Of a stretch of 64,000 nt of DNA, positions 1-64,000 are shown one piece after another (the first letter of the stretch is position 1; every line of letters begins with the position of its first letter). The translations under genes were made by a program, and so were the position numbers. The notes below the pieces were generated by a model. That model had not been told where the DNA came from, searched no databases, and saw nothing but the letters and a program-made list of their open reading frames with translations. This DNA is from Salinirubellus salinus (GTDB lineage: Archaea; Halobacteriota; Halobacteria; Halobacteriales; Haloarculaceae), in NCBI RefSeq assembly GCF_025231485.1, contig NZ_CP104003.1, positions 3,859,960-3,923,959 on the forward strand, given 5' to 3'.

Positions 1-1147
1 AGAACCCCGCCGACCCGGTCCGGACCAGACAGTCGAGCGTGAACAGGTGCCGGAGCAGGTCGTGGACGCGGTGCTGGAAGTCGACCGGGTCGTCCTGGCC
101 CCCGAGCCGGACCGAGACCGGCGGTTCGTCCCCGACAGCCCGGATCCGGTCGAGGAGCACCCCGCTCGTCGGGTCCTGCTCTGGCGGCGGACACAGGGTG
201 AGCGACGGGTCGTCCCCGGTTCGCTCCGGCACCACCTCGGCGTCGAGGTAGTACGCGAGCGACGTGACTGGGTACACCCACGTCGGCTCCGGCGGCACCC
301 GGAGCCGCGCCCGACGGTCGCTCGACCGGGCCTGCGTGCGCCCGTCGACGGACGGCCGTCGCTCTGGCCGGACGCTCGCGCTCCCCGTGGTCCGGCCCTG
401 CTCGCGCTCCGCGAGCACGTCCGCCAGTCGAGTGACCGGCTCGACCGGGTCGTGGCCGTCGATGGTGCCCCCGTCGTCGGGGTCGGTGAACGTCAACAGG
501 GCCGGCATCCCGCGGAGCGTCGGGAACGTCCGCTCCGGCGAGCGGGTCTTGAGCGCCTGCCCGAACCGGGAGATGCCCTGCAGGACGCTCTCGGCCGTCT
601 GGTCGATGGCGAAGGTGCCGGCCGGCCGCTCGTGGAACGAGCGCACGCCGAGCCGCACCAGCGGCGGGTCGGCGGCCGTGTCCGTCTCGTCCGTCGCGGC
701 CGGGTCGAACTGGACGACCGTCGCGCGGTCGTCGCTGAGGACACGGACGGGGGCGTCGGTCCGGAGGTAGACCTTGCAGCCGACGCTCGGGACCTCGAGC
801 GAGTACTCGTCGTCGGGCGCGGGGAGTCCGGCCGACTCGCCCGCGGCGACCTTCCGGACGACGTCGCCGGAAGCGTCGCGGACGAACACCTGGACGAGTT
901 TCGTCGTCTCCACGCGGAACGCGTGGAAGGCCGCGGCCGTCGTGACCGGGAAGTAGAACGCGTCGGTCGACGCCTCACGCAGCGCGACCGGCGCACCGGG
1001 CAGCAGGGTGAACACCGTCTCCTCGATGGGGTCGTAGACGCGGAGCCGGCGGCCCTCGTTGTCGGCGAAGATCTGTGGGCCGGTCTCCGGTGTCAGGCGC
1101 TCCTGCGCGAAGGCGGCCTCGGTCGGTGTGGGCTCTTCTCTGGACAC
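1..1147 (-). CDS. Uncharacterised haloarchaeal protein, 3' end cut by the window edge
   Basis: A minus-strand reading frame stays open from a GTG at 1147 to the left edge, giving at least 382 residues with acidic haloarchaeal composition. The start is fixed by an in-frame TGA a short way upstream and no ATG between. The N-terminal part begins MSREEPTPTEAAFAQERL and is followed by alternating hydrophobic stretches that suggest a beta-rich domain. A later Arg/Gln-rich linker separates this from a segment with VYPVTSLAYYL and a final helical part near the edge. I do not recognise a characterised family. No promoter is obvious in the GC-rich sequence just upstream. It is transcribed divergently from the lipoprotein gene at 1358. 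The frame is convincing because the opposite strand would encode an Arg/Val-rich protein unlike haloarchaeal ones. Confidence 0.75.
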   Translation of the reverse strand, partial: MSREEPTPTEAAFAQERLTPETGPQIFADNEGRRLRVYDPIEETVFTLLPGAPVALREASTDAFYFPVTTAAAFHAFRVETTKLVQVFVRDASGDVVRKVAAGESAGLPAPDDEYSLEVPSVGCKVYLRTDAPVRVLSDDRATVVQFDPAATDETDTAADPPLVRLGVRSFHERPAGTFAIDQTAESVLQGISRFGQALKTRSPERTFPTLRGMPALLTFTDPDDGGTIDGHDPVEPVTRLADVLAEREQGRTTGSASVRPERRPSVDGRTQARSSDRRARLRVPPEPTWVYPVTSLAYYLDAEVVPERTGDDPSLTLCPPPEQDPTSGVLLDRIRAVGDEPPVSVRLGGQDDPVDFQHRVHDLLRHLFTLDCLVRTGSAGF

Positions 1148-1309
1148 GGGTCGGTGGGTGCTGGGTCGGTCTCGACGGCTCGGCGCTCAGGCCCACGAGT
1201 CTCGGAGGGCCCACCCCGCCTGCCGGTACAGGCGGCGTGAACGGTGCCCCACGTTCCCCCGTGGCGAGCGACCCGAGCCGCGTCGTTACCCGAGTCGTCG
1301 GGGCCCTAC

Positions 1310-1318
1310 CCTAAAAGG
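1310..1318 (+). promoter_or_regulatory. Possible TATA-like box of the lipoprotein gene
   Basis: CCTAAAAGG is the only A-rich stretch between the divergent genes. It lies about 40 nt before the ATG at 1358 and 67 nt before an alternative GTG at 1385. This is weak evidence. Confidence 0.35.
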
Positions 1319-1357
1319 TCTTCAGCCGGTTCGTGGTCCCACAGCGGTGGAAGGCTT

Positions 1358-2413
1358 ATGTCTCTGGTCCGCCACGTCCCGCCCGTGTCCCCTACGCGAC
1401 GTGCCCTCCTCCGCACGGTAGCCACCGCGTCGAGCGCCGGATCTCTGGCCGCGCTGGCCGGGTGTCTCGGCGAGACGATACCCACGGGCGACGACGAGTC
1501 ACCCACGCCCACACCGACGCCCGACCCGGGTCAGGTCTCCGCTCGTGACGTCCGGTTCCTGCGCTGGCTCCCCGACCCCGCCGCGACGCCGCTCCGTGAC
1601 GGCTACGGCGTCCAAGTGTACGACACGCTGACCCTCCGCGCACGCCGTGACGACCTCCACCCGAACGCCTCCGACCGGCTCCAGTCCGAGGCGCGCTACG
1701 CCGGCCCGGACGAGCGCTACGTGGACTACGAGCGGGTCGACGCGACCGTGGAGGTCGGCTTCGACGCCGCCGTCGCCCTCGGGTCGTTCGACCCGGACGC
1801 GTTCCGCGAGCGGTGGACCGACGACCGGACCGAGAGTCGCACCGACCGCCCGAAGACGGCGACCCGCACCCCGACCGACCAACCCGAGTCCTACGGCGAG
1901 TTCACGCTGTTCGGGACCGACCGCGTCTTCGCCGTCTCCGAGGACGCCGTCGTGGAGGTCGAGCGTCACCGCGAGGGTGACGCCCTCACGTACGTCAAGG
2001 CCATCCTCGACGCCCGGACGGACGAGACCGACTACACCGACGGGAACGCGTACGCCGACGCCCTGCTCGGCCTCGTGGACGGCCCGCACGCGATGCAGTG
2101 CTACGTGGAGGCGATGGACGGCTCGACCTCGCGTGGCTTCCGCGAGGACGTCATCACGGGTGGGCTGAAGTCGTGGCGCTTCGGCCGCGAGACGACGCAG
2201 TTCACGTTCGGGAACACCTACTCCGACGCGGACGCCGCCGCCGACGCAGACGTGGCCGGCCACCTCGACGCCGACCGGTTCGACGTCTACGAGGGCCTCG
2301 GCGTGACGACGGAGGACCGACTGATCTGGGCCGACGGCGAGGTCTCGACTGATCAGTTCGACTTCCTCTCACCGGGTGGGCCGGGCGACGGCGTCCACAC
2401 GCCGAACGGGTAG
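1358..2413 (+). CDS. Tat-exported lipoprotein of unknown function
   Basis: The 351-residue protein starts MSLVRHVPPVSP and carries a twin-arginine signal (TRRALLRTV) followed by a short hydrophobic stretch and the lipobox LAGC near residue 36. It should therefore be exported folded and anchored outside the cell by lipid. A Thr/Pro-rich spacer (PTPTPTPDPG) follows the cysteine, as is usual for haloarchaeal surface lipoproteins. The rest is acidic and has no motif I can name; one cysteine remains (AMQCYVEAM). GTG at 1385 is an alternative start that would still include the twin arginine. The frame is open further upstream, but that part is Arg/Pro-rich and unlikely to be translated. The gene stands alone, and the next 0.9 kb holds no convincing gene. 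Confidence 0.85.
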   Translation: MSLVRHVPPVSPTRRALLRTVATASSAGSLAALAGCLGETIPTGDDESPTPTPTPDPGQVSARDVRFLRWLPDPAATPLRDGYGVQVYDTLTLRARRDDLHPNASDRLQSEARYAGPDERYVDYERVDATVEVGFDAAVALGSFDPDAFRERWTDDRTESRTDRPKTATRTPTDQPESYGEFTLFGTDRVFAVSEDAVVEVERHREGDALTYVKAILDARTDETDYTDGNAYADALLGLVDGPHAMQCYVEAMDGSTSRGFREDVITGGLKSWRFGRETTQFTFGNTYSDADAAADADVAGHLDADRFDVYEGLGVTTEDRLIWADGEVSTDQFDFLSPGGPGDGVHTPNG

Positions 2414-3344
2414 GTCGTCCGGGCCGTCGGTCGACCGAACCGTAGCGCGCTCTCGTTCGAGCCCAGCTCCCCGACTCGTGAGCGGCTTCGGTAGTTCGGA
2501 GTAGGTGAAAATAAGTGTAGGCGGTTGAGATCCGCCTACGAAATCAAGCGAGAACGGTTGCGAGAAGTTGTTGTGGGCCGAACGACGCTCTCGGCATGTG
2601 GTTCCCCGACGCGTCGGACACGTCGACCTCCTCTACCGGGTCGCTCCCGTTCGACACTCGTCGCCTCCCACGAGCGTCCCCTCGTGCGGGGGCCGTCACC
2701 GCCGAAAAGTTAACGTACCACAAGGTAGATTACACGTGTGGGTACCGAGCTCGCCGGCTGTCTCACGGTCTCACCAGTGACCGTCCAACCATAGCGCAAC
2801 GGACCGGCTCAGCCCGGCCCCCGGTTTTTGACCGACTCGCACCGACAGCGACGCCACGGGCTGCGTGCGGGCCGGGCGGGACGCGTCACGACCGGTTGAC
2901 TCCGGGTCGTGGTCCTCGGGGACTCGCCCAGCGAATCGTGGAACGCCCAGTTCGTCGTCGAGGAACGCGGCCTCGCCGTCCACGTCCCTCGGCGGGCGAG
3001 AGGCACACCGGCGAGTCCACCGTGGCGTCCCTCCACTCGGAACGGGTCGAGGACAGCAGGGTGACACGTGCGAACAGGTCGTCCAGAACCTGCTCTGCGG
3101 GACGGCCGACAGACGGAACGACGCGCGCGTCCGAACGCGACAGACGTGTTCGCTGCTTGCCTCGCTCTCACGGACGGCACCGTCGCGTTCCGTGAATCGG
3201 GACAGGGTGGGCCCGCTCGTGTCCGGGGTGGTCCGTCTCGACCACACGAATCCCCCGACGCGGCGGTACGTGACCGGGCTGGGCGTTCCTCGAACTCGAA
3301 CGCGTCGGACGGGCTGCCCCGCGAGGGTGAGGGGCGGGCGGCCC
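2414..3344. other. 931-bp gap without a convincing gene
   Basis: Several short open frames exist on both strands, but all are Arg/Ser/Pro-rich and none has haloarchaeal amino-acid composition. The 5' part is richer in A/T than the surroundings and contains an 8-bp-arm hairpin (2517-2539). A further A/T-rich stretch, AAAAGTTAACGTACCACAAG, lies near 2704-2723 and would suit a promoter, but only an 18-codon frame follows it. The stretch could be remnants of decayed genes or a mobile element; I recognise no transposase. Confidence 0.55.
2517..2539. repeat. Perfect inverted repeat (hairpin) in the gap
   Basis: GTAGGCGG, a 7-nt loop TTGAGAT, then CCGCCTAC. It is flanked by A-rich sequence (GAAAATAAGT before, GAAATCAAG after). 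It could be a terminator-like hairpin or the end of a lost mobile element. Confidence 0.6.
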
Positions 3345-5276
3345 TCAGATCTCGGTCAGCCGTTCGTACTCCGCCGGGAGCGCACTCGCATCCTCCGGCA
3401 GGAGGGCGACGAGCAGGTAGTCGGCGAACTCGGCGAAGTAGTCCACGAGGGTAGCGATGCGCTCCGAGTCGATGGCCTCCAGCGAGTCGAGCAGGATGAA
3501 CGGCACCGACTCGTGGACCTCGTGGGCGAGGTAGCCCGCAAGCGCGAAGACGAGGCCCGTCACCTCCCGCTCGGACTCGCTCAGGTTCGAGACGGTGTCC
3601 TCGTAGACGGTCCCGGACGCGGTGGACCGGACGACGTGGAGTTCGAACGCGTTCCGGGTCACTTTGCGCCGCCCCTCCCGGACCTCGCGCTCGACACGCT
3701 CGATCCAGATCCGGTCGATGTTGTCGTAGTGGAGGAGGCCGAGGATGGTGTCCATGTGTTCGTTGAACTGCTCGACAGCCTCCTGCTCGATGCGCTCGAT
3801 GCGCGTCCGGAGGTCGGCTATCTCGTCGGATAGCTCCTCGCGCTTGCGCTCGACCTCGGACTCCGTCTCGATGCGGCGTTCGAGCGAGGCGATGTTCTCC
3901 TCGACCCGCTCCAGGTCGTTCTCGTGACGGCCGAGTTCGTACTCCAGCTGGTTGGCCTCCTTGTGCAGGTCGAGTACCTCGCCGTAGGAGTCGCTCTCCA
4001 TCTCGTCGACCTCCGCCTCGACCTGCTCGATGGTCTCGGTGAGTTCCGCACGGCGCTCCTGTAGCCGCTCGACCGACGACTCGCTGCGTTCGACCTCCTC
4101 CTCGATGCCCTCGAGACGTCGCTCGATACGCTCGCGGTCGCGCTGTGACTGCTGGAGCTCGGTGCGTTCCTGCTGGAGGTCAGCGATCTCGGTGTCGATG
4201 TCGTTCACCTCGCTCAGGTGTTGCTGGCTGAGCTTGCGGAGCTGGTCGACCGTCCGCTCTATCTGCTCGGCGTCGACCTCGCTCCCACACGTCCAGCACG
4301 AGACGGTGTCGTCCGCGAGGAGCTGGTCCGTTATCTGCCCGCCGTCCGTGTCGGCGGTCCCCAGCGCCTCGAACACCTCGTCGGCCGCCCCGTTCAGCAT
4401 CTCCTCGTTGAACCCGATCACGTTCTGGAGCTCGTTCACCTCCGTCTCGAGTCGCTGCTTCCGATCGCGGAGCCGACCGATCTCCGTGTCGAGTTCGGCG
4501 ATCTCGCCAGCGGGTGTCTCCGGCAGTTCCTCGTACTCGGACTCGAGTTCACGCCGCTCGGCCTCCAGCGCCTCGAGACTCTCGCGCTCCGTCTCGAGGT
4601 CGTACCGGACGTCGTCGAGCGTCGACCGCTTCTCGCGCAGCTCGGCCAGTCGGTCCTCCAGTTCGGCCTCCTCCTCGCGCGTCTCCTCGACGTCCGCGTC
4701 GGCGGCCTCCAGTTCGGCCTCCTTGGCCTCCAGTTCCTCCTGTGTCTCCGTTATCTTCGACTCGAGCCGGGTCCGCTCCTCCTCCAGCCCCGGGAGCTTC
4801 CCCTTCAGCGACTCGATCTCCTCGAGTTCTGCCTCCAGTTCCTTGCGCTCGTCGACGAGGCGTGATATCTCCGCCTCGATGGACTCGGTGTCGACCGGAC
4901 GCATGATGAGTTCCCTGAGGTCGTCGCCACGGGCCACCGTCCGCCGGGCCTCGTTGGACTCGAGGAGGAAGGCGAACAGGTCCGCCAGCGTGGCGTCCTC
5001 GAGGTACGGCTCCCCGTCCGTGACGACCGACTGCGACCGGCGGTACAGCTCCTGGGTGTACGTCGTGCCGTCGACCGTTATGTCGACGCCCCCCTCGTCT
5101 GCGTCCGCCTTCATGGAGACGTCGTCGCTTCCCAGCCCCGCCATGACTGCCTGGAGCAACGAGGTCCGGTTCGTCGCGTTCCGGCCGACCAGGATGGTCA
5201 CCCCGGGCGAGAACTCGACCGACGTCTCCTCGATTCCCCCGATGTTCCTGACGTCTACTGTTACGTTGTTCGACAT
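3345..5276 (-). CDS. Archaea-specific SMC-related protein (coiled-coil ATPase-like)
   Basis: This 643-residue protein has the SMC/Rad50 layout: an N-terminal nucleotide-binding half (GVTILVGRNATNRTS, about residues 25-40), a long Glu/Arg-rich coiled coil from about residue 135 to 500, a central zinc-hook-like CWTC at about residues 326-329, and a C-terminal half with a signature-like LSESERE and a Walker-B-like FILLDSLEAID. The P-loop is degenerate (NRT where GKT/S is expected) and the Walker B glutamate is Ser; I recall both as usual in the haloarchaeal family. The start MSNNVTV at 5276 is preferred over an ATG at 5306 because the TATA-like box at 5315-5327 is too close to the latter. The rdfA gene lies 112 bp upstream on the same strand, the usual haloarchaeal pairing. 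Proteins of this family are called Sph or ASRP. A DNA or cell-shape role is inferred from the neighbour. Confidence 0.9.
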   Translation of the reverse strand: MSNNVTVDVRNIGGIEETSVEFSPGVTILVGRNATNRTSLLQAVMAGLGSDDVSMKADADEGGVDITVDGTTYTQELYRRSQSVVTDGEPYLEDATLADLFAFLLESNEARRTVARGDDLRELIMRPVDTESIEAEISRLVDERKELEAELEEIESLKGKLPGLEEERTRLESKITETQEELEAKEAELEAADADVEETREEEAELEDRLAELREKRSTLDDVRYDLETERESLEALEAERRELESEYEELPETPAGEIAELDTEIGRLRDRKQRLETEVNELQNVIGFNEEMLNGAADEVFEALGTADTDGGQITDQLLADDTVSCWTCGSEVDAEQIERTVDQLRKLSQQHLSEVNDIDTEIADLQQERTELQQSQRDRERIERRLEGIEEEVERSESSVERLQERRAELTETIEQVEAEVDEMESDSYGEVLDLHKEANQLEYELGRHENDLERVEENIASLERRIETESEVERKREELSDEIADLRTRIERIEQEAVEQFNEHMDTILGLLHYDNIDRIWIERVEREVREGRRKVTRNAFELHVVRSTASGTVYEDTVSNLSESEREVTGLVFALAGYLAHEVHESVPFILLDSLEAIDSERIATLVDYFAEFADYLLVALLPEDASALPAEYERLTEI

Positions 5277-5314
5277 GATTGGTGAGTTTCCCTTGTCCCC
5301 TACCATGGCCCACT

Positions 5315-5327
5315 CGTATCATAAGTG
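5315..5327 (-). promoter_or_regulatory. TATA-like box of the SMC-related gene
   Basis: The minus strand reads CACTTATGATACG about 40-50 nt before the ATG at 5276, inside the 112-bp spacer after rdfA. It suggests the gene can be transcribed separately from rdfA. The same core (CACTTATGAT) precedes the IclR gene at 14192. Confidence 0.55.
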
Positions 5328-5388
5328 TTGTCTCTCTTCCGTTTGGAATCTGTTTGGAATAACGCGGGTGGGTGCGGAATCTTCGCGG

Positions 5389-6012
5389 TCACTCGCAGTC
5401 GCAACCACCCCGGTCGAGGAGCTCGACCACCTCGTACTGGCCGCCGCAGTCCTCGCAGACGACGCTGGTGCTCACGATGGTCCGGAACTCGCCGAGGGTG
5501 AGGTGGTCACCCGCGCGGAGCTGTTCCAGTTTGCTCTCGGTCACCGCGCTCGTCCGCCCTCTGAGTCGCTGGAGACTCTCCTTCTCCGCCTCGACCCGGT
5601 CCCGCTCCGAACGGGTGTACTCCGCGTCGCGGTACTCGGTGAGGTAGGTCCGGATCGCCTGGTAGGAGACGAAGTCGTCGAGCAGCGTGTCGACGTCGAT
5701 GCCCTCGCGCTCCAGCCGACGCCGAGTCCGGGTGGCGTCGGCTCCGCTCGGGTCGTCCTCGGTGAGCACCCGGTAGATGCTGTCGGCGTCCCCGTCCAGT
5801 GCCCGCACGCCGGCGCGCGAGATGGTGTCGGAGAGGAGTCGTCTGTTGAAGTGGTTCGCGAGCGCCCGCAGACTCAGCCGCGAGTCGTCCTCCGCGGTCC
5901 ACCGGCGTTCGAGTTCGCCGCCGAGTCCCTCGAGGCCGTACTCGTCGATGAGTCGTGCGACCTTGACCCGTCTCCCCCCGGCGTCGGACTCTGACGTGTT
6001 TTCGGTAGTCAT
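5389..6012 (-). CDS. rdfA: Rod-determining factor RdfA
   Basis: A 207-residue acidic protein with an N-terminal DNA-binding-like region (KVARLIDEYGLEGLGGELERRW) and a second conserved part (SLRALANHFNRRLL). A short charged helix follows in the middle, and a C-terminal zinc-ribbon-like segment has VCEDCGGQYEVVELLDRGGC plus one more CxC cysteine. This layout and the downstream SMC-related gene match the haloarchaeal RdfA family, whose Haloferax member is needed for rod-shaped cells. The start MTTENTSES at 6012 has a TATA-like box (CTACAAAAACG complement) 22-32 nt upstream, consistent with a leaderless message. The zinc-ribbon and helix-turn-helix-like parts suggest a regulator rather than a structural protein, which is inference. 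Confidence 0.9.
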   Translation of the reverse strand: MTTENTSESDAGGRRVKVARLIDEYGLEGLGGELERRWTAEDDSRLSLRALANHFNRRLLSDTISRAGVRALDGDADSIYRVLTEDDPSGADATRTRRRLEREGIDVDTLLDDFVSYQAIRTYLTEYRDAEYTRSERDRVEAEKESLQRLRGRTSAVTESKLEQLRAGDHLTLGEFRTIVSTSVVCEDCGGQYEVVELLDRGGCDCE

Positions 6013-6033
6013 ACCCGTTCCTACCCCAGTGTG

Positions 6034-6044
6034 CTACAAAAACG
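6034..6044 (-). promoter_or_regulatory. TATA-like box of rdfA
   Basis: The minus strand reads CGTTTTTGTAG, 22-32 nt upstream of the rdfA ATG. Confidence 0.6.
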
Positions 6045-6187
6045 TTGGCCACGCCCACCGCGAGGGATTCGGTGGCGACCACGAACAGGTGGCCGAGACG
6101 ATGACCAGTCAGCCCCGGGCCGTCACACAGGCTCACCGACGCACGACGCGGTGGACCCGTCAGCGACGGCGACCGACCCCAGAAGGG

Positions 6188-6209
6188 ATAACAAATGTAC
6201 GTTTGTTAT
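6188..6209. repeat. A/T-rich perfect palindrome over the DUF3891 stop codon
   Basis: ATAACAAA, loop TGTACG, TTTGTTAT. The stop codon of the DUF3891 gene lies in the right arm. It could be a terminator hairpin for that gene or a protein-binding palindrome about 175 nt upstream of rdfA. Confidence 0.6.
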
Positions 6210-7042
6210 TCGGAGAACGTGTACTCCGTCGTCTCGAGGTCGGCCGCGTAGTAGGTCGTCGTGAGGTCCCGTTCGTCCGCGTACTCGCGGGCAGGGATGG
6301 TCCGCTCGCGGACGGAGACGACGAGCGGCTCGACGTCGAACGGGTAGGGGTCGAGCGCGAGCGTGGTGTCGTCGACCGCCGTCACGTCGAGGTCGGTCCA
6401 GCCCGTCGTGGCCGGCACCGGGCCGAGCGTGGTCGACTCGAGCGTGGGGTAGAGACAGCAGTGGAGCGCGAGTCGGTCCCAGAGCTGCAACAGACAGTAG
6501 CTCCGCCACAGCGGCGTGTCGCCGTCGTAGCTGCCCGTCTCGTGGAGCGTCTCGAGCATCGCCACGGCGTCGTCGGTGACGTACGCGCCGTAGTGCTCCG
6601 AGTCGTTGAGCGCGTCCGCGAGCCGGCGCTGTCGCTCCTCCTCGTGGTCGACGAACGCCGCGTACTCATCGCTCCGGTCGGGCATCGAGGGGACCGTCCC
6701 GTAGCGCCGCCGACGGACGCCCGCACCGTGCATCGAGACGAGCAGGCCCACGTACGGGTCGAGCCTGACGGCGTTCTCGATACCTGCTGCATAGAACTCC
6801 TCCCAGCGCGCGCTCGGCACCTCGAAGAGGTTGATCGGCGCGCCGTCGGCGTCGAGATGCGGGTAGAGGTCCCAGGGCCACCAGCCGTTGTCGTGAGTGT
6901 AGCCCGCCGCTCGCATCGCCGCATCCGGTTCTGGGTCGGCGACGCGGTCGGCCCCCCAGCCGTCGGCGAACTGCCCGGCCATCGTCGCGTGTTCGTTCTG
7001 CCCGACGATGCGATAGCCCTCCTCGCGGGCCGCGACTAGCAT
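6206..7042 (-). CDS. DUF3891 family protein
   Basis: The 278-residue protein begins MLVAAREEGYRIVGQNEHATMAGQ; this opening and the following ADGWGAD and THDNGWWPWDL segments are typical of DUF3891. The family has no established activity. Conserved His and Asp residues (NEHA, THDNGW, SMHGAGV, DHEEERQ) suggest an HD-like metal site, which is inference. The frame stays open upstream to 7201, but that part is Arg/Gly-rich and the family start at 7042 is better. The gene precedes rdfA on the same strand with a 193-bp spacer containing a palindrome, so co-transcription is doubtful. Confidence 0.85.
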   Translation of the reverse strand: MLVAAREEGYRIVGQNEHATMAGQFADGWGADRVADPEPDAAMRAAGYTHDNGWWPWDLYPHLDADGAPINLFEVPSARWEEFYAAGIENAVRLDPYVGLLVSMHGAGVRRRRYGTVPSMPDRSDEYAAFVDHEEERQRRLADALNDSEHYGAYVTDDAVAMLETLHETGSYDGDTPLWRSYCLLQLWDRLALHCCLYPTLESTTLGPVPATTGWTDLDVTAVDDTTLALDPYPFDVEPLVVSVRERTIPAREYADERDLTTTYYAADLETTEYTFSE

Positions 7043-7296
7043 CCGCCGACACCCGTGTTCGCGGTCATAGCTGCCGTCTCGGAGGCAGCGTGCTTTGCTC
7101 TTGTGGCGGTGTCCCGAGACTCCATCGGTCCCGGCCCGCACCGGCGGTCGTCCTCGTCCGCGGGGCCGGGCAGCCGGTCCGAGTCGCTCTCCTCGAACCA
7201 CTCGCGCTTCGGCCGGAAGGTCGCCACGGGTCCCCGGGTTCTGCCCACCTCTTCGCCTTTCCTCCGTGTGCCGTCTCCCTCGTCGTGCGCCGTGCT

Positions 7297-7313
7297 GTTC
7301 CGTAACAGGGAAC
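7297..7313. promoter_or_regulatory. Palindrome GTTCC-N7-GGAAC, copy 1
   Basis: GTTCCGTAACAGGGAAC. The outer arms match two better copies at 7495 and 11948 with identical spacing; the centre is not symmetric. It is a candidate operator half-site pair. Confidence 0.4.
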
Positions 7314-7494
7314 GACAGGTGCCGGGTCGAACGGCCGACGAGCCGTCGGCAGCTCCGGATGGGTGGGCGTGGACTGCTCTGCCGGTCGTCTGCTGCTGTC
7401 CGTCTGTGGGTGCGTCTCCGCTTCGTGCCGGCCCGGCGGCGCGTACTACCACACCGAGTGGTCGACGGGGTCCTTCGTGCTCGTCAAGCAGTGG

Positions 7495-7511
7495 GTTCCG
7501 CATCGCGGAAC
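7495..7511. promoter_or_regulatory. Palindrome GTTCC-N7-GGAAC, copy 2
   Basis: GTTCCGCATCGCGGAAC has 7-bp arms around ATC. It is followed by GAC, as is the copy at 11948. It lies about 185 bp upstream of the TATA-like box of the aldehyde oxidoreductase gene. Confidence 0.5.
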
Positions 7512-7696
7512 GACTGGAATGACAGACGATGGCGTCCGTCACACTAGCGAGGACGGGCACGTCGGGTGTCAGCACGGCGGCTCCGTCGCCTGACACCCCT
7601 CGGCTGTCCCGGATGGACGAGTTCGAAGACGACGAATCGGGTCGGGATGGTAGTCCAGCCGACCGTTCCCCGCCACCGGGTCAACCCACCGTTGTG

Positions 7697-7706
7697 CTTA
7701 ATATCC
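7697..7706 (+). promoter_or_regulatory. TATA-like box of the aldehyde oxidoreductase gene
   Basis: CTTAATATCC lies 21-30 nt upstream of the ATG at 7727. This fixes the start at MLRSKGP and argues against longer frames. Confidence 0.65.
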
Positions 7707-7726
7707 GTGCTAGGCATCTACTGCCC

Positions 7727-9397
7727 ATGCTTCGTTCCAAAGGCCCACTCCTCAGCGTCGACCTCGAGACCCATTCGGCCAGCGAGGAGAACGTAGACGC
7801 TGTCCTCGAGTCGTTCATCGGCGGTCGAGGGGTCGGGACGAAACTCGCGTTCGACCGTATCCCGTTCGACGCCGACCCGTTCGGGCCGGAGAATCGACTC
7901 GTGTTCGCCACCGGGCCGCTGCAGACCTCCCAGATGAGCTTCACCGGCCGGACGAGCGTCACGGGGCTCTCACCGCTCACGAACGGGCTTCTCTCTTCGA
8001 ACGCCGGCGGTTTCGTCTCCCGGCACCTCGCCGACACCGGCTACAGCGCCGTCGAGCTCGCGGGCGAGAGCGACGACCTCGTCGCCGTCCACGTCCGCGA
8101 CGACGGCGTGGACGTCGAACCGGTGCCCGAGCTCGCGGGCGCGACCGTCCCCGAGGTCGACGCCGCGATGGCCGAACGCCACGACATCGGCGAGGACCAG
8201 CTCGTCGTCGTCGGGCCGGCCGGCGAGAATCGGGTCCGGTTCGCCTCGCTCATGACGAGTGAGACTCGTGCGTTCGGTCGTGGCGGCCTCGGGGCCGTCC
8301 TCGGTGCGAAGAACGTCAAGTGCGTCTCGTTCGGTGGCGACTCCGCTCCCGACATCGACATCGCCCCCGTCCAGTCCGAGGTCCACCGCGACGCGGCGAC
8401 CTCCGACAGCATCATGAAGGAGCAGGGGACGACGAGCGTCACCGACCTCGCGAACGAGATCGGGGCGCTTCCCACGCGGTACTTCGAACGCCTCCAGTTC
8501 GACGGTGCCGAGGGGATCAACGGCGACACCGTCGCGACGAAGAAGTACAAGAAGGGGACCTGTTCGCAGTGCGCGTTCGCGTGCAAGCTCCCGACGCGTG
8601 ACGAGGCGACGGGACTGGAGACCGAAGGCCCCGAGTACGAGACGGTGATGGCGTTCGGTTCGAACCCGATGGTCGACGACGTGGTGTCGGTGATGAAGTC
8701 GAACAAGCTCTGTGACGACTTCGGGATGGACACCATCTCCTGTGGCGACGTGATCTCGGCGTATCTCGCGTCGGAAGACGAGTTCGGCAACAGCGAGTTG
8801 ATCCACGAACTCGTCGAGCAGATCGCCCACCGCGAGGGTGTCGGCGACCTGCTCGCCGAGGGGGTCCACCGCGTGCACGAAGCGCTGGGTGTCGAGGACT
8901 GGTCGGTGAAGGGGATGGAGTTCTCCGCGCACGACGGCCGCAAACTCAACGGGCAGGGCCTCGGCTTCGCCACCGCCAACCGTGGCGCCGACCACATGTA
9001 CTCGACGTTCTACGCCTACGAGTATCCGCTCGTCAGCGGTGACCTCGCGTTCCCGCCCGAGGGGCTCGAGGACAAACCGGCGAAGTTGGTCGAACTGGAG
9101 AACAAGCGCGCGCTCGAAGACTGCGGCGTCGTCTGTCGGTTCTCCCGCGGCATCATGACCGACGAGCGGTTCGAGCAGCTGTTCGACGACGACTTCGAAT
9201 CCCTGCTGGCCGTCGGCGGTCGCGTCGTCGAACTCGAACGGTACTTCAACAACGAACGCGGCTTCGACCGGAGCGACGACCGGCTCCCGTACGACCTGCC
9301 CGGCTTCGACGCCGCCCTCGACGCCTACTACGACGCACGGGGGTGGAACCGCGACGGCACGGTCCCCTCGGATGTCGCCGGCGGGACCGCAGACTGA
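7727..9397 (+). CDS. Aldehyde ferredoxin oxidoreductase family protein (tungsten/molybdenum enzyme)
   Basis: The 556-residue protein has the family order. The N-terminal pterin-binding domain has SVDLETHSASEE, FIGGRGVGTKLAFD and FTGRTSVTGLSPLTNGL. GRGGLGAVLGAKNVK follows, and then the [4Fe-4S] ligands CSQCAFAC, with the later cysteine in EDCGVVCRFS. Members oxidise aldehydes to acids with ferredoxin as acceptor and bind a tungstopterin plus one cluster; they act in the cytoplasm. The length is slightly below the usual 600 or so. The gene has its own promoter and converges on the MBL pair with a 21-bp gap. Its substrate is not evident; aldehydes formed by the surrounding catabolic enzymes are plausible. 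Confidence 0.93.
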   Translation: MLRSKGPLLSVDLETHSASEENVDAVLESFIGGRGVGTKLAFDRIPFDADPFGPENRLVFATGPLQTSQMSFTGRTSVTGLSPLTNGLLSSNAGGFVSRHLADTGYSAVELAGESDDLVAVHVRDDGVDVEPVPELAGATVPEVDAAMAERHDIGEDQLVVVGPAGENRVRFASLMTSETRAFGRGGLGAVLGAKNVKCVSFGGDSAPDIDIAPVQSEVHRDAATSDSIMKEQGTTSVTDLANEIGALPTRYFERLQFDGAEGINGDTVATKKYKKGTCSQCAFACKLPTRDEATGLETEGPEYETVMAFGSNPMVDDVVSVMKSNKLCDDFGMDTISCGDVISAYLASEDEFGNSELIHELVEQIAHREGVGDLLAEGVHRVHEALGVEDWSVKGMEFSAHDGRKLNGQGLGFATANRGADHMYSTFYAYEYPLVSGDLAFPPEGLEDKPAKLVELENKRALEDCGVVCRFSRGIMTDERFEQLFDDDFESLLAVGGRVVELERYFNNERGFDRSDDRLPYDLPGFDAALDAYYDARGWNRDGTVPSDVAGGTAD

Positions 9398-9418
9398 CAG
9401 ACGGTCGGAGCGCCCGAC

Positions 9419-10177
9419 TCAGGGGGCGCTCGCCGCGGCCGTCTCGGCGATGGCCTCGACGGCGCGGTCGAGGTACGCGTCGATGGTCGACGCGCCGACG
9501 ATGGGGTTGCCGTGGACCGGCGCCCACACCTCGACGTCGTACGTGTCGACCAGTTCCTCGAACGCCCCGCGCATCTTCTCCGCGTCGAGGTACTTCACGA
9601 ACGGGAGTGCGTCCTCGTTGTACGCGCGGATGTCGTCGACGCTCGGGAGGTCGTCGACCGAGCGGCAGACCACCCGACAGTCGCCGGGCCAGTGGTAGTG
9701 CCCCATGTCCGCGACGAACATCGTCTTCGAGCCGTGGTCGTACACCCACATCGAGTGGGCGGCGTCGACGAGCGGCGGCCACGGGAACGAGAGTGTCCGG
9801 CCGCAGATCTCCCGCGTCTCGTCGTGCATCACGCCCGTCGAGGGGCCCATCCCCAGCGCCTCGGGCGACGCGGAGGTACCGCTGAAGGAGGTGTAGAGGT
9901 CGAAGTCCCAGCCCTCACGGAACGCCCGCGCGTTGGCGACGTGCGGGAGGTCGTAGTGACTGAACACGGCCGCGGCGACACCGGCGTCGCCCACCACCTC
10001 GCCGATACGCTCCCGGAGCACGTCCTGGTGTTCGATCGCCCCCGTCTCCACGAGCACGTACCCCTCCGGGGCGTCGACGAGGTACGGCGAGATGTGGTGG
10101 TGGCGCTCGGTCATCTCGTAACACTGGTCGACCCAGTAGACGCCATCGGGAAGCTCGATGGCTGGCGTCTCGGACAT
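9419..10177 (-). CDS. Flavodiiron-like MBL-fold protein, second gene of pair A
   Basis: A 252-residue single-domain MBL-fold protein. The usual HxHxDH motif is replaced by SHYDLPHVAN (His, Asp, Pro, His). Later metal residues follow the flavodiiron order: His in VDAAHSMWVYD, Asp in TMFVADMGHYHW and His in WAPVHGNPI. There is no flavodoxin domain. It closely parallels the product of the gene at 28147. It lies 2 bp after the gene at 10180, so the two are surely one operon and may form a complex. The start MSETPAIEL is chosen because the longer frame overlaps the upstream gene with Arg-rich sequence. A redox or hydrolytic role on a small substrate is possible; neither is shown. Confidence 0.88.
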   Translation of the reverse strand: MSETPAIELPDGVYWVDQCYEMTERHHHISPYLVDAPEGYVLVETGAIEHQDVLRERIGEVVGDAGVAAAVFSHYDLPHVANARAFREGWDFDLYTSFSGTSASPEALGMGPSTGVMHDETREICGRTLSFPWPPLVDAAHSMWVYDHGSKTMFVADMGHYHWPGDCRVVCRSVDDLPSVDDIRAYNEDALPFVKYLDAEKMRGAFEELVDTYDVEVWAPVHGNPIVGASTIDAYLDRAVEAIAETAAASAP

Positions 10178-10179
10178 GG

Positions 10180-10989
10180 TCACTTCAACTCCGCGAGCCG
10201 GCCGCCGGTCGTGATCATCTCGACGACGGTCTTGCTCAGCTCCAGGTGTTCGACGGCGTCCTCTCGGATGACGACACCGTGTGCGGGCGCGAGTATCTGT
10301 GGGTCGTGGTCCTCGATGAGTGCGTCGATGGCCCGGTACACCGCCTCCGGGTCGCAGTACTGCAGCCACCGGAGCGCGCGGGCCTGCATCTCGATGATGC
10401 GTTCGGCGGTCACGGGGACGTCGAGTTCGTCGTTGAACCGTAGACACTCGCCCTCGACGTGGAGCGACCCCATCCAGTCGGCGGTGAACAGCGCGCCGGA
10501 CTCGCGTTCTTTCATCCAGATGTGGAACGCCGTGTCCGGGAACGCCGCCTCGACGAACTCGACGACGTAGCCGCCGAGGTCGACGGTGTCCCCGACCTCG
10601 ACCTTGCGGCCCCGGTCGAGGTAGTAGAGTTCCTCGCCCCGGCCGTACGCCGAGGAGAGGAGTTCCGCGTCCGGGTACGCTCGGAGGATGGCGTTCGTGT
10701 TCCCCGCGTGCGGTGCCTCGGGGTGCGAGGGGACGACGTAGTCGAGGCCGTCCTCACCGACCAACTCCTCCAGTTCCGACAGGAGGAGGTCACGGGCGCC
10801 CGGCGAGACGGTGTCGTACAGCAGCGTCCGCTCGCCCTTCACGAGATAGGCGTTGTTGCAGACGTGTATCGAGCGGTCGGGGTCGTACCACGTCGGCGGT
10901 TCGTCGCGGTCGCGGAACTCCGCGTCCATGACGGGCTTGTCGATACACTGCTGTATCTGGTATATCTCGGGACCGATTCGTCGTGCCAT
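10180..10989 (-). CDS. Flavodiiron-like MBL-fold protein, first gene of pair A
   Basis: The 269-residue protein starts MARRIGPEIYQIQQCIDKPV and continues with the flavodiiron-like opening VCNNAYLVKGERTLLYDTVSP. The metal motif is SHPEAPHAGN, where flavodiiron proteins have SHtEpDHsG, so the Asp ligand is replaced by Pro. The remaining positions are present: His in TAFHIWMKE, Asp in LFTADWMGSLH, and His in LAPAHGVVI. It has no flavodoxin part. It is about the same size as, and clearly related to, the gene at 27341, and each is followed by a second MBL gene. The start at 10989 is the first Met before the conserved region. It is divergent from the carboxymuconolactone-decarboxylase-like gene at 11090. 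Confidence 0.88.
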   Translation of the reverse strand: MARRIGPEIYQIQQCIDKPVMDAEFRDRDEPPTWYDPDRSIHVCNNAYLVKGERTLLYDTVSPGARDLLLSELEELVGEDGLDYVVPSHPEAPHAGNTNAILRAYPDAELLSSAYGRGEELYYLDRGRKVEVGDTVDLGGYVVEFVEAAFPDTAFHIWMKERESGALFTADWMGSLHVEGECLRFNDELDVPVTAERIIEMQARALRWLQYCDPEAVYRAIDALIEDHDPQILAPAHGVVIREDAVEHLELSKTVVEMITTGGRLAELK

Positions 10990-11089
10990 CTGATTCTCGT
11001 CGTCCCTTTCGGCCACCACTACTTGAATCTGTGCGCCAGCCGGGAGCCGACACCGACAGAACTACGCGACGGAGCGTCCTACCGCGGCC

Positions 11090-11686
11090 ATGGCACGTGT
11101 CAGCTACGTCGACCGGGAGTCGGTCCCCGAGGAGTACCGCGAGCAGTTCGACACCCACCTCGAGATCTCGCTGCCGGACGTCGCCGCGTACGAGAACGTC
11201 CAGGAGACGAACGTCGCCGGTGGCTCGCGGAACATCTACCGGCTGTTCGGCCACCACCCGGAGTTCCTCCGGTCGCACCGCGAGCACCTGTCGCTCATGT
11301 GGGAGACGTTCGACTTCGACCCCCGCGAGCGGGAACTGGCACTGATGGCTGGCGCCAGCGAGATGCGGAGCGAGTACGAGTGGCAACACCACGTCCCGGT
11401 CGCCCTCGACGAGGGGCTGACCGTCGAGGAACTCCGGGCGATATCGGCGGGCACGTTCGACGTGTTCGACCCCGAGGAGGCGCTCCTGCTGGAGTACGCG
11501 ACCCGATTCGTCCGCCGCGACGTCGACGACGACCTCCATCAGCGGATGGCGGAGCACTACGACGACGCGGCCCTCGTGGCACTGAGCACACTCCTCGGTT
11601 TCTACGTGTTCCTCGGATTCACCCTCGACGCGCTGGACGTGGACCTCGAGGACCCGTTCGTCGGTTGGGACCTCTCGGTGTTCTGA
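11090..11686 (+). CDS. Carboxymuconolactone decarboxylase/AhpD-fold protein without cysteines
   Basis: The 198-residue all-helical protein has the family hallmarks ERELALMAGASEMRSEYEWQHH (read as ReL...sEYEWxxH), followed by DEGLTVEELRAI and a C-terminal ALVALSTLLGFYVFLGF helix. The CxxC of AhpD-type peroxidases is missing; the protein has no cysteine, so a redox role is unlikely. Relatives decarboxylate or isomerise small acids or have unknown roles. It is divergent from the MBL pair A with a 100-bp spacer, which suggests a common theme with those genes. Confidence 0.85.
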   Translation: MARVSYVDRESVPEEYREQFDTHLEISLPDVAAYENVQETNVAGGSRNIYRLFGHHPEFLRSHREHLSLMWETFDFDPRERELALMAGASEMRSEYEWQHHVPVALDEGLTVEELRAISAGTFDVFDPEEALLLEYATRFVRRDVDDDLHQRMAEHYDDAALVALSTLLGFYVFLGFTLDALDVDLEDPFVGWDLSVF

Positions 11687-11773
11687 GCGGCTGGGGACTG
11701 GCCGGCCGACCGGGGGTCCCAGCGCGCCACGCACGATAGTGTGTCTCGACGTACCACGAGTCGTTCGAGGGAG

Positions 11774-11788
11774 CGGAACGTCGTTCCG
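11774..11788. repeat. Inverted repeat CGGAAC-N3-GTTCCG
   Basis: Perfect 6-bp arms around GTC. They are the same half-sites as the GTTCC palindromes but in opposite polarity. Confidence 0.4.
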
Positions 11789-11947
11789 TCGGTGGCCGTC
11801 GGGCTCTCGGATTCCGTTTCTGGCGCCCCACCGCCAGTCCCACTACCCGGCCACGCGCCGTCTTCCGGGGCACTCGTCGGCCGCCTGCTCTCGGTTCTCG
11901 TCGGCCATCCAGCGCAGCCACACGTCCGCACTGGTGCTCGAACCGTG

Positions 11948-11964
11948 GTTCCGCGTGGCGGAAC
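11948..11964. promoter_or_regulatory. Palindrome GTTCC-N7-GGAAC, copy 3 (candidate IclR-type operator)
   Basis: GTTCCGCGTGGCGGAAC has 7-bp arms around GTG. It lies 34-50 bp upstream of the likely TATA box of the PrpD gene; an IclR-family gene lies immediately downstream of PrpD. The TTCCGC/GCGGAA arms resemble operators of IclR-family regulators. Confidence 0.5.
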
Positions 11965-11997
11965 GACCGTCCCGAACGGTCGACGCCTCTCCGACCC

Positions 11998-12009
11998 AAA
12001 TGTTCATAC
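11998..12009 (+). promoter_or_regulatory. Possible TATA-like box of the PrpD-family gene
   Basis: AAATGTTCATAC lies 23-34 nt upstream of the ATG at 12032. Confidence 0.45.
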
Positions 12010-12031
12010 CTCCGTCACGGTACGGGACGGT

Positions 12032-13435
12032 ATGGCTACGGACGGACCTACCAGCGACACGACGCCGACCGAACGGCTCGTGGAGGCGTGCTACACCGTC
12101 GACTGGGGAGACGTTCCCCAGCGGGAGCGTGCCCACGCCGTCTCGCTGTTCACCGACCTCGTCGGCGTCGTCCTCGGGAGCGCCGACAGCGTCGAGTCGA
12201 GCCGTATCGTTCGTGACTACGCTCGCTCGTACGGCGGTGGTCCGGCGAGCATCGTCGGCGTCCCCGAGGGCGGCCCGCCGGCGGTGGCGGCGTTCGCGAA
12301 CGGGACGGTCGCACACGGTATCGAGCTGGACGACACCCACAGCGGCTCGTCGGCTCACCCGGGCGCGGTGGTCTTCCCGACGGCACTCGCCGTCGCCGAG
12401 ACCGAGGGTGCGACCGGCCGAGAGTTCGTGAGCGCCGTCGTCGCCGGTTACGAACTCGCGATTCGAATCGGGCGGGCGGCCGACCCCGCGGCACTGTACG
12501 ACCGCGGGTTCCACCCGACGGCGGTGTGTGGCGTCTTCGGCGCCGCGTTGACGGCGGCTCGGCTGCAGGGTCTCGACCTCGAGGCGGCGGTGAACGCCGT
12601 CGGCATCGCGGGGAGCTTCGCGGCGGGGAATCTGGAGTACCTCGCCGACGGCACGCTCTCGAAACGCATCCAGCCCGGTGTCGCCGCCCGCTCGGGCGTG
12701 ACCGCGGCGGCACTGGCAGCCCGTGGCTACACCGGCCCGCGGACGATCCTGGAGGGCGAGAACGGCTTCCTCGACGGCTACTCCGACCGCGCCTCGCTCG
12801 ACCCCCTGTTCGACGAGTTCGACGACGGCTACACGTTCGAGATCGCCCGGACGGGCGTCAAACCCCACGCCTGTTGCCGGTACAACCAGACGCCCATCGA
12901 CGCCGTGCTCTCGCTCCGCGACGAACACGGGCTCGCCCCGGCAGACGTCGAATCGATCACGGTCGGTGTCGTCGACGCGGCGTTCGGGCTCGTCGCCGAG
13001 CCGTGGGAGGCGAAGCTCGCCCCCCGGACACCCACAGACGCACAGTTCAGTCTCCCCTACAGCGTCGCTGTCGCACTCACCGAGGGGCGGGCGTTCTTCG
13101 AGCAGTATCGCGAACCGTACCTCACGGACGACCGCGTGCTCTCGCTGGCCGAGCGGGTGTCCGTCGAACACGCCCCCGAACTCGAGGCCGCGTTCCCCGA
13201 CCAGTGGGGCGCGCGCGTGACCGTCACCAGGACGGACGGGACGGAGCTGACCGCACGACTCGAGACGTGCAAGGGCGACCCGTCGAACATGCTGACCGCG
13301 GCGGAGTTAGACGAAAAGTTCCGGTCGCTGGCCGGCCGTCAGCTCGACGACGAGGCGCTGGACCGGCTGGCAGCGGCGACCCGAGACATCGCGGCGGCCG
13401 AGTCGGTCACGGCCGTGACGGACGCCTTCAGTTGA
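12032..13435 (+). CDS. MmgE/PrpD family protein (2-methylcitrate dehydratase-like)
   Basis: The 467-residue protein has the family marks AVAAFANGTVAHGIELDDTHSGSSAHPGA near residues 90-115, then HPTAVCGVFGAALTAARLQGL and the conserved KPHACCRYNQTPIDAV near residue 280. Characterised members dehydrate 2-methylcitrate or isomerise/decarboxylate other tricarboxylic acids such as cis-aconitate; the substrate cannot be told here. The length is typical. No methylcitrate synthase or lyase is nearby, so propionate use is not supported. The start MATDGPTS fits the A/T-rich box before it. It overlaps the convergent IclR gene by 8 bp, and its upstream region carries a palindrome that could be that regulator's site. 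Confidence 0.9.
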   Translation: MATDGPTSDTTPTERLVEACYTVDWGDVPQRERAHAVSLFTDLVGVVLGSADSVESSRIVRDYARSYGGGPASIVGVPEGGPPAVAAFANGTVAHGIELDDTHSGSSAHPGAVVFPTALAVAETEGATGREFVSAVVAGYELAIRIGRAADPAALYDRGFHPTAVCGVFGAALTAARLQGLDLEAAVNAVGIAGSFAAGNLEYLADGTLSKRIQPGVAARSGVTAAALAARGYTGPRTILEGENGFLDGYSDRASLDPLFDEFDDGYTFEIARTGVKPHACCRYNQTPIDAVLSLRDEHGLAPADVESITVGVVDAAFGLVAEPWEAKLAPRTPTDAQFSLPYSVAVALTEGRAFFEQYREPYLTDDRVLSLAERVSVEHAPELEAAFPDQWGARVTVTRTDGTELTARLETCKGDPSNMLTAAELDEKFRSLAGRQLDDEALDRLAAATRDIAAAESVTAVTDAFS

Positions 13436-14192
13436 ACCGGGTGCCGTGGGCGAGGTTGAGTTCGAGTTCGTTCACGAACCCCAAGAGGAGGTCCGGGATC
13501 TCGTCTTCGAACCACTCGCCCTGCAGCCGGTTGGCTGGCCCGGAGACGCTGAGTGCTCCCACGACGCTCGACCCGTTCGTGACCGGGACGGCGACGGCGT
13601 TGAGCCCCTCGATGGCCTCCGCACGATTGTACGCGACGCCCTGTTCGCGGATGGCGTCGAGTTCCTCGTACAGCACCTCGCGGGACGTGATCGTCGACTT
13701 GGTCAGCGCCTCTAGTCCCCACTTCTCGATGATGGCCTCGACACGTTCTTCGGGGAGCTGTGAGAGTATCGCCTTCCCCCCGGCGATGGTGTGGATCGGT
13801 CGACGAGTCCCGACCGTCGAGTCGGTGGTGACCGCGCGGGGGCCGATGCCGCGGTAGAGGTACACCGCCTCGCCGTGCTCTTCGACCATGAACACCGACC
13901 GCTCTTCCGTCTCCTGAGCGATCTCGTCCACGATTCGCTTCGTCAGGTTGTAGCCGGGGCGGGTGTGCCGCGAGTACTCGCCCAGCTGGAGGAACTTCAA
14001 CCCGATGTTGTAGGCGTTCCCCTCCCTGACGAGATAGCCGCTCTGTTCGAGGGTCGTCAGGTGTCTGTGGGCCGTACTCTTGGCGATGCCCAGGTGTTCC
14101 GCCAGCTCCGACACCCCGGCCCCGTCGAGCGCAACCAGTCCCTCGACGACGGCGAACAGGGTTCCGGCACTCTTCACTCGTCCAGAACTCAT
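13428..14192 (-). CDS. IclR family transcriptional regulator
   Basis: The 254-residue protein has an N-terminal winged helix-turn-helix (TLFAVVEGLVALDGAGVSEL, then AKSTAHRHLTTLEQSGYL, about residues 12-60). A C-terminal IclR effector domain follows (GTRRPIHTIAGGKAIL, GVAYNRAEAIEGLNAVAVPV, VVGALSVSGPANRL). Such proteins sense small organic acids and act as repressors or activators. The start MSSGRVKSAG sits 20-32 nt after a TATA-like box (CACTTATGATGG). Likely targets are neighbours with the GTTCC-N7-GGAAC palindrome, namely the PrpD gene and perhaps the aldehyde oxidoreductase gene; this is inference. Its tail overlaps the PrpD gene on the other strand. Confidence 0.93.
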   Translation of the reverse strand: MSSGRVKSAGTLFAVVEGLVALDGAGVSELAEHLGIAKSTAHRHLTTLEQSGYLVREGNAYNIGLKFLQLGEYSRHTRPGYNLTKRIVDEIAQETEERSVFMVEEHGEAVYLYRGIGPRAVTTDSTVGTRRPIHTIAGGKAILSQLPEERVEAIIEKWGLEALTKSTITSREVLYEELDAIREQGVAYNRAEAIEGLNAVAVPVTNGSSVVGALSVSGPANRLQGEWFEDEIPDLLLGFVNELELNLAHGTRFN

Positions 14193-14211
14193 ACTCGCTA
14201 CTGCACATACT

Positions 14212-14224
14212 CCATCATAAGTGT
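14212..14224 (-). promoter_or_regulatory. TATA-like box of the IclR gene
   Basis: The minus strand reads CACTTATGATGG, about 20-32 nt before the ATG at 14192; leaderless layout. Confidence 0.6.
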
Positions 14225-14293
14225 CTCCTCGAGGATGGGGGTAGTCCCGACTCCTATCGACCACGCGCTCTGGGGGGCGAGCCCACCGCCCGG

Positions 14294-14302
14294 ATTTATA
14301 CG
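14294..14302 (+). promoter_or_regulatory. TATA-like box of the MBL gene at 14324
   Basis: ATTTATACG lies 22-30 nt upstream of the ATG. Confidence 0.65.
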
Positions 14303-14323
14303 CTCGCTCGCCGAGGCAGGACC

Positions 14324-14989
14324 ATGGCAGTCCGCTACAACGACCTCGTCATCGACCTGCTCGGCCACGCGAGCATGCACATCGAGACGGCCGCCGGTGC
14401 ACACGTCTACATCGACCCGTGGGCGGAGTACCTGACGGGCGACGAGCCGGTCGCGACCCTCGTCGTCTCGACGCACGACGACTACGACCACTACGACCCG
14501 GAGGCCATCACGGCGCTCGCGGACGAGGAGACGACCGTCGTCACGTTCGAGGCCATCGACACCGCCGACCTCGGGCTGGAGACGACCCCGCTCGCCATCG
14601 GCGAGACGGTGACCGTCGACGGCTTCGAGGTGGCCGCCGTCCCGGCACACAACGACCCTGCGGGCGACCACGTCGACGACGACGGCACGCCCTTCCACCA
14701 GCAGGGCGAGGTGATGGGTGTCGTCCTCACCGTCGACGGGACGACCGTCTACTACCCGAGTGACACCGACTTCCTCGACGAGCTCGGTGACGTTCGGGCC
14801 GACGTGTTCATCCCACCCATCGGTGGCCACTACACGATGGACCGCCACGAGGCCGCGGCGTTCACGGAGAGCGTCGACCCCGACCTCGTCCTCCCGGTGC
14901 ACTACGACACGTTCGAGGCCATCGAGACCGACGTCGACGCCTTCGTCGCGGACGTCGAGGCGATGGGCTACCGCGTCGAGGTGCTCTGA
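14324..14989 (+). CDS. MBL-fold metal-dependent hydrolase, UPF0173-like
   Basis: A 221-residue single-domain protein with the UPF0173-like opening LLGHASMHIET and YIDPW. The metal motif is STHDDYDHYD, so the second His of HxHxDH is Asp. Further ligands are His in VPAHND, Asp in YYPSDTDFLDEL and His in LPVHYDTF. The GGHYTMDRHEAAAF stretch is typical of this group. The substrate is unknown. It has its own promoter, is divergent from the IclR gene and converges on an MFS transporter gene with a 16-bp gap. Confidence 0.88.
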   Translation: MAVRYNDLVIDLLGHASMHIETAAGAHVYIDPWAEYLTGDEPVATLVVSTHDDYDHYDPEAITALADEETTVVTFEAIDTADLGLETTPLAIGETVTVDGFEVAAVPAHNDPAGDHVDDDGTPFHQQGEVMGVVLTVDGTTVYYPSDTDFLDELGDVRADVFIPPIGGHYTMDRHEAAAFTESVDPDLVLPVHYDTFEAIETDVDAFVADVEAMGYRVEVL

Positions 14990-15005
14990 CGCCGCGGGCG
15001 ACCAC

Positions 15006-16217
15006 TCAGCCCAGTGCGAGTCGTGCGGTGAGGACGGCGGCGACGGCGAGGACGACGACGAGGCCGGCGAACGCCGTCGTGTACCCGGCCACCTCGGCGA
15101 TGAACCCGACGTACATCGGACCGAGGCTCCCGAACGCGATGTAGAGCATCCGGAGCGCGCCGAAGTCGCCGCCCATGCTCGCTTCCGGGAACTGTCCCAT
15201 CAGGTGTACCTGCATGACGGGCGGGAACGCCCAGATGCCGACCGAGAAGAGGAGGATGCTCCCCAGGACGAGCGGGACACTCGGCGCGACGAGGATTGCG
15301 ACGAAGCCGACGACGGCGACGCCGAGCGCCGCAGCCGCGACCGGGACGCGTGCGATTCGGTCGCCGAACCGACCGGCCAACGGCATCACCACGATGGCGA
15401 CGACGAACATCGCCGCGAACCCGCCGCTCGCGAGTCCCTCCGAGAACGCCCGCTCGAACTGGAGGAACGACGGGAGGAAGTTGAGCATCCCCTGGACGAC
15501 GAACGAGAAGAGGCCGAACACGAGCGCCACCTCGACGGCGGCCCGGTTCGAGCGTAGCCGTGCGCCCGTGCTCCGGAGCTCGAGACCGACCCCCGAGACG
15601 ACGTACGGCTCGCGGAGCACCAGGTGGACGCTCACGACCACGACGAGCAACAGCAGGACCACGGGGAGGAACGCGACCTGCCAGACGGTGACCGCGACCA
15701 CGACGAGCGTGGTGCCGGCGGCCAGCGTCGACCCCACGTTGCCGGCGCCCGAGTGCAGGCCGAACGCCTGTGACCGCCGCCGCGTGAACGTGTCCGACAG
15801 GAGTGCCCGAGCGGAGACGAAGTAGAGTCCCGTCCCGACCCCAGTGAGCATCAGTCCCGCGGTGAGCAACTGGAACGAGGTGGCGAACGCGAGGACGGTG
15901 AACCCGGCCACCGACACCGCGAGCGCGGCGACGATGACCGTCTTGCGAGACAGCGCGTCGGCGAACCGACCGCTGGGGTAGTGGACGAGCGCGTACGTCG
16001 CCCACATGAGCGTCAGGGCAGTGCCGACGGCGAACGGCGAGACCGCGAGGTCCTCGGTGATACGCGGGAGCAGCGGCGGGATCGTCTGGCGTCCGAGCTG
16101 GAGGGCCAGCCAGCCGACGGCGAGCGTGACCGAGAGACGCCCTCGATAGCCCGTGAACAGCCGTTCCGGCTCTCGGGGCGAGGGCTCGGTCGGACGCCGC
16201 GGCTCGGGTCTACCCAC
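15006..16217 (-). CDS. MFS transporter
   Basis: The 403-residue protein has about 12 hydrophobic segments and the loop-2 motif YPSGRFADALSRKT (a variant of GxxxDRxGRK). The repeat in the second half is PLAGRFGDRIARV. It should be an inner-membrane secondary carrier for a small solute. The start is GTG at 16217 (VGRPEPRRPTEP), because a TATA-like box (CAGTTTTATTCG) lies 22-33 nt upstream; an ATG at 16292 would lie upstream of that box. It is divergent from hyuB, so it may move a substrate or product of that enzyme (inference from position only). Confidence 0.9.
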   Translation of the reverse strand: MGRPEPRRPTEPSPREPERLFTGYRGRLSVTLAVGWLALQLGRQTIPPLLPRITEDLAVSPFAVGTALTLMWATYALVHYPSGRFADALSRKTVIVAALAVSVAGFTVLAFATSFQLLTAGLMLTGVGTGLYFVSARALLSDTFTRRRSQAFGLHSGAGNVGSTLAAGTTLVVVAVTVWQVAFLPVVLLLLVVVVSVHLVLREPYVVSGVGLELRSTGARLRSNRAAVEVALVFGLFSFVVQGMLNFLPSFLQFERAFSEGLASGGFAAMFVVAIVVMPLAGRFGDRIARVPVAAAALGVAVVGFVAILVAPSVPLVLGSILLFSVGIWAFPPVMQVHLMGQFPEASMGGDFGALRMLYIAFGSLGPMYVGFIAEVAGYTTAFAGLVVVLAVAAVLTARLALG

Positions 16218-16238
16218 GGTGTGGACGTGCAGGGGGGT

Positions 16239-16250
16239 CGAATAAAACTG
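16239..16250 (-). promoter_or_regulatory. TATA-like box of the MFS gene at 16217
   Basis: The minus strand reads CAGTTTTATTCG, which decides for the GTG start at 16217. Confidence 0.6.
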
Positions 16251-16295
16251 CCGACGCCGACCAGACCGGTCCGGACGACACCCCCGATGCACGGA

Positions 16296-16306
16296 TATGT
16301 TTATGT
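16296..16306 (+). promoter_or_regulatory. TATA-like box of hyuB
   Basis: ATGTTTATGTC lies 33-43 nt upstream of the ATG at 16339. Confidence 0.55.
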
Positions 16307-16338
16307 CTCTCGTTCCGTTGCTACTGGTAGAGGACTAC

Positions 16339-18072
16339 ATGAGTTCAAGAGCGGTGGACCTCACCCCGACGACGGTCGAGGTGATCCGCAACCAACTGGT
16401 GAACATCAGTGAGGAGATGCAGGCGCGGGTGATGAACTCGGCGTACTCGTCGATGTGGCAGGAGGCCGGCGACCTGTCGGCGGCCCTGCTGAGCCCCCGG
16501 GCCGAGGTGGCCGGCCAGTCACAGCGGGCCATCCCGATCCACGTGGCGACGATGGTCACGTCGGTCGGGCAGATCGTCGAGCAGACGGGTGGGTACGACG
16601 CGCTGGAACCGGGTGACATCCTCGTCCAGAACGACCCGTACTCCGGGAACAACCACCTCCCCGACTTCGTCGTCGCGGAGCCGGTGTTCCACGACGACAC
16701 GCTGCTCGGCTTCTCTGCCGTCCGTGGCCACTGGCTCGACGTCGGCGGCTCCTCACCGACCAGCTACGCCATCGACACCGGCGAGATACTGAAGGAGGGA
16801 CTCCGGGTCCCGCCCGCGAAACTGTACGAAGCCGGCGAGCGTAACGACGCGCTCTACCGGGTCATCTTCGCGAACGTTCGTGACAGCCACGAGCGGGTCG
16901 GTGACTTCAACGCCCAGCTCGCGGGCGTCAGACAGGGTCGCCGCCGACTCCAGGAGGTCGCCGAGAAGTACGGTGCCGAGACGGTCGTTGCGACCATCGA
17001 CCGGCTCCTCGACAACGACGAACGACGGATGCGGTCGTGCATCCAGGCGCTGCCCGACGGCGACTACGAGGCCGAGGACTTCCTCGACGGTGACGGCATC
17101 GAGGACGAACTGCTGCGCATCCACGCGACGGTCCGCGTCCGCGGCTCGGACATCGAGGTCGACTTCGCGGGAACCGACGGGCAGGTGAACGGCGGCATCA
17201 ACGCCCCGCCGTCGGTGACGCGCGCGGCGACCCACTACGGCATCAAGTGCACGCTGAACCCCGGTGTCCTCCGCACGTCCGGGGAGTTCCGGCCGGTCGA
17301 CATCGACGCGCCGCGCCGCTCGCTCGTGAACCCGGAGCACCCCGCGCCGGTCGTCGCGGGCAACCACGAGACCGCCAACCGTGTCTTCGACACCGTGGTC
17401 CGGGCCATCGGTACCATCGACGCCGACCTCGTGTTCGGCGCCGGCGAAGGGAGCACGAACGGGCTCACCTACCGCTCGCTGGAGACGAAGGTCGCGAACC
17501 GGACGCGTGGGATGGGCGGCGCCGGTGCGTGCTCGACCCGCGATGGCATCAACGGCATCCGCTCGGGCGTCGGCAACACCGGTATCGAACCCGTCGAACG
17601 GTTCGAGGAACGGTACGACTACGTCACCATCGACGAGTTCTCCATCGTCACCGACACCGGAGGCGGCGGCCGGTTCCGCGGCGGCAACGCCACCCGCTTG
17701 ACCACCCGGTTCGCCGACGACGTGGAACTCATCGTCACCAGTGACCGTGCGAAGACCGGTCCCTACGGGGTCGCCGGTGGTGGCGAGGGGGCGCGCGCAC
17801 GGCACGTCCACGTCACGCCCGACGGCGAGCGCCACGAACTCCCGTCGAAGTGCTCGACGACGCTCGACGCGGGCTCGGCGTTCGAACTGCAACCGGCTGG
17901 TGGTGGTGGGTACGGTGACCCGCACGAGCGGCCTCCCGAACGCGTACTCGACGACGTGCTCGACGGGTACATCACCGCCGAAACTGCTCGGGAGACGTAC
18001 GGCGTCGCCGTCAGTGGCGAGCCACTCGGCGTCGACTGGGATGCGACGGAGGAGCTCCGCGATGTCGAGTGA
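16339..18072 (+). CDS. hyuB: Hydantoinase B/oxoprolinase family protein (HyuB)
   Basis: The 577-residue protein shows the family pattern: TPTTVEVIRNQLVNISEEMQ at the start, then LVQNDPYSGNNHLPDFV, VRGHWLDVGGSSP, VDFAGTDGQVNGGINAPPSVT, AGNHETANRVFDTV and a C-terminal AGGGGYGDP. HyuB works with HyuA in ATP-dependent opening of cyclic amides (N-methylhydantoin, 5-oxoproline) or in carboxylation of ketones such as acetone or acetophenone. The length is standard. It lies 60 bp before hyuA, with a separate promoter-like box between them. The start MSSRAVDLTP is the first Met before the conserved region and follows the TATA-like box properly. Confidence 0.93.
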   Translation: MSSRAVDLTPTTVEVIRNQLVNISEEMQARVMNSAYSSMWQEAGDLSAALLSPRAEVAGQSQRAIPIHVATMVTSVGQIVEQTGGYDALEPGDILVQNDPYSGNNHLPDFVVAEPVFHDDTLLGFSAVRGHWLDVGGSSPTSYAIDTGEILKEGLRVPPAKLYEAGERNDALYRVIFANVRDSHERVGDFNAQLAGVRQGRRRLQEVAEKYGAETVVATIDRLLDNDERRMRSCIQALPDGDYEAEDFLDGDGIEDELLRIHATVRVRGSDIEVDFAGTDGQVNGGINAPPSVTRAATHYGIKCTLNPGVLRTSGEFRPVDIDAPRRSLVNPEHPAPVVAGNHETANRVFDTVVRAIGTIDADLVFGAGEGSTNGLTYRSLETKVANRTRGMGGAGACSTRDGINGIRSGVGNTGIEPVERFEERYDYVTIDEFSIVTDTGGGGRFRGGNATRLTTRFADDVELIVTSDRAKTGPYGVAGGGEGARARHVHVTPDGERHELPSKCSTTLDAGSAFELQPAGGGGYGDPHERPPERVLDDVLDGYITAETARETYGVAVSGEPLGVDWDATEELRDVE

Positions 18073-18098
18073 GCCAACGCGGGACGTACCCCACCGGA

Positions 18099-18110
18099 TA
18101 GCTTATGAAC
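18099..18110 (+). promoter_or_regulatory. TATA-like box of hyuA
   Basis: TAGCTTATGAAC lies 23-34 nt upstream of the hyuA ATG, so hyuA can be made independently of hyuB. Confidence 0.6.
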
Positions 18111-18132
18111 ACATCCCCCAATCCGAGTACCA

Positions 18133-20178
18133 ATGCACCGAGTGAGCGTCGACACCGGTGGGACTTTCACCGACACCGTGCTGCTGGTCGACGGTGTGGT
18201 CCACACCGTCAAGACCCCGACCACCGACGACCTGATAACCGGCATCATGACCGGTATCGAGCGCGCCTGCGCCGACGCCGACGTCTCGCCGGCCGACATC
18301 GACCGGTTCACCCACGGGAGCACCGTCGCCGTCAACGCGCTCATCGAGGGCGAAGGTGCGGAGACCGCACTCGTCACCACTCGTGGCTTCCGTGACGTCC
18401 TCGAGATCGGTCGCGGGTTCCGGCGGAGCTCACTGCTGTACGACCCCTGTGGCTCCTACGAACCACCGCTCGTCCCCCGCCGACGTCGCTACGAGGTGAC
18501 CGAGCGGATGGGCGTCGACGGCGAGGTGGAGACGCCGCTGTCGCTCTCGGAGGTCGACGACGTGGTCGCCCAGCTCCCCGACGACGTGGAGGCTGTCGCG
18601 GTCTGCTTCCTCCACGCGCACAAGAACGGCGAGCACGAACGACAGGTCGCCGACCGCATCGCCGAACTGGCGCCGGCGCTCGAGGTGAGCATCTCCTCGG
18701 CAGTCTCTCCCGAGATACGTGAGTACCGGCGGACGGCGACCACGGCCGTCGACGCCTACCTGAAGCCGACGGTCGCCTCGTACATCTCCCGGCTGGAAGC
18801 CGAGTGTGAGGCGAGGGGGCTGACGGCCGCACTCGACATCATGAAGTCCGACGGCGGGAGTGCCCGTTCGGTCATCGCGAAGGAGCGGCCGGTCACGCAG
18901 ACAGTCTCCGGCCCGGTCGGCGGCGTGAAGACCGCCCAGTACCTCGGCGAGCAGACCGGCCTCCCGAACCTCATCACGTTCGACATGGGCGGCACCTCGT
19001 GCGACACGGCCATCGTCATCGACGGCGAACCCGTCGAGACGGCGTACCGTGACCTCCGCGGGATGACCATCAACGGCCCCTTCGTCAACATCGAGACGGT
19101 CGGGGCGGGCGGCGGCTCCATCGCCTGGATCGACGCGGTCGACTCGCTCCAGCTCGGCCCACAGAGCGCCGGGTCCGTCCCCGGGCCGGTGTGTTACGGC
19201 CGGGGCGGCGAGCAACCGACCGTGACGGACGCGGACCTCGTGCTCGGGCTGCTGAACCCGGAGAACTTCGCAGGCGGCGAGTTCGACCTCGACGCCGCGG
19301 CCGCCGAACGCGCCATCCGCGAGCGGGTCGCCGAGCCCCTCGACCTCACGCTCGAGGAGGCAGCCGTCGGCATCAAGACGGTCATCGACAGCAACATGGC
19401 CGGCGCCGTCCGCACGGTGTCGGTCGAGGAGGGGTTCGACCCACGCGAGTTCGGACTCGTCGGGTACGGCGGCGCTGGACCCATGCACGCCTGCGACGTC
19501 GCGACGGAACTCGGTATCGACACGGTCGTCTTCCCCGACAACCCCGGATTGACGTCCGCGATGGGCTGTCTCCTCTCTGACATCAAACACGACTACGTCC
19601 GCTCGGTCGTCACGACCGTGGACGAGGCGGACCACGACGCGCTGAACGCGGTCGTCGACACGCTCCGACGGGAGGGGGTGCGCGACCTCGACGCCGAGGA
19701 GGTGCCGACCGACCAGCGCTCGTTCGCCGTCTCGATGGACCTCCGCTACCTCGGGCAGGCGCACAACCTCAACGTCGCGCTCGACGGCGACCGGGTCGAC
19801 GACGCCTCCCTCGATGCCATCGTCGAGCGGTTCGAGCGCCGCCACGAGGACCGCTACGGCTTCGTCGACGAGCGGAACCCCGTCGAGATCGTCAACGTCC
19901 GGGTGACGACCGTCGGGCACACCGCGATCCCGGAACGCCGGGCTGCGGCCGCGGTCGACGCGCCCGTCGACGCCGCGAAGCGTGGCACCAGAGACGTCGT
20001 CCTCGACGAGACGACGACCACCGAGGTCCCGTTCTACGACGGCAACGCGGTCGGTCCCGGCCACGAACTCTCCGGACCGGCGGTCGTCGAACTCGACAAC
20101 TCCACCGTCTGGATCCCCCCGGAGTTCGACGCGACGGTCGACGAGTACCGGAACATCGTCGCTCGTCGGACCGACTGA
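18133..20178 (+). CDS. hyuA: Hydantoinase/oxoprolinase family protein (HyuA, ATPase subunit)
   Basis: The 681-residue protein has the actin-like ATPase motifs of the family: phosphate-1 VDTGGTFTDTVL at the very N-terminus, phosphate-2 ITFDMGGTSCDTAIV near residue 280 and adenosine motif GYGGAGPMHACDVA near residue 445. FTHGSTVAVNAL and SGPVGGV are also conserved. HyuA uses ATP to activate the ring carbonyl or ketone before HyuB completes the reaction. The length is typical. The ring-opening hydantoinase of the amidohydrolase type is 38 kb away (57961), a different mechanism. Which cyclic amide or ketone is used cannot be read from the sequence. Confidence 0.93.
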   Translation: MHRVSVDTGGTFTDTVLLVDGVVHTVKTPTTDDLITGIMTGIERACADADVSPADIDRFTHGSTVAVNALIEGEGAETALVTTRGFRDVLEIGRGFRRSSLLYDPCGSYEPPLVPRRRRYEVTERMGVDGEVETPLSLSEVDDVVAQLPDDVEAVAVCFLHAHKNGEHERQVADRIAELAPALEVSISSAVSPEIREYRRTATTAVDAYLKPTVASYISRLEAECEARGLTAALDIMKSDGGSARSVIAKERPVTQTVSGPVGGVKTAQYLGEQTGLPNLITFDMGGTSCDTAIVIDGEPVETAYRDLRGMTINGPFVNIETVGAGGGSIAWIDAVDSLQLGPQSAGSVPGPVCYGRGGEQPTVTDADLVLGLLNPENFAGGEFDLDAAAAERAIRERVAEPLDLTLEEAAVGIKTVIDSNMAGAVRTVSVEEGFDPREFGLVGYGGAGPMHACDVATELGIDTVVFPDNPGLTSAMGCLLSDIKHDYVRSVVTTVDEADHDALNAVVDTLRREGVRDLDAEEVPTDQRSFAVSMDLRYLGQAHNLNVALDGDRVDDASLDAIVERFERRHEDRYGFVDERNPVEIVNVRVTTVGHTAIPERRAAAAVDAPVDAAKRGTRDVVLDETTTTEVPFYDGNAVGPGHELSGPAVVELDNSTVWIPPEFDATVDEYRNIVARRTD

Positions 20179-20187
20179 CCGGCGCAC

Positions 20188-20199
20188 AAACTATTTCTC
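20188..20199 (+). promoter_or_regulatory. TATA-like box of the HD-domain gene
   Basis: AAACTATTTCTC lies 22-33 nt before the ATG at 20221. Confidence 0.6.
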
Positions 20200-20220
20200 G
20201 TCTCGCGGCACCCCTGTCTC

Positions 20221-20766
20221 ATGCACGACGCAGTACGCGACGCGTTTCCGGAGCTGGCGGACCTCGCGGACGCCGACCTCGCCGACCGCGTGGCGCAGGT
20301 CTGGGCCGACGGCCTCGCGGCGAGCGACTTCGAGACGCTCGAGGCGGTGCCGTTCTCGCCGAAGTACGCCGAAGACATCGGTGACGTGCGGCTCGTCGAC
20401 CACACCCGTGACGTGACGCGCTGGGCGACGACGCTCGCCGACACCGCGGTGTCGCTGCAGGACGTCGACCTCGACCGCGACATCGTTCTCGCGGGGGCCG
20501 TCCTCCACGACGTCAGCAAACTCCACGAGTACTCGGCGTACGCCGACGGGATGTTCGGCGACCAGGTCCCCCACCCGTACTACGGGGTGCACATGGTCGC
20601 GGCCGCGGACCTCCCGACCCACCTCCAGCACATCGTCGTCTCACACAGCGGCTCGACGCCGGTGAAACCAACAACCATCGAGGCGAAGCTCGTCGAGTAC
20701 GGCGACCTGCTCGCGGTCCACGGGCTGTTCTGGAACACAGCGGAGAAACTGTTTCCCAACGACTGA
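20221..20766 (+). CDS. HD-domain protein (putative phosphohydrolase)
   Basis: The 181-residue protein has the HD-type metal pattern: His in LVDHTRDV near residue 61, the HD pair in LAGAVLHDVSKLHEY near residue 100 and a later Asp in VEYGDLLAVHG. HD proteins cleave phosphate esters or, less often, other bonds. Extra histidines (HPYYGVHMV, HIVVSHSG) fit the usual helical core. It follows hyuA by 42 bp but has its own promoter-like box. It converges on the MaoC-like gene with a 3-bp gap. A role in the hydantoin or fatty-acid functions beside it is not evident. Confidence 0.85.
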   Translation: MHDAVRDAFPELADLADADLADRVAQVWADGLAASDFETLEAVPFSPKYAEDIGDVRLVDHTRDVTRWATTLADTAVSLQDVDLDRDIVLAGAVLHDVSKLHEYSAYADGMFGDQVPHPYYGVHMVAAADLPTHLQHIVVSHSGSTPVKPTTIEAKLVEYGDLLAVHGLFWNTAEKLFPND

Positions 20767-20769
20767 GCG

Positions 20770-21198
20770 TCAGTGCGGGAGGTCGGCCGTCGCGCTGCCG
20801 GTCAGCACGACGACGTCGTCCCCGGTGGTGGCTTCGAACGTCACGTCCACGACGACGTGGTCGTCCGTGGGTGTCACGTCGGTCACCTCGCCGGTCACGC
20901 GGACGGTATCACCGGGCCACACCTGCGCGCTGAACCGCGTCCTGAACCGGCGGACGTGCTCGATACCGAACCAGTCGGTGACCAGCGTGGACGCGAAGCC
21001 GGCGGTCAACATCCCCTGTCCGAACACGCTCGGGTACCCGGCGGCCTCGGCGAACGGCTCGTCGTAGTGGATGCGCGCGAAGTCGCCGCTCGCCCCCGCG
21101 TACCGAACGAAGTCCTCGCGCGAGAGTGCCTCGACGACGACTGCCGGCCCCGAATCACCGACGGCGACGGTCTCGGCCGCGACGGGGAACGTGCTCAC
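20770..21198 (-). CDS. MaoC-type (R)-specific enoyl-CoA hydratase subunit
   Basis: The 142-residue hotdog protein has the hydratase-2 motif: LSREDFVRYAGASGDFARIHYDEPFAEAAG supplies the Asp and His of the active site, followed by VFGQGMLTAGFASTLV. It would add water across a trans-2-enoyl-CoA. It starts at a GTG that overlaps the stop of the preceding FAS1-like gene by 4 bp (GTGA), a sign of translational coupling. Together the two small hotdog proteins should make one double-hotdog active site. It is the last gene of the operon 22582-20770. Confidence 0.9.
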   Translation of the reverse strand: MSTFPVAAETVAVGDSGPAVVVEALSREDFVRYAGASGDFARIHYDEPFAEAAGYPSVFGQGMLTAGFASTLVTDWFGIEHVRRFRTRFSAQVWPGDTVRVTGEVTDVTPTDDHVVVDVTFEATTGDDVVVLTGSATADLPH

Positions 21199-21689
21199 GG
21201 CTCCGCCTCCCCGCCGACGGGTCGCCCGGTCTCGATGCGGGTGTTCCGGACGACGACGACGAGGTCGCCGTCGGCGTCGCGGAACTCGGTCTCGAACACG
21301 GCGAACGTCATCGTGCCGCCCTCGCCGCCCTCGCGCTGGTAGACCTCGGCGAGCGTCGTCACGCCGGTGAGGACGTCGCCCTCGCGGACGGGCCGCTCGA
21401 ACTCGTACGCCTGTTCGCCGTGGACGCTGCGGTCGCGGTCGAACCCCAGTTCGAAACCGAACTCCCAGTCCGCGGTCGCGGTCCGGTACTGCGGGAAGTA
21501 CGACGTCCGGGTGAACGTCAACGGCGCGACCACGGGCTCGTCGCGTTCGGTCGCACGGAACTCGGGGTTGTCGTCGTGTATCGCCCGGGCGAACTCCTCG
21601 ACCTTCCCGCCCTCGACCCGGAGATTCCGGACTGTGACGTTCGACGTGCCGACCTGTGCCTCGAGGTCGGCGAGTGGGTATCGCGGCAT
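21195..21689 (-). CDS. FAS1-like/MaoC N-terminal hotdog protein (dehydratase partner subunit)
   Basis: The 164-residue protein matches the N-terminal, non-catalytic half of double-hotdog hydratases: VRNLRVEGGKVEEFARAIHDDNPEF, APLTFTRTSYFP and a C-terminal RNTRIETGRP. It lacks the catalytic DxxxxH of the MaoC half, so it should pair with the next gene product. It begins 2 bp after the SDR gene stop and overlaps the MaoC gene by 4 bp, which makes a tight three-gene operon. The start MPRYPLADL is fixed by this spacing; the open frame running further back crosses the SDR gene and is spurious. Confidence 0.88.
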   Translation of the reverse strand: MPRYPLADLEAQVGTSNVTVRNLRVEGGKVEEFARAIHDDNPEFRATERDEPVVAPLTFTRTSYFPQYRTATADWEFGFELGFDRDRSVHGEQAYEFERPVREGDVLTGVTTLAEVYQREGGEGGTMTFAVFETEFRDADGDLVVVVRNTRIETGRPVGGEAEP

Positions 21690-21691
21690 CC

Positions 21692-22582
21692 TCAGACCCG
21701 CGTGAGTTCCTCGCCGTCGCCGACGGTCTCCCGGAAGCTCTCGGCGAGCGACTCGATGGTCCACCCGTCGTCGTTGACGGCGGCCCTGACCGTCGCCGGG
21801 TCGTTCATCAACCCCACCATGTCGCCGCTCGCGCGCAGCGAGCAGCCGGTGATGTCGGTCGCCTCGTCGCTCATCATGTACCCCACGAGCGGCGTGACCT
21901 TCTCCGGGGGCTTGTTCTCCTGGTAGTTCTGCTTGAACTCCTCGTCGGGCATCGAGGCGATCATCCGGGTGTACGCCGACGGCAACAGCGCGTTCACCCG
22001 GACGTTGGTGCGGTGGAGCTCCTTCGCTGCGGTCCGTACCATCGCGAGGATACCGCCCTTCGCGGCGGCGTAGTTCACCTGCCCGACGTTGCCGTTCGTC
22101 GCCGCCGTACTGGAGACGGCGAGGAACGACCGCTGGCTGGCGAGGCCGTCGTCGGACTCCTGGGCTCGCTGGCGCCAGTGTGCCGCGAGGTTCCGCAGCA
22201 GCGCGAAGTGCCCACGGAGGTGGACGTTGATCACCGAATCGAACTGCTCGCCGGTCATCTTGTAGCAGATGCTGTCCTGCAGGATGCCCGCGAAGTTCAC
22301 CGCGCCGTCGACGCGACCGTACTCGGCGACGGTGTCGGCGACGAGTTCCTCGGTGTACTCGAGCGAACTGATGTCGCCGTAGTGGGCCATCGCCTCGCCG
22401 CCCGCGTCCTCGATGGCGTCGACGACCTGCTGGGCGGGCTGTTCCGTCTCCGATTCTCCGGTGAGCGAGACGCCGAGGTCGTTCACCACGACGCTCGCGC
22501 CCGCCGCTCCGAGTGCTGTCGCCGTCGCACGGCCGATACCGTTGCCACCGCCGGCGACGATGCAAACCTTGTCGGTCAACAT
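21692..22582 (-). CDS. SDR family 3-hydroxyacyl-CoA dehydrogenase (MFE-2-like)
   Basis: The 296-residue Rossmann protein has a cofactor loop VAGGGNGIGRATA, then VVVNDLG, the NFAGIL stretch (family NAG) and the catalytic SSTAAT...YAAAK set. The VVNDLGxSxTGE region with GGEAMAHYGDISS resembles the dehydrogenase domain of peroxisomal multifunctional enzyme type 2. It would oxidise a (3R)-hydroxyacyl-CoA with NAD(P). It is the first gene of an operon with two hotdog hydratase genes in the same order as the domains of MFE-2. The start MLTDKVCIV is supported by the TATA-like box 25-35 nt upstream. It is divergent from an acyl-CoA dehydrogenase gene, which completes a beta-oxidation set except for thiolase. 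Confidence 0.9.
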   Translation of the reverse strand: MLTDKVCIVAGGGNGIGRATATALGAAGASVVVNDLGVSLTGESETEQPAQQVVDAIEDAGGEAMAHYGDISSLEYTEELVADTVAEYGRVDGAVNFAGILQDSICYKMTGEQFDSVINVHLRGHFALLRNLAAHWRQRAQESDDGLASQRSFLAVSSTAATNGNVGQVNYAAAKGGILAMVRTAAKELHRTNVRVNALLPSAYTRMIASMPDEEFKQNYQENKPPEKVTPLVGYMMSDEATDITGCSLRASGDMVGLMNDPATVRAAVNDDGWTIESLAESFRETVGDGEELTRV

Positions 22583-22606
22583 AGTGTGTGAGAGTTCCAC
22601 CCACTG

Positions 22607-22617
22607 GGCAAAAGCGT
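22607..22617 (-). promoter_or_regulatory. TATA-like box of the SDR-hotdog operon
   Basis: The minus strand reads CGCTTTTGCCC, 25-35 nt before the SDR start at 22582. Confidence 0.55.
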
Positions 22618-22652
22618 TGTGTCGGGCACCGAGCCGTCACCCGATTCACCGG

Positions 22653-22663
22653 TATCTTTTTGC
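22653..22663 (+). promoter_or_regulatory. TATA-like box of the acyl-CoA dehydrogenase gene at 22686
   Basis: TATCTTTTTGC lies 23-33 nt before the ATG. The divergent operon's box is about 40 bp away. Confidence 0.6.
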
Positions 22664-22685
22664 GTCGATACTCGAAAGTCCGGGC

Positions 22686-23924
22686 ATGTGTGCGGCTAGC
22701 AACAAGCAGGACGGACTCCACTTCGAGCCATCGCAGCAGGTTCGACTGTTCAACAAGCAGCTCGACGAGTTCCTCAGACAGGAGGTCGAGCCCCTCGAAG
22801 ACGAGTACGAGCAGTTCCTCGGCGAGTTCGGCGAGCGCAACCGCGTCGACGACGACGGCCGACTCGTCGACGAGTATCTCGAGGTCCGCGAGACCATCCA
22901 GCGGCGGTCACACGAGGCGGGCTTCTACACGATGTACATGCCCGAGGAGTACGGCGGCGGCGGACTCTCGAACCTCGAGTTCACGCAGGTCATCGAGCAC
23001 CTCCACAACCGCAACCCCGACGGCTTCCACGAGCTCATCCTCGACACGCTCTCGGTGCGCCCGGCGGTCATCCCGATGGCCCACGACGACTATCAGCGCG
23101 AGAAGTACTTCGACCCCATCATGGCGGCCGACAAGCACCTCGCGTTCGGCCTCACCGAACCCGACCACGGCAGCGACGTGACCTGGATGGATACCCACGC
23201 CGAGAAGGACGGCGACGAGTGGGTCATCGACGGGGCGAAGTGCTTCACGACGAACGCGCCCTACGCGGACTTCATCACCGTCTACGCCCGCACGTCGGGC
23301 GAGGACGGCGACGCCCGCGGTATCTCGTCGTTCATCGTCGACGCCGACAACCCCGGCTGGGAGGTGGGCAAGATCCAGCCACCGATGGGCACGCAGGTCG
23401 GCGAGCAGTCGTTCAACCACTTCACGAACTGTCGCGTCCCCGACTCGCACGTGGTCGGCGAGGAGGGCGAGGCGCTCATCGACGCGATGTCGTGGGTCAA
23501 CGCCGCGCGCATCCGTCTCCCCGCCGAGGCCGTGGGGCGGTGTCAGTGGATGGTCGAGCAGTGCATCGAGTACGCGAAGGACAGGAAGACGTTCGGCGAG
23601 CCCATCGGCGAACGGCAGTTCGTCCAGGGGCACCTCGCGGACATGCGCGCGGACATCGAGATGGTCCGCTGGCTCTACCGCTACGCGGCGTGGGAGATCG
23701 ACCGCGACAACGACCCGCGGTGGCTGCTCAGCGCCGCGAAACTCCGTGGGGCCGAGCTGTGGTGGGACGTCGCCGACCGCGCCGTCCAGATCCACGGCGG
23801 GGCGGGCTACATGCGCTCGCTCCCGTTCGAGAGCGAACTGCGGACGGCACGCGCTGCCCGCATCTACGACGGCACCGACGAGGTCCAGCGCCGGACCATC
23901 GCCCGTGACCTGCTGAACCTCTGA
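22686..23924 (+). CDS. Acyl-CoA dehydrogenase, ACAD10/11-like
   Basis: The 412-residue flavoprotein has the standard layout: N-terminal helices with MPEEYGGGGLSNLEF, the FAD/substrate loop FGLTEPDHGSDVTWMDT, the strand WVIDGAKCFTTNAPYADF and the C-terminal QIHGGAGYMRSLPFE. The usual catalytic Glu site near the C-terminus reads IYDGTDEVQR, with Asp in place of Glu, as in ACAD10/11-type enzymes. It should oxidise an acyl-CoA to a trans-2-enoyl-CoA; the acyl group is unknown. The start MCAASNKQ fits the TATA-like box. It is divergent from the split MFE-2 operon, with which it would form a pathway. Confidence 0.9.
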   Translation: MCAASNKQDGLHFEPSQQVRLFNKQLDEFLRQEVEPLEDEYEQFLGEFGERNRVDDDGRLVDEYLEVRETIQRRSHEAGFYTMYMPEEYGGGGLSNLEFTQVIEHLHNRNPDGFHELILDTLSVRPAVIPMAHDDYQREKYFDPIMAADKHLAFGLTEPDHGSDVTWMDTHAEKDGDEWVIDGAKCFTTNAPYADFITVYARTSGEDGDARGISSFIVDADNPGWEVGKIQPPMGTQVGEQSFNHFTNCRVPDSHVVGEEGEALIDAMSWVNAARIRLPAEAVGRCQWMVEQCIEYAKDRKTFGEPIGERQFVQGHLADMRADIEMVRWLYRYAAWEIDRDNDPRWLLSAAKLRGAELWWDVADRAVQIHGGAGYMRSLPFESELRTARAARIYDGTDEVQRRTIARDLLNL

Positions 23925-23928
23925 GTCG

Positions 23929-25302
23929 CTACGCGTACCGCTTCGTCAGCGCCTCGATACCGCCACAGAGGACGTCACAGCCCCGCTCGGCCAGCTCGTG
24001 TGTGAGCACGAGCGGGGGGAGGAGCCGGATCACACAGCCGTGGCGGCCAGACACCCACACGACGAGGCCGTGGTCGAGACAGTAGCGCTGGAGGTCGGCG
24101 ACGAACTGGGTGAACGGCTCGCCGTCGTCGTCGTGGAACTCGATGCCCGTGAGCATCCCCTCGCCCCGGACCTCCGCGACGTAGGGACTCGTCTCTCCCG
24201 CCGCACGGAGCCGGTCCCGGATCAGTTCGCCCACCTCGCGGCCGTGCGCCAGCAGGTCGTGCGCCTCGATGTACTCGATCGCGCGGGTCCCGGCGACCAT
24301 GGCGGGGACGTACCCCCGGAAGGTGCCCTTGTGGGTCCCCGGTTCCCACGTGTCGAACTGCTCGTGGAACATGATACCGGAGAGCGCGTGGCCGCCGCCG
24401 AGCGCCTTCCCCATCGCGATGGCGTCGGGCGTCGTCTCGGACCACTCGCTGGCGAACCACTTGCCCGTCCGCCCCATCCCGGTCTGTATCTCGTCGACGA
24501 CGAGCATGAGGTCGTGCTCGTCACAGAGCGCTCTGACCCGCGGCAGGAACTCGCGAGGCGGGACGACGACGCCGCGAGAGCCCTGTATCGCCTCGACCCA
24601 GACGCCGATGGGGTCCGGGATGCCGCTGTACGGGTCCTCGAGCAGCTCCCGAAGCTCACGGATGGAGCGCTCGACGGCTTCCTCGGCGCTCACACCCTGC
24701 TGGAGCGGGTACGGGTACGGGACGTGCTCGACGCCGGGGACGTACGGCCCGCGACCCTTCGTCTTGTACTTGTTCACGCCGCTGAGCGAGAGGGCGCCGG
24801 CCGTCTGTCCGTGGTTCCCGCCGCGGAAGGCGACGAGCGAGGAGCCGTCGCTGTTCGCCCGCGCGAGTTTGATGCTCGCCTCGATGGCGTCGGTGCCGGT
24901 CGGCCCGCCGAACGCGAGCCGGCTGTTGCCCGCGAGATCGCCGGGGGCGATGCTCGACAGCCGCTCGAGGAACTCCACGCGTGCCTCGCTCGGGAAGTCG
25001 AGCGTGTGGGTGATGCGGCCCGTCTGCTCCTGGACGGCCTCGACGACGTAGGGGTTCGAGTAGCCGACGTTGAGGACGCCCGCCCCCGCCACGAAGTCGA
25101 TGTAGACGTTGCCGTCGGCGTCACGCAGCGTCGCGCCGCGACCCTCCTCGAAGGCGACGGGGAGCGACCGCGGGTAGGTGACGACCCGACTCTCGAGTTC
25201 GAACTGCTGGTCGATCAGCTCGCGAGAACGCGGGCCGGGAACGGACGAGACGTTCGGGGCGTCGGAGAAGTGCAGCTCCTCTATCGGGGGGCCGACTGTC
25301 AT
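23929..25302 (-). CDS. Class III PLP-dependent aminotransferase
   Basis: The 457-residue protein has the class III set: GATLRDADGNVYIDFVAGAGVLNVGY, FGGPTGTDAIEASIKLAR, the cofactor Asp in MLVVDEIQTGMGRTG and the Lys in AIAMGKALGGGHALSG. The opening TYPRSLPVAFEEGRG resembles diaminobutyrate/4-aminobutyrate-type transaminases, but the amine donor cannot be settled. No ectoine genes are nearby, so ectoine synthesis is not supported. It ends 4 bp from the convergent acyl-CoA dehydrogenase gene and has its own promoter. Confidence 0.9.
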   Translation of the reverse strand: MTVGPPIEELHFSDAPNVSSVPGPRSRELIDQQFELESRVVTYPRSLPVAFEEGRGATLRDADGNVYIDFVAGAGVLNVGYSNPYVVEAVQEQTGRITHTLDFPSEARVEFLERLSSIAPGDLAGNSRLAFGGPTGTDAIEASIKLARANSDGSSLVAFRGGNHGQTAGALSLSGVNKYKTKGRGPYVPGVEHVPYPYPLQQGVSAEEAVERSIRELRELLEDPYSGIPDPIGVWVEAIQGSRGVVVPPREFLPRVRALCDEHDLMLVVDEIQTGMGRTGKWFASEWSETTPDAIAMGKALGGGHALSGIMFHEQFDTWEPGTHKGTFRGYVPAMVAGTRAIEYIEAHDLLAHGREVGELIRDRLRAAGETSPYVAEVRGEGMLTGIEFHDDDGEPFTQFVADLQRYCLDHGLVVWVSGRHGCVIRLLPPLVLTHELAERGCDVLCGGIEALTKRYA

Positions 25303-25325
25303 GGCTGCCCATTCGCCCTGTCCGA

Positions 25326-25336
25326 CAAATAGCTTT
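25326..25336 (-). promoter_or_regulatory. TATA-like box of the aminotransferase gene
   Basis: The minus strand reads AAGCTATTTGT, 24-34 nt upstream of the ATG at 25302. Confidence 0.6.
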
Positions 25337-25345
25337 GCTCCCCGG

Positions 25346-26149
25346 TCAGCCGTCGAGGTGGTTCCGGACGGCGGCGAGCCGGTCGCCCAGGAGCGAACGG
25401 GTCGCGCCCACCTCGTGGCCGAGACGTACGAGGTCGAACCCCGCGTCGAGTGCCGCCGTCGTCGCCGCGGCCGACGATGCCGTCCGGCCGACCGGGACGC
25501 CCGCCGCCGTCGACGCGTCCCGCACGGTCTCGATGGCGGCCGTCACGTCCGGGTGGTCGGTCTCCAGCGGGTGGCCCGCGGACACCGAGAGGTCGCTCGG
25601 CCCGAGGAACGTGAACCCGAGGTCGGGGACCGCCAGTATCTCCTCGACGTCGTCGACGGCGGTCAGGTTCTCTATCATCACGCCCACGAGCACGTTCGCG
25701 TCCTGCCGGGCGGCGTAGTCCTCGGTGTCGCCGCCCCAGCCGCTCGCGCGGGCGCCGGCGTAGCCGCGCTCGCCGACGCCACCGTCGTACCTGAATCGGG
25801 CGGCTTCGACCGCGCGCCTGACCTCCGCGGCGGTCTCCACGCGAGGGACCAGCAGGTTCTGGATGCCGGTGTCGAGCACCTTCCGAACCAGCGAGGGGTC
25901 ACCGGACGGGAGCCGCACGAGCGGTTCGATGCCCGCGGCGTCGGCCGCCCGCGCGAGCCCCGCGACGACGGTGGCGTCCTCGGGGTGTGGACCGGCGTTC
26001 TCGAAGTCGAGCCAGACGAAGTCGAGGCCGAGCGCACCGTACACCTCGACGAACGCCGGGTCGAGCGTCGTGACGCCGGCACCGAGGACGGGTTCACCCC
26101 GTTCGAGCGCTCGTCGAAGCGTGTTCGTCGTTCGCCCCCGGTCACTCAC
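25346..26149 (-). CDS. HpcH/HpaI-type aldolase
   Basis: The 267-residue TIM-barrel protein shows the class II pyruvate-aldolase pattern: GAGVTTLDPAFVEVYGALGLDFVWLDFEN, the Arg in EPLVRLPSGDP, a metal Glu in VMIENLTAVDDVEEI and a metal Asp in FLGPSDLSVSAGHP. Family members cleave 4-hydroxy-2-oxo acids to pyruvate plus an aldehyde; some cleave citramalyl- or malyl-CoA. The GTG start at 26149 overlaps the end of the alcohol dehydrogenase gene by 8 bp, so the two are translated from one message. The longer upstream frame is Arg/Ser-rich and spurious. An aldehyde product could be passed to the dehydrogenase (inference). Confidence 0.88.
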   Translation of the reverse strand: MSDRGRTTNTLRRALERGEPVLGAGVTTLDPAFVEVYGALGLDFVWLDFENAGPHPEDATVVAGLARAADAAGIEPLVRLPSGDPSLVRKVLDTGIQNLLVPRVETAAEVRRAVEAARFRYDGGVGERGYAGARASGWGGDTEDYAARQDANVLVGVMIENLTAVDDVEEILAVPDLGFTFLGPSDLSVSAGHPLETDHPDVTAAIETVRDASTAAGVPVGRTASSAAATTAALDAGFDLVRLGHEVGATRSLLGDRLAAVRNHLDG

Positions 26150-27245
26150 TGACGACCACCTGCGCCGGGCCGAACGCACCGTAGTCCGCCTTGTTCGTCG
26201 TGATGTCGACGGCTTCCTCGAACGCGTCGAGCCCCCGTACCTCGTGGGTGATACAGTCGGCGATGTCGACCCGGCCGTCGGCGACGAGTTTCGCGGCGAG
26301 GTCGCCGGAGTCCGCGTTCGGGCCGAGCGAGACGACGCCACGCAGGGGGTTGATCCACTGGAGCTGCTTCGAGCGCATCTGCCGCGGACTCACCGTCAGC
26401 TCGCCGGCGATGCTCCCCACCTGCACGATTCGACCACCGGAACGGAGCATCTGGACCGCCTGCGCGAGCGGGTCGGTCCCCTCGTTGGCGTGCGACTGGT
26501 CGCCGCCGACGCACTCGAGGACGACGTCGGCACCGATACCGTCGGTGAGGTCGTCGACGACGGCGACGGGGTCGTCGGTCGAGGCGTCGACACCGATCAT
26601 CCCGCGTGACTCGGCCAGCTCGGCCTTCTCCGCGTTGACGTCCACCGCGACGACGTCGCTCGCACCCTGCTGGAGCGCGAGCTGGCCACACTGGTAGCCC
26701 ATCACCCCCGCGCCGGTGACGACGACCACGTCGCCGTCGGCGATCTCGGCGTCCCGAACACAGAGGACGGCGCTGGCCATCGGCTGGAGTGCGGCCCCCT
26801 CCGCGTCCGAGACGCCGTCGGGAACGCGACGGAGCGGTCCCGGTGGGAGCGTCAGGTACTCCGCACACGCCCCCGGAGTCTGGAGACCGATGGTGGCTTT
26901 CGCCTTGCAGAACTGCGTGTAGCCGGCCTCACAGTAGGTACACGCGTGACACGGGAGCTTTCCGGCGGCGTAGACGCGGTCGCCGACGGTGAACCCGTCG
27001 ACGTCCGCGCCGACCTCGGCGACCTCCGCACAGAACTCGTGGCCGAACAGCAGGCCATCCCCCGCGGCCATCCGGTCGCGGACGGACTCGTAGTGGACGA
27101 CCTCCGCCCCGTGGTAGAGCTGACACTCCGTGATGCTCAACTGGACGCGCTTGACGGCCAGCAGCAGTTCGTCGGCCGCCGGCTCCGGAGTCGGTACCTC
27201 GGCGACGCGACACTCCTCGAAGTCGTCGCAGACTATCGCTCGCAT
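26142..27245 (-). CDS. Zinc-binding medium-chain alcohol dehydrogenase
   Basis: The 367-residue protein has the GroES-like half with LLFGHEFCAEVAEVG and GDRVYAAGKLPCHAC, four structural-zinc cysteines (CHACTYCEAGYTQFC), and a Rossmann half with VVVTGAGVMGYQCGQLA and VAVDVNAEK. The position of the first catalytic-zinc ligand is unusual: SITECQLYHG appears where CGTDxHxxHG is common, so Cys becomes Ser and a Cys lies four residues later. It would oxidise a hydroxy compound with NAD(P). It shares a message with the HpcH/HpaI aldolase gene and is divergent from MBL pair B. Confidence 0.88.
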   Translation of the reverse strand: MRAIVCDDFEECRVAEVPTPEPAADELLLAVKRVQLSITECQLYHGAEVVHYESVRDRMAAGDGLLFGHEFCAEVAEVGADVDGFTVGDRVYAAGKLPCHACTYCEAGYTQFCKAKATIGLQTPGACAEYLTLPPGPLRRVPDGVSDAEGAALQPMASAVLCVRDAEIADGDVVVVTGAGVMGYQCGQLALQQGASDVVAVDVNAEKAELAESRGMIGVDASTDDPVAVVDDLTDGIGADVVLECVGGDQSHANEGTDPLAQAVQMLRSGGRIVQVGSIAGELTVSPRQMRSKQLQWINPLRGVVSLGPNADSGDLAAKLVADGRVDIADCITHEVRGLDAFEEAVDITTNKADYGAFGPAQVVVSE

Positions 27246-27266
27246 ACCTCCACGATTCGAGGGGGC

Positions 27267-27276
27267 CGTAATAGCC
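27267..27276 (-). promoter_or_regulatory. TATA-like box of the alcohol dehydrogenase-aldolase operon
   Basis: The minus strand reads GGCTATTACG, 22-31 nt before the ATG at 27245. Confidence 0.5.
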
Positions 27277-27302
27277 GTTGTGTCGTTCGGTACCGACAGG
27301 CA

Positions 27303-27313
27303 CGCTTAATACC
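27303..27313 (+). promoter_or_regulatory. TATA-like box of MBL pair B
   Basis: CGCTTAATACC lies 28-38 nt before the ATG at 27341. Confidence 0.6.
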
Positions 27314-27340
27314 GCCGGCCGACCAGAACGAACGACCGAC

Positions 27341-28144
27341 ATGCCTAGAACCCTGACCGACGGCATCGAGTGGATCCAGGGGTGCATCCCACGGCCCGGC
27401 CTGACCACCGACTACGTCGCCGACCCGCCCGACTGGTACGAGCCCGAGCGCGAGGTCCACACCTGCCAGAACGCCTACCTCGTGACGGGCGAGCGGACGC
27501 TCCTGTTCGATACGCTCTCGCCGGCGAACCGCGAGCACGTGCTCGAGGAACTCGACGTCGCGCTCGACGGCCGCGACCTCGACTACCTCGTCGTCTCGCA
27601 CCCGGAAGCGCCCCACGCCGGCAACGCGTTCGCCATCCTCGAGCGCCACCCGGAGGCGACGCTCGTCGCGCCCGCCCACGGTAACGAACACGAACTGTAC
27701 CATCTCGGGGACGCCGAGCAGGTGGCTCCCGGCGACACCATCGACCTCGGGGGGCGCGAGGTCGAGTTCCTCCAGCCGCTGTTCCTCGACCACGCCATGC
27801 ACATCTGGATGCGCGAGACGACGACTGGAACCTTCTTCCCGGTCGACTGGCTCGGCTTCCCACACATGGACGGTGAGTGTCTGACCGTCGTCGAGGAACT
27901 CGACCACGAGGTGACCGTCGACCAGTTGCTCGCGTTCCACGGGCGCGTCTTCTTCTGGTACCAGTACGCCGACGTCCAGAAGACGAACGGCGTCGTCGAG
28001 GAGCTCGCCGACCGCTACGCATCGGACGTCGTGGCGCCGGCTCACGGCCTCCCGATCACGGCCGACGCCGGGGCGTTCATCGAGCGGATGACGGCGATCG
28101 TCGAGCACGTGAGTGAACGCGGCCGTCTGGACGTGTTCGGGTGA
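27341..28144 (+). CDS. Flavodiiron-like MBL-fold protein, first gene of pair B
   Basis: The 267-residue protein starts MPRTLTDGIEWIQGCIPRPG and has TCQNAYLVTGERTLLFDTLSP, as in the gene at 10180. The metal motif SHPEAPHAGN again has Pro where flavodiiron proteins have Asp. The other sites are His in HAMHIWMRE, Asp in FFPVDWLGFPH and His in VAPAHGLPI. There is no flavodoxin domain. Its stop overlaps a GTG (28141) that could start the next gene, so the two are coupled. The two-gene layout repeats pair A at 10989-9419. A joint function with the neighbouring aldolase/dehydrogenase genes is possible but unproven. Confidence 0.88.
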   Translation: MPRTLTDGIEWIQGCIPRPGLTTDYVADPPDWYEPEREVHTCQNAYLVTGERTLLFDTLSPANREHVLEELDVALDGRDLDYLVVSHPEAPHAGNAFAILERHPEATLVAPAHGNEHELYHLGDAEQVAPGDTIDLGGREVEFLQPLFLDHAMHIWMRETTTGTFFPVDWLGFPHMDGECLTVVEELDHEVTVDQLLAFHGRVFFWYQYADVQKTNGVVEELADRYASDVVAPAHGLPITADAGAFIERMTAIVEHVSERGRLDVFG

Positions 28145-28146
28145 CC

Positions 28147-28893
28147 ATGTCCGTCCAGCTCACCGAGGACGTGACGTGGCTCGCCGAGAGCTACCCGCAC
28201 GGCGAGAAGCACCTCCACGTCTCCGTCTACCTCGTCGAACACGACGACAGCTACATCCTCGTCGACTCGGGCTCGTTCTATCACCGCGAGCAGATCGACG
28301 CGCAACTCGCCGAGACCATCGGCGACGCGCCCGTCGACGCGCTCGTCCTCTCACACGCCGACCTCCCGCACTCGGGGAACGTCCCCGAGTTCCGGGACCG
28401 CTGGCCCGAGTTGACGCTCGTGTCGTCGTCGGGATCACCGGCGGTCGTCGGCCTCGGCCACGCCGACGTGACCGCCGAGATCGGCGGTACGATGGACATC
28501 TGCGGGCGGACGTTCTCGTTCGTCGACCCGCCGCTCGCGGACATCCAGCACTCGACGTGGATATTCGACCACGACTCGGGCGTGCTGTTCACGGCCGACG
28601 GTTTCGGCAACTACCACGCACCCGAACACGCCGGCGAGCCGTTCGGGGCCGTCGACGGCGGCGTCCCGACCGCGGACATCCGCGACTACCACCGGGACGC
28701 GCTCCGGTGGCTCTGCTACGTCGACCCGGCGCGTATCGACCCGGCCGTCGACGCGCTGTTCGAGGACCTCGACGTGTCGGTCCTCGCCCCGACGCACGGC
28801 AACCCGATCGAAGCCGCGGACTTCCCCGAGTACCGGGCACGACTCTGGGCGGCCATCGAGGAGATCTCGCGGACGGACCCCCACGACCTGTAG
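28147..28893 (+). CDS. Flavodiiron-like MBL-fold protein, second gene of pair B
   Basis: A 248-residue protein related to the gene at 9419: ESYPHGEKHLHVSVYLVEHDD, metal motif SHADLPHSGN, His in ADIQHSTWIFD, Asp in LFTADGFGNYH and His in LAPTHGNPI. As in the partner, the Asp of HxxxDH is Pro. It starts either at ATG 28147 or at GTG 28141, which overlaps the previous stop. A heteromer with the first gene product is a reasonable guess because the arrangement is conserved in two copies. It converges on another MBL gene (stop codons one base apart). Confidence 0.87.
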   Translation: MSVQLTEDVTWLAESYPHGEKHLHVSVYLVEHDDSYILVDSGSFYHREQIDAQLAETIGDAPVDALVLSHADLPHSGNVPEFRDRWPELTLVSSSGSPAVVGLGHADVTAEIGGTMDICGRTFSFVDPPLADIQHSTWIFDHDSGVLFTADGFGNYHAPEHAGEPFGAVDGGVPTADIRDYHRDALRWLCYVDPARIDPAVDALFEDLDVSVLAPTHGNPIEAADFPEYRARLWAAIEEISRTDPHDL

Positions 28894-28894
28894 C

Positions 28895-29605
28895 TCAGGG
28901 TTCGAGCGTCGTCCCCGGTTCCATCACCACGATGTCGACCTGTCCTTCGAGCCCGCGTTCTCGACAGTGGGCGACGAACTCCTCGGGCCGCGTCGACCCT
29001 TCGGCGTAGTGCATCGGGACGATGGTGTGGACGGAGGGGGCGAGCCACTCGGCGACGAGTGCCGCCTCCTCGGGGAACAGTTCGGGCGAGTGTTCCGGTC
29101 CGGCCGCCCCGACCGGGAGACAGCAGACGGTCGGCTCGTACAGCTCGCCGAACAGCTCGATGTCGCCGAAGATGGACGTGTCCCCGAGGTGGTAGATGGT
29201 CTCACCGCCGAACTCGACGACGTACGCTTGGGCCGCACCGACGAGCCGCTCCTCGAAGAACTGCGAGGGGTGGTGGGATTCGAGGACCCGCGCGTACCAG
29301 CCGTCGCCCTCGGCCTCCATCCCCCAGACGTACCGGCGGATCAACTCGTCGGGAAGCCGGTCGCGGAGGACGATGCTCGTCGTACAGTCACAGACGATGG
29401 GAGCGTTCGCCCGCTGTGCGATGGCGGGCGCGTCGCCGAGGTGGTCGCGCGCACCGTGGGTGACGAATATCGTCTCGACCGCGTCGAAGTCGTCGACCGT
29501 GGCGGTCGTGTGCGGGTTTTCGACGATCCAGGGGTCCAGCAGGAGGGTCCGGCCGTCGTCGTCCGCACACTCGAACGCGGCACAGCCGTGGTAGGTCAAC
29601 TCCAT
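28895..29605 (-). CDS. MBL-fold metal-dependent hydrolase, UPF0173-like
   Basis: The 236-residue protein starts MELTYHGCAAFEC, followed by LLLDPWIVENP and the motif FVTHGARDHLGDAPAIA, in which the second His of HxHxDH is Ala. Later sites are His in LESHHPSQF, Asp in YHLGDTSIFGDI and His in VPMHYAEGS. This is a known kind of variant in the L-ascorbate-6-phosphate-lactonase-like group, but the substrate is unknown. The start is fixed by the TATA-like box 20-29 nt upstream; the longer open frame is spurious. It converges on pair B. Confidence 0.87.
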   Translation of the reverse strand: MELTYHGCAAFECADDDGRTLLLDPWIVENPHTTATVDDFDAVETIFVTHGARDHLGDAPAIAQRANAPIVCDCTTSIVLRDRLPDELIRRYVWGMEAEGDGWYARVLESHHPSQFFEERLVGAAQAYVVEFGGETIYHLGDTSIFGDIELFGELYEPTVCCLPVGAAGPEHSPELFPEEAALVAEWLAPSVHTIVPMHYAEGSTRPEEFVAHCRERGLEGQVDIVVMEPGTTLEP

Positions 29606-29624
29606 ACCCTCGACTCTCGAAGAT

Positions 29625-29634
29625 GGATACTTAC
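29625..29634 (-). promoter_or_regulatory. TATA-like box of the MBL gene at 29605
   Basis: The minus strand reads GTAAGTATCC, 20-29 nt before the ATG. Confidence 0.55.
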
Positions 29635-29654
29635 CGTTTCTGTCGGTGTCGCTG

Positions 29655-30920
29655 TCAGTCGCCCGCCCGCTTCGAGACACGCCCCCGTGCTGTCTGGTCG
29701 CGGAGGAGCGTGCCGACCACGAGCAGGAACGTGAGCGCCACCAGCCCGGCACACGCGAGGTACTCGGCGCGGAAGCCGAACCTGACCGCGAACGGGAGCG
29801 CGACCAGCGGCCCGGCCGAGGAGCCGAGGTCCCCGAACACGTTGTAGACCCCGCCGACCTTTCCCACGTCGCCCTCGGGGCTGATGTCTCCGAGGTACGC
29901 CAACAGCGGGGGGCTCGTGCCGCCGACGCCGATGCCGATACAGGCGACCCCGATCAGCGTGACGGGGAGCGTCGGTACCAGCCCGAGTGCGACGAACCCG
30001 AACGCGAACGTCGCCAGCGCGGGGAGCGTGATGAACACGCGGTTCCCGACGGCATCGGAGAGCCGTCCGGAGATGAGGGTCGTTCCACCGGAGAACAGGA
30101 CGCTGAGCGCCATGATGAGGCCGCTCGCGCCGACCGCGGAGAACTCGCCGATGCCGATGTCGTACGTCGTCGCGTAGAGCACGATAGTCGAGAGCAACAC
30201 GCCCGCGAACAGGAACCGGACGGTGAAGTTCACGACGCCGACGAGGGCGATACGGGGCTCCCGACGGATGAGACCCGGTAGCGCTCGCAGGCTCGTGGTC
30301 GTCTCGACCGACGGTCGTAGATCCGGGAGGACGGCGGCGGCGACGCCCGTCGCGACGAGCCCCAGCGTGCCCGCGGTCGCGAACGCCACGTCGTAGCTGT
30401 AGAGGTCGGTCAGCAGTCCGCCCGCGACGAGGCCGGTCGGGAATCCGATGCTCTGGGCGCCCCGGAAGTACCCGATCCACTGCCCTCGATTCGCCTCGGA
30501 GGTCACGTGGACGACGGTACTGAACGAGCCGACGAACACGAACGCGGAGCCGAAGCCCCAGACCATCCGCGCGGCGACGAACAGCTCGGCGGCACCGAGC
30601 AACGGTACCCACTCCGGGTGGAGGCCGAGGACGTACCCGAACGGAGCGGCTCCCTGCAGGCCGAACCCGAGGACCATCGGTCGTCGTGTCCCCATCCGGT
30701 CGATGATCTGGCCGGCCGGGGTGTTCATGACGGTCCGCGTGATCCGATTGGCCGAGAGGATGACCCCGACGAGCAACGGTGAGATACCGAGGACGGCGCC
30801 GAGCGTCGGCAACGTCGGGAACGCCACGCCGCCCCCGAGCCCGCCGATGAAGACGCCCGCGATGAGGCTGCCGACGATGGTCGGCACGTGGTAATCGTCG
30901 GTCTCGGCTGTAGAAGGCAT
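29655..30920 (-). CDS. MFS transporter
   Basis: The 421-residue protein has about 12 hydrophobic segments, loop motif GQIIDRMGTRRP between segments 2 and 3, and its counterpart SGRLSDAVGNRV in the second half. It is a membrane carrier with unknown substrate. Two other MFS genes in the window (16217, 55359) also border catabolic genes. It is divergent from the thioredoxin-fold gene, with which it seems to share a single A/T-rich promoter core. Confidence 0.9.
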   Translation of the reverse strand: MPSTAETDDYHVPTIVGSLIAGVFIGGLGGGVAFPTLPTLGAVLGISPLLVGVILSANRITRTVMNTPAGQIIDRMGTRRPMVLGFGLQGAAPFGYVLGLHPEWVPLLGAAELFVAARMVWGFGSAFVFVGSFSTVVHVTSEANRGQWIGYFRGAQSIGFPTGLVAGGLLTDLYSYDVAFATAGTLGLVATGVAAAVLPDLRPSVETTTSLRALPGLIRREPRIALVGVVNFTVRFLFAGVLLSTIVLYATTYDIGIGEFSAVGASGLIMALSVLFSGGTTLISGRLSDAVGNRVFITLPALATFAFGFVALGLVPTLPVTLIGVACIGIGVGGTSPPLLAYLGDISPEGDVGKVGGVYNVFGDLGSSAGPLVALPFAVRFGFRAEYLACAGLVALTFLLVVGTLLRDQTARGRVSKRAGD

Positions 30921-30943
30921 TCGGTGACTCGGCGGAGCGATAG

Positions 30944-30956
30944 AATCATAAACCGC
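30944..30956. promoter_or_regulatory. Shared promoter core between divergent genes 30920 and 30975
   Basis: GAATCATAAACCG on plus reads CGGTTTATGATTC on minus. It lies 24-36 nt from the MFS start and 19-31 nt from the thioredoxin-fold start, and is the only suitable A/T-rich stretch in the 54-bp spacer apart from a TTTAA adjoining the second ATG. Confidence 0.55.
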
Positions 30957-30974
30957 GTGTGACCATTTAACACT

Positions 30975-31679
30975 ATGGATGCAGACGCTGCCGCCGATTC
31001 CGGGGCGCTACTGGACCGGCTGCTGGACGAGGCGGTCGTCGAACCGGCCACGGAGGGCGACCGACTGAGACTGACGGACGGGTTCACCGACCGACTCGAC
31101 GCCGTTCGAACGACGGTCGAGGATCTCGACTCCTCGGCGCTGCGCGAGCACGTGTCGGCGGTCGTCGACGACGCGGCCGAGGTGGACGCGCTCGTCGACG
31201 CCGGCGACCACGACGAGGCGTTGCTCGTCGGGTATCTGGCGGTCGCCGAGAGCGTCCAGTCGTTCACGCACGCCGACCGGCTCCGCGTGCTCCCGGTCGT
31301 CGACGCGCTGTGTCGTGAGCCGCCGGCGGCACACGGCAGTCCTGCGGCTTTCACGCCCGTTCACGGTGACCGGCTCCCGTTCCTGCTCCGGGTCCACCCG
31401 GAGGCCGTCGTGTACATCTGGCTCGACGACTGCCGGGACTGCGACGAGATGCGTACGACCCTCGACGAACTCTACCACGAGGCGCCCGACGACATCGCGT
31501 TCTTCTCCGTCTACGGCCCCGACTCCCCGCGTCTCCTCAAGGAACGGTTCGAGGTACCGGGGGGCCCGGCGACGCTGTTCGTCCACGGGGGGACGGTCGA
31601 CGCGCGCCTGTACGGTTCACAGTACGAGAGCGTCATCGAGAGCGAACTGCAGACGCTTCGAGCGATGGCGTCGGCGTAG
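30975..31679 (+). CDS. Thioredoxin-fold protein with CRDC motif
   Basis: The 234-residue protein has an N-terminal acidic helical part of about 135 residues and a C-terminal thioredoxin-like domain: VVYIWLDDCRDCDEMRTTLDEL carries a redox CxxC (CRDC), and VPGGPATLFVHGG supplies the cis-Pro loop. The helical part has no match that I recognise. It probably acts as a cytoplasmic thiol-disulfide protein; there is no signal peptide or membrane segment. It stands alone, divergent from an MFS gene, and converges on the ABC transporter operon with a 59-bp gap. Confidence 0.82.
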   Translation: MDADAAADSGALLDRLLDEAVVEPATEGDRLRLTDGFTDRLDAVRTTVEDLDSSALREHVSAVVDDAAEVDALVDAGDHDEALLVGYLAVAESVQSFTHADRLRVLPVVDALCREPPAAHGSPAAFTPVHGDRLPFLLRVHPEAVVYIWLDDCRDCDEMRTTLDELYHEAPDDIAFFSVYGPDSPRLLKERFEVPGGPATLFVHGGTVDARLYGSQYESVIESELQTLRAMASA

Positions 31680-31738
31680 CCGGTCGCGAACGGCTCGCGG
31701 TGTGGAACTGACGACGCGGCGCGGGAAGGGGGTGTGAC

Positions 31739-32734
31739 TCAGTCGGCCGCTTCGACCGTCACACGGGGGTCGATGTAGCTGTACAGCAGGTCGATGGCCC
31801 AGTTGCCCAGCAGGATGAAGACCGCCAGCAGCAGGAAGATGAACTGGACGACAGCGAAGTCACGGCCCAGCACGGCCTGCACGAGCGCCTGCCCGATGCC
31901 CGGCCAGTTGAACACGACCTCCAGCAGGACGAGCCCGCTCAGCGCACGGGTCATCGCGATCGGGTAGAGCGTGAGCGCCGGCAGGCTCGCGTGCTTCGCG
32001 AGGTGCCGGTAGCGGTTGAACTTCGGCAGCCCGGTGATGCGCTGGTAGTGGATGAAGTCCTGGCCGAGCACCTCGACCACGCTCGTCCGCATCACGAGCG
32101 CCGGCGTGTTGATGTACCGGAGGACGATGACGCTGAACGGCAGGATGTAGTGGAGCGCGAAGTCCTGCGACGTGTACGGCCGCCACCACGGTAGTCCTTC
32201 GAACTTCCCCGCGTTGATCGGCGAGAGCATCCCCGAGGAGGGGAACCAGTTCAGCCAGCTCGAGAAGATGACGATCATGACGATACCGAGGAAGAAGATG
32301 GGCAGGGTCCCCATCACGACGGTCCCCACGATGCCGAACCGCTCGATCCGGGTGCCGCGCTTGCTCCCGAGGATGGTGCCGATGACCGCGCCGATGACGT
32401 ACCCGAGGGTGATGGCGGGAGCGACCAGGATGAACGTGTTGAAGATCTTCATCTGGACGAAGTCCCACACCGGTCCGCGAGCGCCGAGCGAGAAGCCGGC
32501 GTCGAGCGTGAGCAGGTTCGCGATGTAGCTGAAGTACTGGACGTACAACGGCTGGTCGAGCCCCCACTTCCGAACCAGCTCCTCTGCCGTCTCCGGCGGG
32601 ATCCCTTCGTACAACATCAAGTCGATGAAGTCCCCCGGCATCAGCCGGAAGAAGAAGAACAGGAACGTGATGATCATCCAGAGGAGGAACACCGTCTGGA
32701 TCGACCGGTACACGAAGTAACGGCGGCGGCTCAT
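31739..32734 (-). CDS. Oligopeptide-type ABC transporter permease (DppB-like)
   Basis: The 331-residue protein has six or so membrane segments and the DppB/OppB layout: YRSIQTVFLLWMIITFLFFFFRLMPGD at the start, an external loop with GLDQPLYVQYFSYIANL and the ATPase-contact loop RITGLPKFNRYRHLAKHASLPAL. It is the last gene of the operon 35764-31739, 57 bp after the ATPase gene at 32792. It would form the membrane channel with the permease at 34850. Confidence 0.93.
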   Translation of the reverse strand: MSRRRYFVYRSIQTVFLLWMIITFLFFFFRLMPGDFIDLMLYEGIPPETAEELVRKWGLDQPLYVQYFSYIANLLTLDAGFSLGARGPVWDFVQMKIFNTFILVAPAITLGYVIGAVIGTILGSKRGTRIERFGIVGTVVMGTLPIFFLGIVMIVIFSSWLNWFPSSGMLSPINAGKFEGLPWWRPYTSQDFALHYILPFSVIVLRYINTPALVMRTSVVEVLGQDFIHYQRITGLPKFNRYRHLAKHASLPALTLYPIAMTRALSGLVLLEVVFNWPGIGQALVQAVLGRDFAVVQFIFLLLAVFILLGNWAIDLLYSYIDPRVTVEAAD

Positions 32735-32791
32735 CGGTCGGCCACCTCCACTGCTGCGGCGGTCGGGTGACGGCTCCTGCTGGTGGCCCGT

Positions 32792-33823
32792 TCAGTCATC
32801 GCTCGGTGCCTCCACTCCTTTCGCTGCTGCTTCGTGTTCCTCATGGTCGTAGTACAGGTGACAGGCGACGTGGTGCCCTTCCTCCTGGATGAACGCCGGG
32901 GTCCTGTCACAGATGTCCATCCGCTCGGGACAGCGCTCGCGGAAGCGACACCCTTCACCGAGGCCGATGGGGTCCGGCGTCGACCCCTCGAGGGTCGTCC
33001 GCTCCCGGTCGTGGTTCGGGTCCGGGATCGGGATCGCGTTGATGAGCGCCTTCGAGTAGGGGTGCTTCGGGTTCTCGAGGATGTCCATCGTCGGCGCCGT
33101 CTCGACGATCCGGCCGAGGTACATCACGTTGATGTCGTCGCAGATGTAGCTGACCGTCGAGAGGTCGTGCGAGATGTAGATGATGGAGAGGTCCATCTCC
33201 TCTTTCAGTCGCGCGAGCAGTTTCAGGATGACTGCCTGCGTCGACACGTCCAGCATCGACACCGGCTCGTCCGCGAGGATGACGTCCGGTCGCAGGACGA
33301 GCGCCCGTGCGATGGCCACCCGCTGTTTCTCCCCGCCGCTGAGTTGGTCGGGGAAGCGGTCGATGTACCGCTCCGGCGGCCGGAGCTCGACCTGTTCGAG
33401 CGTCTCCTTGATCCGCTCCTCCTTGTTCTCGATCCCGTGGACGTCGAGCGGGATCTCGAGGGTGTTCCGGACCGACATCTTCGGGTCGAGCGAGTCGAAC
33501 GGGTTCTGGAAGATGACCTGCACCTCCCGGCGGAACTGCTTCCAGTCCCGCTTGTCGAACGTCGAGATGTCGCGACCCTTGAACGTGACACTGCCGCCGG
33601 TCCCGTCGATGAGGCCGAGTAGCACCATCAGGAGCGTCGTCTTCCCACAGCCACTCTCCCCGATGACGCCCTTCGACTCGTTCTCGTGGAGCGTGAACGT
33701 GACGTCGTCGACCGCCTTGACCGTCTCGGGCGTGCGACCCAGGAGCGTGTCGAGGATCCCCTGACTCTGGTCGAAGTACTTCTCGAGGTTCTGCACCTCG
33801 AGCAGTGGCTCGCGGTCGGTCAC
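32792..33823 (-). CDS. Oligopeptide-type ABC transporter ATPase (DppF-like)
   Basis: The 343-residue ATPase has Walker A GESGCGKTTLL, signature LSGGEKQRVAIARAL, Walker B VILADEPVSMLD and the H-loop in YISHDLSTV. The C-terminal oligopeptide-transporter domain has a cysteine group (CRFRERCPERMDICDRTPAF) that usually holds an iron-sulfur centre or metal in this family. It starts at a GTG overlapping the stop of the preceding ATPase gene (GTGA), so the two are coupled. Confidence 0.94.
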   Translation of the reverse strand: MTDREPLLEVQNLEKYFDQSQGILDTLLGRTPETVKAVDDVTFTLHENESKGVIGESGCGKTTLLMVLLGLIDGTGGSVTFKGRDISTFDKRDWKQFRREVQVIFQNPFDSLDPKMSVRNTLEIPLDVHGIENKEERIKETLEQVELRPPERYIDRFPDQLSGGEKQRVAIARALVLRPDVILADEPVSMLDVSTQAVILKLLARLKEEMDLSIIYISHDLSTVSYICDDINVMYLGRIVETAPTMDILENPKHPYSKALINAIPIPDPNHDRERTTLEGSTPDPIGLGEGCRFRERCPERMDICDRTPAFIQEEGHHVACHLYYDHEEHEAAAKGVEAPSDD

Positions 33824-34845
33824 GGCGACTCACCCCCGGGGGTCGTCTCCACGGGTCCCTCGTAGAGCTCGTGTACCTCGTTCCAGCGGAAGCAGGCCGC
33901 CCGGTGCTCGCCCGCGGTGTCGACCGCCTCGAGCGTCGGTGCACGCTGCCGGCACTCCTCGACGGCCCACGGACACCGGTCGACGAACGTACACTCGGCC
34001 ACCTCGCCGAGGTGCTGTGGTGGCGACCCCTTGATGGTCCCGAGTTCGCGTTTCGGGTCGCGGACGTCCGGGAACGCCTCCTGCAGGAGGATGGCGTACG
34101 GGTGTCGGGGCGTGTTGAACACGTCGTAGACGTCGCCGGACTCGGCGAGCTGTCCACCGTGCATGACGCCCATGCTGTCACACGACTCGAACACGAGGCT
34201 GATGTCGTGGGTGATGAGCAGCATGCTCATCTCGTACTCCTCCTGCACCCGGTCGATGTACTTGAAGATCTGGTCCTGCATGATGACGTCGAGCGCCGTC
34301 GTCGGCTCGTCGGCGATGATGAGCGAGGGGTTCAGGAACAGCGCGAGCGCGATGATGGCCCGCTGTTGCATCCCGCCGGAGAACTGGTGGGGGTACTCCT
34401 TCACCCGCTCGGGCTTGAGGCCGACCGTCTCGAACAGCTCTTTGAACCGCTCGAGCGCCTCCTTCTTGGTCATGTCCGTGTGGACGTCGGCTAGCTCGAG
34501 CGCGTGTTCGTCGATGCGTTTCAGCGGGTCCAGGCTGTTCATCGACCCCTGCGGGATCTGTGAGATCTCCTTCCACCGGATCGTCTTGTTCCACTGCGCC
34601 TCGGTGAAGTCCTGGATCTCCTCGCCGCGGTACTTGATGGTGCCAGAGACGACCTCGCCGTTGTCGTCGAGCCCGCCGATCATCGCGTTGACGATGGTGC
34701 TCTTTCCGCACCCCGACTCGCCGACGAGCCCGAAGTACTCGCCCTCGTCGACGGTGAACGAGACGCCCGAGACGGCGGTCAGCGGTCCCTCGCTGGTCCG
34801 GTACTGGATGGTGAGGTCCTCGACTTCGAGTAGTGGTTCGCTCAT
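33820..34845 (-). CDS. Oligopeptide-type ABC transporter ATPase (DppD-like)
   Basis: The 341-residue ATPase has Walker A GESGCGKSTIV, signature FSGGMQQRAIIALAL, Walker B LIIADEPTTALD and the H-loop LLITHDISLV. Its C-terminal domain has the four-Cys pattern CTFVDRCPWAVEECRQRAP. The start MSEPLLEVEDL lies 4 bp after the stop of the permease gene at 34850 (tight spacing). Together with the gene at 32792 it makes the ATPase pair that drives import. Confidence 0.94.
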   Translation of the reverse strand: MSEPLLEVEDLTIQYRTSEGPLTAVSGVSFTVDEGEYFGLVGESGCGKSTIVNAMIGGLDDNGEVVSGTIKYRGEEIQDFTEAQWNKTIRWKEISQIPQGSMNSLDPLKRIDEHALELADVHTDMTKKEALERFKELFETVGLKPERVKEYPHQFSGGMQQRAIIALALFLNPSLIIADEPTTALDVIMQDQIFKYIDRVQEEYEMSMLLITHDISLVFESCDSMGVMHGGQLAESGDVYDVFNTPRHPYAILLQEAFPDVRDPKRELGTIKGSPPQHLGEVAECTFVDRCPWAVEECRQRAPTLEAVDTAGEHRAACFRWNEVHELYEGPVETTPGGESP

Positions 34846-34849
34846 CGAA

Positions 34850-35764
34850 TCACCCCGCCTCCACGAACGCGGTGTCACCAGCCTGTCCGGTCACGATCTC
34901 CTCGTACTTGCGGCCGAACATGAACGCCGAGAGGACGGTCAACGAGATGAGGACCCCCGGTGTGAGTGACCACCAGAAGTTCTCCACGTAGCCGTTCGAG
35001 TAGGCGTTGCGGATCATGATCCCCCACGAGGGGACGAACGGGTCGGAGACCCCGATGAACGCCAGCCCCGCCTGCACGAGGATGGAGAAGCCGATACCCA
35101 GCGAGAAGAACAGGATCATCATCGGTGCGATGTTCGGGATGAAGTGTTTGCGGACGATGGCCAGCGACCCCATCCCGGTCGCTCGGGCCGCGAGGATGAA
35201 GTTCCGCTCCTTTATCTGGAGCACCTGTGACCGGAGGACGCGGGCGCTACTGCGCCAGAGCAGCGCCCCCAACACGAGGATGGTCGTGAAGAGACCGAAG
35301 CCGAACAGCGCGAGCAGGACGATGGCGAACGGGATTAGCGGCACCCCGTAGACGAAGTCGGTGAACCGCATCAGGACGTTCTCTACCCAGCCACCGAAGT
35401 ACCCGGCCGTCACGCCGATGCTGGTACCGATGGTGATGATCATCGCCCCACCGAGCAACCCCGTGATGATCGTCGGCCGGGCCCCGATGATGAGTCGCGA
35501 GAGGACGTCCTGTCCGAGGTGGTTCGTCCCGAGCGGGTGCGCCGCCGACGGTGACGACGCGATGAGGAGGAAGCCATCTTCGTCCTTCTGTGTCTCCGTG
35601 TAGTCGTAGGGGGCGAGGTAGGGCCCGAACGCGGCGAGGAAGATGACGAACGCGAGGAAGCCGGCGTACAGGGCGATCTCCTTGTCGTTCGTTATCACCG
35701 ATATGACACCTACCAGCCGGTCAGGGAGGGATGGAATTGCATCACTCACGGGTATGGCTGACAT
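34850..35764 (-). CDS. Oligopeptide-type ABC transporter permease (DppC-like)
   Basis: The 304-residue protein has six membrane segments and the DppC/OppC pattern: HPLGTNHLGQDVLSRLIIGARPTI, the contact loop ARATGMGSLAIVRKHFIPNIAPM, and a C-terminal FIGVSDPFVPSWGIMIRNAY. It is the first gene of the four-gene transporter operon. The start MSAIPVSDA at 35764 follows a TATA-like box by 24-36 nt; the frame continues further upstream but crosses that promoter. No binding protein is inside the operon; the one at 38829 is the natural partner. Confidence 0.93.
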   Translation of the reverse strand: MSAIPVSDAIPSLPDRLVGVISVITNDKEIALYAGFLAFVIFLAAFGPYLAPYDYTETQKDEDGFLLIASSPSAAHPLGTNHLGQDVLSRLIIGARPTIITGLLGGAMIITIGTSIGVTAGYFGGWVENVLMRFTDFVYGVPLIPFAIVLLALFGFGLFTTILVLGALLWRSSARVLRSQVLQIKERNFILAARATGMGSLAIVRKHFIPNIAPMMILFFSLGIGFSILVQAGLAFIGVSDPFVPSWGIMIRNAYSNGYVENFWWSLTPGVLISLTVLSAFMFGRKYEEIVTGQAGDTAFVEAG

Positions 35765-35787
35765 TGCCGCATCCTTTCCGTGTCGGG

Positions 35788-35800
35788 GTAAATAAGTTTC
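35788..35800 (-). promoter_or_regulatory. TATA-like box of the ABC transporter operon
   Basis: The minus strand reads GAAACTTATTTAC, 24-36 nt before the ATG at 35764. Confidence 0.65.
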
Positions 35801-35897
35801 GCCTCTGGGAACGCGCCTGCACCGGACGTGCACCGAATCGGTCGTCGCTTCGACATTCGGGCGAGACACGACGTGGGTCGGTCACTGCCCGCTGAGA

Positions 35898-35907
35898 TAC
35901 ATTTAAC
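35898..35907 (+). promoter_or_regulatory. TATA-like box of the crotonase gene at 35931
   Basis: TACATTTAAC lies 24-33 nt before the ATG. Confidence 0.6.
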
Positions 35908-35930
35908 TCGCCACCGACGGACGAGCGAGC

Positions 35931-36704
35931 ATGTCCGGGAGCCTCGATGTCGACATCGACCCGCCAGTCTGCACGCTCACCATCTCGAACCCCGGCAAGC
36001 GCAACGCGCTCTCGTCGTCGTTCCTCCCGGAGGTCGGAGCGACCCTGGAGTCGCTCTCCGACCGGACCGACGTCCGATGTGTCGTTCTCACCGGTGCGGG
36101 CGACGCGGCGTTCTGTGCCGGCTACGACATCTCCGAGCTGTCGACCGACCAGCGCGACCGCGAACGACTCGTCGAGGACACGACCCGGCAGCTCCGCGAG
36201 TTCGACTACCCGAGTGTCGCACGGATCAACGGCGACACCGTCGGCGCCGGGATGAACCTCGCGGGCGCCTGTGACATCCGGGTCGCCGTCGACGAGGCGC
36301 GGTTCGGCGTCACACCGGCGAAACTGGGCAACGTCTACAGCTACGACGGCATCCAGCAACTCGTCGACATCGTCGGCCCTGCGGACGCGAAGGAACTGCT
36401 GTTCACGGCCGACCTCGTTCCCGCCGAGCGCGCCGCACGCATGGGACTCGTCCACTACGTCGTCGACCGCGAGTCACTCGACGACCGGGTGTCCGAACTG
36501 GCCGGCACCATCGGCTCGAACGCGCCACTCTCGCTGTCGGGGATGAAACGGATCGTCAACGCCATCACTGAGCGGGGGTCGTTCGGGGCCGCCGAGCGCG
36601 AGTGGGCTGCCCGCATCAGGACAGAGGCACGCGAGAGCCGCGACCACGAGGAGGGGAAACGCGCGTTCGCAGAGAAGCGCGCACCGGAGTTCGAAGGGCA
36701 CTGA
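35931..36704 (+). CDS. Enoyl-CoA hydratase/isomerase (crotonase) family protein
   Basis: The 257-residue protein has the crotonase oxyanion-hole elements (AAFCAGYDIS near residue 60; GDTVGAGMNLAGACD near 105). The first catalytic Glu of classic enoyl-CoA hydratases (in PEI.LG) is replaced: FGVTPAKLGNVYSYDG. The second Glu position may be kept in DAKELLFTADL. It may therefore be an isomerase, decarboxylase or hydrolase rather than a hydratase. The C-terminal EEGKRAFAEKRAPEFEG is typical. It is followed after 46 bp by a CoA-transferase gene on the same strand. Confidence 0.88.
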   Translation: MSGSLDVDIDPPVCTLTISNPGKRNALSSSFLPEVGATLESLSDRTDVRCVVLTGAGDAAFCAGYDISELSTDQRDRERLVEDTTRQLREFDYPSVARINGDTVGAGMNLAGACDIRVAVDEARFGVTPAKLGNVYSYDGIQQLVDIVGPADAKELLFTADLVPAERAARMGLVHYVVDRESLDDRVSELAGTIGSNAPLSLSGMKRIVNAITERGSFGAAEREWAARIRTEARESRDHEEGKRAFAEKRAPEFEGH

Positions 36705-36717
36705 GGGGTCGGCCCCG

Positions 36718-36729
36718 AAACTATATGTG
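36718..36729 (+). promoter_or_regulatory. TATA-like box of the CoA-transferase gene at 36751
   Basis: AAACTATATGTG lies 22-33 nt before the ATG. Almost the same box precedes the gene at 42140. Confidence 0.65.
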
Positions 36730-36750
36730 GTCGAACAGGGTCTCTCGCAC

Positions 36751-37935
36751 ATGGTCGAGCCGCTTCGCCACGTAACAGTCGTCGACACGACGCGATTCCT
36801 CGCCGGACCGTTCTGCACGCAGCTCCTCGGTGACCTCGGGGCCGAGGTCATCAAGATCGAACCGCCTGGGGGAAGTCCGAACCGGGGGACGACTCCGGCG
36901 CAGAACGGGGTCGGCTCGACGTTCATCTCGCGCAACCGGAACAAGAAGTCCATCGTCGTGAACCTGAAGACGGAAGCGGGCCGCCAGCTGATGGAGGACC
37001 TCGTCGCCGAGGCGGACGTCCTCGTCGAGAACTTCAGTCTCGGCGTGATGGAGCGACTGGGGCTCGGCTACGACTACCTCTCGACCGAGGTGAATCCGGG
37101 ACTCGTCTACGCGTCCATCAAGGCGTTCGGTGAGAGCGGGCCCGCGAAGGACCGGAAGGGGGTGGACCCGATGATGCAGGCCGAAGCCGGGCTGATGAGC
37201 GTCACCGGCGAGGAGGACGGCGACCCGGTGAAAGTCGGCGTCTCTATCGGAGACATGGGCGCCGGGCTCTACAGCGCCATCGCCATCCTCACCGCGCTCA
37301 ACTACCGCGACCAGACGGGCGAGGGACAGAAGGTCGAGACGGACCTGTTCGGCACCATCACCTCGTTCATGGAGGAGCACGTCACTGCCTACAGCATCAG
37401 CGGCGAGAACCCGGCGCCGGTCGGGACCAAACAGGCGAACGCCGTCCCCTCCGAACTGTTCGAGACGGCGGACGGCCACGTGATGGTCAACGCCTCCATC
37501 CCGGCGCTGTGGACCCGGCTCGTCGAGGACGTCCTCGAGGAGGACCACCTCCTGCAGTACGACTCGCTGGAGAGACGGCAGGAGCACTACGACGACATCA
37601 TGGCCGTCCTGCGGCCCCGTTTCCGCGAGCACCCCACCGTGGAGTGGCAGGCGGTGCTCGACGAGCACGGCATCCCGAACGGCGCACTGAGTCAGGTCAG
37701 CGACGTGGTCGCCCATCCGCACGCGCGCGAGCGCGGGGACGTGTTCGACTACGCGGACGACACCGTCGGGGAGGTGACGATGGCGGGCTATCCGCTCCAC
37801 TTCTCGAAATCCGGGACGAGTGTGCGGTCCGGCCCCCCCAGCCTCGGCGAACACACCGACGAGGTCCTGTCGACGCACCTCGGTCTCGACGCGGAGACCA
37901 TCGCCGGGCTCCGCGAAGACGGGGTCGTCGCCTGA
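36751..37935 (+). CDS. CaiB/BaiF (class III) CoA-transferase
   Basis: The 394-residue protein starts MVEPLRHVTVVDTTRF and has the family signature FLAGPFCTQLLGDLGAEVIKIEPPGG, NRNKKSIVVNLKTEAG, the catalytic Asp in QKVETDLFGTITSF and the C-terminal HPHARERGDVFDY. It would move CoA from a donor such as succinyl-CoA to an organic acid, activating it for breakdown. The length is typical (about 400). The ATG at 36727 lies inside the promoter box and is rejected. It converges on the DUF2848 gene with a 1-bp gap. Confidence 0.92.
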   Translation: MVEPLRHVTVVDTTRFLAGPFCTQLLGDLGAEVIKIEPPGGSPNRGTTPAQNGVGSTFISRNRNKKSIVVNLKTEAGRQLMEDLVAEADVLVENFSLGVMERLGLGYDYLSTEVNPGLVYASIKAFGESGPAKDRKGVDPMMQAEAGLMSVTGEEDGDPVKVGVSIGDMGAGLYSAIAILTALNYRDQTGEGQKVETDLFGTITSFMEEHVTAYSISGENPAPVGTKQANAVPSELFETADGHVMVNASIPALWTRLVEDVLEEDHLLQYDSLERRQEHYDDIMAVLRPRFREHPTVEWQAVLDEHGIPNGALSQVSDVVAHPHARERGDVFDYADDTVGEVTMAGYPLHFSKSGTSVRSGPPSLGEHTDEVLSTHLGLDAETIAGLREDGVVA

Positions 37936-37936
37936 C

Positions 37937-38659
37937 CTACGGCGCGACGTCCGGAATCCAGTCGTTCACTCGCACGTCGAACTGTGTCACGAGCCGCCGG
38001 TTCGACGCCGGATCGAACAGCTGGGCGGCGTAGAACCCCTCCTCGCGGACAGACGGGTACGGGTTCGGCCCCTGCACGTCGTCGTCCACCGTGCCGACGG
38101 TCGACGACCACACCGCCGTCCCCTCGAGTGAGGCCCCGAGTTTCGACTCGACCGCGTCGAGGAACGGCTCGGGTTCGAGGAACGTCGACAGGCTCGCGAC
38201 CTGGTACGGCTCCCACTCGCCGCCCGACCCGGTCCAACTCCGGAGTTCGATGTCGTCCCACCCGTCGCGGACGTCGTCGAGCACCCACACCTCGTCGCCG
38301 ACGACGCTCGGAACCGTGGAGTTGCCGACGTGGAGGTCGAACCCGGCGGCACGGCGGTCCTTCGCGTCGACGCCGACGCCGACGTACACCGCGTCCTCAA
38401 CAGGGAACAGGACGAACTCGGCCTCGCCGTAGGTGTTCCGGGTGTTCACCCAGACCTCGCTGTCGGTGGTGAGGAGGTGCGCCGGCTTGGGAAACACCAG
38501 CGGCTCGGGCCCCTGGTCGTGCTGGGCCCACCCGTCGCGGTGTTCTTCTGCGGGGGGCTCGCGCCACGCCCGACCGCAGTTGACGATCCGGGAGACGCAG
38601 AGCGTCTCCCGAGCGGTACTGCCGTCCCGGTGTCTGACAGTGACTGGCAGTTCGTTCAC
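37937..38659 (-). CDS. DUF2848 family protein
   Basis: The 240-residue protein matches DUF2848: GRAWREPPAEEHRDGWAQHD near the N-terminus, the VFPKPAHLLTTD stretch, EAEFVLFPVEDAVYVGVGVDAKDRR in the middle and YQVASLSTFLEPEPFLDA later. The activity is unknown; the fold is thought to be related to fumarylacetoacetate hydrolase. The start is set at GTG 38659 (VNELPVTVRHRD), because an ATG at 38686 sits inside the TATA-like box. It lies between CoA-transferase, transporter and amidase genes, so a role in breakdown of an organic acid or amide is likely but inferred. Confidence 0.82.
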   Translation of the reverse strand: MNELPVTVRHRDGSTARETLCVSRIVNCGRAWREPPAEEHRDGWAQHDQGPEPLVFPKPAHLLTTDSEVWVNTRNTYGEAEFVLFPVEDAVYVGVGVDAKDRRAAGFDLHVGNSTVPSVVGDEVWVLDDVRDGWDDIELRSWTGSGGEWEPYQVASLSTFLEPEPFLDAVESKLGASLEGTAVWSSTVGTVDDDVQGPNPYPSVREEGFYAAQLFDPASNRRLVTQFDVRVNDWIPDVAP

Positions 38660-38681
38660 GGAAGAGCGCTCGTGAGAGCCG

Positions 38682-38693
38682 AGCATATACCTT
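38682..38693 (-). promoter_or_regulatory. TATA-like box of the DUF2848 gene
   Basis: The minus strand reads GAAGGTATATGC, 23-34 nt before the GTG at 38659. It contains the rejected upstream ATG. Confidence 0.6.
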
Positions 38694-38738
38694 CCGTCGG
38701 TCGGCCCGGCGTCCCCCCGCTGCTCGAGCCACCTCGGA

Positions 38739-38748
38739 GAGAATTCTC
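38739..38748. repeat. Short palindrome GAGAATTCTC between divergent promoters
   Basis: Perfect 10-bp palindrome midway between the DUF2848 and binding-protein promoters; a possible operator for either. Short enough to be chance. Confidence 0.3.
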
Positions 38749-38796
38749 GGTTCTGAGAGGGTGAAACGGCGAAATGTCGAAAACGCCTACAGAAGT

Positions 38797-38807
38797 GTTA
38801 AGTATTC
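38797..38807 (+). promoter_or_regulatory. TATA-like box of the substrate-binding protein gene
   Basis: GTTAAGTATTC lies 22-32 nt upstream of the ATG at 38829. Confidence 0.65.
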
Positions 38808-38828
38808 TGCCCTGTCTTGTCTGGTTGT

Positions 38829-40673
38829 ATGTCATCCAGTGACAAGGGTCCTGACGTCGACCGTCGGCAACTGCTGAAGTTGGTCGGCGCGACGGGTACG
38901 ATCAGCGCACTCGCCGGCTGTAGTGGTAACGGCGGCGGTGACGACGGTGGTAACGGCGGCGACGGTGGTGACGGTGGCGACGGCGGTGGCGATGGTGGGA
39001 ACGCGCTCGGCGAACGCGTCCCGCCGCTCGTCATCGAGTTCTGGTCCGGACACCCGGTCTGGGACAACACCGTCCCGCTCGTCCAGCAGCACATCTCCAA
39101 CGCGCTGGATCACGAGGTACAGGTCGTTCCCGTCGAGGTGGCGAAGATGGTATCCGACGCGTACAACGACCGGCGTAACTATCACTACGTGACGTGGGGT
39201 GTCACGCCGTCCGTGACCACGCTCGACCCCGGGCAGTACTGGCTCACCGACCTGGTGCTCACGGCCGCCGGGGCCAACAACCGGCCGAGCGCGATGAACT
39301 ACGCGAGCTGTGAGTTCACCAAACTCGCCTACGAGCAGGCGGTCGCCGGCGACCCGGAGGAGCGTCGCCGCATCCTCGGCGACTCGATGGTCGTCTTCAG
39401 TGAGGACCGCCCGGCCGTGAACCTCATCGCCCGTGACATCTTCGGCGGGGCGCGAACCGACCGTGTCGACGCACAGGGCGTCGGTCAGATGGGTAACCAG
39501 GCGTGGAACTCGACGTTCTTCACCTCGACTACCCCCAACTCCGGTGACCGCTGGGTCTACGGGAGCGACGACACCGGCTACTGGGAGCGGACGAACCACC
39601 TGATGATCTCGGCAGGTGCCATCGGCATCTACCAGGTGCTGTCCCACTCGCCGTTGCTGCGATACGACGAGAACTGGGAGCTGACGAACGAGCTCGCCGC
39701 CGACTACACCGTCGAGGACGACTCGCGGAAGTACACGTTCGAGCTGCTCGAGGACGCCGTGTTCCACAACGGCGACCCCATCACCGCGGAGGCGGTGAAG
39801 TTCACGATGGAGACCATCGAGAACAACCCGCTCCCCCAGCGGACGACGCAGAACTACGAGTCGATCACCGTCGTCGACGACAAGACGATCGAGTTCACGT
39901 TCGCACAGCCGAACCCGTCGTTCCTCACGGCGCACGTTCCGACGTGGGGCATCCTCCACCCGCCGACGTGGGAGGGGATGGACGACCCGGCGAACTTCGA
40001 GCCGGAGCCGCCGATCGTCGGCTCCGGGCCGATGCAGGTGACCTCGTTCACGCAGAACCAGACGGTCGTCTGGGGCCCCCACCCCGAGGGACACCCGAAC
40101 TACGACGTGAACCACGGCTTCGTCCACCAGCGCTTCCAGAACGCCGAGACGAAGAAGCGGGCGCTGCGTGAGGGCGAGATCGACGTCGCCGGCAACATGA
40201 CCGGTGCGGGTCTCGAACAGGTGAAGAGCGCGCTCGGCGACGACCTGAAGCGGCTCACCTCCCGCGGCCACGGGGCGTGGCACCTGGCGGCCTCGTACCC
40301 ACAGGCACCCGTGCGATTCAACGCGTTCCAGGACGCGGTCGGGAAGTCCATCAACCGCAACGAGATCAATCAGGCCGTGTACGCGGGCAACGGCAACCCC
40401 GTGACCACGAGCGGACCGTACGTGGACAACAACCCGTTCTACCCGGAGGACAAGAGCCGCGTCCACAACTACACCGACAACCTCGACGGCGAGCCGGAGG
40501 CGGCGCGGCAGGTCCTGCTGGACGCCGGATGGGGCTGGGACGACGACGGCAACCTGCGCTACCCCGAGGGCACCGACACCGCACCGCTGTGGCCCGAGGG
40601 CGAGGTGCCGAGCGCCGACGAGTTCCCGTGTCTGAACGAGGACGGCGAGTTCGACCAGAACTGGGAACCCTGA
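38829..40673 (+). CDS. ABC transporter substrate-binding lipoprotein, family 5 type, apparently circularly permuted
   Basis: The 614-residue protein has a Tat signal (DRRQLLKLVG, residues 11-20), lipobox LAGC (Cys31) and a Gly/Asp-rich linker (residues 34-57). Residues about 66-225 look like the C-terminal lobe of peptide/nickel-binding proteins: PLVQQHISNALDHEVQVVPV, EFTKLAYEQAVAGDPEERRR and VFSEDRPAVNLIARD. Residues about 258 onward then look like the usual N-terminus: LLRYDENWELTNELA and VFHNGDPITAEAVKFTMETI. The chain ends with AARQVLLDAGWGWDDDGNLRYPEG, which in standard proteins leads into the part found here at the front. It would be anchored outside the cell and feed the ABC transporter 3 kb away (31739-35764). 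The ligand is unknown. Confidence 0.9.
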   Translation: MSSSDKGPDVDRRQLLKLVGATGTISALAGCSGNGGGDDGGNGGDGGDGGDGGGDGGNALGERVPPLVIEFWSGHPVWDNTVPLVQQHISNALDHEVQVVPVEVAKMVSDAYNDRRNYHYVTWGVTPSVTTLDPGQYWLTDLVLTAAGANNRPSAMNYASCEFTKLAYEQAVAGDPEERRRILGDSMVVFSEDRPAVNLIARDIFGGARTDRVDAQGVGQMGNQAWNSTFFTSTTPNSGDRWVYGSDDTGYWERTNHLMISAGAIGIYQVLSHSPLLRYDENWELTNELAADYTVEDDSRKYTFELLEDAVFHNGDPITAEAVKFTMETIENNPLPQRTTQNYESITVVDDKTIEFTFAQPNPSFLTAHVPTWGILHPPTWEGMDDPANFEPEPPIVGSGPMQVTSFTQNQTVVWGPHPEGHPNYDVNHGFVHQRFQNAETKKRALREGEIDVAGNMTGAGLEQVKSALGDDLKRLTSRGHGAWHLAASYPQAPVRFNAFQDAVGKSINRNEINQAVYAGNGNPVTTSGPYVDNNPFYPEDKSRVHNYTDNLDGEPEAARQVLLDAGWGWDDDGNLRYPEGTDTAPLWPEGEVPSADEFPCLNEDGEFDQNWEP

Positions 40674-40755
40674 CGCCACCCCTCGAACCAGGCGGATTCA
40701 AGGAGACACGACTTTTCGGCCGGTGCTCCCCTCCGAGCGGCTGCGCTGCAGGCGA

Positions 40756-40766
40756 AGGTTAATGTC
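40756..40766 (+). promoter_or_regulatory. TATA-like box of the amidase gene at 40790
   Basis: AGGTTAATGTC lies 24-34 nt before the ATG. Confidence 0.55.
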
Positions 40767-40789
40767 CGGTAGCACCCCTCGATGCACGC

Positions 40790-42094
40790 ATGCCGGTCCG
40801 CATCCACGACGCACCGCTCGCGCCAGTCGCGGCGGAACTCCGCGCCACCGACCGGGACGTCGTCAGGTACGTCGACGACTGTTGTGACCGAATCGACGAG
40901 GCACAGCCGGAACTCCACGCGCTCGTTCCCGAGCCGTCGCGACGCGAACGCCTTCGAGAGGCCGCCGCCGCGCTCCGTGACGAGACTCCCGCCGACGCTC
41001 GGCCCCGACTGTACGGCGTCCCGGTCGGCGTCAAGGACATCATCCACGTCGACCGCCTGCCCACCCGTGCGGGGTCCGCACTGCCCCCGGAACTGTTCGC
41101 TGGCCCCGAGGCGACGTGCGTCACCCGACTCCGAGAGGCCGGTGCGCTGGTCGCCGGGAAGACCGTCACCACGGAGTTCGCCGGCGGCGGACCGGGGTTG
41201 ACCCGGAACCCCCACGCGCTCGACCACACCCCCGGCGGCTCGTCGAGCGGGTCGGCGGCGGGCGTCGCTGCCGGACTCTTCCCGCTCGCCATCGGCACGC
41301 AGACGGGTGGCTCGGTCGTCCGGCCGGCCGCCTACTGTGGGGTCGTCGGCATGAAACCCAGTCTCGGGCGGATCCCACGCGACGGCATCCTCGAACGGTC
41401 GTCGTCGCTCGACCACGTCGGCATGTTCACGCAGGACGTCGCGGGGATGCGGCTCGCGGCGGCCGTGCTCTGTGACGACTGGGCTGCCGGCGAGGAGCCG
41501 GTGGGCGAGTTCCCGGTCGTCGCGGTCCCCGGCGGTACCTTTCTGCAGCGGGCCGGTCCGGCGGCGCGAACGGCGTTCGCGGCACAGCGCCGCCGGCTCG
41601 CGGCCGCCGGCTGCGAAGTCCGCCGAGTGGCGGTGCCCGCCCTCGAGGAGGTGACTGGACTGGCACGCGACCACCGACGACTGCACTACGGCGAACTCGC
41701 GCTCGTCCACGAACCCTGGTTCGACGACTACCGCTCGTTCTACCGGACGCCGAACGCGGAGGCCATCGCAGCGGGTCGCGACGTGACCGTCGGCCAACTC
41801 GCCGCGAGCCGGGCTCGCATCACCCAGCTCCGGGAGACGTTCGACGACCTGCTCGCGACTCACGACGCGGACCTCTGGGTGACCCCTGCCGCACCCGGCC
41901 CAGCTCCAGCGACCATCCGAACCACTGGCGACCCGGTGATGAACCGGCCGTGGACCTACGCGGGCGTTCCGGTCGTGACGGTTCCGGCCGGCCAGACACC
42001 CGAGGGGCTCCCGCTCGGGCTGCAACTCGCCGGACCGTATATGCGTGACGAGCGGCTGTTGAAGTGGGCCGAGGTGGTCGCCGACGCCCTGTGA
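40790..42094 (+). CDS. Amidase signature family enzyme (1)
   Basis: The 434-residue protein has the Ser-cisSer-Lys set: Lys in PVGVKDIIHV near residue 82, cis-Ser in HTPGGSSSGSAAGVAAG near residue 150 and the nucleophile Ser in GTQTGGSVVRPAAYCG near residue 172. The substrate-proximal NRPWTYAGVPVVTVPAG is typical. It hydrolyses a carboxamide to acid plus ammonia. Three such enzymes occur in this window (also 51594 and 61581), clearly different from each other. This one directly follows the substrate-binding protein gene, suggesting an imported amide; it lacks subunit partners of the tRNA amidotransferase. Confidence 0.9.
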   Translation: MPVRIHDAPLAPVAAELRATDRDVVRYVDDCCDRIDEAQPELHALVPEPSRRERLREAAAALRDETPADARPRLYGVPVGVKDIIHVDRLPTRAGSALPPELFAGPEATCVTRLREAGALVAGKTVTTEFAGGGPGLTRNPHALDHTPGGSSSGSAAGVAAGLFPLAIGTQTGGSVVRPAAYCGVVGMKPSLGRIPRDGILERSSSLDHVGMFTQDVAGMRLAAAVLCDDWAAGEEPVGEFPVVAVPGGTFLQRAGPAARTAFAAQRRRLAAAGCEVRRVAVPALEEVTGLARDHRRLHYGELALVHEPWFDDYRSFYRTPNAEAIAAGRDVTVGQLAASRARITQLRETFDDLLATHDADLWVTPAAPGPAPATIRTTGDPVMNRPWTYAGVPVVTVPAGQTPEGLPLGLQLAGPYMRDERLLKWAEVVADAL

Positions 42095-42107
42095 CGCTGC
42101 CTGCAGT

Positions 42108-42119
42108 AACTATATGTAC
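42108..42119 (+). promoter_or_regulatory. TATA-like box of the crotonase gene at 42140
   Basis: AACTATATGTAC lies 21-32 nt before the ATG. Confidence 0.65.
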
Positions 42120-42139
42120 GTCGCCGAGATGTATCGGTT

Positions 42140-42910
42140 ATGGGAAGCGTTAGCTTGCAGCTCGACGAGCAGGTCGCGACGGTGACGATCCACAACCCGG
42201 CGAAGAAGAACGCCCTGAGCTTCGAGGCGACCAAGCAGTTGCGTGACCACCTTCACGAGGTGCAGTACGACGACGACGTCCGCTGCGTCGTCGTCACCGG
42301 CGAGGGTGACTCGTTCTGTGCTGGCGCGGAGGTCGGGGGGCTCGCACAGGTCGACTTCGCCGACCACGCGGCGGGCATCGAACAGCGGTTCCACGAGGTC
42401 GTCTACACACTGATGCGGATGAAGAAGCCGGCCGTCGCGAAGGTCCGCGGCCCGGCGGTCGGTGCCGGCGCGAGTCTCGCGACGGCCTGCGACTTCGTCT
42501 ACTCGTCGCCCGACGCCCGCTTCGGGTGGGTGTTCAGCAACATCGGCGTCTCCGTCGACTCCGGCGCGTCGTTCATCCTCCCGCGGCTCGTCGGCACCCG
42601 TACGGCGATGGAACTGCTCGCGTCGGGCGAACTGATCGGTGCCGAGGAGGCGTGTGCGCTGGGAATCACGAACGACGTGGTCGACGACCTCGATGGGTTC
42701 GTCGCCGACCGCGCCCACGAACTGTCGAACGGGCCCACGCGGGCGCTCGGGGAGATGAAGCGGATGCTGTTGCGGGGCACGCACCGTTCGCTCGAGGAGG
42801 TGCTCGACGCCGAAGCGACCTCGCAGACGACGCTCCGCGAGACGCACGACCGGAAGGAGGGGATGGCCGCGTTCCTGGAGAAGCGGGAGCCGGCGTTCGA
42901 AGGGCGGTAA
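42140..42910 (+). CDS. Crotonase family protein, PaaG-like
   Basis: The 256-residue protein has NPAKKNALSFEATKQL, the oxyanion loop SFCAGAEV, AVGAGASLATACDFVYSS, and FSNIGVSVDSGASFILPRLVG, where an Asp replaces the hydratase Glu. That Asp pattern resembles PaaG-type 1,2-epoxyphenylacetyl-CoA isomerases and delta-3-enoyl-CoA isomerases. It probably moves a double bond or rearranges an acyl-CoA rather than hydrating it. It lies 45 bp after the amidase gene with a good promoter, and converges on an acyl-CoA dehydrogenase gene. Confidence 0.88.
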   Translation: MGSVSLQLDEQVATVTIHNPAKKNALSFEATKQLRDHLHEVQYDDDVRCVVVTGEGDSFCAGAEVGGLAQVDFADHAAGIEQRFHEVVYTLMRMKKPAVAKVRGPAVGAGASLATACDFVYSSPDARFGWVFSNIGVSVDSGASFILPRLVGTRTAMELLASGELIGAEEACALGITNDVVDDLDGFVADRAHELSNGPTRALGEMKRMLLRGTHRSLEEVLDAEATSQTTLRETHDRKEGMAAFLEKREPAFEGR

Positions 42911-42931
42911 CGCTATCGGCCGGTCTGCCAC

Positions 42932-44143
42932 TCACATCCCGACGGCACGACCGAGTCCGGCCTCCTTCGCGATGGTCTCGGTCTGCATCTCGATGGTGCC
43001 CTCGGAGACCCGCATGACCCGCGCACGACGCAGGATGCGCTCGATGCCGTACTCGTGGGTCAGGCCGTTGCCGCCGAACACCTGGATGGCGTTGTCCGCG
43101 GCTTCGAACAACTTCTGCGTGGCGAACCGGTTGGCGATGGCACACGCCTGGATGGCGTTCGTGCCGTGCTCGACCTCCCAGGTGCCGCGCTGGAGGAGGG
43201 TCTCCGCGGTGGCCTGCCACGCGACGATGTCCGCGACGAGTCGGCGGACGTGCTGGCGCTGGCCGATGGGGGCCCCCCACGAGGTCCGGTCGTTGGCGTA
43301 CTCGACACACCGGTCGGCGAGATAGTCCATCAGCCCCGCACACCTGGCGGTCTGTTTGAGCCGCGTCTCGTTGATGTTCTCGAGCGCCAGCGACAGCCCG
43401 CGCCCCCGTTCCCCCATCAGGTACCGGTCTGGGATTCGGAGGTCGTTGAACGCGACCTCGGCGTGGTCCCCGTCGTTGAGGAGGATGCGGATGACCCGCT
43501 TGACCTCGAACGCCGGGTCGCTGGTGTCGAACAAAAATGCCGAGATGCGCCGGGACTTCTTCGCGTCGGGGTCGGTGACCGCGTACACTTGCCCGAAATC
43601 GGCGTACGGGGCGTTCGTTATCCACATCTTCTCGCCGCTGACGACCCACTCGTCGCCGTCTTTCGTCGCGGTGGTACGCATGTCGAGTGCGTCCGACCCG
43701 GAAGACGACTCGGTCATCGCGAAACACGCGGTCTTCTCGGCACGGACTGCGGGCCGGAGGAACTCGTCGACGAGGTCGTCGTCGAGGTTCATGTACACCG
43801 TCGAGGGACCCGCGCCGGCCTCGACCATGCGGACGTTCAGCCCGAAGCCGTGCGAGTAGATGTGCTGGATGAGGTCGAGTTGTTGCTGTAGTCCGACGTC
43901 CATCCCGCCGACCGACTCCGGCATGTGCATCCCGTAGAACCCGGTCTCGGCGGACTTCCGCCGAATCGTGTTGATCGCCTCCAGTGTCCGGTCTTTCAGC
44001 CGACCGTCGGGCTGGAGTCCCGCGTAGTCCGGAATCAGGACGTCCTCGTACTCCTCCTCTACGGGACGGACCTCGCGTTCGACGAAATCGTCGATACTCT
44101 TCTTCATCAACTGCAGTTCCTGCTCGGTGTCAAACTGACCCAT
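42932..44143 (-). CDS. Acyl-CoA dehydrogenase (2)
   Basis: The 403-residue flavoprotein has MPESVGGMDVGLQQQ, the FAD/substrate loop CFAMTESSSGSDALDM, WVVSGEKMWITNAPYADF and QVFGGNGLTHEYGIERI. The catalytic Glu is present in RVSEGTIEMQTETIA, unlike the other dehydrogenase at 22686. It would make an enoyl-CoA for the neighbouring crotonase. The start MGQFDTEQEL at 44143 follows a TATA-like box (complement of GTGATAAAGATT) by 22-33 nt; the longer frame has no support. Confidence 0.92.
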   Translation of the reverse strand: MGQFDTEQELQLMKKSIDDFVEREVRPVEEEYEDVLIPDYAGLQPDGRLKDRTLEAINTIRRKSAETGFYGMHMPESVGGMDVGLQQQLDLIQHIYSHGFGLNVRMVEAGAGPSTVYMNLDDDLVDEFLRPAVRAEKTACFAMTESSSGSDALDMRTTATKDGDEWVVSGEKMWITNAPYADFGQVYAVTDPDAKKSRRISAFLFDTSDPAFEVKRVIRILLNDGDHAEVAFNDLRIPDRYLMGERGRGLSLALENINETRLKQTARCAGLMDYLADRCVEYANDRTSWGAPIGQRQHVRRLVADIVAWQATAETLLQRGTWEVEHGTNAIQACAIANRFATQKLFEAADNAIQVFGGNGLTHEYGIERILRRARVMRVSEGTIEMQTETIAKEAGLGRAVGM

Positions 44144-44164
44144 GAAAAGAGTTGTGAGACTGCG

Positions 44165-44176
44165 GTGATAAAGATT
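44165..44176 (-). promoter_or_regulatory. TATA-like box of the acyl-CoA dehydrogenase gene at 44143
   Basis: The minus strand reads AATCTTTATCAC, 22-33 nt before the ATG. Confidence 0.6.
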
Positions 44177-44262
44177 GTCGCTCCGGTGTAGCATGTCGTC
44201 TGTGTCGGCGCGCTGGTGGGCACCGCTCCGGGCAGGCTACTCCGTAGTCGGTGTCTCGTGGG

Positions 44263-44754
44263 TTACCGATGTACGTAGACGCGCTCGTCCTCGACACTCA
44301 CGTCGAACGTGGGTGTGACGTACTGGTCGTCGGAGACGTTTCGCCCCGTCTCCACGTCGAACTTCCACTCGTGCCACGGGCAGATGACGCAGGGGTGGTC
44401 CTCGTCGTACTCCTTGCTGATGCCGTCCGCTCCGACCTCCATCTTGCCGGTGAGCTTCCCCTCGGAGAGTCGGGCTCCCTGGTGGATGCAGAAGTCGGCT
44501 AGCGCGTGGTACTCGCCGCCGACGTAGAAGACGACGATCTGGAGCCCGTCGGCGTCGACTATCGCCTGTGAGCCGTCTTCCGATAGCTCGTCGACCGAGG
44601 CGACGAAGTGCTTCACGCCTGCGACCTCCGGCGTCGAACACCGACTGACCGCGGACCGCCTGCCCATCCAGTCGCTCTCGGATTCGGGGCGCCGCTCTCG
44701 GTCCACCTCGGACCACGCACTGTGTGACTCGCCATAGGTGTCGTGTGTTTCCAC
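44263..44754 (-). CDS. Rieske [2Fe-2S] protein
   Basis: At most 163 residues, with the Rieske pair CIHQG (in LADFCIHQGARLSEG) and CPWHEWKFD, spaced about 45 residues apart by a loop with EYDEDHPCV. It is a small soluble electron carrier, as in ring-hydroxylating dioxygenase ferredoxins or nitrite reductase small subunits. No oxygenase or reductase partner is in the window. The start is uncertain. GTG 44754 is the longest, but a TATA-like box at 44759-44770 sits too close to it; ATG 44667 or GTG 44616 (VKHFVASVDEL, the domain start) are better by layout or homology. Confidence 0.87.
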   Translation of the reverse strand: METHDTYGESHSAWSEVDRERRPESESDWMGRRSAVSRCSTPEVAGVKHFVASVDELSEDGSQAIVDADGLQIVVFYVGGEYHALADFCIHQGARLSEGKLTGKMEVGADGISKEYDEDHPCVICPWHEWKFDVETGRNVSDDQYVTPTFDVSVEDERVYVHR

Positions 44755-44758
44755 ACCA

Positions 44759-44770
44759 CAATAATACTAC
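44759..44770 (-). promoter_or_regulatory. TATA-like box of the Rieske gene
   Basis: The minus strand reads GTAGTATTATTG. It argues for a start downstream of 44735. Confidence 0.5.
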
Positions 44771-44883
44771 GTTCTTCGCACGATGGCGAACGCCCCGAAC
44801 CACCTACTCGAGCAGCGGCCCTCGCGTCGAGCGACTGGGTCGTCGACTGCTGCGAGGCCCGCCGGCCGGTCTCGGCCGTGCGC

Positions 44884-45984
44884 TCAGATGTCGATGCCGA
44901 AGACCGAAGCGCCCGTCTCGCCCATGATACCCCGGACGGTATCGGCGTCGAAGTGCCCTCGGATACGGTTGAACAGCTCGCTGGGCGGGTCGAAGTCCTT
45001 GTGTGGCATGTCGGACGAGTACATCACGGAGTCCGGGCCGATCATCTCGATCGCCCAGGCGATGTGCGCCCCGTTGCGCGCCGTGTGGCCGAGCGGCTGG
45101 GTCGTGTAGTAGAACCGCTCCGCCATGTACTTCGAGGGGAGCTTGTCGAGATACGGAATCTCGTCGTCGAACTCGAGGTAGTGATCGTCGAGCCGCCACA
45201 TCAGGTACGGAATCCAGCCGACGCCGGCCTCCTGCACGACGAACTCCAGGTCGGGGAACCGGTCCGGAACGCCCCGGAACAGCATCGTCGTGAGGTTCCA
45301 CATGTGCGTGAACGGGTGGCTGATGACGTGCTCTTCGGCGTACGTCTCGTTGTTGAACCGCTGGGTCGGAAACGCGTTCGTCGTCGCGGGAGTCGACGAG
45401 TGCATGAGGACTGGGAGGTCGTGGCGCTCGGCGGCCTCGTAGATCGGGTCGTACATGCGGTGGCCGAGCGGTGGCACGACGCCCGAATCGGGGAGATAGA
45501 CGCCCCGCATGTCGGACTCGGAGGCCCGCTCGTCGATCTCCTCGGCGGCCGCTTCGGGGTCGTGCAGCGCGACGAGAATCGTTCCGACGAGTGCGTCCGT
45601 TCCGTCCAGAATCTCGTCGAGCAGCCAGGAGTTGTACGCGTTCGCCAGCGCGACCGCGATTCGGTCGTTGTCGACCGTCGCGATGTTCAGGTTGAGCGTC
45701 GGCCCGACGACGCCCCCGTCAAGCCCGAAATCCTCCAGTTCGGCGAGTTTCGCGTTCAGGTCCCACGTGTCGTAGTCCCGCTGTTCGAACCCCGGTGTGG
45801 GCATCGTGTTCGAGTAGATCTCGGTTCCGTAGTTCTGGGCGTACGAGAGGATACGTCGGCTGTCGGAGAATCGGTCGTCGAGATACGGCACGAGGTCGTC
45901 GACGCGTTCGGTAACGTGTGCGTCCCCGTCGAACACGTAGTCTAGTTGGTCGAGTGACGTGACCTTCTCAGCCTGTTTTGACAT
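44884..45984 (-). CDS. Amidohydrolase 2 family (ACMSD/gamma-resorcylate decarboxylase-like)
   Basis: The 366-residue TIM-barrel protein has metal positions DAHVTERVDD near the N-terminus, VLMHSSTP near the middle, SHPFTHMWNL later and the final Asp in MYSSDMPHKDF. This pattern is that of the amidohydrolase 2 group, which includes decarboxylases of hydroxybenzoates and other acids as well as hydrolases. Which one applies is open. The start MSKQAEKVTS at 45984 follows a TATA-like box by 21-34 nt. It lies 129 bp upstream of the Rieske gene on the same strand and is divergent from an acyl-CoA ligase gene. Confidence 0.88.
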   Translation of the reverse strand: MSKQAEKVTSLDQLDYVFDGDAHVTERVDDLVPYLDDRFSDSRRILSYAQNYGTEIYSNTMPTPGFEQRDYDTWDLNAKLAELEDFGLDGGVVGPTLNLNIATVDNDRIAVALANAYNSWLLDEILDGTDALVGTILVALHDPEAAAEEIDERASESDMRGVYLPDSGVVPPLGHRMYDPIYEAAERHDLPVLMHSSTPATTNAFPTQRFNNETYAEEHVISHPFTHMWNLTTMLFRGVPDRFPDLEFVVQEAGVGWIPYLMWRLDDHYLEFDDEIPYLDKLPSKYMAERFYYTTQPLGHTARNGAHIAWAIEMIGPDSVMYSSDMPHKDFDPPSELFNRIRGHFDADTVRGIMGETGASVFGIDI

Positions 45985-46004
45985 CGTGAAAGATTTAGAA
46001 CGGT

Positions 46005-46018
46005 GATTGATAACTCTT
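46005..46018 (-). promoter_or_regulatory. TATA-like box of the amidohydrolase gene
   Basis: The minus strand reads AAGAGTTATCAATC, 21-34 nt before the ATG at 45984. Confidence 0.6.
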
Positions 46019-46136
46019 TGCGCCGCAGCCACGCCGGTCGCTCGTGGTCGGCCGTTCGACACGGGATGCCGTTCCCGGCATCCTGGAGGCCCCCCTCGTC
46101 GACACAGGTAAGTCGCGAACGTACAATCTGCACCGT

Positions 46137-47798
46137 ATGGCCGATACCCCGCCGATCGAGAGCTTCGATTTCGCGGCGACGGAGTGGGAGAGCTACGAAC
46201 AGTTCGAAGCCGAGTTCGAGTGGGCCGTCCCGGAGCCGTTCAACACGGCGACGGCCGTCTGTGACCACTGGGCGTCCGATTCCGACCGGGTCGCGTTGTT
46301 CTACGAGACGCCGGCGGGCGACGCCCAGACGGTCACCTACCGTGAGCTCCAGGCCGACTCGAACCGCCTCGCCAACTACCTGCAGGGCCGGGGCGTGACA
46401 CGCGGCGACCGCGTCGCCGTGACCGGCGCGCAGAAGCCGGCCGTGCTGAGCGCGCTCGTCGCCACCTGGAAGCTCGGGGCCATCGCGGTCCCGATGAGCC
46501 GGCTGCTGGGGACCGAGGGATTGGCCCACCGGCTGGAGCACTCGGAAGCAGTCGTCTTCGTCGTCGACGAGGGGAACGTGGACGCGTATCGCGCGCTCCC
46601 GGACGAGGTGACCGCGGACGTCGCGCCACTGACCGTCGACGTGGCGGACCCGCGCGGCACGGAGACCGACCTGCTGGACGCCATCACCGGGGAGCCGGCG
46701 GTGTTCGAGCCGGCCGCAACGCACCCGGAGGACGTCGCCACCATCCAGTACACCAGCGGGACGACCGGCGACCCGAAGGGCGTCGCGCTCGCCCACCGGG
46801 TGGTTCTGGGTCAACTCCCCGCCTACTTCTTCACGCACCGGAACACCGTCATCACCCCCGACGAGGTCGTGTGGGTCATCGCCGAGTGGTCGTGGATCGG
46901 ACTCTACGCGCACATACTCCCGAGCCTCTTCTACGGGATTCCCGTCGTCGCCCACCCCCGTGAGCGGTTCGACCCCCGACGGGTGTTCGAGCTCATCGAG
47001 AAGTACGGCGTGACGTACTGCCGGATGACCCCGACCGCGGTGCGGATGATGATGCAGTTCGACGACGCCGAGTCGTACGACTGCAGCAGCATCCGACAGC
47101 TCGGTATCGGCGGCGAGAAGTCCAGCCAGGACGTGGCGGCGTGGGTCGACGAGGTGTTCGACGGCCCGGTCGTCAACTCGGCCTACGGGCAGACCGAGAC
47201 GCTACTCGTGACCGGCGAGTGCGCGGCGCTCGGCAAGACCCGCGAGGGGAGCAACGGGGTCCCGGTCCCGTGTCGGACCGTCGCGGTGCTGGACCCCGAG
47301 ACGCTGGAGGAACGCCCCTCCGGCGAACTCGGAGAACTCGCCGTCTACTACGAGGGCGACGTGGCGAGCTTCAGCCGCTACTGGAACGACCCCGAGGCCA
47401 CCGCCGAGAAGGTCCGTGACGGCTGGCTGCTGACGGGTGACCTCGCGACGCAGGACACCGACGGCTTCGTCTGGTTCCACAGTCGGAAGGACGACGTCAT
47501 CATCTGTTCGGGCTACCGTATCGGCCCCACCGAGATCGAGGACTGTCTCGCCGCGCACCCGGCGGTCGCCGACGCGGGCGTCGTCGGTGTCCCTGACGAG
47601 ACGCGCGGCGAGATTCCCAAGGCGTTCGTCGTCCTCGCCGCGGGCGAGACGCCGTCGGACGCGCTCCGTGAGACCCTCCAGACGCACGTGAAGGACACCC
47701 TCGCGAAGTACGAGTACCCGCGGGAGCTCGTGTTCATCGAGGACCTCCCGAAGACGACGAACGGAAAACTGAAACGGTCGCGGTTGCGCGACCTGTGA
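46137..47798 (+). CDS. AMP-forming acyl-CoA ligase, medium-chain/ACSM-like
   Basis: The 553-residue protein has the adenylate-forming motifs: YTSGTTGDPKGVALAHR near residue 210, YGQTETLLVTG near 335, GDLATQDTDGFVWFHSRKDD then SGYRIGPTEIED near 440-465, and the catalytic Lys in PKTTNGKLKRSRLR at the end. The N-terminal AVCDHWASDSDRVALFYET resembles acetyl-CoA synthetase-like ACSM enzymes for medium-chain or aromatic acids. It uses ATP and CoA to form a thioester. The start MADTPPIES is the first Met before the conserved part. Its stop abuts the stop of the convergent CoA-transferase gene. Confidence 0.9.
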   Translation: MADTPPIESFDFAATEWESYEQFEAEFEWAVPEPFNTATAVCDHWASDSDRVALFYETPAGDAQTVTYRELQADSNRLANYLQGRGVTRGDRVAVTGAQKPAVLSALVATWKLGAIAVPMSRLLGTEGLAHRLEHSEAVVFVVDEGNVDAYRALPDEVTADVAPLTVDVADPRGTETDLLDAITGEPAVFEPAATHPEDVATIQYTSGTTGDPKGVALAHRVVLGQLPAYFFTHRNTVITPDEVVWVIAEWSWIGLYAHILPSLFYGIPVVAHPRERFDPRRVFELIEKYGVTYCRMTPTAVRMMMQFDDAESYDCSSIRQLGIGGEKSSQDVAAWVDEVFDGPVVNSAYGQTETLLVTGECAALGKTREGSNGVPVPCRTVAVLDPETLEERPSGELGELAVYYEGDVASFSRYWNDPEATAEKVRDGWLLTGDLATQDTDGFVWFHSRKDDVIICSGYRIGPTEIEDCLAAHPAVADAGVVGVPDETRGEIPKAFVVLAAGETPSDALRETLQTHVKDTLAKYEYPRELVFIEDLPKTTNGKLKRSRLRDL

Positions 47799-48989
47799 TC
47801 AGGTACCGACGATCCCCGACTCCCGCAGTTCGGTGAGTCTCTCCTCGGAGTAGCCCGCGACCTCGACGAGCACGTCGGCAGTATCGGCGCCGAGCTCGGG
47901 TGAGGGCTCGACCGTCGGCCGGTCGCTAGCCGAGAACTGCATCGGCAGCCCGGGCACCGGAATCTCCGAGCGCCCTGCCCCACGGTTCGGCACCGGGTTC
48001 AGCATCCCGCGGTGGGCCAACTGCGGGTCGGTGAGCACCTCCTCGAGGTCCTGCACGGGTGCACAGGCCACGCCGCCAGCGTGGATCCGCTCGACCGCTT
48101 CGGCCTTCGTCTGCCCGTCGAGCCACGCCTCGATGGCCGCGTCGATCTCGTCGTTGTGCTCCGTCCGCTGCTCGAGGGTGGCGAACCGTCCCTCCTCGAG
48201 CCAGTCGGAGCGACCGATGAGCTCGGCGAGCTTGCGCCACTGCGGGTCGGTCGTCGCGGCGATAGCCACGTAGCCGTCGTCGACCGCGTAGACGTTGTAG
48301 GGTGCCGCCAGCCCGGAGTGACGGTTGCCCGTACGTGCCGGCACGTCGATGTTCGCGAGCGTCCGTGCCAGTTTGGGTATCAGCATCGGATACGTCGTGT
48401 CGAACATCGCGACGTCGACGTACTGTCCCTCGCCGGTCCGCTCCCACTGGAACAGCGCGCTGACGACGGCGGTGGCGAGGTGGATGCCGCCGAGGAAGTC
48501 ACAGATCGACGGTCCTGCCTTCACCGGTGGCCCGTCGGCGAACCCCGTGGAGTGGATGATGCCGCTCATCGCCTGGATGGTGAGGTCCATCGCGGGGTAG
48601 TCGCGATACGGGCCGTCGTCGCCGAACCCGGAGCCGTGGCCGTAGACCAGCTCCGGGTTGACGGCGCTGAGGTCCTCGTAGCCGACGCCGAGACTCTCCA
48701 TCGTTCCAGAGGAGAAGTTCTCGACGAGCGCGTGGGAGTTCCGCACGAGGTCCTTCAGCACCTCGGCCCCGGCGTCGGACTTGAGGTCGACGACGATACC
48801 ACGTTTGTTGGCGTTCAGGAACTGCTCGGCGATGGACTCGTCCTGCCCCCGCCGGAGCGTCTCGCCACCGGGGGGTTCGACCTTGATGACCTCGGCGCCG
48901 AGGTGTGCGAGGACGAGTCCGCAGTACGGCCCCTGGTAGATATGTCCCAGGTCGATGACTCTGATACCGTCGAGCGGCTGATTCGACAT
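47799..48989 (-). CDS. CaiB/BaiF (class III) CoA-transferase (2)
   Basis: The 396-residue protein has LDGIRVIDLGHIYQGPYCG, LAHLGAEVIKVEPPGGE, NKRGIVVDLKSDAGAEV, the catalytic Asp in QYVDVAMFDTTYPML and a C-terminal part with PVQDLEEVLTDPQLAHRGM. The residue pattern YQGPYC replaces the more usual AGPxC. It activates an organic acid by CoA transfer. It differs clearly from the enzyme at 36751. The start MSNQPLDGI is the first Met before the conserved region. The stop codon is directly adjacent to that of the convergent ligase gene (TGATCA at 47796-47801). Confidence 0.92.
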   Translation of the reverse strand: MSNQPLDGIRVIDLGHIYQGPYCGLVLAHLGAEVIKVEPPGGETLRRGQDESIAEQFLNANKRGIVVDLKSDAGAEVLKDLVRNSHALVENFSSGTMESLGVGYEDLSAVNPELVYGHGSGFGDDGPYRDYPAMDLTIQAMSGIIHSTGFADGPPVKAGPSICDFLGGIHLATAVVSALFQWERTGEGQYVDVAMFDTTYPMLIPKLARTLANIDVPARTGNRHSGLAAPYNVYAVDDGYVAIAATTDPQWRKLAELIGRSDWLEEGRFATLEQRTEHNDEIDAAIEAWLDGQTKAEAVERIHAGGVACAPVQDLEEVLTDPQLAHRGMLNPVPNRGAGRSEIPVPGLPMQFSASDRPTVEPSPELGADTADVLVEVAGYSEERLTELRESGIVGT

Positions 48990-49074
48990 TGCTGGTCTCG
49001 AATCGGGGTACTCGTACGTAAAGATGCCGCGGGGGGCGCGACGGCCACCGTGGCTAGCGGAACGCTGAAATACG

Positions 49075-49085
49075 CGACCGACGGA
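49075..49085 (+). promoter_or_regulatory. Possible TATA-like box of the CoA ligase gene at 49102
   Basis: CTGAAATACGC lies 17-27 nt upstream of the ATG. Confidence 0.45.
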
Positions 49086-49101
49086 CGTGATACCAACACT
49101 C

Positions 49102-50670
49102 ATGGCAGAGCTAGTTCCTCCGCTCTCGGAGTCGCTGGAGCGGAACGCGAGGTGGTTGTCAGAGAAGACGGCGATACGGCAGGTGGACGCCGACCGGTCG
49201 CTGACCTACGGCGAACTCGACGAGCGAGCGAGCGCGTTGGCGGCCGCGCTCGGCGACCGCGGGCTCAGGCGCGGCGACCGCGTGGTGTTCGCCCTGTTCA
49301 ACACGCTCGAACTCCCGGTCACGCTCTACGGCTGTCACAAGCGTGGGCTCGTCCCGGTCGCGGTGAACTGTGGGCTCTCCGCCGGTGACTTCGCGTACAT
49401 CTTCGACGAGATACGTCCGGCTGCGGTCGTCTACGACGAGGCACTGACGGAGACGGTCGAGCGTGCCGTCGAGGGGCTCACACGCCCGCCACACCGGGTC
49501 GTCGTCGGGGGAACGGGAGCGGACGCCACGCCGTTCGACCGACTCCTCGATGAAGAGGCGTCGGCCCCGGTAGAGCCGGTCGCCGTCCCGCCGGACGACG
49601 TCGCGTACATGTTCTACACCAGTGGGACGACCGGGAACCCGAAGGCCGTCGCTCACTCGACGGCGAGCGGCCGGGAGCGCACCCACACCGGTATCACCTC
49701 CGGGCGGATGCACCGCGAGACGGTCTGTCTCTCGCTGCTCCCGCTGTTCCACGGTGGTGGGCTCGATTCGGCGCTCCGGGCCTCGGTCACGGTGGGCGGG
49801 ACGCTGGTCGTCGGCCGCGACGTCGACGTCGACGACGCGCTCGACGCCATCGAGCGGTACGGGGTGACAGACGTGCGGAGCGTGCCGACGCTGACCGGGC
49901 GGTTCGTCCGCCACGAGGACATCGACGAGCGCGACCTCTCGACCGTCGAGTCGTGGCGACTCACCGGCGGGGTGTTGACAGAGCGCGCCGCGAGGACGTA
50001 CACGGAGACGCTCACACCGAACCTGTTCAACGCGTACGGCTCCTCGGAGTCGGGGACGAACGCTATCCTCCAGCCAGAGGACCTCCCCGAACACGCCGGG
50101 TCGGTGGGGAAGCCGACGCTCGGCGACGAGATTCGGGTCATCGAGTACGACCCCGACCGGACGGTCGGCCCCGACGAGACGGTGCCCGACGGGACGCGCG
50201 GCGAGGTCGTCGTCCACACGGCCCAACTGTTCCGCAGCTACTACGAGAACGAGGCCGAATCCGCCGCTCGTGTGCGGGACGGCTGGTACTACACGCACGA
50301 CATGGGTGTCGTCGACGACGGCTATCTCACCATCGTCGGCCGGTGTGACAACCACGTCCTGAGCGGCGGCGAACTCGTCTCGGCGGCCGAAGTCGAGTCG
50401 GTGCTCGAGTCCCACGACGGAGTCTCGGCGGCCGTCGTCGTCGGCACGCCCGACGAGGAGTGGGGCGAGCGCGTCACGGCGTTCGTGGCCACGGACGGCT
50501 CGGTCACCGAGGCCGACCTCGAGGCGTTCTGTCGCCATACCGACCGCCTCGCGAACTACAAGCGGCCGCGGACGTACCACCTCGTCCCCGACGTTCGGCT
50601 GACGGACACCGGGAAGAAGGCACGAGGCCACTACGAGGCTGTCGCACGCGGTGACGCTCCCGAGGCGTGA
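49102..50670 (+). CDS. AMP-forming acyl-CoA ligase (2), possibly for phenylpropenoic acids
   Basis: The 522-residue protein has YTSGTTGNPKAVAHS near residue 175, AYGSSESGTNA near 315, THDMGVVDDGYLTIVGRCDN with SGGELVSAAEVES near 400-430, and the catalytic Lys in LTDTGKKARGHYEA. It forms an acyl-CoA with ATP. It is followed after 61 bp by a gene resembling hydroxycinnamoyl-CoA hydratase-lyase. This order resembles bacterial ferulate pathways in which a ligase (Fcs) precedes the lyase (Ech). The substrate assignment rests only on this neighbour. Confidence 0.88.
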   Translation: MAELVPPLSESLERNARWLSEKTAIRQVDADRSLTYGELDERASALAAALGDRGLRRGDRVVFALFNTLELPVTLYGCHKRGLVPVAVNCGLSAGDFAYIFDEIRPAAVVYDEALTETVERAVEGLTRPPHRVVVGGTGADATPFDRLLDEEASAPVEPVAVPPDDVAYMFYTSGTTGNPKAVAHSTASGRERTHTGITSGRMHRETVCLSLLPLFHGGGLDSALRASVTVGGTLVVGRDVDVDDALDAIERYGVTDVRSVPTLTGRFVRHEDIDERDLSTVESWRLTGGVLTERAARTYTETLTPNLFNAYGSSESGTNAILQPEDLPEHAGSVGKPTLGDEIRVIEYDPDRTVGPDETVPDGTRGEVVVHTAQLFRSYYENEAESAARVRDGWYYTHDMGVVDDGYLTIVGRCDNHVLSGGELVSAAEVESVLESHDGVSAAVVVGTPDEEWGERVTAFVATDGSVTEADLEAFCRHTDRLANYKRPRTYHLVPDVRLTDTGKKARGHYEAVARGDAPEA

Positions 50671-50697
50671 GTCGGGAACCGGCACGGCCACCGCGGT

Positions 50698-50708
50698 AAA
50701 CGATTAAG
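50698..50708 (+). promoter_or_regulatory. TATA-like box of the crotonase gene at 50732
   Basis: AAACGATTAAG lies 24-34 nt before the ATG. Confidence 0.6.
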
Positions 50709-50731
50709 AGCGACAGCCGCCATGGTATGAC

Positions 50732-51547
50732 ATGGTAGAGTACAGCGCGATAGACGTCTCCGTCGAGGACGACGTCGGGACGCTCACCTTCGACCGCCCG
50801 GAGAAGAAGAACGCGATGAACCCCCGTCTGCTCGAGGAGATGGGCGACGCACTCGGTGACCTCCGCGACGAGGTGCACGTGCTGGTCGTCACGGGCGCCG
50901 GCGACGCGTTCAACGCGGGGATGGACTTCGACGAGTACTTCGAGGCGGCTCGTGCGGCCGGGCCGCTCGCTGTTCGAGAGGCCAACCGGCTCCACAAGCG
51001 GGCTCTCGTCCGTCTCTACGAGTTCCCGGCCCCGACCGTCGCCAAGGTCAACGGCTGGGCGCTCGGCGGCGGGTACATGGCGATGTCGCTGTGTGACCTC
51101 GCGATCGGCAGCGAGGACGCGAAACTCGGGCTCTCGGAGATCAACTTCGGTATCGCGGCGGGCGGCGGAACGATGTGGTCGGTCGCCCACACGATGAACC
51201 GTCGCGACGCGCTCTACTACACGATGACCGGCGAGCCGTTCACCTGTGCCGAGGCCGTCGAGATGGGCGTCATCAACGAGGCAGTGCCCGCGTCCGAGCT
51301 CGACGGGCGAGTCGACGGACTCGTCGACCGGCTGCGACAGAAAGATCGGTTCGCGCTGGAGTACACTCGCCACTACTACGACAAGGTCGTCGAGATGGAC
51401 TTCCCAGAGGCGCACGACTACGAACTCGCGAAGGGAGAGGAGATGAAGTACCTCCAGGGATACGAGTTCCTCGACCGTGGCGTCAGCGGCTTCACGCAGG
51501 ACCGTTACCGCCCCGGTGCTGGGGAGGATTATCCCGACGACGAGTAG
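50732..51547 (+). CDS. Crotonase, hydroxycinnamoyl-CoA hydratase-lyase-like
   Basis: The 271-residue protein resembles bacterial p-hydroxycinnamoyl-CoA hydratase-lyase (HCHL/Ech). It has RPEKKNAMNPRLLEEM, the oxyanion loop NAGMDFDEYF (residues 61-70), VNGWALGGGYMAM, the active-site Glu in LGLSEINFGI (Glu136) and LYYTMTGEPF then AVEMGVINEAVP. The C-terminal FLDRGVSGFTQDRYRPG also follows that family. HCHL hydrates feruloyl- or coumaroyl-CoA and cleaves it to an aromatic aldehyde plus acetyl-CoA. The C-terminal Tyr that binds the phenolic OH cannot be confirmed by eye. The CoA ligase just upstream supports the idea; an amidase gene follows 46 bp downstream. Confidence 0.82.
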   Translation: MVEYSAIDVSVEDDVGTLTFDRPEKKNAMNPRLLEEMGDALGDLRDEVHVLVVTGAGDAFNAGMDFDEYFEAARAAGPLAVREANRLHKRALVRLYEFPAPTVAKVNGWALGGGYMAMSLCDLAIGSEDAKLGLSEINFGIAAGGGTMWSVAHTMNRRDALYYTMTGEPFTCAEAVEMGVINEAVPASELDGRVDGLVDRLRQKDRFALEYTRHYYDKVVEMDFPEAHDYELAKGEEMKYLQGYEFLDRGVSGFTQDRYRPGAGEDYPDDE

Positions 51548-51593
51548 GCGGCGCCCGAACAGTGAAGCCGTCTCCCGGAGAGACTCGACCACG

Positions 51594-53051
51594 ATGCCGA
51601 CCGGACTAGAGGCTGCCGTCGACCGCTACGCGCGGCACCTCGGCTACTCGCTCTCCGACGCCCGGGTCGTGGCGTTCGCCGAGACACTCGCCGAGTACGA
51701 CGAACGACTCGAGGAACTGGACGCGCTCGTCGACCTGCCGGAGCCCCCCGAGCGCGAGCACTGGTCCCCCGACGCCGAGACCGACCCGAACGGCGCGTTC
51801 CTGACGCGGTGTGACGTCGGTGGCGGCGACGGCCCACTCGCGGAGGTGACCGTCGCGGTCAAGGACAACATCGCGGTCGCGGGGATACCCACGACCGTCG
51901 GTTCGCCCGCGATGGAGGGGTTCGTCCCGCGCACGGACGCCACGGTCGTCGAACGACTGCTCGATGCGGGTGCCCGCATCGTCGGCAAGGCGAACCTCGA
52001 CGAGTTCGCCCACGGCCGGCACGTGGACTCGATGCCGTTTCGACGGGCGAAGAACCCACGCGACCCGGCGTACCAGCCGGGGAGCTCTTCGACCGGGAGT
52101 GGCGTCGCCGTCGCCGACGGGCTCGCCGACCTCGCGCTCGGCACCGACAACGGTGGGTCGGTCCGGTATCCGGCGGCGTGGTGCGGTGTCGTCGGCGTGA
52201 AACCGACCCGAGGGCTCGTCCCGCACCACGGGTTCGTCCGCGGATCGAAGACCTGTGACACGATCGGCGTGCTGGCTCGCACGACGGGCGACGTCGCCCG
52301 TGGGCTCCAGACGATCGCGGGCGAAGACCCTCGCGACGACACGACCCACGGCGCAGTCGTCGGGGACTACGTGGCGGCCGTCGAGCGTGGCCGGACGAGC
52401 CCTCCGGACGACCTCGTCGTCGGCCTCCCCGAGCAGTTCTTCGGCGAGGCGCCGGCGCTCAACGAGGTCGCGCGGGGCGCACTCGACCGGCTGGCCGACG
52501 CCGGTGCGGAGCTGCGGCCAGTCTCGGCCGACGGGGTGGAGCACGCCCGGCTGGCGTACGGGGTGTTGACCCGGGCGGAGTTCGGCACGTACGTGCGGAC
52601 TGGTGCGACCGACCCCGGCCGGGTCGCGCTCCCCGACCCGGACCTCGCGGCGACACTCCGCGACCGGCTCACGAGAGACACCAGCGCGTTCCCGGACCGG
52701 GTGCTGCTCGCGACGTTGTACGCCGAACACCTGACCCAGGCGTACGGTGACCGACCGTACGCGCTCGCCCACCACCTCCGACAGCGAGTCACCGACGGAC
52801 TGGACGCCGCGCTCGCCGAGGTGGACGTGCTCGCGTCGACGACCCTGACGGCGTCGCCGCCGCGACACGACGAACCCATCCCGGAAGCCGGCGGGAACAC
52901 GATGCCGGCGAACGTCGGCGGGCACCCGGCCGTCAGTGTGCCCTGTGGCGAACACGACGGGTTCCCGGTCGGGTTGCAGTTCCTCGGGGGCTGGTTCGAC
53001 GAGGCGACCGTCCTCCGGGCGGCCGCGCACGCCGAGACCGTCCTCGGGTAG
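51594..53051 (+). CDS. Amidase signature family enzyme (2), with altered cis-Ser loop
   Basis: The 485-residue protein has Lys in VTVAVKDNIAVAG near residue 85, the loop PGSSSTGSGVAVADG near 165 and the nucleophile Ser in GTDNGGSVRYPAAWCG near 190. The common GGSSSGS loop carries an extra Thr (SSSTGS) here, and GTDTGGS reads GTDNGGS. The catalytic residues are still in place. The C-terminal GGNTMPANVGGHPAVSVPCG is typical. The N-terminal 60 residues form an extra helical part shared in style with the amidase at 61581. The gene follows the HCHL-like gene closely and may be co-transcribed with it. The substrate is unknown. Confidence 0.88.
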   Translation: MPTGLEAAVDRYARHLGYSLSDARVVAFAETLAEYDERLEELDALVDLPEPPEREHWSPDAETDPNGAFLTRCDVGGGDGPLAEVTVAVKDNIAVAGIPTTVGSPAMEGFVPRTDATVVERLLDAGARIVGKANLDEFAHGRHVDSMPFRRAKNPRDPAYQPGSSSTGSGVAVADGLADLALGTDNGGSVRYPAAWCGVVGVKPTRGLVPHHGFVRGSKTCDTIGVLARTTGDVARGLQTIAGEDPRDDTTHGAVVGDYVAAVERGRTSPPDDLVVGLPEQFFGEAPALNEVARGALDRLADAGAELRPVSADGVEHARLAYGVLTRAEFGTYVRTGATDPGRVALPDPDLAATLRDRLTRDTSAFPDRVLLATLYAEHLTQAYGDRPYALAHHLRQRVTDGLDAALAEVDVLASTTLTASPPRHDEPIPEAGGNTMPANVGGHPAVSVPCGEHDGFPVGLQFLGGWFDEATVLRAAAHAETVLG

Positions 53052-53055
53052 CCCG

Positions 53056-53802
53056 TCACCGGTCGAACAGCGTCCCGAGGCCGACCTCGGAGTAGTCGAC
53101 CTCGAGCGTCCGCAGCGCGTCCCAGAGCGTCGCCTGGTTGCTCGTCACCACCGGCTTCCCGAGGTCGGCCTCGACGTACTCGATCGCGTCGGTCACGTGG
53201 TAGTTGGTGCAGCTGAGGAAGACGCCGTCCGCGTCCGAGAGGTCCATCGCCGCGAGCTGTCGGTAGGCCTGCTCCGGGAGCTGTGCCCCGTGGCTGCGCC
53301 GGTCGAGGTCCGACCCCGCGATGTCGATGCCGAGGCCGTCCGTGGTCGTGACCTCGAAGCCGACGCCCTCGAAGAACCGCTCGGCCCGCGTGTTCAGCTC
53401 CTCGACGTACGGTGTAGCGATGGCGACGGATTCGAGTTCGAGGGCCTCCATCGCTCGCCGGACCGCGGCGGCCGTCGTCACGGTCGGCACCCCCGAGATG
53501 GCCTCCAGTTCGGCCTCCAGTTCGGCGTCGTGGCCCGCGCCGTCCATGAAACTGCCCGAGGTACAGCCGTACGCGATGACGTCGACGTCGGCCGTCGCGA
53601 GCGACCTCGCACACCGGTCCGCGTCCGCGGTCATCTTCTCCAGTTCGTCGAGGTCGTCGCTCTCGCGGTGGGCCTCCTGGTCGAGGTACATCCGTGAGAC
53701 GTGGACCGAGACGCCCTCGGGGAGGTGTCGGTAGAAGTCAGGTTCGTTGACGGTGTTCGTGGACGGGACGATCAGCCCGATCCGGCCTCGCCAGCCATAC
53801 AT
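53056..53802 (-). CDS. Maleate cis-trans isomerase/arylmalonate decarboxylase-like protein
   Basis: The 248-residue protein belongs to the Asp/Glu-racemase-like superfamily: GRIGLIVPSTNTVNEPDFY at the start, first cysteine in VIAYGCTSGSFMDG near residue 90 and second cysteine in VFLSCTNYHVTDAIE near 205, each in the expected place. These two cysteines are used in maleate isomerase, which converts maleate to fumarate; arylmalonate decarboxylase has only one. Maleate isomerase is therefore the better guess. The start MYGWRGRI at 53802 follows a TATA-like box by 22-32 nt. It is convergent with the amidase gene; amidase plus maleate isomerase recalls maleamate breakdown, although bacterial maleamate amidase is of another family. 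Confidence 0.85.
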   Translation of the reverse strand: MYGWRGRIGLIVPSTNTVNEPDFYRHLPEGVSVHVSRMYLDQEAHRESDDLDELEKMTADADRCARSLATADVDVIAYGCTSGSFMDGAGHDAELEAELEAISGVPTVTTAAAVRRAMEALELESVAIATPYVEELNTRAERFFEGVGFEVTTTDGLGIDIAGSDLDRRSHGAQLPEQAYRQLAAMDLSDADGVFLSCTNYHVTDAIEYVEADLGKPVVTSNQATLWDALRTLEVDYSEVGLGTLFDR

Positions 53803-53823
53803 GGCCGAGAGTTGTGGTTCTTC

Positions 53824-53834
53824 CACTTATACTC
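53824..53834 (-). promoter_or_regulatory. TATA-like box of the maleate-isomerase-like gene
   Basis: The minus strand reads GAGTATAAGTG, 22-32 nt upstream of the ATG at 53802. Confidence 0.65.
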
Positions 53835-53891
53835 TCGCCCGACGACGCCGACCGCGACCCGCTGACGGCGCCGTGGCCAGCTCCCGCCCGA

Positions 53892-53903
53892 ACGGTTAAC
53901 TGC
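53892..53903 (+). promoter_or_regulatory. TATA-like box of the M28 peptidase gene at 53924
   Basis: ACGGTTAACTGC lies 21-32 nt before the ATG. Confidence 0.55.
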
Positions 53904-53923
53904 TCTCCCAGACGTGTGAGGAC

Positions 53924-55288
53924 ATGGCGACACTCCCCCTCGCGACCATCGGGGACGCGTACGCGAGTACCTACCTCTGGGACTGCTTCCGGGGGCTCAC
54001 CGACATCGGAAGCCGGATGGCGGGCCACGAGGGGGAAGCAGCGGGGGTAGGCGTGCTCGAAGCCGCGTTCGCCGACGGCGGCCAGCGTGCCGTCACGGTC
54101 ACTCCGTTCGACGTGCCGGGGTGGTGGCGTGACTCCTCGCGACTCACGCTCGTGGGAGATTCGACACGGACGTTCGACGCCGCTCACCAGCTCCTCGCGC
54201 TTCCCGGCTCGCCCCCCGGCGAGGTCACTGCCCGGCTCGTCGACGTGGGATACGGGACGCCGGACGAGGTCACGGCCACGGACGTGGATGGCGCGATCGT
54301 CCTCGCGTCGAGCCGCAACCCCCCGACGATGGCGCGGCCGTGCAACCGGACCGAGAAGTACGCGTGGGCGGTCGACGCGGGGGCTCGCGGGTTCCTCTAC
54401 TGCAACGACGCACTCGCGGGGGGGATACCGGCGACGGGCAGCGTCCGGTTCGGGAGCGAGATGCCGGGCCCGGTTCCAGCGGTCGGGGTGAGCCGCGAAC
54501 TCGGCGAGCGGCTCCGCCGACACGCCGCCGACGACGGTAGCGTGCGGCTGCTGGTCGACTGTCGTACCGAGCCGGCCGTGAGCCGGAACGTCGAGGGAGT
54601 CGTCGGCCCGGCGTCCGGTCCGGAGATCGTCGTGACGGCCCACACCGACGGGCACGACGTCGGTGAGGGGGCCCGTGACAACGCCGCCGGCGCCGCGCTC
54701 CTCGCCGAGGCAGGCCGTCTCCTCGCGAGCGAGGACATCGAGCTGGCCACCCGGATCCGTTTCCTCTCGACCGGCGCCGAGGAACTGGGGCTGCTCGGCT
54801 CGCGGGCGTGGGTCGAGACGAACGGCACGGCCGACGTCGCGGCCCACGTCAACGTCGACGTCGTCGGGTTCAGCCGCACGATGCGCGCCGAGGGGCCGGC
54901 TGCTGTCGCGGAGGCGTTTCGGGCTGCGGCCGCCGAACTCGGCGTTCCGAGGGACCCCGTCGGGACGGCGGACCCGTACGGCGGCGTCTGGCCGTTCTGG
55001 TACAGCGACCAGTGGCACTTCGCCACCCGGGGCGTACCCTCCGTCACCTGCCGGTCCGTGGCCGACGCCGGCCGCACTGCACTCGGCTGGGGACACACGC
55101 ACGCCGACACCGCCGACAAAATCGACCGACGCGACCTCCGTGACCTCGCCATCCACCTCGCGACCGGGCTCGTGCGTCTCGCCGAGCGGGCCGACGGGCT
55201 GGACCCGATTCCGGGCTGCGCGGTCCGGGCGCGGATCCCGGACGCCACCGCCGAGTACCTCCGGCTGGACGGGCGATGGCCGTGGTAG
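53924..55288 (+). CDS. M28 family zinc metallopeptidase (1)
   Basis: The 454-residue protein has a PA-like insert in the middle and then the five M28 metal positions: His and Asp around VVTAHTDGHD, Asp in GARDNAAGAALLAE, the Glu pair in STGAEELGLLGSRA, Asp in VNVDVVGF and His in GWGHTHADTADK. It removes N-terminal or C-terminal residues from peptides or cleaves small amides using two zinc ions. There is no signal peptide, so it should act in the cytoplasm. Its own promoter precedes it. An MFS gene follows after 70 bp. Confidence 0.9.
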   Translation: MATLPLATIGDAYASTYLWDCFRGLTDIGSRMAGHEGEAAGVGVLEAAFADGGQRAVTVTPFDVPGWWRDSSRLTLVGDSTRTFDAAHQLLALPGSPPGEVTARLVDVGYGTPDEVTATDVDGAIVLASSRNPPTMARPCNRTEKYAWAVDAGARGFLYCNDALAGGIPATGSVRFGSEMPGPVPAVGVSRELGERLRRHAADDGSVRLLVDCRTEPAVSRNVEGVVGPASGPEIVVTAHTDGHDVGEGARDNAAGAALLAEAGRLLASEDIELATRIRFLSTGAEELGLLGSRAWVETNGTADVAAHVNVDVVGFSRTMRAEGPAAVAEAFRAAAAELGVPRDPVGTADPYGGVWPFWYSDQWHFATRGVPSVTCRSVADAGRTALGWGHTHADTADKIDRRDLRDLAIHLATGLVRLAERADGLDPIPGCAVRARIPDATAEYLRLDGRWPW

Positions 55289-55318
55289 CCGCCCACGCTC
55301 ACGTGGCCCCCGACCGAA

Positions 55319-55328
55319 CGCTTAAGCC
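55319..55328 (+). promoter_or_regulatory. Possible TATA-like box of the MFS gene at 55359
   Basis: CGCTTAAGCC lies 31-40 nt upstream of the GTG start. Confidence 0.45.
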
Positions 55329-55358
55329 CGATGCCGGGGAGCAGACAGCCTGAGACAC

Positions 55359-56603
55359 GTGGTATCGCTCTCCTCGCTGTTCGGTGACGACGCGGACGTC
55401 CTCCACAGTCGCAACTTCCAGGTCCTCATCCTGGCGAACGCGATGGGACCGACCGGGTTGGCGCTCGTCTCGCCGCTGCTCCACACGCTCATCGGCCCGT
55501 TCGAGACGACGCCGGCGAACATCGGGCTGCTGATGTCGGCGTTCACCGCGCCCGGTATCGTCATGATACCGCTGGCAGGACTGCTGTCCGACCGCTACGG
55601 GCGTAAACCGACGATCATCGCGGGGTTGTTGATAATGGGGGGCGCGGGTGGCGCCATCGCCCTCACGACCGAGTTCCACGTGGTCCTCGGGCTGCGGCTC
55701 CTCCAGGGCATCGGGAGCGCCGCCGTCGTCCCCATCGTCATCTCCAGCATCGGCGACCTCTACGAGGGAACACAGGAGGCGACCGCACAGGGGTTCCGCT
55801 TCACGAGTTCGGGTCTCGCCCAGCTGTCGATCCCGCCCGCGGCCGGCGTCCTCGTCGGGGTGGCCTGGCAGTTCCCGTTCCTGCTGTACCTGTTCGCCAT
55901 CCCGGCCGCCGTTGGGACCTACCTCTGGTTCGAGGAGCCGACACCTCGCGCGGCGGCGGCCACGGCGGCCGAGTCGACGGTCGACAGTGACCGCCCCTCG
56001 CTTCGCGGGCTGCTCGGCTCCCGCCGCGTCCAGGCGATGCTGCTCGTTCGCGGGCTCCCGGGTGTCCTCTGGGTGGGCTTCCTCACGTACAACTCCATCA
56101 TCGTCGTGGAGTTCATCGGCGGGACACCGTCGGAGGCGGGGGTGCTCGCGGCGGTCGCCAGCCTCTCGTTCGCCGTCGCCGCCACGCAGGCCGGCCGCGT
56201 CACCGCGCTGTTCGACAGCCGCTTCTACCCGCTCGTCGCAGCGAACGTCGCACTCGGTGGCGGCTACGCGGTCGTCGTGCTCGCCGGCTCGTTACCGGTC
56301 GCGCTCGCGGGCATCGCCGTCTCGGGAAGCGGCTTCGGCCTCATCCTCTCCATCTACCGGAGCATCATCACCGGGCTCCCGCCCGCGGCGCTACGCGGCG
56401 GGCTGGTCAGCCTGAGCGAGGCGTTCGGCCGGCTGACCATCACCGCCGCTCCCATCGTGATGGGAGCGCTCGTCGCGGCGCTGACCCCCGACCTCGGCTT
56501 CCAGGGTGCGGTTCAGGCGGTCGGGCTGGCCACGGCTGTCGTGGTCGGTGGCGGGAGCGTCCTCGGGCTGGGTATCGCGAGGGCTGCTCCACCCGTCGAG
56601 TAG
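55359..56603 (+). CDS. MFS transporter
   Basis: The 414-residue protein has about 12 hydrophobic segments and a full loop motif GLLSDRYGRKPTIIAG between segments 2 and 3. The central loop is charged (TVDSDRPSLRGLLGSRR). It starts at a GTG (VVSLSSLFGDD). It lies 70 bp after the M28 peptidase gene and converges on the hydantoinase gene (8-bp gap), so it probably imports or exports a peptide or imide-related compound. This is inference from position. Confidence 0.9.
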   Translation: MVSLSSLFGDDADVLHSRNFQVLILANAMGPTGLALVSPLLHTLIGPFETTPANIGLLMSAFTAPGIVMIPLAGLLSDRYGRKPTIIAGLLIMGGAGGAIALTTEFHVVLGLRLLQGIGSAAVVPIVISSIGDLYEGTQEATAQGFRFTSSGLAQLSIPPAAGVLVGVAWQFPFLLYLFAIPAAVGTYLWFEEPTPRAAAATAAESTVDSDRPSLRGLLGSRRVQAMLLVRGLPGVLWVGFLTYNSIIVVEFIGGTPSEAGVLAAVASLSFAVAATQAGRVTALFDSRFYPLVAANVALGGGYAVVVLAGSLPVALAGIAVSGSGFGLILSIYRSIITGLPPAALRGGLVSLSEAFGRLTITAAPIVMGALVAALTPDLGFQGAVQAVGLATAVVVGGGSVLGLGIARAAPPVE

Positions 56604-56611
56604 GCCAGGCG

Positions 56612-57961
56612 TCACGCCGTCCAGTCGGGGCGCTCGCGCGGGACGAACCTCCCGTGGCCTTGCGTGCCGACGATCTCGCCGTCGTCGGCCACGAGCTCGC
56701 CGCGGACGAACGTCTGTTTCACCCGACCGGTCACCTCCCGCCCCTCGTAGATGCTGTAGTCGGCCGCCGATGCGTTGTCGGCAGCCGCGATGGTGTACGT
56801 CTCGTTCGGGTCGAACACGACGATATCCGCGTCGGTCCCCGGGTCGAGCGTCCCCTTCCCCGGGAGGCCGAAGGTGCGCGCCGGGTTCGTACTCGTGAGG
56901 CGGACGAGAGACGGGTAGGAGAACCCGCGTTCGTCGACGGCCTCGTCGTGGAACACGGGCAACGAGGTCTGCAGCGAGTTCGCGCCGTTGTGGCTCTCCC
57001 ACCAGGTCGGCCCGACCTTCGTCTCACGGGTGTACACCGTGTGGTCGCTGGAGACGACCGAGAGCGTCCCGTCGGCCAGCGCCTCGAACAGCGCGTCCAC
57101 GTCGTCGGGCTGGCGGAGCGGCGGGGCCACCTGGGCGAGCGCGCCGAGGTGCTCGTGAGCGCTCGAGTCGAGGACGGTGTAGTGCGTGCAGGTCTCCCCG
57201 CGGACGAGGTCGGCCGGGTATCGCGCGAGCGCCGCGGCCGCCGCCCGAGACGAGGTGTGGAGCCCGTAGTACTGGACGCCGTGTTCGACGGCGAGGCGGG
57301 CGACCGAGTCCGCCGCCATCGCCTCCGCGTAGTCGGGTCGCGAGTGGGGGTACCACACGGAATCGCCCCGCCCCTCGCGCGTCAGTCGTTCGGCGTGGGC
57401 CGCACACACCGACGGGTCTTCGGTGTGGCCGACGGCCACGCCCCTCGCGTCCGCCAGCCGCTCGAACAGTTCGTCCACGAAGCCGTACGACAGGTCCAGC
57501 CCGTACGAGGAGACGGTGAACAGCTTGAACGAGGTGACACCGTCGTCGCACAGCCGGTCGAGGTCGTCGAACACGGCGGGGTCCTCGCGCGTGATGCCCG
57601 CGTGGAGCCCGTAGTCGACGAGCGAGTCGGCGAGGAACGACCGTCCCTCGCGGACGGCCTCGTGGAGCGACCCGTCTCGTTGCCACGCGAACGAGACGAC
57701 CGTCGTGACGCCGCCGAGCGCCGCGGCCCTGCTCCCTTCGTCGGCCGTCTCGATGGAGGCCAGTCCATCGATGTGGACGTGGGGGTCGACGACCCCCGGC
57801 AGGACGAGCCGGTCCGTCGCGTCCACGTACCGACTCGCCGTCGTGAACTCGCCCCCGGTCCCGATCGCGGCGATGACGCCGTCGGCGATGGCGAGGTCGG
57901 CTTCGAGGGTCCCGCTCGGTGTCACCAGCGTCCCGCCGGTGATGACGGTGTCGAAGGACAT
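56612..57961 (-). CDS. Dihydropyrimidinase/hydantoinase-type cyclic amidohydrolase
   Basis: The 449-residue TIM-barrel protein has the binuclear metal set: LPGVVDPHVHIDG near residue 55, the carbamylated-Lys position in FKLFTVSSYG near 150, His in VGHTEDPS near 182, His in YYGLHTSS near 235 and Asp in LSVVSSDHTVYT near 315. This is the layout of hydantoinases, dihydropyrimidinases and allantoinases, which open cyclic amides without ATP. The start MSFDTVITGG follows a TATA-like box by 23-35 nt. The longer open frame crosses the glutamyltransferase gene and is spurious. Neighbours are amidases, M28 peptidases and glutamyltransferase, in line with amide nitrogen use. Confidence 0.9.
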   Translation of the reverse strand: MSFDTVITGGTLVTPSGTLEADLAIADGVIAAIGTGGEFTTASRYVDATDRLVLPGVVDPHVHIDGLASIETADEGSRAAALGGVTTVVSFAWQRDGSLHEAVREGRSFLADSLVDYGLHAGITREDPAVFDDLDRLCDDGVTSFKLFTVSSYGLDLSYGFVDELFERLADARGVAVGHTEDPSVCAAHAERLTREGRGDSVWYPHSRPDYAEAMAADSVARLAVEHGVQYYGLHTSSRAAAAALARYPADLVRGETCTHYTVLDSSAHEHLGALAQVAPPLRQPDDVDALFEALADGTLSVVSSDHTVYTRETKVGPTWWESHNGANSLQTSLPVFHDEAVDERGFSYPSLVRLTSTNPARTFGLPGKGTLDPGTDADIVVFDPNETYTIAAADNASAADYSIYEGREVTGRVKQTFVRGELVADDGEIVGTQGHGRFVPRERPDWTA

Positions 57962-57983
57962 ACCGGAGCGACGCCGGCGGGGG

Positions 57984-57996
57984 GCTAAAGTGTATC
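57984..57996 (-). promoter_or_regulatory. TATA-like box of the hydantoinase gene
   Basis: The minus strand reads GGATACACTTTAG, 23-35 nt upstream of the ATG at 57961, in the 46-bp spacer after the glutamyltransferase gene. Confidence 0.6.
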
Positions 57997-58007
57997 CAGC
58001 CGTCCGG

Positions 58008-59624
58008 TCAGTAGCCGACGACGTGGCCGTCGCGCCGTGGGTCGGTTCCGCCCACGAGTCCCTCGTCCGTCCGGTAGACGATCTGACCGCTGCCCCAGTC
58101 GCGGCCCCGCTCGTGGAAGTACGTCTCCTCGTCCACGACATCGTGCCCGCGGTCCCGGAGCGCCGCGACGGTCTCGGGCGGCAGCCGCGCCGTCTCCACC
58201 GCGACCTCGTCCGTCGAGAGGATGCGGAACCGGGGCAGGTCCAGTGCAGCCTGTGGGTTGTATCCCGCGTCGAGCATCGCGGTGAGCAACTGGACCTGGG
58301 CCTGGGGCTGCATCGCGCCGCCGCAGACGCCGAAGGTCGCGCGGAACGCCCCGTCCTCACGGAGCATCGCCGGGACGATGGTGTGGAACGGCCGCTTGCC
58401 AGGTTCGAGGCAGTTGGCGTGGTCGGGGTCGAGGCTGAACCCGCTCGCACGGTTCTGCAGTGCCGCCCCACCGACCACGAGGCCGCTCCCGAAGCCGTAG
58501 AAGAGGCTGTTGATGAGCGAGACGGCGTTGCCGTCGGCGTCGACGACGGCGACGTAGACCGTGTCGCCCCACCCGGCGGCACGAGGGCCGTAGGCCCCTG
58601 CTCGCGGCCCGATCTCGTTCGCACGCTCGGCCGCGTACGCCTTCGAGAGCATCGGCTCGAGCGGTATCTCGGTCGAACGGGGGTCGGTGAGATACGCGTC
58701 CCCGTCGGCGAACGCGAGTTTCAGCGCCTCGATGAGCGTGTGGAGTCGGTCGGGGTCCGCCACGTCCGACGGGAGGTCGACCGACTCGACGACGTTGAGC
58801 GCCTCGAGTGCGACGGCTCCCTGTCCGTTCGGCGGGTGTTCGAGCACGTCGATGCCACGATAGGTCGTCCCGATAGGGTCGGTCCACTCGCCGCGGTGGG
58901 CTTCGAGGTCTGAAAGCGTCAGGAGGCCGCCGTCGGCGCGGACGGTCTCGACGACCTCGCGTCCGAGCTGGCCGCCGTACAGACGGTCGACTCCCTCCTC
59001 GGCGATGGCCGCGTACGTCTCGGCGAGCGGCGGGTTCCGGTGGTGGGCGCCCGGGCCGAGTGGTTCACCGTCCCGGAGGTAGCACTCGGAGTGCGGGAAG
59101 CCGCCGACGAGTTCGGTGAGGTGTCGCCACCGTCGAGCGACGCTCTCGGTGACGACGACGCCGGAGCGCGCGTACTCGATGGTGGGCGCCAGCGCCCGTG
59201 CGAGGGAGTGCGTCCCGTAGCGGTCGAGGAGTCGCTGCCAGGCGTCGAGCGCCCCCGGAACCGTCACCGAGAGGCCGCCGCGACGTGGCACCGACGGGGT
59301 GGTCTCGTCCTCGGCGTCGGGCAGTCGCTGGCGGTAGCGCTCGACCGTCGCTGCCGCTGGCGCGCCACCACTGCCGTTGAGCGCTTCGTACCGACCGTCG
59401 AACTGGGTCAGCGCGAACGCGTCGCCCCCGATGCCGGTGTTGTGGGGTTCGACGAGGCTCAGCATGGCCGCGGTCGCGACGGCCGCGTCGGCCGCAGTGC
59501 CCCCGTCCCGAAGCACGTCGTACCCGACCGTCGCCGCCAGCGGGTGGCTGGTGGCGACCATCCCGGTCGGCGCCATCACCGCCGACCGACGTGAGGTGTA
59601 CGTCCAGGGGTACGCGAACGTCAT
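58008..59624 (-). CDS. Gamma-glutamyltransferase family protein
   Basis: The 538-residue protein matches the family: MVATSHPLAATVGYDVLRDGG, AMLSLVEPHNTGIGGDAFAL, then the self-cleavage Thr in GWGDTVYVAVVDADGNAVSLINS near residue 360. The small-subunit signature FGSGLVVGGAALQNR and CLEPGKRPFHTIVPAML follow. The precursor cuts itself before the Thr to make two subunits; it then transfers or hydrolyses gamma-glutamyl or similar acyl amides. There is no signal peptide at MTFAYPW, so it should be cytoplasmic, unlike most bacterial enzymes. It lies 31 bp after an M28 peptidase gene and is probably in the same operon. Confidence 0.92.
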   Translation of the reverse strand: MTFAYPWTYTSRRSAVMAPTGMVATSHPLAATVGYDVLRDGGTAADAAVATAAMLSLVEPHNTGIGGDAFALTQFDGRYEALNGSGGAPAAATVERYRQRLPDAEDETTPSVPRRGGLSVTVPGALDAWQRLLDRYGTHSLARALAPTIEYARSGVVVTESVARRWRHLTELVGGFPHSECYLRDGEPLGPGAHHRNPPLAETYAAIAEEGVDRLYGGQLGREVVETVRADGGLLTLSDLEAHRGEWTDPIGTTYRGIDVLEHPPNGQGAVALEALNVVESVDLPSDVADPDRLHTLIEALKLAFADGDAYLTDPRSTEIPLEPMLSKAYAAERANEIGPRAGAYGPRAAGWGDTVYVAVVDADGNAVSLINSLFYGFGSGLVVGGAALQNRASGFSLDPDHANCLEPGKRPFHTIVPAMLREDGAFRATFGVCGGAMQPQAQVQLLTAMLDAGYNPQAALDLPRFRILSTDEVAVETARLPPETVAALRDRGHDVVDEETYFHERGRDWGSGQIVYRTDEGLVGGTDPRRDGHVVGY

Positions 59625-59655
59625 GGCTGGCAGTCCGTGCCGGACACGGGGTGCA

Positions 59656-61464
59656 TCACACCACCCTCTCCAGTTCACGCCGCGCCTGTCGGAGTTCGTG
59701 GACCACGGCGTTCTCCGCCCGCTTCAGCCGGGTCAACTTGATGCGGTAGTCGTCGCCGCGCAGGTCGTCGAGCACGGTGACCGCGTGGAGCCTGGGGTAC
59801 GGCGGGATGGTCTCCGGGGGGTCCTGCTCGAACCGGCCGCGCCGCGCGTAGTCGAGGGGAACGAGCCGCCGGGCGAGCGCCGTCATCGCTGCGACGCCGG
59901 TGCTATCGGCGACGCGCCCGCCGTCGAGCGCCTCGTAGAACCGGTCGACCGTCGCCGCCAGCGCGTCCAGTTCGGCGCGAACCGAAGACAGGTCGTAGTG
60001 GTCGCCAGCGCGCGCGTCGTACCCGTCGACGACCGCTCTGTGTCGCTCGACCGTCGCACGGTAGTCGAGCGGCAGTCGCTCCCCGGTCAGGAGCCGCGCG
60101 ACGACGAGCAGATAGACCCTGATGTCGCGCGTCAGGACGTCCGGGTCGGCCTTCTCGAGGGTGTCTGCCGTCCGGTGCCAGGCCTCGGCGTTCCCCCCGC
60201 AGCCGCCGACGTAGTTGTACCCACGGGCCTCGCGCACCGCCTCGGGGATGCCAGACGACAGCGCCATCAGCCCGGTGACGCCGAGGTTGGAGAAGGAGTA
60301 GTCTCCGGCCTGTGGCGCCCGCTTGCCCGTCGAGGACTTCCCCGCGACGTCCTCGATGGCCCCGCTGCAGAGGTCGGCGGCCTCGGCCATCCAGTAGGTG
60401 GAGTTGAACTCCGTCGCGTCCTTCGCGCCGGCGCTGTCGAACACGACGTGTGCGACGCAGTCGTCGAACAGGTCGGCGGCGAACCGGTCGACGAACCACG
60501 TGCTCCCACCGTAGCGGCCCCCCTCGTGTCCCGGCCAGAACGCGACCTTCAGGTCGCGACGGAGGTGGTCGCGGTGGTCGTTCAACACCCGCGCCACCTC
60601 GACGATGCCGGCGTTGCCGGTCGCGTTGTCGGTCACGCCGTAGTACCACGAGTCGAGGTGGCCGTGGAGCAACACGAACTCGTCGCCCTGTGGGTCCGTC
60701 GCCGTGACCGTGCCGACGACGAGGGGACACTCGAACCATCCCTCGTCGAGCTCGGCCGTCACCGTCAACTCCGTCCCGTCGTCGAGGCGCTCGGCCAGCC
60801 CGTCTCCGACGCGTCGCGAGACCGCGACCACGACGAGCGAAGAGCGACCGGGTTCTCCGGCCTGTGGAACCCCGCCCCAGGCCGGTGCGGCCGTCAGGCT
60901 GTGGGGTTCGTCGGGTGCCGGGTGGACCAGGACGAGCCCTGCGGCGTTCCGGGCCTCCATCGCCCGGATGAACTCGTTGGCGTCGTGGCCTGCGGTGACT
61001 CCCTCGGCTACCACGACCGTCCCCGCGAGGTCACCGTCGAGCGGGGTGCCCGCGAGGCGGTCGTCGAGGTCGTCTCCCGCCGGGACGGTCTCGTGGACCG
61101 CGGGGCCGGCCACGGTCGTCGACCGGGAGAACGCGAACGCCTTCACGGCGGGCGGCTCCGTCTCGAACTCGGCCTCGGTTCCCGACGCCTCCCAGTCACC
61201 GACCCCGACCGCTGCCGCCCGTGGCACGCTCAACCGGAGTTCGGGTTCGTATCGCTCGTACGGGATGCCGTACTCGTCGAAGCGCTCGGCGATGTAGTCA
61301 GCAGCCGCGCGCTCGTCCGCGGAGGGGGAGACACGCCGGAGCGTCGAGAACCGTTCCAGCATGGCCCACGGCTTCTCCCGCGAGACGGCGTCGTACAGCG
61401 TTCGCTCGAATCCGGTGACGCCGGGCTCCTCGCGGTCGTACAGCTGGTACTCGTCTGCTGCCAT
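59656..61464 (-). CDS. M28 family peptidase (2), with PA domain
   Basis: The 602-residue protein has an N-terminal helical part with RVSPSADERAAADYIAERF, a PA-like insert (VVVAEGV then AAGLVLVHPAPDEPH) and the M28 domain: LLHGHLDSWYYG, TDNATGNAGIVEV, WPGHEGGRYGGSTWF, VVFDSAGAKD and EAWHRTADTLEK. Where M28 enzymes usually have the Glu-Glu pair, this has GHEGG, so the catalytic base Glu is His. This fits a known side branch whose members read GHS or similar. There is no export signal. The start MAADEYQLY at 61464 is the first Met before the conserved part. It appears to lead an operon with the glutamyltransferase gene. Confidence 0.88.
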   Translation of the reverse strand: MAADEYQLYDREEPGVTGFERTLYDAVSREKPWAMLERFSTLRRVSPSADERAAADYIAERFDEYGIPYERYEPELRLSVPRAAAVGVGDWEASGTEAEFETEPPAVKAFAFSRSTTVAGPAVHETVPAGDDLDDRLAGTPLDGDLAGTVVVAEGVTAGHDANEFIRAMEARNAAGLVLVHPAPDEPHSLTAAPAWGGVPQAGEPGRSSLVVVAVSRRVGDGLAERLDDGTELTVTAELDEGWFECPLVVGTVTATDPQGDEFVLLHGHLDSWYYGVTDNATGNAGIVEVARVLNDHRDHLRRDLKVAFWPGHEGGRYGGSTWFVDRFAADLFDDCVAHVVFDSAGAKDATEFNSTYWMAEAADLCSGAIEDVAGKSSTGKRAPQAGDYSFSNLGVTGLMALSSGIPEAVREARGYNYVGGCGGNAEAWHRTADTLEKADPDVLTRDIRVYLLVVARLLTGERLPLDYRATVERHRAVVDGYDARAGDHYDLSSVRAELDALAATVDRFYEALDGGRVADSTGVAAMTALARRLVPLDYARRGRFEQDPPETIPPYPRLHAVTVLDDLRGDDYRIKLTRLKRAENAVVHELRQARRELERVV

Positions 61465-61548
61465 GGTCCGCCCGTCGTAGTGTGAGGAGTTAGCGTTTGC
61501 CACTACTCGGGTGCCCCACTCGGAACGGGTCGGTGTCACGGGGGTATC

Positions 61549-61559
61549 GATTTATGCCA
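61549..61559 (+). promoter_or_regulatory. TATA-like box of the amidase gene at 61581
   Basis: CGATTTATGCC lies 22-32 nt before the ATG. Confidence 0.6.
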
Positions 61560-61580
61560 GTGACTGCCACAGTATCCGGC

Positions 61581-63095
61581 ATGTCCACCCCACGGGAACT
61601 CCGGCCACCGACGGCCGACGAGCTCCACGCGGCGGCGGCCGTTCACCACCTCGATCTCTCGGCCGACGAGGTCGAGACGTTCTCCGAGTTCGTCGCCGAC
61701 ACCGTCGAGACGTACGCGGCGATCGACCGCCTCCGGCCATCCGACCGGGGGGCGTCGCCGGAGCGCGAGTACCGGCGCCCGACGCCGGACGAGGACCCGC
61801 TCAACGCCTTCGTCTCCGTCTGTGAGGTGCAGGGGGCGGACGACGGGCCGCTCGCCGGCTACTCGGTCGGGCTGAAGGACAACGTCGCCCTCGCGGGCGT
61901 CGAGATGACGTGCGGGGCCAGTCTGTTCGAGGGGTACGTCCCGTCGACAGACGCGACGGTGGTCGAGCGACTGCTCGACGCCGGCGCGACGGTCGCCGGC
62001 AAACTCAACATGGAGGCGATGGCGTTCGGTGGCAGCGGTGGACTCTCCGACTTCGGCCCGGTGCGGAACCCTCACGACCCGGCGTACCTCAGTGGCGGGT
62101 CGTCGAGCGGCTGTGCCGCAGCGGTCGTCTCGGGCGCGGTCGACGTCGCCATCGGCACCGACGCCGGCGGGTCGATACGGCGGCCGGCGGCGTGGTGTGG
62201 CTGTGTCGGCCTCAAGCCGACCTTCGGGCTCGTCCCCTACACAGGTATCGTCGGGCAGGCGTACACCGTCGACCACGCGGGGCCGATGGCGCGGACGGTC
62301 CGCGACTGCGCGCTGGTGCTCGACGTCGTCGCCGGGGCGGACGGCCGCGACCCGCGACAGTGCGCGGTCGAGGTCGGCGCGTACGCCGCCGCGGTCGAGA
62401 CCGCGACGCCCGATGACGTGACCGTCGCCGTCGTCGAGGAGGGGTTCGGCCAGAACTCGGACGGGGTGGCCGTCGACGCCGCGATCCGCGACTCGCTGGC
62501 CGGGTTCGCGGCGGCCGGTGCGACCGTCGGTGACTGCTCGGTCCCACTCCACGAGGACGCCGGGGCCATCTGGACGGCCATCAACCTGGAGGAGATGACG
62601 GCGATGGTTCGCGCCGAAGGCGTCGGCCACTTCGTCACCGGGTCGTTCGACGCCGAGTACGCCGCGGCGTTCGCCGAGGCGCGTCGTGGACGGGCCGACG
62701 AGTTCCCCCCGACGCTCAAACTCACGCTCGTGACGGGACAGTACCTCGCCGACGCCTACCGCGGCCAGTACTACGTGGCGGGGAAGAACCTCCGACGGCG
62801 GCTCGTCGACGCGTACGACACTGCACTCGCGGACGCCGACGTGCTCGCGATGCCGACCATCTCCGAACTGCCGTACCGGGTGCGTGAGGGGCTCTCCGAC
62901 GCCGAACAGATCGACCGCGCGCTGGGCCTCCTCCAGAACCGCGCCCCGTTCAACGCGAGCGGCCACCCCGTCGTCTCCGTTCCCGCAGGGGCCGTCGACG
63001 GGTTCCCCGTGGGTGTGAGCTTCGTCGGGCGTCGGGGCGACGACGAGACGGTACTCCGTGTCGCCGCCGCCTTCGAGCGGACCGTCGAGTCGTGA
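61581..63095 (+). CDS. Amidase signature family enzyme (3)
   Basis: The 504-residue protein has Lys in SVGLKDNVALAG near residue 95, cis-Ser in LSGGSSSGCAAAVVSG near 175 and the nucleophile Ser in GTDAGGSIRRPAAWCG near 195. The signature loop is SSSGC where SSSGS is usual. The N-terminal 70 residues (ELHAAAAVHHLDLSADEVETF) form an extra helical domain like the one in the amidase at 51594. It hydrolyses an amide; the substrate is unknown. It is divergent from the M28-glutamyltransferase operon and converges on a flavoprotein gene with 1 bp between the stops. Confidence 0.9.
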   Translation: MSTPRELRPPTADELHAAAAVHHLDLSADEVETFSEFVADTVETYAAIDRLRPSDRGASPEREYRRPTPDEDPLNAFVSVCEVQGADDGPLAGYSVGLKDNVALAGVEMTCGASLFEGYVPSTDATVVERLLDAGATVAGKLNMEAMAFGGSGGLSDFGPVRNPHDPAYLSGGSSSGCAAAVVSGAVDVAIGTDAGGSIRRPAAWCGCVGLKPTFGLVPYTGIVGQAYTVDHAGPMARTVRDCALVLDVVAGADGRDPRQCAVEVGAYAAAVETATPDDVTVAVVEEGFGQNSDGVAVDAAIRDSLAGFAAAGATVGDCSVPLHEDAGAIWTAINLEEMTAMVRAEGVGHFVTGSFDAEYAAAFAEARRGRADEFPPTLKLTLVTGQYLADAYRGQYYVAGKNLRRRLVDAYDTALADADVLAMPTISELPYRVREGLSDAEQIDRALGLLQNRAPFNASGHPVVSVPAGAVDGFPVGVSFVGRRGDDETVLRVAAAFERTVES

Positions 63096-63096
63096 G

Positions 63097-64000
63097 CTAC
63101 CGTTCGACCGCCGTTCGCGCTTGCACCCCTGCGATGTGGCCCAGTCCGAACGCGGCCATCAGGCCGTTGCCGGGGAGATAGCCGGACGGCCCGGTCCCAC
63201 TCAGGCCCATCGCGGAGCCCCCGGCGGCGTACAGCCCCTCGACCGCAGACCCGTCGGCGCGGAGGACTCGTGCCTCCGTGTCGACGACCAGCCCACCCTG
63301 CGTCTGCATCAGCACCGCTTTGGTCTTGGTACCGTAGAACGGCGCCTCGAGGGTGTGTCGGTACTCCGCTCGGCCGACGGCGTCCGGCTCGCCCGTCGCG
63401 ATGGCCTCGTTGTACGCGTCGACCGACCGGCGTGCGCCTTCGGGGTCACAGCCCAGTTCCGCGGCCAGCTCCTCGACGGTGTCGGCTCTGGTGTACGCAC
63501 CGAGCGCGACGGCCTCGTCGAAGTCGCCGAAGCCGGCGGCCTCGGTCTTCTCGTAGATGCGCTCGTCGAAGAGCTCGTACGTCGCGTCCTGTTCGACCAC
63601 GTGGACGGAGAAGTCGGCCGGGCCGAGCCCCTCGTTGCCGAACCGCTCGCCGTCGCCGTTCACGATGATACCACCGTAGAGGACGATGGCGTACGGCGAG
63701 ACGGCGCCCACCTCCGCGAGCGTCGCGTGCGCCTGATAGGAGTCCATACAGCCGAGTTCGCCGCCGAGTTCGGCACCGAACCGGATGCCGTCGCCCGTGT
63801 TCCCCTCCGCGCCGTAGTGGGGGGCGTCCTTGATGGCACCGCACCACTCGTCGAGCATCCGCTTGTTCGCGCCGAAGCCGTCCGTCGCGAGCACGACAGC
63901 GTCGCTCCTGATGGCCTCCTCGCTCTCGCCCGCGACGACACCGACGACCGCACCGTCCTCGGCGACGAGTTTTCGAACCGGCGTGTTCGTCAGCAGCTCG
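63097..64000 (-). CDS. FAD-dependent oxidoreductase (fumarate reductase/ketosteroid dehydrogenase type), N-terminus cut by the window edge
   Basis: The frame is open to the right edge, giving at least 300 residues of the C-terminal part. The visible part matches the FAD_binding_2 family: LLTNTPVRKLVAEDGAVVGV, VVLATDGFGANKRML, the NTGDGIRFGAELGGEL stretch, YGGIIVNGDGERFGNEG and the C-terminal flavin-binding GLYAAGGSAMGLSGTGPSGYLPGNGLM. Relatives are fumarate reductase flavoproteins, 3-ketosteroid dehydrogenases and tricarballylate or urocanate-type oxidoreductases. The substrate is unknown. The N-terminal dinucleotide-binding motif lies outside the window. Confidence 0.88.
   Translation of the reverse strand, partial: ELLTNTPVRKLVAEDGAVVGVVAGESEEAIRSDAVVLATDGFGANKRMLDEWCGAIKDAPHYGAEGNTGDGIRFGAELGGELGCMDSYQAHATLAEVGAVSPYAIVLYGGIIVNGDGERFGNEGLGPADFSVHVVEQDATYELFDERIYEKTEAAGFGDFDEAVALGAYTRADTVEELAAELGCDPEGARRSVDAYNEAIATGEPDAVGRAEYRHTLEAPFYGTKTKAVLMQTQGGLVVDTEARVLRADGSAVEGLYAAGGSAMGLSGTGPSGYLPGNGLMAAFGLGHIAGVQARTAVER

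Follow-up and report, generated by a model that had tools for sequence, protein, structure and literature searches.

Two paralogous MBL-fold proteins, here called F (first member) and S (second member), are almost certainly obligate functional partners, and very probably form a heteromer. They were identified as two gene pairs, A and B, in a stretch of 64,000 nucleotides of the genome of the haloarchaeon Salinirubellus salinus (hereafter the window). Flavodiiron-type domains are known for O2 or NO reduction. We propose instead that F/S is an obligate two-subunit catabolic metalloenzyme of flavodiiron protein (FDP) type MBL origin, with F as the catalytic subunit and O2-dependent oxidation as the preferred chemistry, a reading that, taken as a whole, we hold to have about even odds of being right.

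Two gene pairs of different lineages

The four open reading frames on which the original prediction was built are all present. In pair A, A1 (F, the predicted catalytic subunit, 269 aa) is found at 10180..10989 and A2 (S, 252 aa) at 9419..10177, both on the reverse strand. In pair B, B1 (F, 267 aa) is at 27341..28144 and B2 (S, 248 aa) at 28147..28893, both on the forward strand; B2 also has an in-frame GTG at 28141, a start that would overlap with the stop of B1. The assignments come from the ORF listing and the ligand table for all four, with Pfam for A1, B1 and B2 and AlphaFold2 models for A1 and A2. Order and strand agree within each pair, and the 12-nt F/S junction, TGACCATGTCCG, is identical in both (approximately 10178..10189 of the reverse strand in pair A, near 28142-28153 in pair B). 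The same two-gene arrangement is indeed present twice. Since the S start lies 2 nt past the F stop within this string in both pairs, the junctions suggest that F and S are translationally coupled.

The first members are 43% identical to each other (A1-B1) and the second members 40% (A2-B2), while first and second members share 27-31%. A whole-genome search gave A1, A2, B1 and B2 as the only close family members in this genome, the remaining matches being weak and partial. Pair A is closest to the pairs of Natrinema zhouii (L015; F 70%, S 65% identity) and of genome G320 (L049; F 72%, S 66%), and pair B falls within the main haloarchaeal clade. The window holds two different F/S lineages. A paired duplication had been proposed before; the trees place A and B in two separate clades, with no recent duplication, and the idea that pair B arose locally from pair A is rejected.

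Fold and family membership

Pfam searches with the window proteins gave Lactamase_B and mostly weak ODP (PF19583) matches. For the latter family, B2 scored 36 against a cut-off of 27.2 bits, and A1, A2 and B1 stayed under the cut-off. NCBIfam matches were all far under cut-off, the best being NorV. No flavodoxin domain was detected by Pfam in any of the four, as had been predicted: the proteins stop at 248-269 aa and have matches of the MBL/ODP type only. The nearest solved relatives by sequence are the MBL domains of FDPs. The AlphaFold2 models of A1 and A2 (pLDDT 92.0 and 84.8) have the FDP-type MBL fold, and their top Foldseek matches in the PDB are FDPs (ROO 1e5d, FprA and others); ODP is also among the matches, with 6qrq within the top ten for A2. 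A role in anti-phage defence was considered and dropped, as the PADLOC HMMs gave no match at E<=0.01. In line with the original statement, neither Pfam, NCBIfam, the PDB nor the open-licence literature was found to assign an activity to pairs of this kind. Neither did we find a characterised relative with the F-type metal site, nor a published degradation cluster with an F/S pair in the open-licence literature, where absence is not proof.

The metal site

FDPs bind their diiron center through His79, Glu81, Asp83, His84, His146, Asp165 and His226 (ROO numbering, used below for alignment positions). In the C. difficile FDP the ligands are His83, Glu85, Asp87, His88, His149, Asp168 and His229 (PMC6033852). 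At the H-x-E-x-D-H segment all four window proteins read H-x-[E/D]-x-P-H (HPEAPH in A1 and B1, HYDLPH in A2, HADLPH in B2). The predicted replacement of the flavodiiron Asp by Pro is therefore seen in all of them; in A2 and B2, Glu81 is also replaced, by Asp. Of the later His, Asp and His positions described as kept, Asp165 and His226 are, but His146 is Asp in all four (Asp152 in A1, Asp138 in A2, Asp150 in B1, Asp132 in B2). This Asp is located exactly 19 residues ahead of the bridging Asp in the four proteins, a spacing identical to that of FDPs, and it falls opposite the FDP His when the profile is aligned to FprA; therefore, two ligands are altered and not one. The His that had been taken for the kept ligand is probably a nearby one (in HIW, HSMW or HSTW) that sits 3-4 residues beyond this Asp. 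Similarly, HGNPI, given as a shared ending of the second members, is an internal motif around His226. The predicted ligands of A1 are His89, Glu91, His94, Asp152, Asp171 and His237, with Pro93 at the Asp83 position. The equivalent residues, in each protein's own numbering, are His74, Asp76, Pro78, His79, Asp138, Asp157 and His222 in A2; His87, Glu89, Pro91, His92, Asp150, Asp169 and His235 in B1; and His70, Asp72, Pro74, His75, Asp132, Asp151 and His217 in B2.

We then aligned 99 full-length F sequences with four FDPs. His79, His84, Asp165 and His226 were invariant in all 99 and position 81 was Glu or Asp. The Asp83 position was Pro in 94, Asn in three and Ala in two, never Asp, and the His146 position was Asp in 99 of 99. 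The changed metal site is thereby borne out, with both Asp83 and His146 replaced, and the seven-ligand set of FDPs is absent from F. Also absent is the H-x-H-x-D-H motif of the zinc MBL hydrolases (beta-lactamase, glyoxalase II, lactonases), F reading H-x-[E/D]-x-[P/N/A]-H. Further invariant residues of F in a 46-sequence alignment were Cys15, His42, Asp59, Trp158 and Cys182. Haloarchaeal S resembles F, with most ligands kept and position 81 mostly Asp. In bacterial S, His79 is replaced by Arg in 71 of 71 sequences, the His84 position is occupied by Cys, Ser or another residue and the His226 position varies; because of these replacements bacterial S should be unable to hold the usual metal pair.

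Pairing of F and S across genomes

Among 392 genomes of haloarchaeal orders, 28 carry the family. In 27 of them every member belongs to an adjacent pair, and the remaining genome has a single match near a contig edge; apart from S. salinus, 26 haloarchaeal genomes have exactly two adjacent members. We also scanned 84,980 species genomes, seeding the search with an alignment of bacterial F (haloarchaeal and bacterial F combined were too diverse), and found 48 loci, chiefly in Actinomycetota and Alphaproteobacteria. Such a scan, being seeded with F, finds F-bearing loci alone, and orphan S were therefore checked in whole genomes: 26 bacterial genomes searched in full gave 45 places for F and 45 for S (our own count of strong matches). 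Over all loci (haloarchaea, Actinomycetota, Alphaproteobacteria and others) a same-strand S accompanied F in 101 of 101 full-length F genes. The two were adjacent in all but one locus, Nocardia L115, in which ca. 1 kb lies between them; L112 holds one additional F piece, a broken fragment outside this count. F comes first in 52 cases, the order of archaea and of most alphaproteobacteria, and S in 49, the order of most actinobacteria, so adjacency has been kept although order has not. Many actinobacteria have two pairs a few kb apart. With pairing of this extent in haloarchaeal genomes, among F genes and in whole bacterial genomes, the objection that the two members might rarely be adjacent elsewhere does not apply. 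No F/S pairs were found in the sampled Halobacteriota other than haloarchaea, where the matches were single and FDP-like, nearly all of them in long open frames.

In the trees, all S sequences fall into a single clade (support 0.89) and F plus S separate from the four FDPs (0.99); support for the monophyly of F is weak (0.25 at the node concerned). F and S are old paralogues. Their distance matrices are correlated (r=0.91 over 97 pairs, with none of 2000 permutations as high; 0.92 within archaea and 0.85 within bacteria), although part of this correlation is due to the shared ancestry of linked genes and would be expected for any such two. Co-occurrence in haloarchaeal and bacterial genomes and co-evolution had been named beforehand as signs of a complex; the two members do co-occur, and their trees are correlated. 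In two similar proteobacterial loci (L119 and L121) S carries a Tat-like signal and F none, the pattern that would be expected if F were exported bound to S.

Comparison with known systems

The FDPs (ROO 1e5d, FprA 2ohh/1ycf, NorV 4d02) are like F/S in the fold of their MBL domain, give its best sequence matches and have the His79, Glu/Asp81, His84, Asp165 and His226 positions that are kept in F. Unlike them, F/S has mostly Pro at Asp83 and Asp at His146, has no flavodoxin domain, consists of two paralogous genes and is found in a catabolic context. ODP (6qrq, 6qwo, PF19583), a flavin-free oxygen-binding diiron protein, is like F/S a single MBL domain of ca. 250 aa without flavin. However, its sequence keeps Asp83 and His146 and has no His84, unlike F, and it is an unpaired chemotaxis sensor. 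F/S thus falls outside the FDPs by its ligands and the missing flavodoxin domain, outside ODP by its context, with B2 alone scoring above the cut-off of that family, and outside the zinc MBL hydrolases by its motif.

Heterodimers of FDP-type proteins are known from cyanobacteria, in Flv1/Flv3 and Flv2/Flv4 (PMC6658166), and metal ligands have been lost in divergent class-C flavodiiron members (PMC7785958). As in these proteins, bacterial F and S are co-occurring paralogous partners of FDP type (45 F and 45 S in the genomes searched whole), one of them with its metal ligands lost. The cyanobacterial proteins differ from F/S in their flavodoxin and flavin-reductase domains and in their photoprotective O2 reduction; they are the nearest precedent for the proposed architecture of F/S.

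CmlA (4JO0), an MBL-fold diiron beta-hydroxylase, has a large N-terminal domain, belongs to a different MBL subgroup, is biosynthetic and keeps the motif-2 Asp, all unlike F/S with its single-domain proteins. It resembles F in having a carboxylate (Glu377; PMC7846560) for the fourth His, and may do so in O2 activation. In F the corresponding residue is the invariant Asp at His146, an equivalence that rests on the shared order of MBL motifs. The UlaG-type Mn/Fe lactonases belong to a different MBL subfamily, are unpaired and keep a motif of the H-x-H-x-D-H type, unlike F. They do resemble F/S in their role in carbon-source catabolism and in an Asp for the fourth His; a carboxylate at this position is a feature of Fe-type sites, the residue being Glu377 in CmlA, an oxygenase, and Asp184 among UlaG-group enzymes (PMC7846560).

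Gene neighborhoods

Pair A is next to genes of the carboxymuconolactone-decarboxylase and MmgE/PrpD families and an IclR regulator (11090..14264, Pfam), and pair B to an HpcH/HpaI aldolase family gene and a zinc-type alcohol dehydrogenase (25346..27245, reverse strand, Pfam). Further on (31739..40673, neighbor clusters c1-c3, c21 and c26) there is a dipeptide-type ABC transporter with two permeases, two ATPases and a substrate-binding protein (38817-40673), interspersed with enoyl-CoA-hydratase and CoA-transferase-like genes. An aldehyde ferredoxin oxidoreductase family gene (7529-9397, forward strand) adjoins pair A on the opposite strand, and a HyuB- and HyuA-type hydantoinase/oxoprolinase two-gene set (16297-20178, forward strand) lies between the pairs. 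UlaG-like MBL genes (Lactamase_B_3/B_2) are located near each pair, at 14324-14989 (forward strand) and at 28895-29752 (reverse strand), the latter directly convergent with pair B. With an AOR-type enzyme, MmgE/PrpD, HyuAB, amidases, CoA transferases, acyl-CoA synthetases and the ABC transporter, the region from ca. 7 to 64 kb of the window looks like a large catabolic island.

The context elsewhere was taken from annotated plasmid loci and clustered neighborhoods. In Actinomycetota it comprises a dipeptide-type ABC transporter, a pair, an isochorismatase-type hydrolase, a second pair, a PuuE-like hydrolase, an XRE-cupin regulator, an arylmalonate-decarboxylase/maleate-isomerase-like protein, an amidohydrolase and an amidase. 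This conserved two-pair cluster, with its isochorismatase-type hydrolase, PuuE-like hydrolases, amidase and dipeptide-type ABC transporter, was seen at L017, L077, L078, L080-L082, L084, L086-L089, L091-L095, L112, L114 and L117. Alphaproteobacterial pairs are accompanied by tripartite tricarboxylate binding proteins, luciferase-like flavin oxygenases, HpcH aldolase, CoA transferase, and HMG-CoA-lyase-like and isopropylmalate-dehydratase-like enzymes. Haloarchaeal pairs are found with ABC, TTT or TRAP uptake systems, HpcH/CitE, PrpF, a PEP-mutase-type lyase, IclR, creatininase, M20 peptidase and an F420-type luciferase-like enzyme. The pathways are so diverse that no single substrate is indicated, and no consistent partner fixes one pathway; no redox partner gene goes consistently with F/S across the neighborhoods, and no NO/O2-detoxification partner genes were found in them.

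Two candidate leads from the neighborhoods were discarded. The neighborhoods of N. zhouii (L015), G320 (L049), the window at 44-46 kb and L106 suggested that F/S might receive its electrons from a dedicated Rieske ferredoxin. However, this ferredoxin belongs to a module of its own, mostly found without F/S, in which a small Rieske ferredoxin gene comes immediately after an Amidohydro_2 gene (window 44263-46062, reverse strand; L015 8343-9787; L049 10394-11846; L106 9532-10938). The module is widespread in haloarchaea, with matches to its two genes in 93 and 100 of 392 genomes (about a quarter), side by side with a gap of <=133 nt in the twelve best places compared. It co-occurs with F/S in 11 genomes where 6.6 would be expected (p=0.04), a weak enrichment. 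The other lead was a maleate-type pathway through the arylmalonate-decarboxylase/maleate-isomerase-like neighbors. The window gene (53056-53826, reverse strand) has both expected Cys positions (GCTSGS, SCTNY), but the actinobacterial copies (L078-L095) read HGTSGSW and IGTNL, apparently with neither Cys, and such neighbors therefore do not fix the chemistry.

Proposed function and alternatives

F and S would both derive from the MBL domain of flavodiiron-type proteins. In F, the catalytic subunit, metal 1 would be held by His89, Glu/Asp91, Asp152 and Asp171 and metal 2 by His94, Asp171 and His237 (A1 numbering), which would leave metal 2 with a 2-His-1-carboxylate set. The FDP ancestry is dimeric; S may pack on F where an FDP dimer has its second subunit, in bacteria at least probably no longer binding the metal pair. 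That F/S is a catabolic enzyme we consider highly probable, and it may catalyze an early step in the breakdown of organic acids, amides or heterocycles taken up by the cell, its likely substrate class. The metal is probably of the Fe or Mn type. The proposed chemistry would be an O2-dependent, oxygenase or dioxygenase-like oxidation using iron, without flavin domain or dedicated reductase. O2 chemistry is favored by the FDP ancestry, the carboxylate for the fourth His and the Glu or Asp at motif 2, where Glu is typical of FDPs (PMC7785958). It is favored too by the distribution of F/S in haloarchaea and mostly aerobic bacterial groups, with none in the other Halobacteriota sampled. The loss in F of an Asp used by hydrolytic MBLs points in the same direction. 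In those enzymes the Asp of H-x-H-x-D-H binds metal 2 and orients water.

The main competitor is a two-subunit Mn, Fe or Zn hydrolase acting in the same catabolic pathways, which would open a lactone, lactam, cyclic imide or comparable ring in a role like that of UlaG. Most MBL enzymes are hydrolases, a hydrolytic F/S would need no redox partner, many neighbors hydrolyze amides or esters (amidase, isochorismatase type, PuuE-like, amidohydrolase, creatininase), and UlaG, a lactonase, itself has Asp at the fourth-His position (PMC7846560). Against this stand the motif Asp, never found in the 99 F sequences, and the Glu/Asp at motif 2 together with the FDP ancestry, which favor iron. F/S therefore seems to us more likely O2-using than hydrolytic; given the UlaG Asp, the missing redox partner and the weak Rieske enrichment, we put O2 use at roughly a coin toss and regard hydrolysis as possible though rather doubtful.

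Two further readings keep closer to known relatives. An FDP-like system scavenging O2, NO or peroxide to shield the catabolic enzymes would agree with the closest relatives being O2/NO reductases; it is very improbable, since flavodoxin, rubredoxin and reductase are absent both as domains and as neighbors, two ligands are altered in all F and the gene context is one of substrate uptake and catabolism. About as improbable is an ODP-like pair that would sense a ligand or oxygen and regulate the cluster rather than act as an enzyme. The weak PF19583 matches and the nature of ODP as a flavin-free FDP relative speak for such a sensor, but the clusters have their own IclR, GntR, LysR, TetR or XRE-cupin regulators, no chemotaxis genes were found among the annotated or classified neighbors, and the ligands of F are strictly conserved, as in a catalyst.

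Implications

Taking the O2-dependent reading further, F/S could tentatively be seen as a previously undescribed family of heterodimeric, flavin-free MBL-fold iron oxygenases of Archaea and Bacteria, in which a 2-His-1-carboxylate-like catalytic subunit and a metal-dead or metal-modified paralogue perform an early catabolic step on such imported compounds; we consider this full description less likely than not. If our proposal is true, an FDP-type protein has shed its flavin domain, had its metal site rebuilt at two positions and become an obligate pair in the carbon-source catabolism of Archaea as well as Bacteria, which would be a new enzyme type in the superfamily. The bacterial pairs would clearly exemplify how, in nature, a metal-binding subunit is retained with a metal-dead sister. 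Soil actinobacteria, alphaproteobacteria and haloarchaea all have degradation clusters in which F/S recurs, and its genes are annotated there merely as "MBL fold metallo-hydrolase" or "hypothetical protein"; an assigned activity would therefore make many of these clusters interpretable.

Follow-up and report, generated by a model that had tools for sequence, protein, structure and literature searches.

The substrate-binding protein (SBP) gene at 38829–40673 of the window, i.e., the whole 64,000-nucleotide stretch of Salinirubellus salinus DNA analyzed here, encodes a topological variant of the family 5 SBPs and not a canonical member of this family: judging by sequence, both the core and the C-terminal segment of the canonical proteins are present, with their order swapped. 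The first-pass annotation had proposed a circular permutation relative to family 5, and this proposal was borne out, given that profile matches in swapped order, collinearity once the chain is rotated, conservation of the order among relatives, and swapped matches to solved structures together show such a rearrangement at the sequence level. The explanation that best accommodates all the observations, and that we consider very probably correct as a whole, is a natural permuted family 5 (cluster C) SBP that feeds a DppBCDF-type importer and represents a recurrent, widespread architecture.

The open reading frame (plus strand, 614 amino acids) starts with ATG at 38829, ends with the stop codon at 40671–40673 and contains no internal stop; a 615-amino-acid ORF on the opposite strand is taken to be a shadow ORF that reflects the high GC content of the coding DNA. 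The protein begins with a Tat-type lipoprotein signal (residues 1–31, 38829–38921), read from the sequence as the twin arginines R12R13 followed by a lipobox ending in AGC31, and continues with a Gly/Asp-rich linker (residues 32–59, 38922–39005) and, at residue 60, the motif LGERVP that is conserved in an alignment of ten relatives. The canonical C-terminal segment follows (residues 67–211, 39027–39461) and is separated by the junction of the old C-terminus with the old N-terminus (residues 212–238, 39462–39542) from the canonical N-terminal two thirds, the SBP_bac_5 core (residues 239–568, 39543–40532). The remainder (40533–40673, up to and including the stop codon) comprises, according to the same alignment, the end of the core (to about residues 577–584) and a tail past the cut with the motif WPEGExPxxDEFPC. 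The chain had initially been thought to end at AGWGWDDDGNLRYPEG; in fact, it continues for about 38 residues beyond this point. When one simple pattern was applied to both kinds of proteins, a twin arginine followed by a lipobox-like motif was detected in 64 of the 75 permuted ORFs and in 59 of the 72 canonical ones.

A Pfam search identifies SBP_bac_5 (PF00496) in residues 285–577, which correspond to positions 2–287 of the 368-position profile, with an E-value of 1.1e-42 and a score of 146.9 bits (curated cut-off 32.4); the match stops at profile position 287, so that nothing downstream of the core corresponds to the last part of the model. Among the NCBIfam equivalogs for DppA, OppA, NikA, GsiB and SapA, none scores above its curated cut-off (the best is Opp5A_nikA, 71.5 bits against a cut-off of 600), and both databases match the core only. 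An hhalign comparison of three canonical family 5 proteins from the same genome with ten sequences of the window family (including the window protein) locates both parts: canonical positions 2–391 align with residues up to 568 (E 4e-38), where the first ~66 canonical columns are signal and linker and the domain part starts at residue 239, and canonical positions 396–530 align with residues 67–211 (E 2e-10), i.e., in swapped order. A full-length HMM built from canonical sequences only (53 sequences, 462 positions) gives the same picture, with the C-terminal part of the model (315–448) matching residues 67–211 (E 8e-10) ahead of the N-terminal part (27–325), which matches residues 273–584 (E 1e-50). 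Taken on its own, the match of the second segment in the window protein is moderate (E 2e-10 to 8e-10) and is missed by Pfam alone. The early reading that the C-terminal lobe comes directly after the Gly/Asp linker and that the N-terminal part follows it in the chain is thus upheld, and the two domain matches predicted in swapped order are indeed found with the canonical-only HMM, whereas Pfam alone yields a single match. A collinear alignment of the full chain with family 5 was looked for and none was found. When the signal and linker are removed and the chain is rotated in silico, the full-length HMM produces a single match of 209 bits covering positions 27–448 of 462, compared with 166 bits for the best single match in the native chain.

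The same approach was applied to the broader set of ORFs, using, to avoid circularity, a C-lobe HMM built exclusively from 47 non-redundant canonical C-lobes. Of 76 ORFs with permuted geometry, 75 match this HMM upstream of the core, whereas all 66 others match it downstream (only in part in L010 and L138). The exception among the former, L167, lacks a C-lobe match and is recognized as swapped by the full-length HMM. With a fixed database size, the upstream regions of all 75 permuted ORFs score better than 1e-3 (the worst at 8e-6), and none of the 1575 shuffled or reversed decoys does so. In native order, the full-length canonical HMM detects a swapped second match in 75 of 75 permuted ORFs; after removal of the signal and linker and rotation, 72 of the 75 show one collinear match, and the remaining three do not yield a single collinear domain. 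The gain upon rotation of the trimmed sequences exceeds 20 bits in 72 of 75 cases (range −9 to 96). Simple rotation of untrimmed sequences, scored by single-domain HMMER, is better in only 47 of 75 cases with a median gain of 0.3 bits, and these scores are uninformative because the match is broken up by the signal and linker.

Relatives sharing this segment order along the full length are found in Halorarius litoreus (75% identity), a Halobacteriales MAG (44%) and four Halorubrum (32%). A search of 391 Halobacteria genomes with the window-family profile, in which up to three candidates per genome were scored, yields 55 matches at E≤1e-60 in 49 genomes; of these, 49 matches from 44 genomes span nearly the whole profile, and the remaining six belong to a more distant group that is likewise permuted. 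The S. salinus genome itself encodes eight family 5 proteins, three of which (the window protein, L059 and L060) are permuted in the same manner, and one, L010, is cut elsewhere; in L060, the swap is visible by Pfam alone (profile positions 288–362 upstream of 2–275). In ten further genomes with 61 family 5 genes, 25 genes are permuted, one (L138) is of a second type, and 35 are canonical, one of them interrupted; the C-terminal part lies upstream in all 25 permuted genes, and in 13 of these Pfam reports a swapped second match. The genes were classified by hand after merging second Pfam matches (from 74 rows to 61 genes in the ten genomes, and from nine to eight in S. salinus). Altogether, 28 of the 69 family 5 genes in the 11 genomes are permuted like the window gene and two are cut at the second point, where 28/69 is not an unbiased frequency given that the genomes were chosen after permuted matches had been seen. 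The interrupted gene, L192 (G036:C1, about 410100–411850), is split by a TAG stop into ORFs of 396 and 187 amino acids; counted as canonical and located a few kb from the permuted L167, it looks like a decaying gene.

The permutation is not confined to the order Halobacteriales. A permuted family 5 protein is encoded in L212 (G566), from another order of the same phylum. This protein (L212:7733–9496) lacks a lipobox and possesses a C-terminal tail which we take to resemble the PGF-CTERM sorting anchor, in which case it would be anchored by the opposite end of the chain. A Neorhizobium relative matches 464 plasmid records, 48 of them with at least 80% query coverage, and those listed include Neorhizobium, Nitratireductor, Microvirga, Roseomonas, Ketogulonicigenium and Maritalea along with many haloarchaea. 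The order was verified in three bacterial sequences (L161, L162 and L163), which indicates that Alphaproteobacteria carry the same permutation. A tblastn match in Roseinatronobacter that seemed to span the junction was found with segment HMMs to be a canonical protein; hence tblastn coverage alone is no proof, and the claims of permutation rest on segment HMMs or blastp.

The phylogenetic data indicate that the permutation arose more than once: permuted proteins repeatedly stand next to canonical sisters in the trees, and a single clade is rejected. A quick tree of rotated sequences (147 sequences reduced to 110 rows by dropping those with more than 70% identity, with the window protein represented by its Halorarius orthologue L002) places 51 of the 55 permuted rows together, albeit weakly, and four elsewhere. 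In a more careful, unrooted tree of 45 hand-picked rows, seven changes of segment order are needed, and the starred branches require at least four changes of the first type and two of the second. Forcing the 20 first-type rows into one clade costs 573 log-likelihood units (p-AU 1e-100); this group was defined with the first tree already available, and long branches are present. The alternative that survives best is a single permutation of ancient date, after which the canonical sisters scattered over the tree would have reverted. It draws on the facts that the root of the tree was not inferred, that the careful tree gives little support to the unity of the main permuted clade, and that counts of changes do not separate gain from reversal. 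Apart from the AU test, it is opposed by the canonical order of all solved family 5 proteins among the matches listed and by the variation of the cut points between lineages, and we consider it improbable. In most of the 75 permuted ORFs, the moved segment starts at positions 300–330 of the 462-position canonical HMM, whereas L173 and L171 are cut earlier, before a helix that the other permuted proteins keep at the C-terminus.

A second type of permutation is seen in L010 (G000:C1, about 2401837–2403063, minus strand) and L138 (G054). In both proteins, the cut lies inside the C-lobe, so that the last part of it (HMM positions from about 94–102) is found behind the signal peptide and the remainder is C-terminal, as confirmed with halves of the C-lobe HMM. 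Returning to recurrent permutation as the preferred reading, it seems likely, with appreciable room for doubt, that the haloarchaeal family 5 SBPs are a hot spot of natural permutation with at least five events and two or three cut points, affecting about four in ten of these proteins in the genomes studied; a possible reason is that docking to the importer depends on how the lobes are ordered with respect to the anchor. In this hot-spot reading, most of the cuts would fall in the loop leading into the canonical C-terminal segment.

Slightly less probable than a single ancient event is a chimera of two different SBP genes, one contributing a C-terminal fragment placed in front of the other, which is itself truncated at its C-terminal end. 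Such an origin was weighed by the authors of the study of the permuted Treponema pallidum protein TpMglB-2 for that protein (PMC4990184), and for the window clade the search did not turn up a close canonical sister, so that its segments are not directly traceable to one parent. In independent lineages, however, the two segments resemble one and the same canonical protein to a similar degree. Pairwise blastp comparisons of permuted and canonical sisters, with both segments matching one partner, show 34–56% identity: for the two segments, L060 is 41.6 and 42.7% identical to L194, and the corresponding values are 43.9 and 42.2% for L173 and L158, and 38.5 and 33.7% for L148 and L193. The proteins with the second cut point behave in the same way (L010 and canonical L158, 42.0 and 48.1%; L138 and canonical L160, 55.8 and 42.1%), and in the same comparison L171 matches L193 in the core only. 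Furthermore, the identities of the core and the C-lobe co-vary within the main clade (Spearman 0.80, 51 rows), which also speaks against a chimeric origin.

Far less plausible is the possibility that the first 225 residues are an unrelated added domain and the rest is a truncated family 5 protein. This would fit the restriction of the Pfam and NCBIfam matches in the window protein to the core; it is contradicted by the canonical-only profiles, which match the segment, and by the solved structures. A profile of the first 185 residues of the window family identifies 13 PDB chains at E≤1, all of them named peptide-, nickel- or similar transport-binding proteins, and the matches cover C-terminal parts of solved SBPs only, with the exception of the 229-residue chain 3o6p; the best match is to residues 364–489 of DppE (8ay0, E 2.5e-5). 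In a phmmer search, the window protein from about residue 270 aligns with solved chains from about residue 30. The Neorhizobium relative displays both matches to a single structure, B. subtilis AppA (1xoc), with residues 206–534 aligned to 23–347 (E 1.6e-35) and the moved segment, residues 41–172, aligned to 370–496 (E 4e-7). No PDB chain with the permuted order was found among the matches listed (the best 60 of 114 and the best 60 of 100). AlphaFold models built from a seven-row alignment are too poor to be used, with a mean pLDDT of 41 for the mature window protein and 38 for the first 185 residues; the strand-helix order in the latter looks plausible but, at a pLDDT of 38, is not counted as evidence. 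An assembly or annotation artefact, for which nothing speaks but the oddness of the segment order, has a negligible probability given that the order recurs in the 49 full-length matches from 44 genomes, in H. litoreus, and in Neorhizobium and Nitratireductor plasmid records.

In the proposed permuted architecture, the Tat-type signal would export the protein and the lipidated cysteine would anchor it. The chain would adopt the usual two-lobed Venus flytrap fold, entering it at the loop ahead of the segment that is C-terminal in canonical proteins and running to the old C-terminus, from which a short join would carry it to the old N-terminus, so that it would end where it began. Both termini and the anchor would then lie on the lobe that does not carry them in canonical proteins, and the lipid anchor accordingly on another face of the protein. 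Such a gene might have originated through tandem duplication and in-frame fusion, after which the first copy would have lost its core but kept its signal, and the second copy would have lost its C-lobe; among the 147 ORFs, none has complete C-lobes both before and after the core, as an intermediate would. Tandem copies are encountered: in L080 (G399), two permuted SBP genes (7144–8970 and 8780–10948) precede one importer, and in L076 two permuted SBPs accompany two importers. These copies are recent duplications.

The window contains, all on the minus strand, genes for a DppB-type permease (31739–32734; BPD_transp_1, 1e-27; homologues adjoin permuted SBPs), a DppF-type ATPase (32792–33823) and a DppD-type ATPase (33820–34878), both with ABC_tran and oligo_HPY domains, and a DppC-type permease (34850–35869; BPD_transp_1, 2e-21), the true start of which is probably inside the ORF. 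The SBP gene is located 3 kb away on the opposite strand, with genes for enoyl-CoA hydratase, CoA-transferase and a DUF2848 protein in between. In the window family, 26 of 31 loci encode all four DppBCDF homologues, separately recognized; of the other five, three have the permeases and one over-long ATPase-like ORF, one has a distant ATPase only, and one is at a contig end. The importer of H. litoreus is arranged as in the window, and in the bacterial loci genes for two permeases and two ATPases come after the permuted SBP gene. Given this linkage in relatives, and because a search with the core HMM found no second family 5 gene in the window, the SBP is assigned to the 31739–35869 importer, to which it most likely delivers a captured solute.

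Neighboring genes encode enoyl-CoA hydratases, a CoA-transferase, an amidase and an amidohydrolase, and another gene reads like an acyl-CoA dehydrogenase, a name given from sequence only. As a guess, these genes point to a small organic or amide solute, not a bulk dipeptide. The DUF2848 gene (37937–38686, minus strand), which lies between the importer cluster and the SBP gene, is kept at the same place in H. litoreus (87%), and its product may act on the imported solute. In L161 and L162 (Nitratireductor and Roseomonas plasmids), the permuted SBP gene is adjoined by genes for hydantoinase B/oxoprolinase, an M28 peptidase and an IclR-type regulator, a hint at amide or hydantoin-like solutes. 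In E. coli DppA, R383 and D436 hold the ends of the dipeptide, according to PMC12136057; by residue numbering, both would fall in the moved part.

The wider, recurrent pattern is a more interesting result than the single gene. Most of the natural circular permutations on record happened once, long ago, and were recognized from structures. In this family, sisters of either order that share about 42% identity occur several times, so that the effects of chain order, anchor position and folding path on a Venus-flytrap receptor and on its importer can be compared directly; in this sense, nature has run an experiment on protein architecture. The pattern also exposes a blind spot of annotation: Pfam and NCBIfam cover only part of the permuted SBPs, which in the records listed are named plainly “ABC transporter substrate-binding protein”. 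In 1999, Fukami-Kobayashi reportedly described a domain dislocation between type I and type II periplasmic binding proteins, with the strand order changed in the evolution of the fold; that change is said to be within each lobe and at the superfamily level, and to involve no whole-chain cut and join among close homologues. No description of permuted family 5 proteins was found among the papers listed by searches of the open PMC literature, from which most subscription papers are absent; PMC2588589 deals with domain versatility.

The canonical family 5/cluster C SBPs (DppA, OppA, AppA and NikA; PF00496) share with the window protein the core and the C-terminal segment as well as lipoprotein export and a nearby DppBCDF-type importer. 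The window protein differs from them in that its segments are swapped, the old termini are joined, and the new termini would be in the opposite lobe. The nearest published precedent found comes from another cluster: TpMglB-2 (Tp0684) of T. pallidum, designated “Type Ic / Cluster Bc”, is a circularly permuted, tethered ABC SBP that is reported to bind ligand and change conformation (PMC4990184). The window protein is not of the cluster Bc type, its Pfam match and named PDB matches being family 5 peptide/nickel-type proteins. TpMglB-2 represents the type I sugar-binding cluster, whereas the family 5 permutation, unlike that of TpMglB-2, appears in both archaea and Alphaproteobacteria, repeatedly and with more than one cut point.
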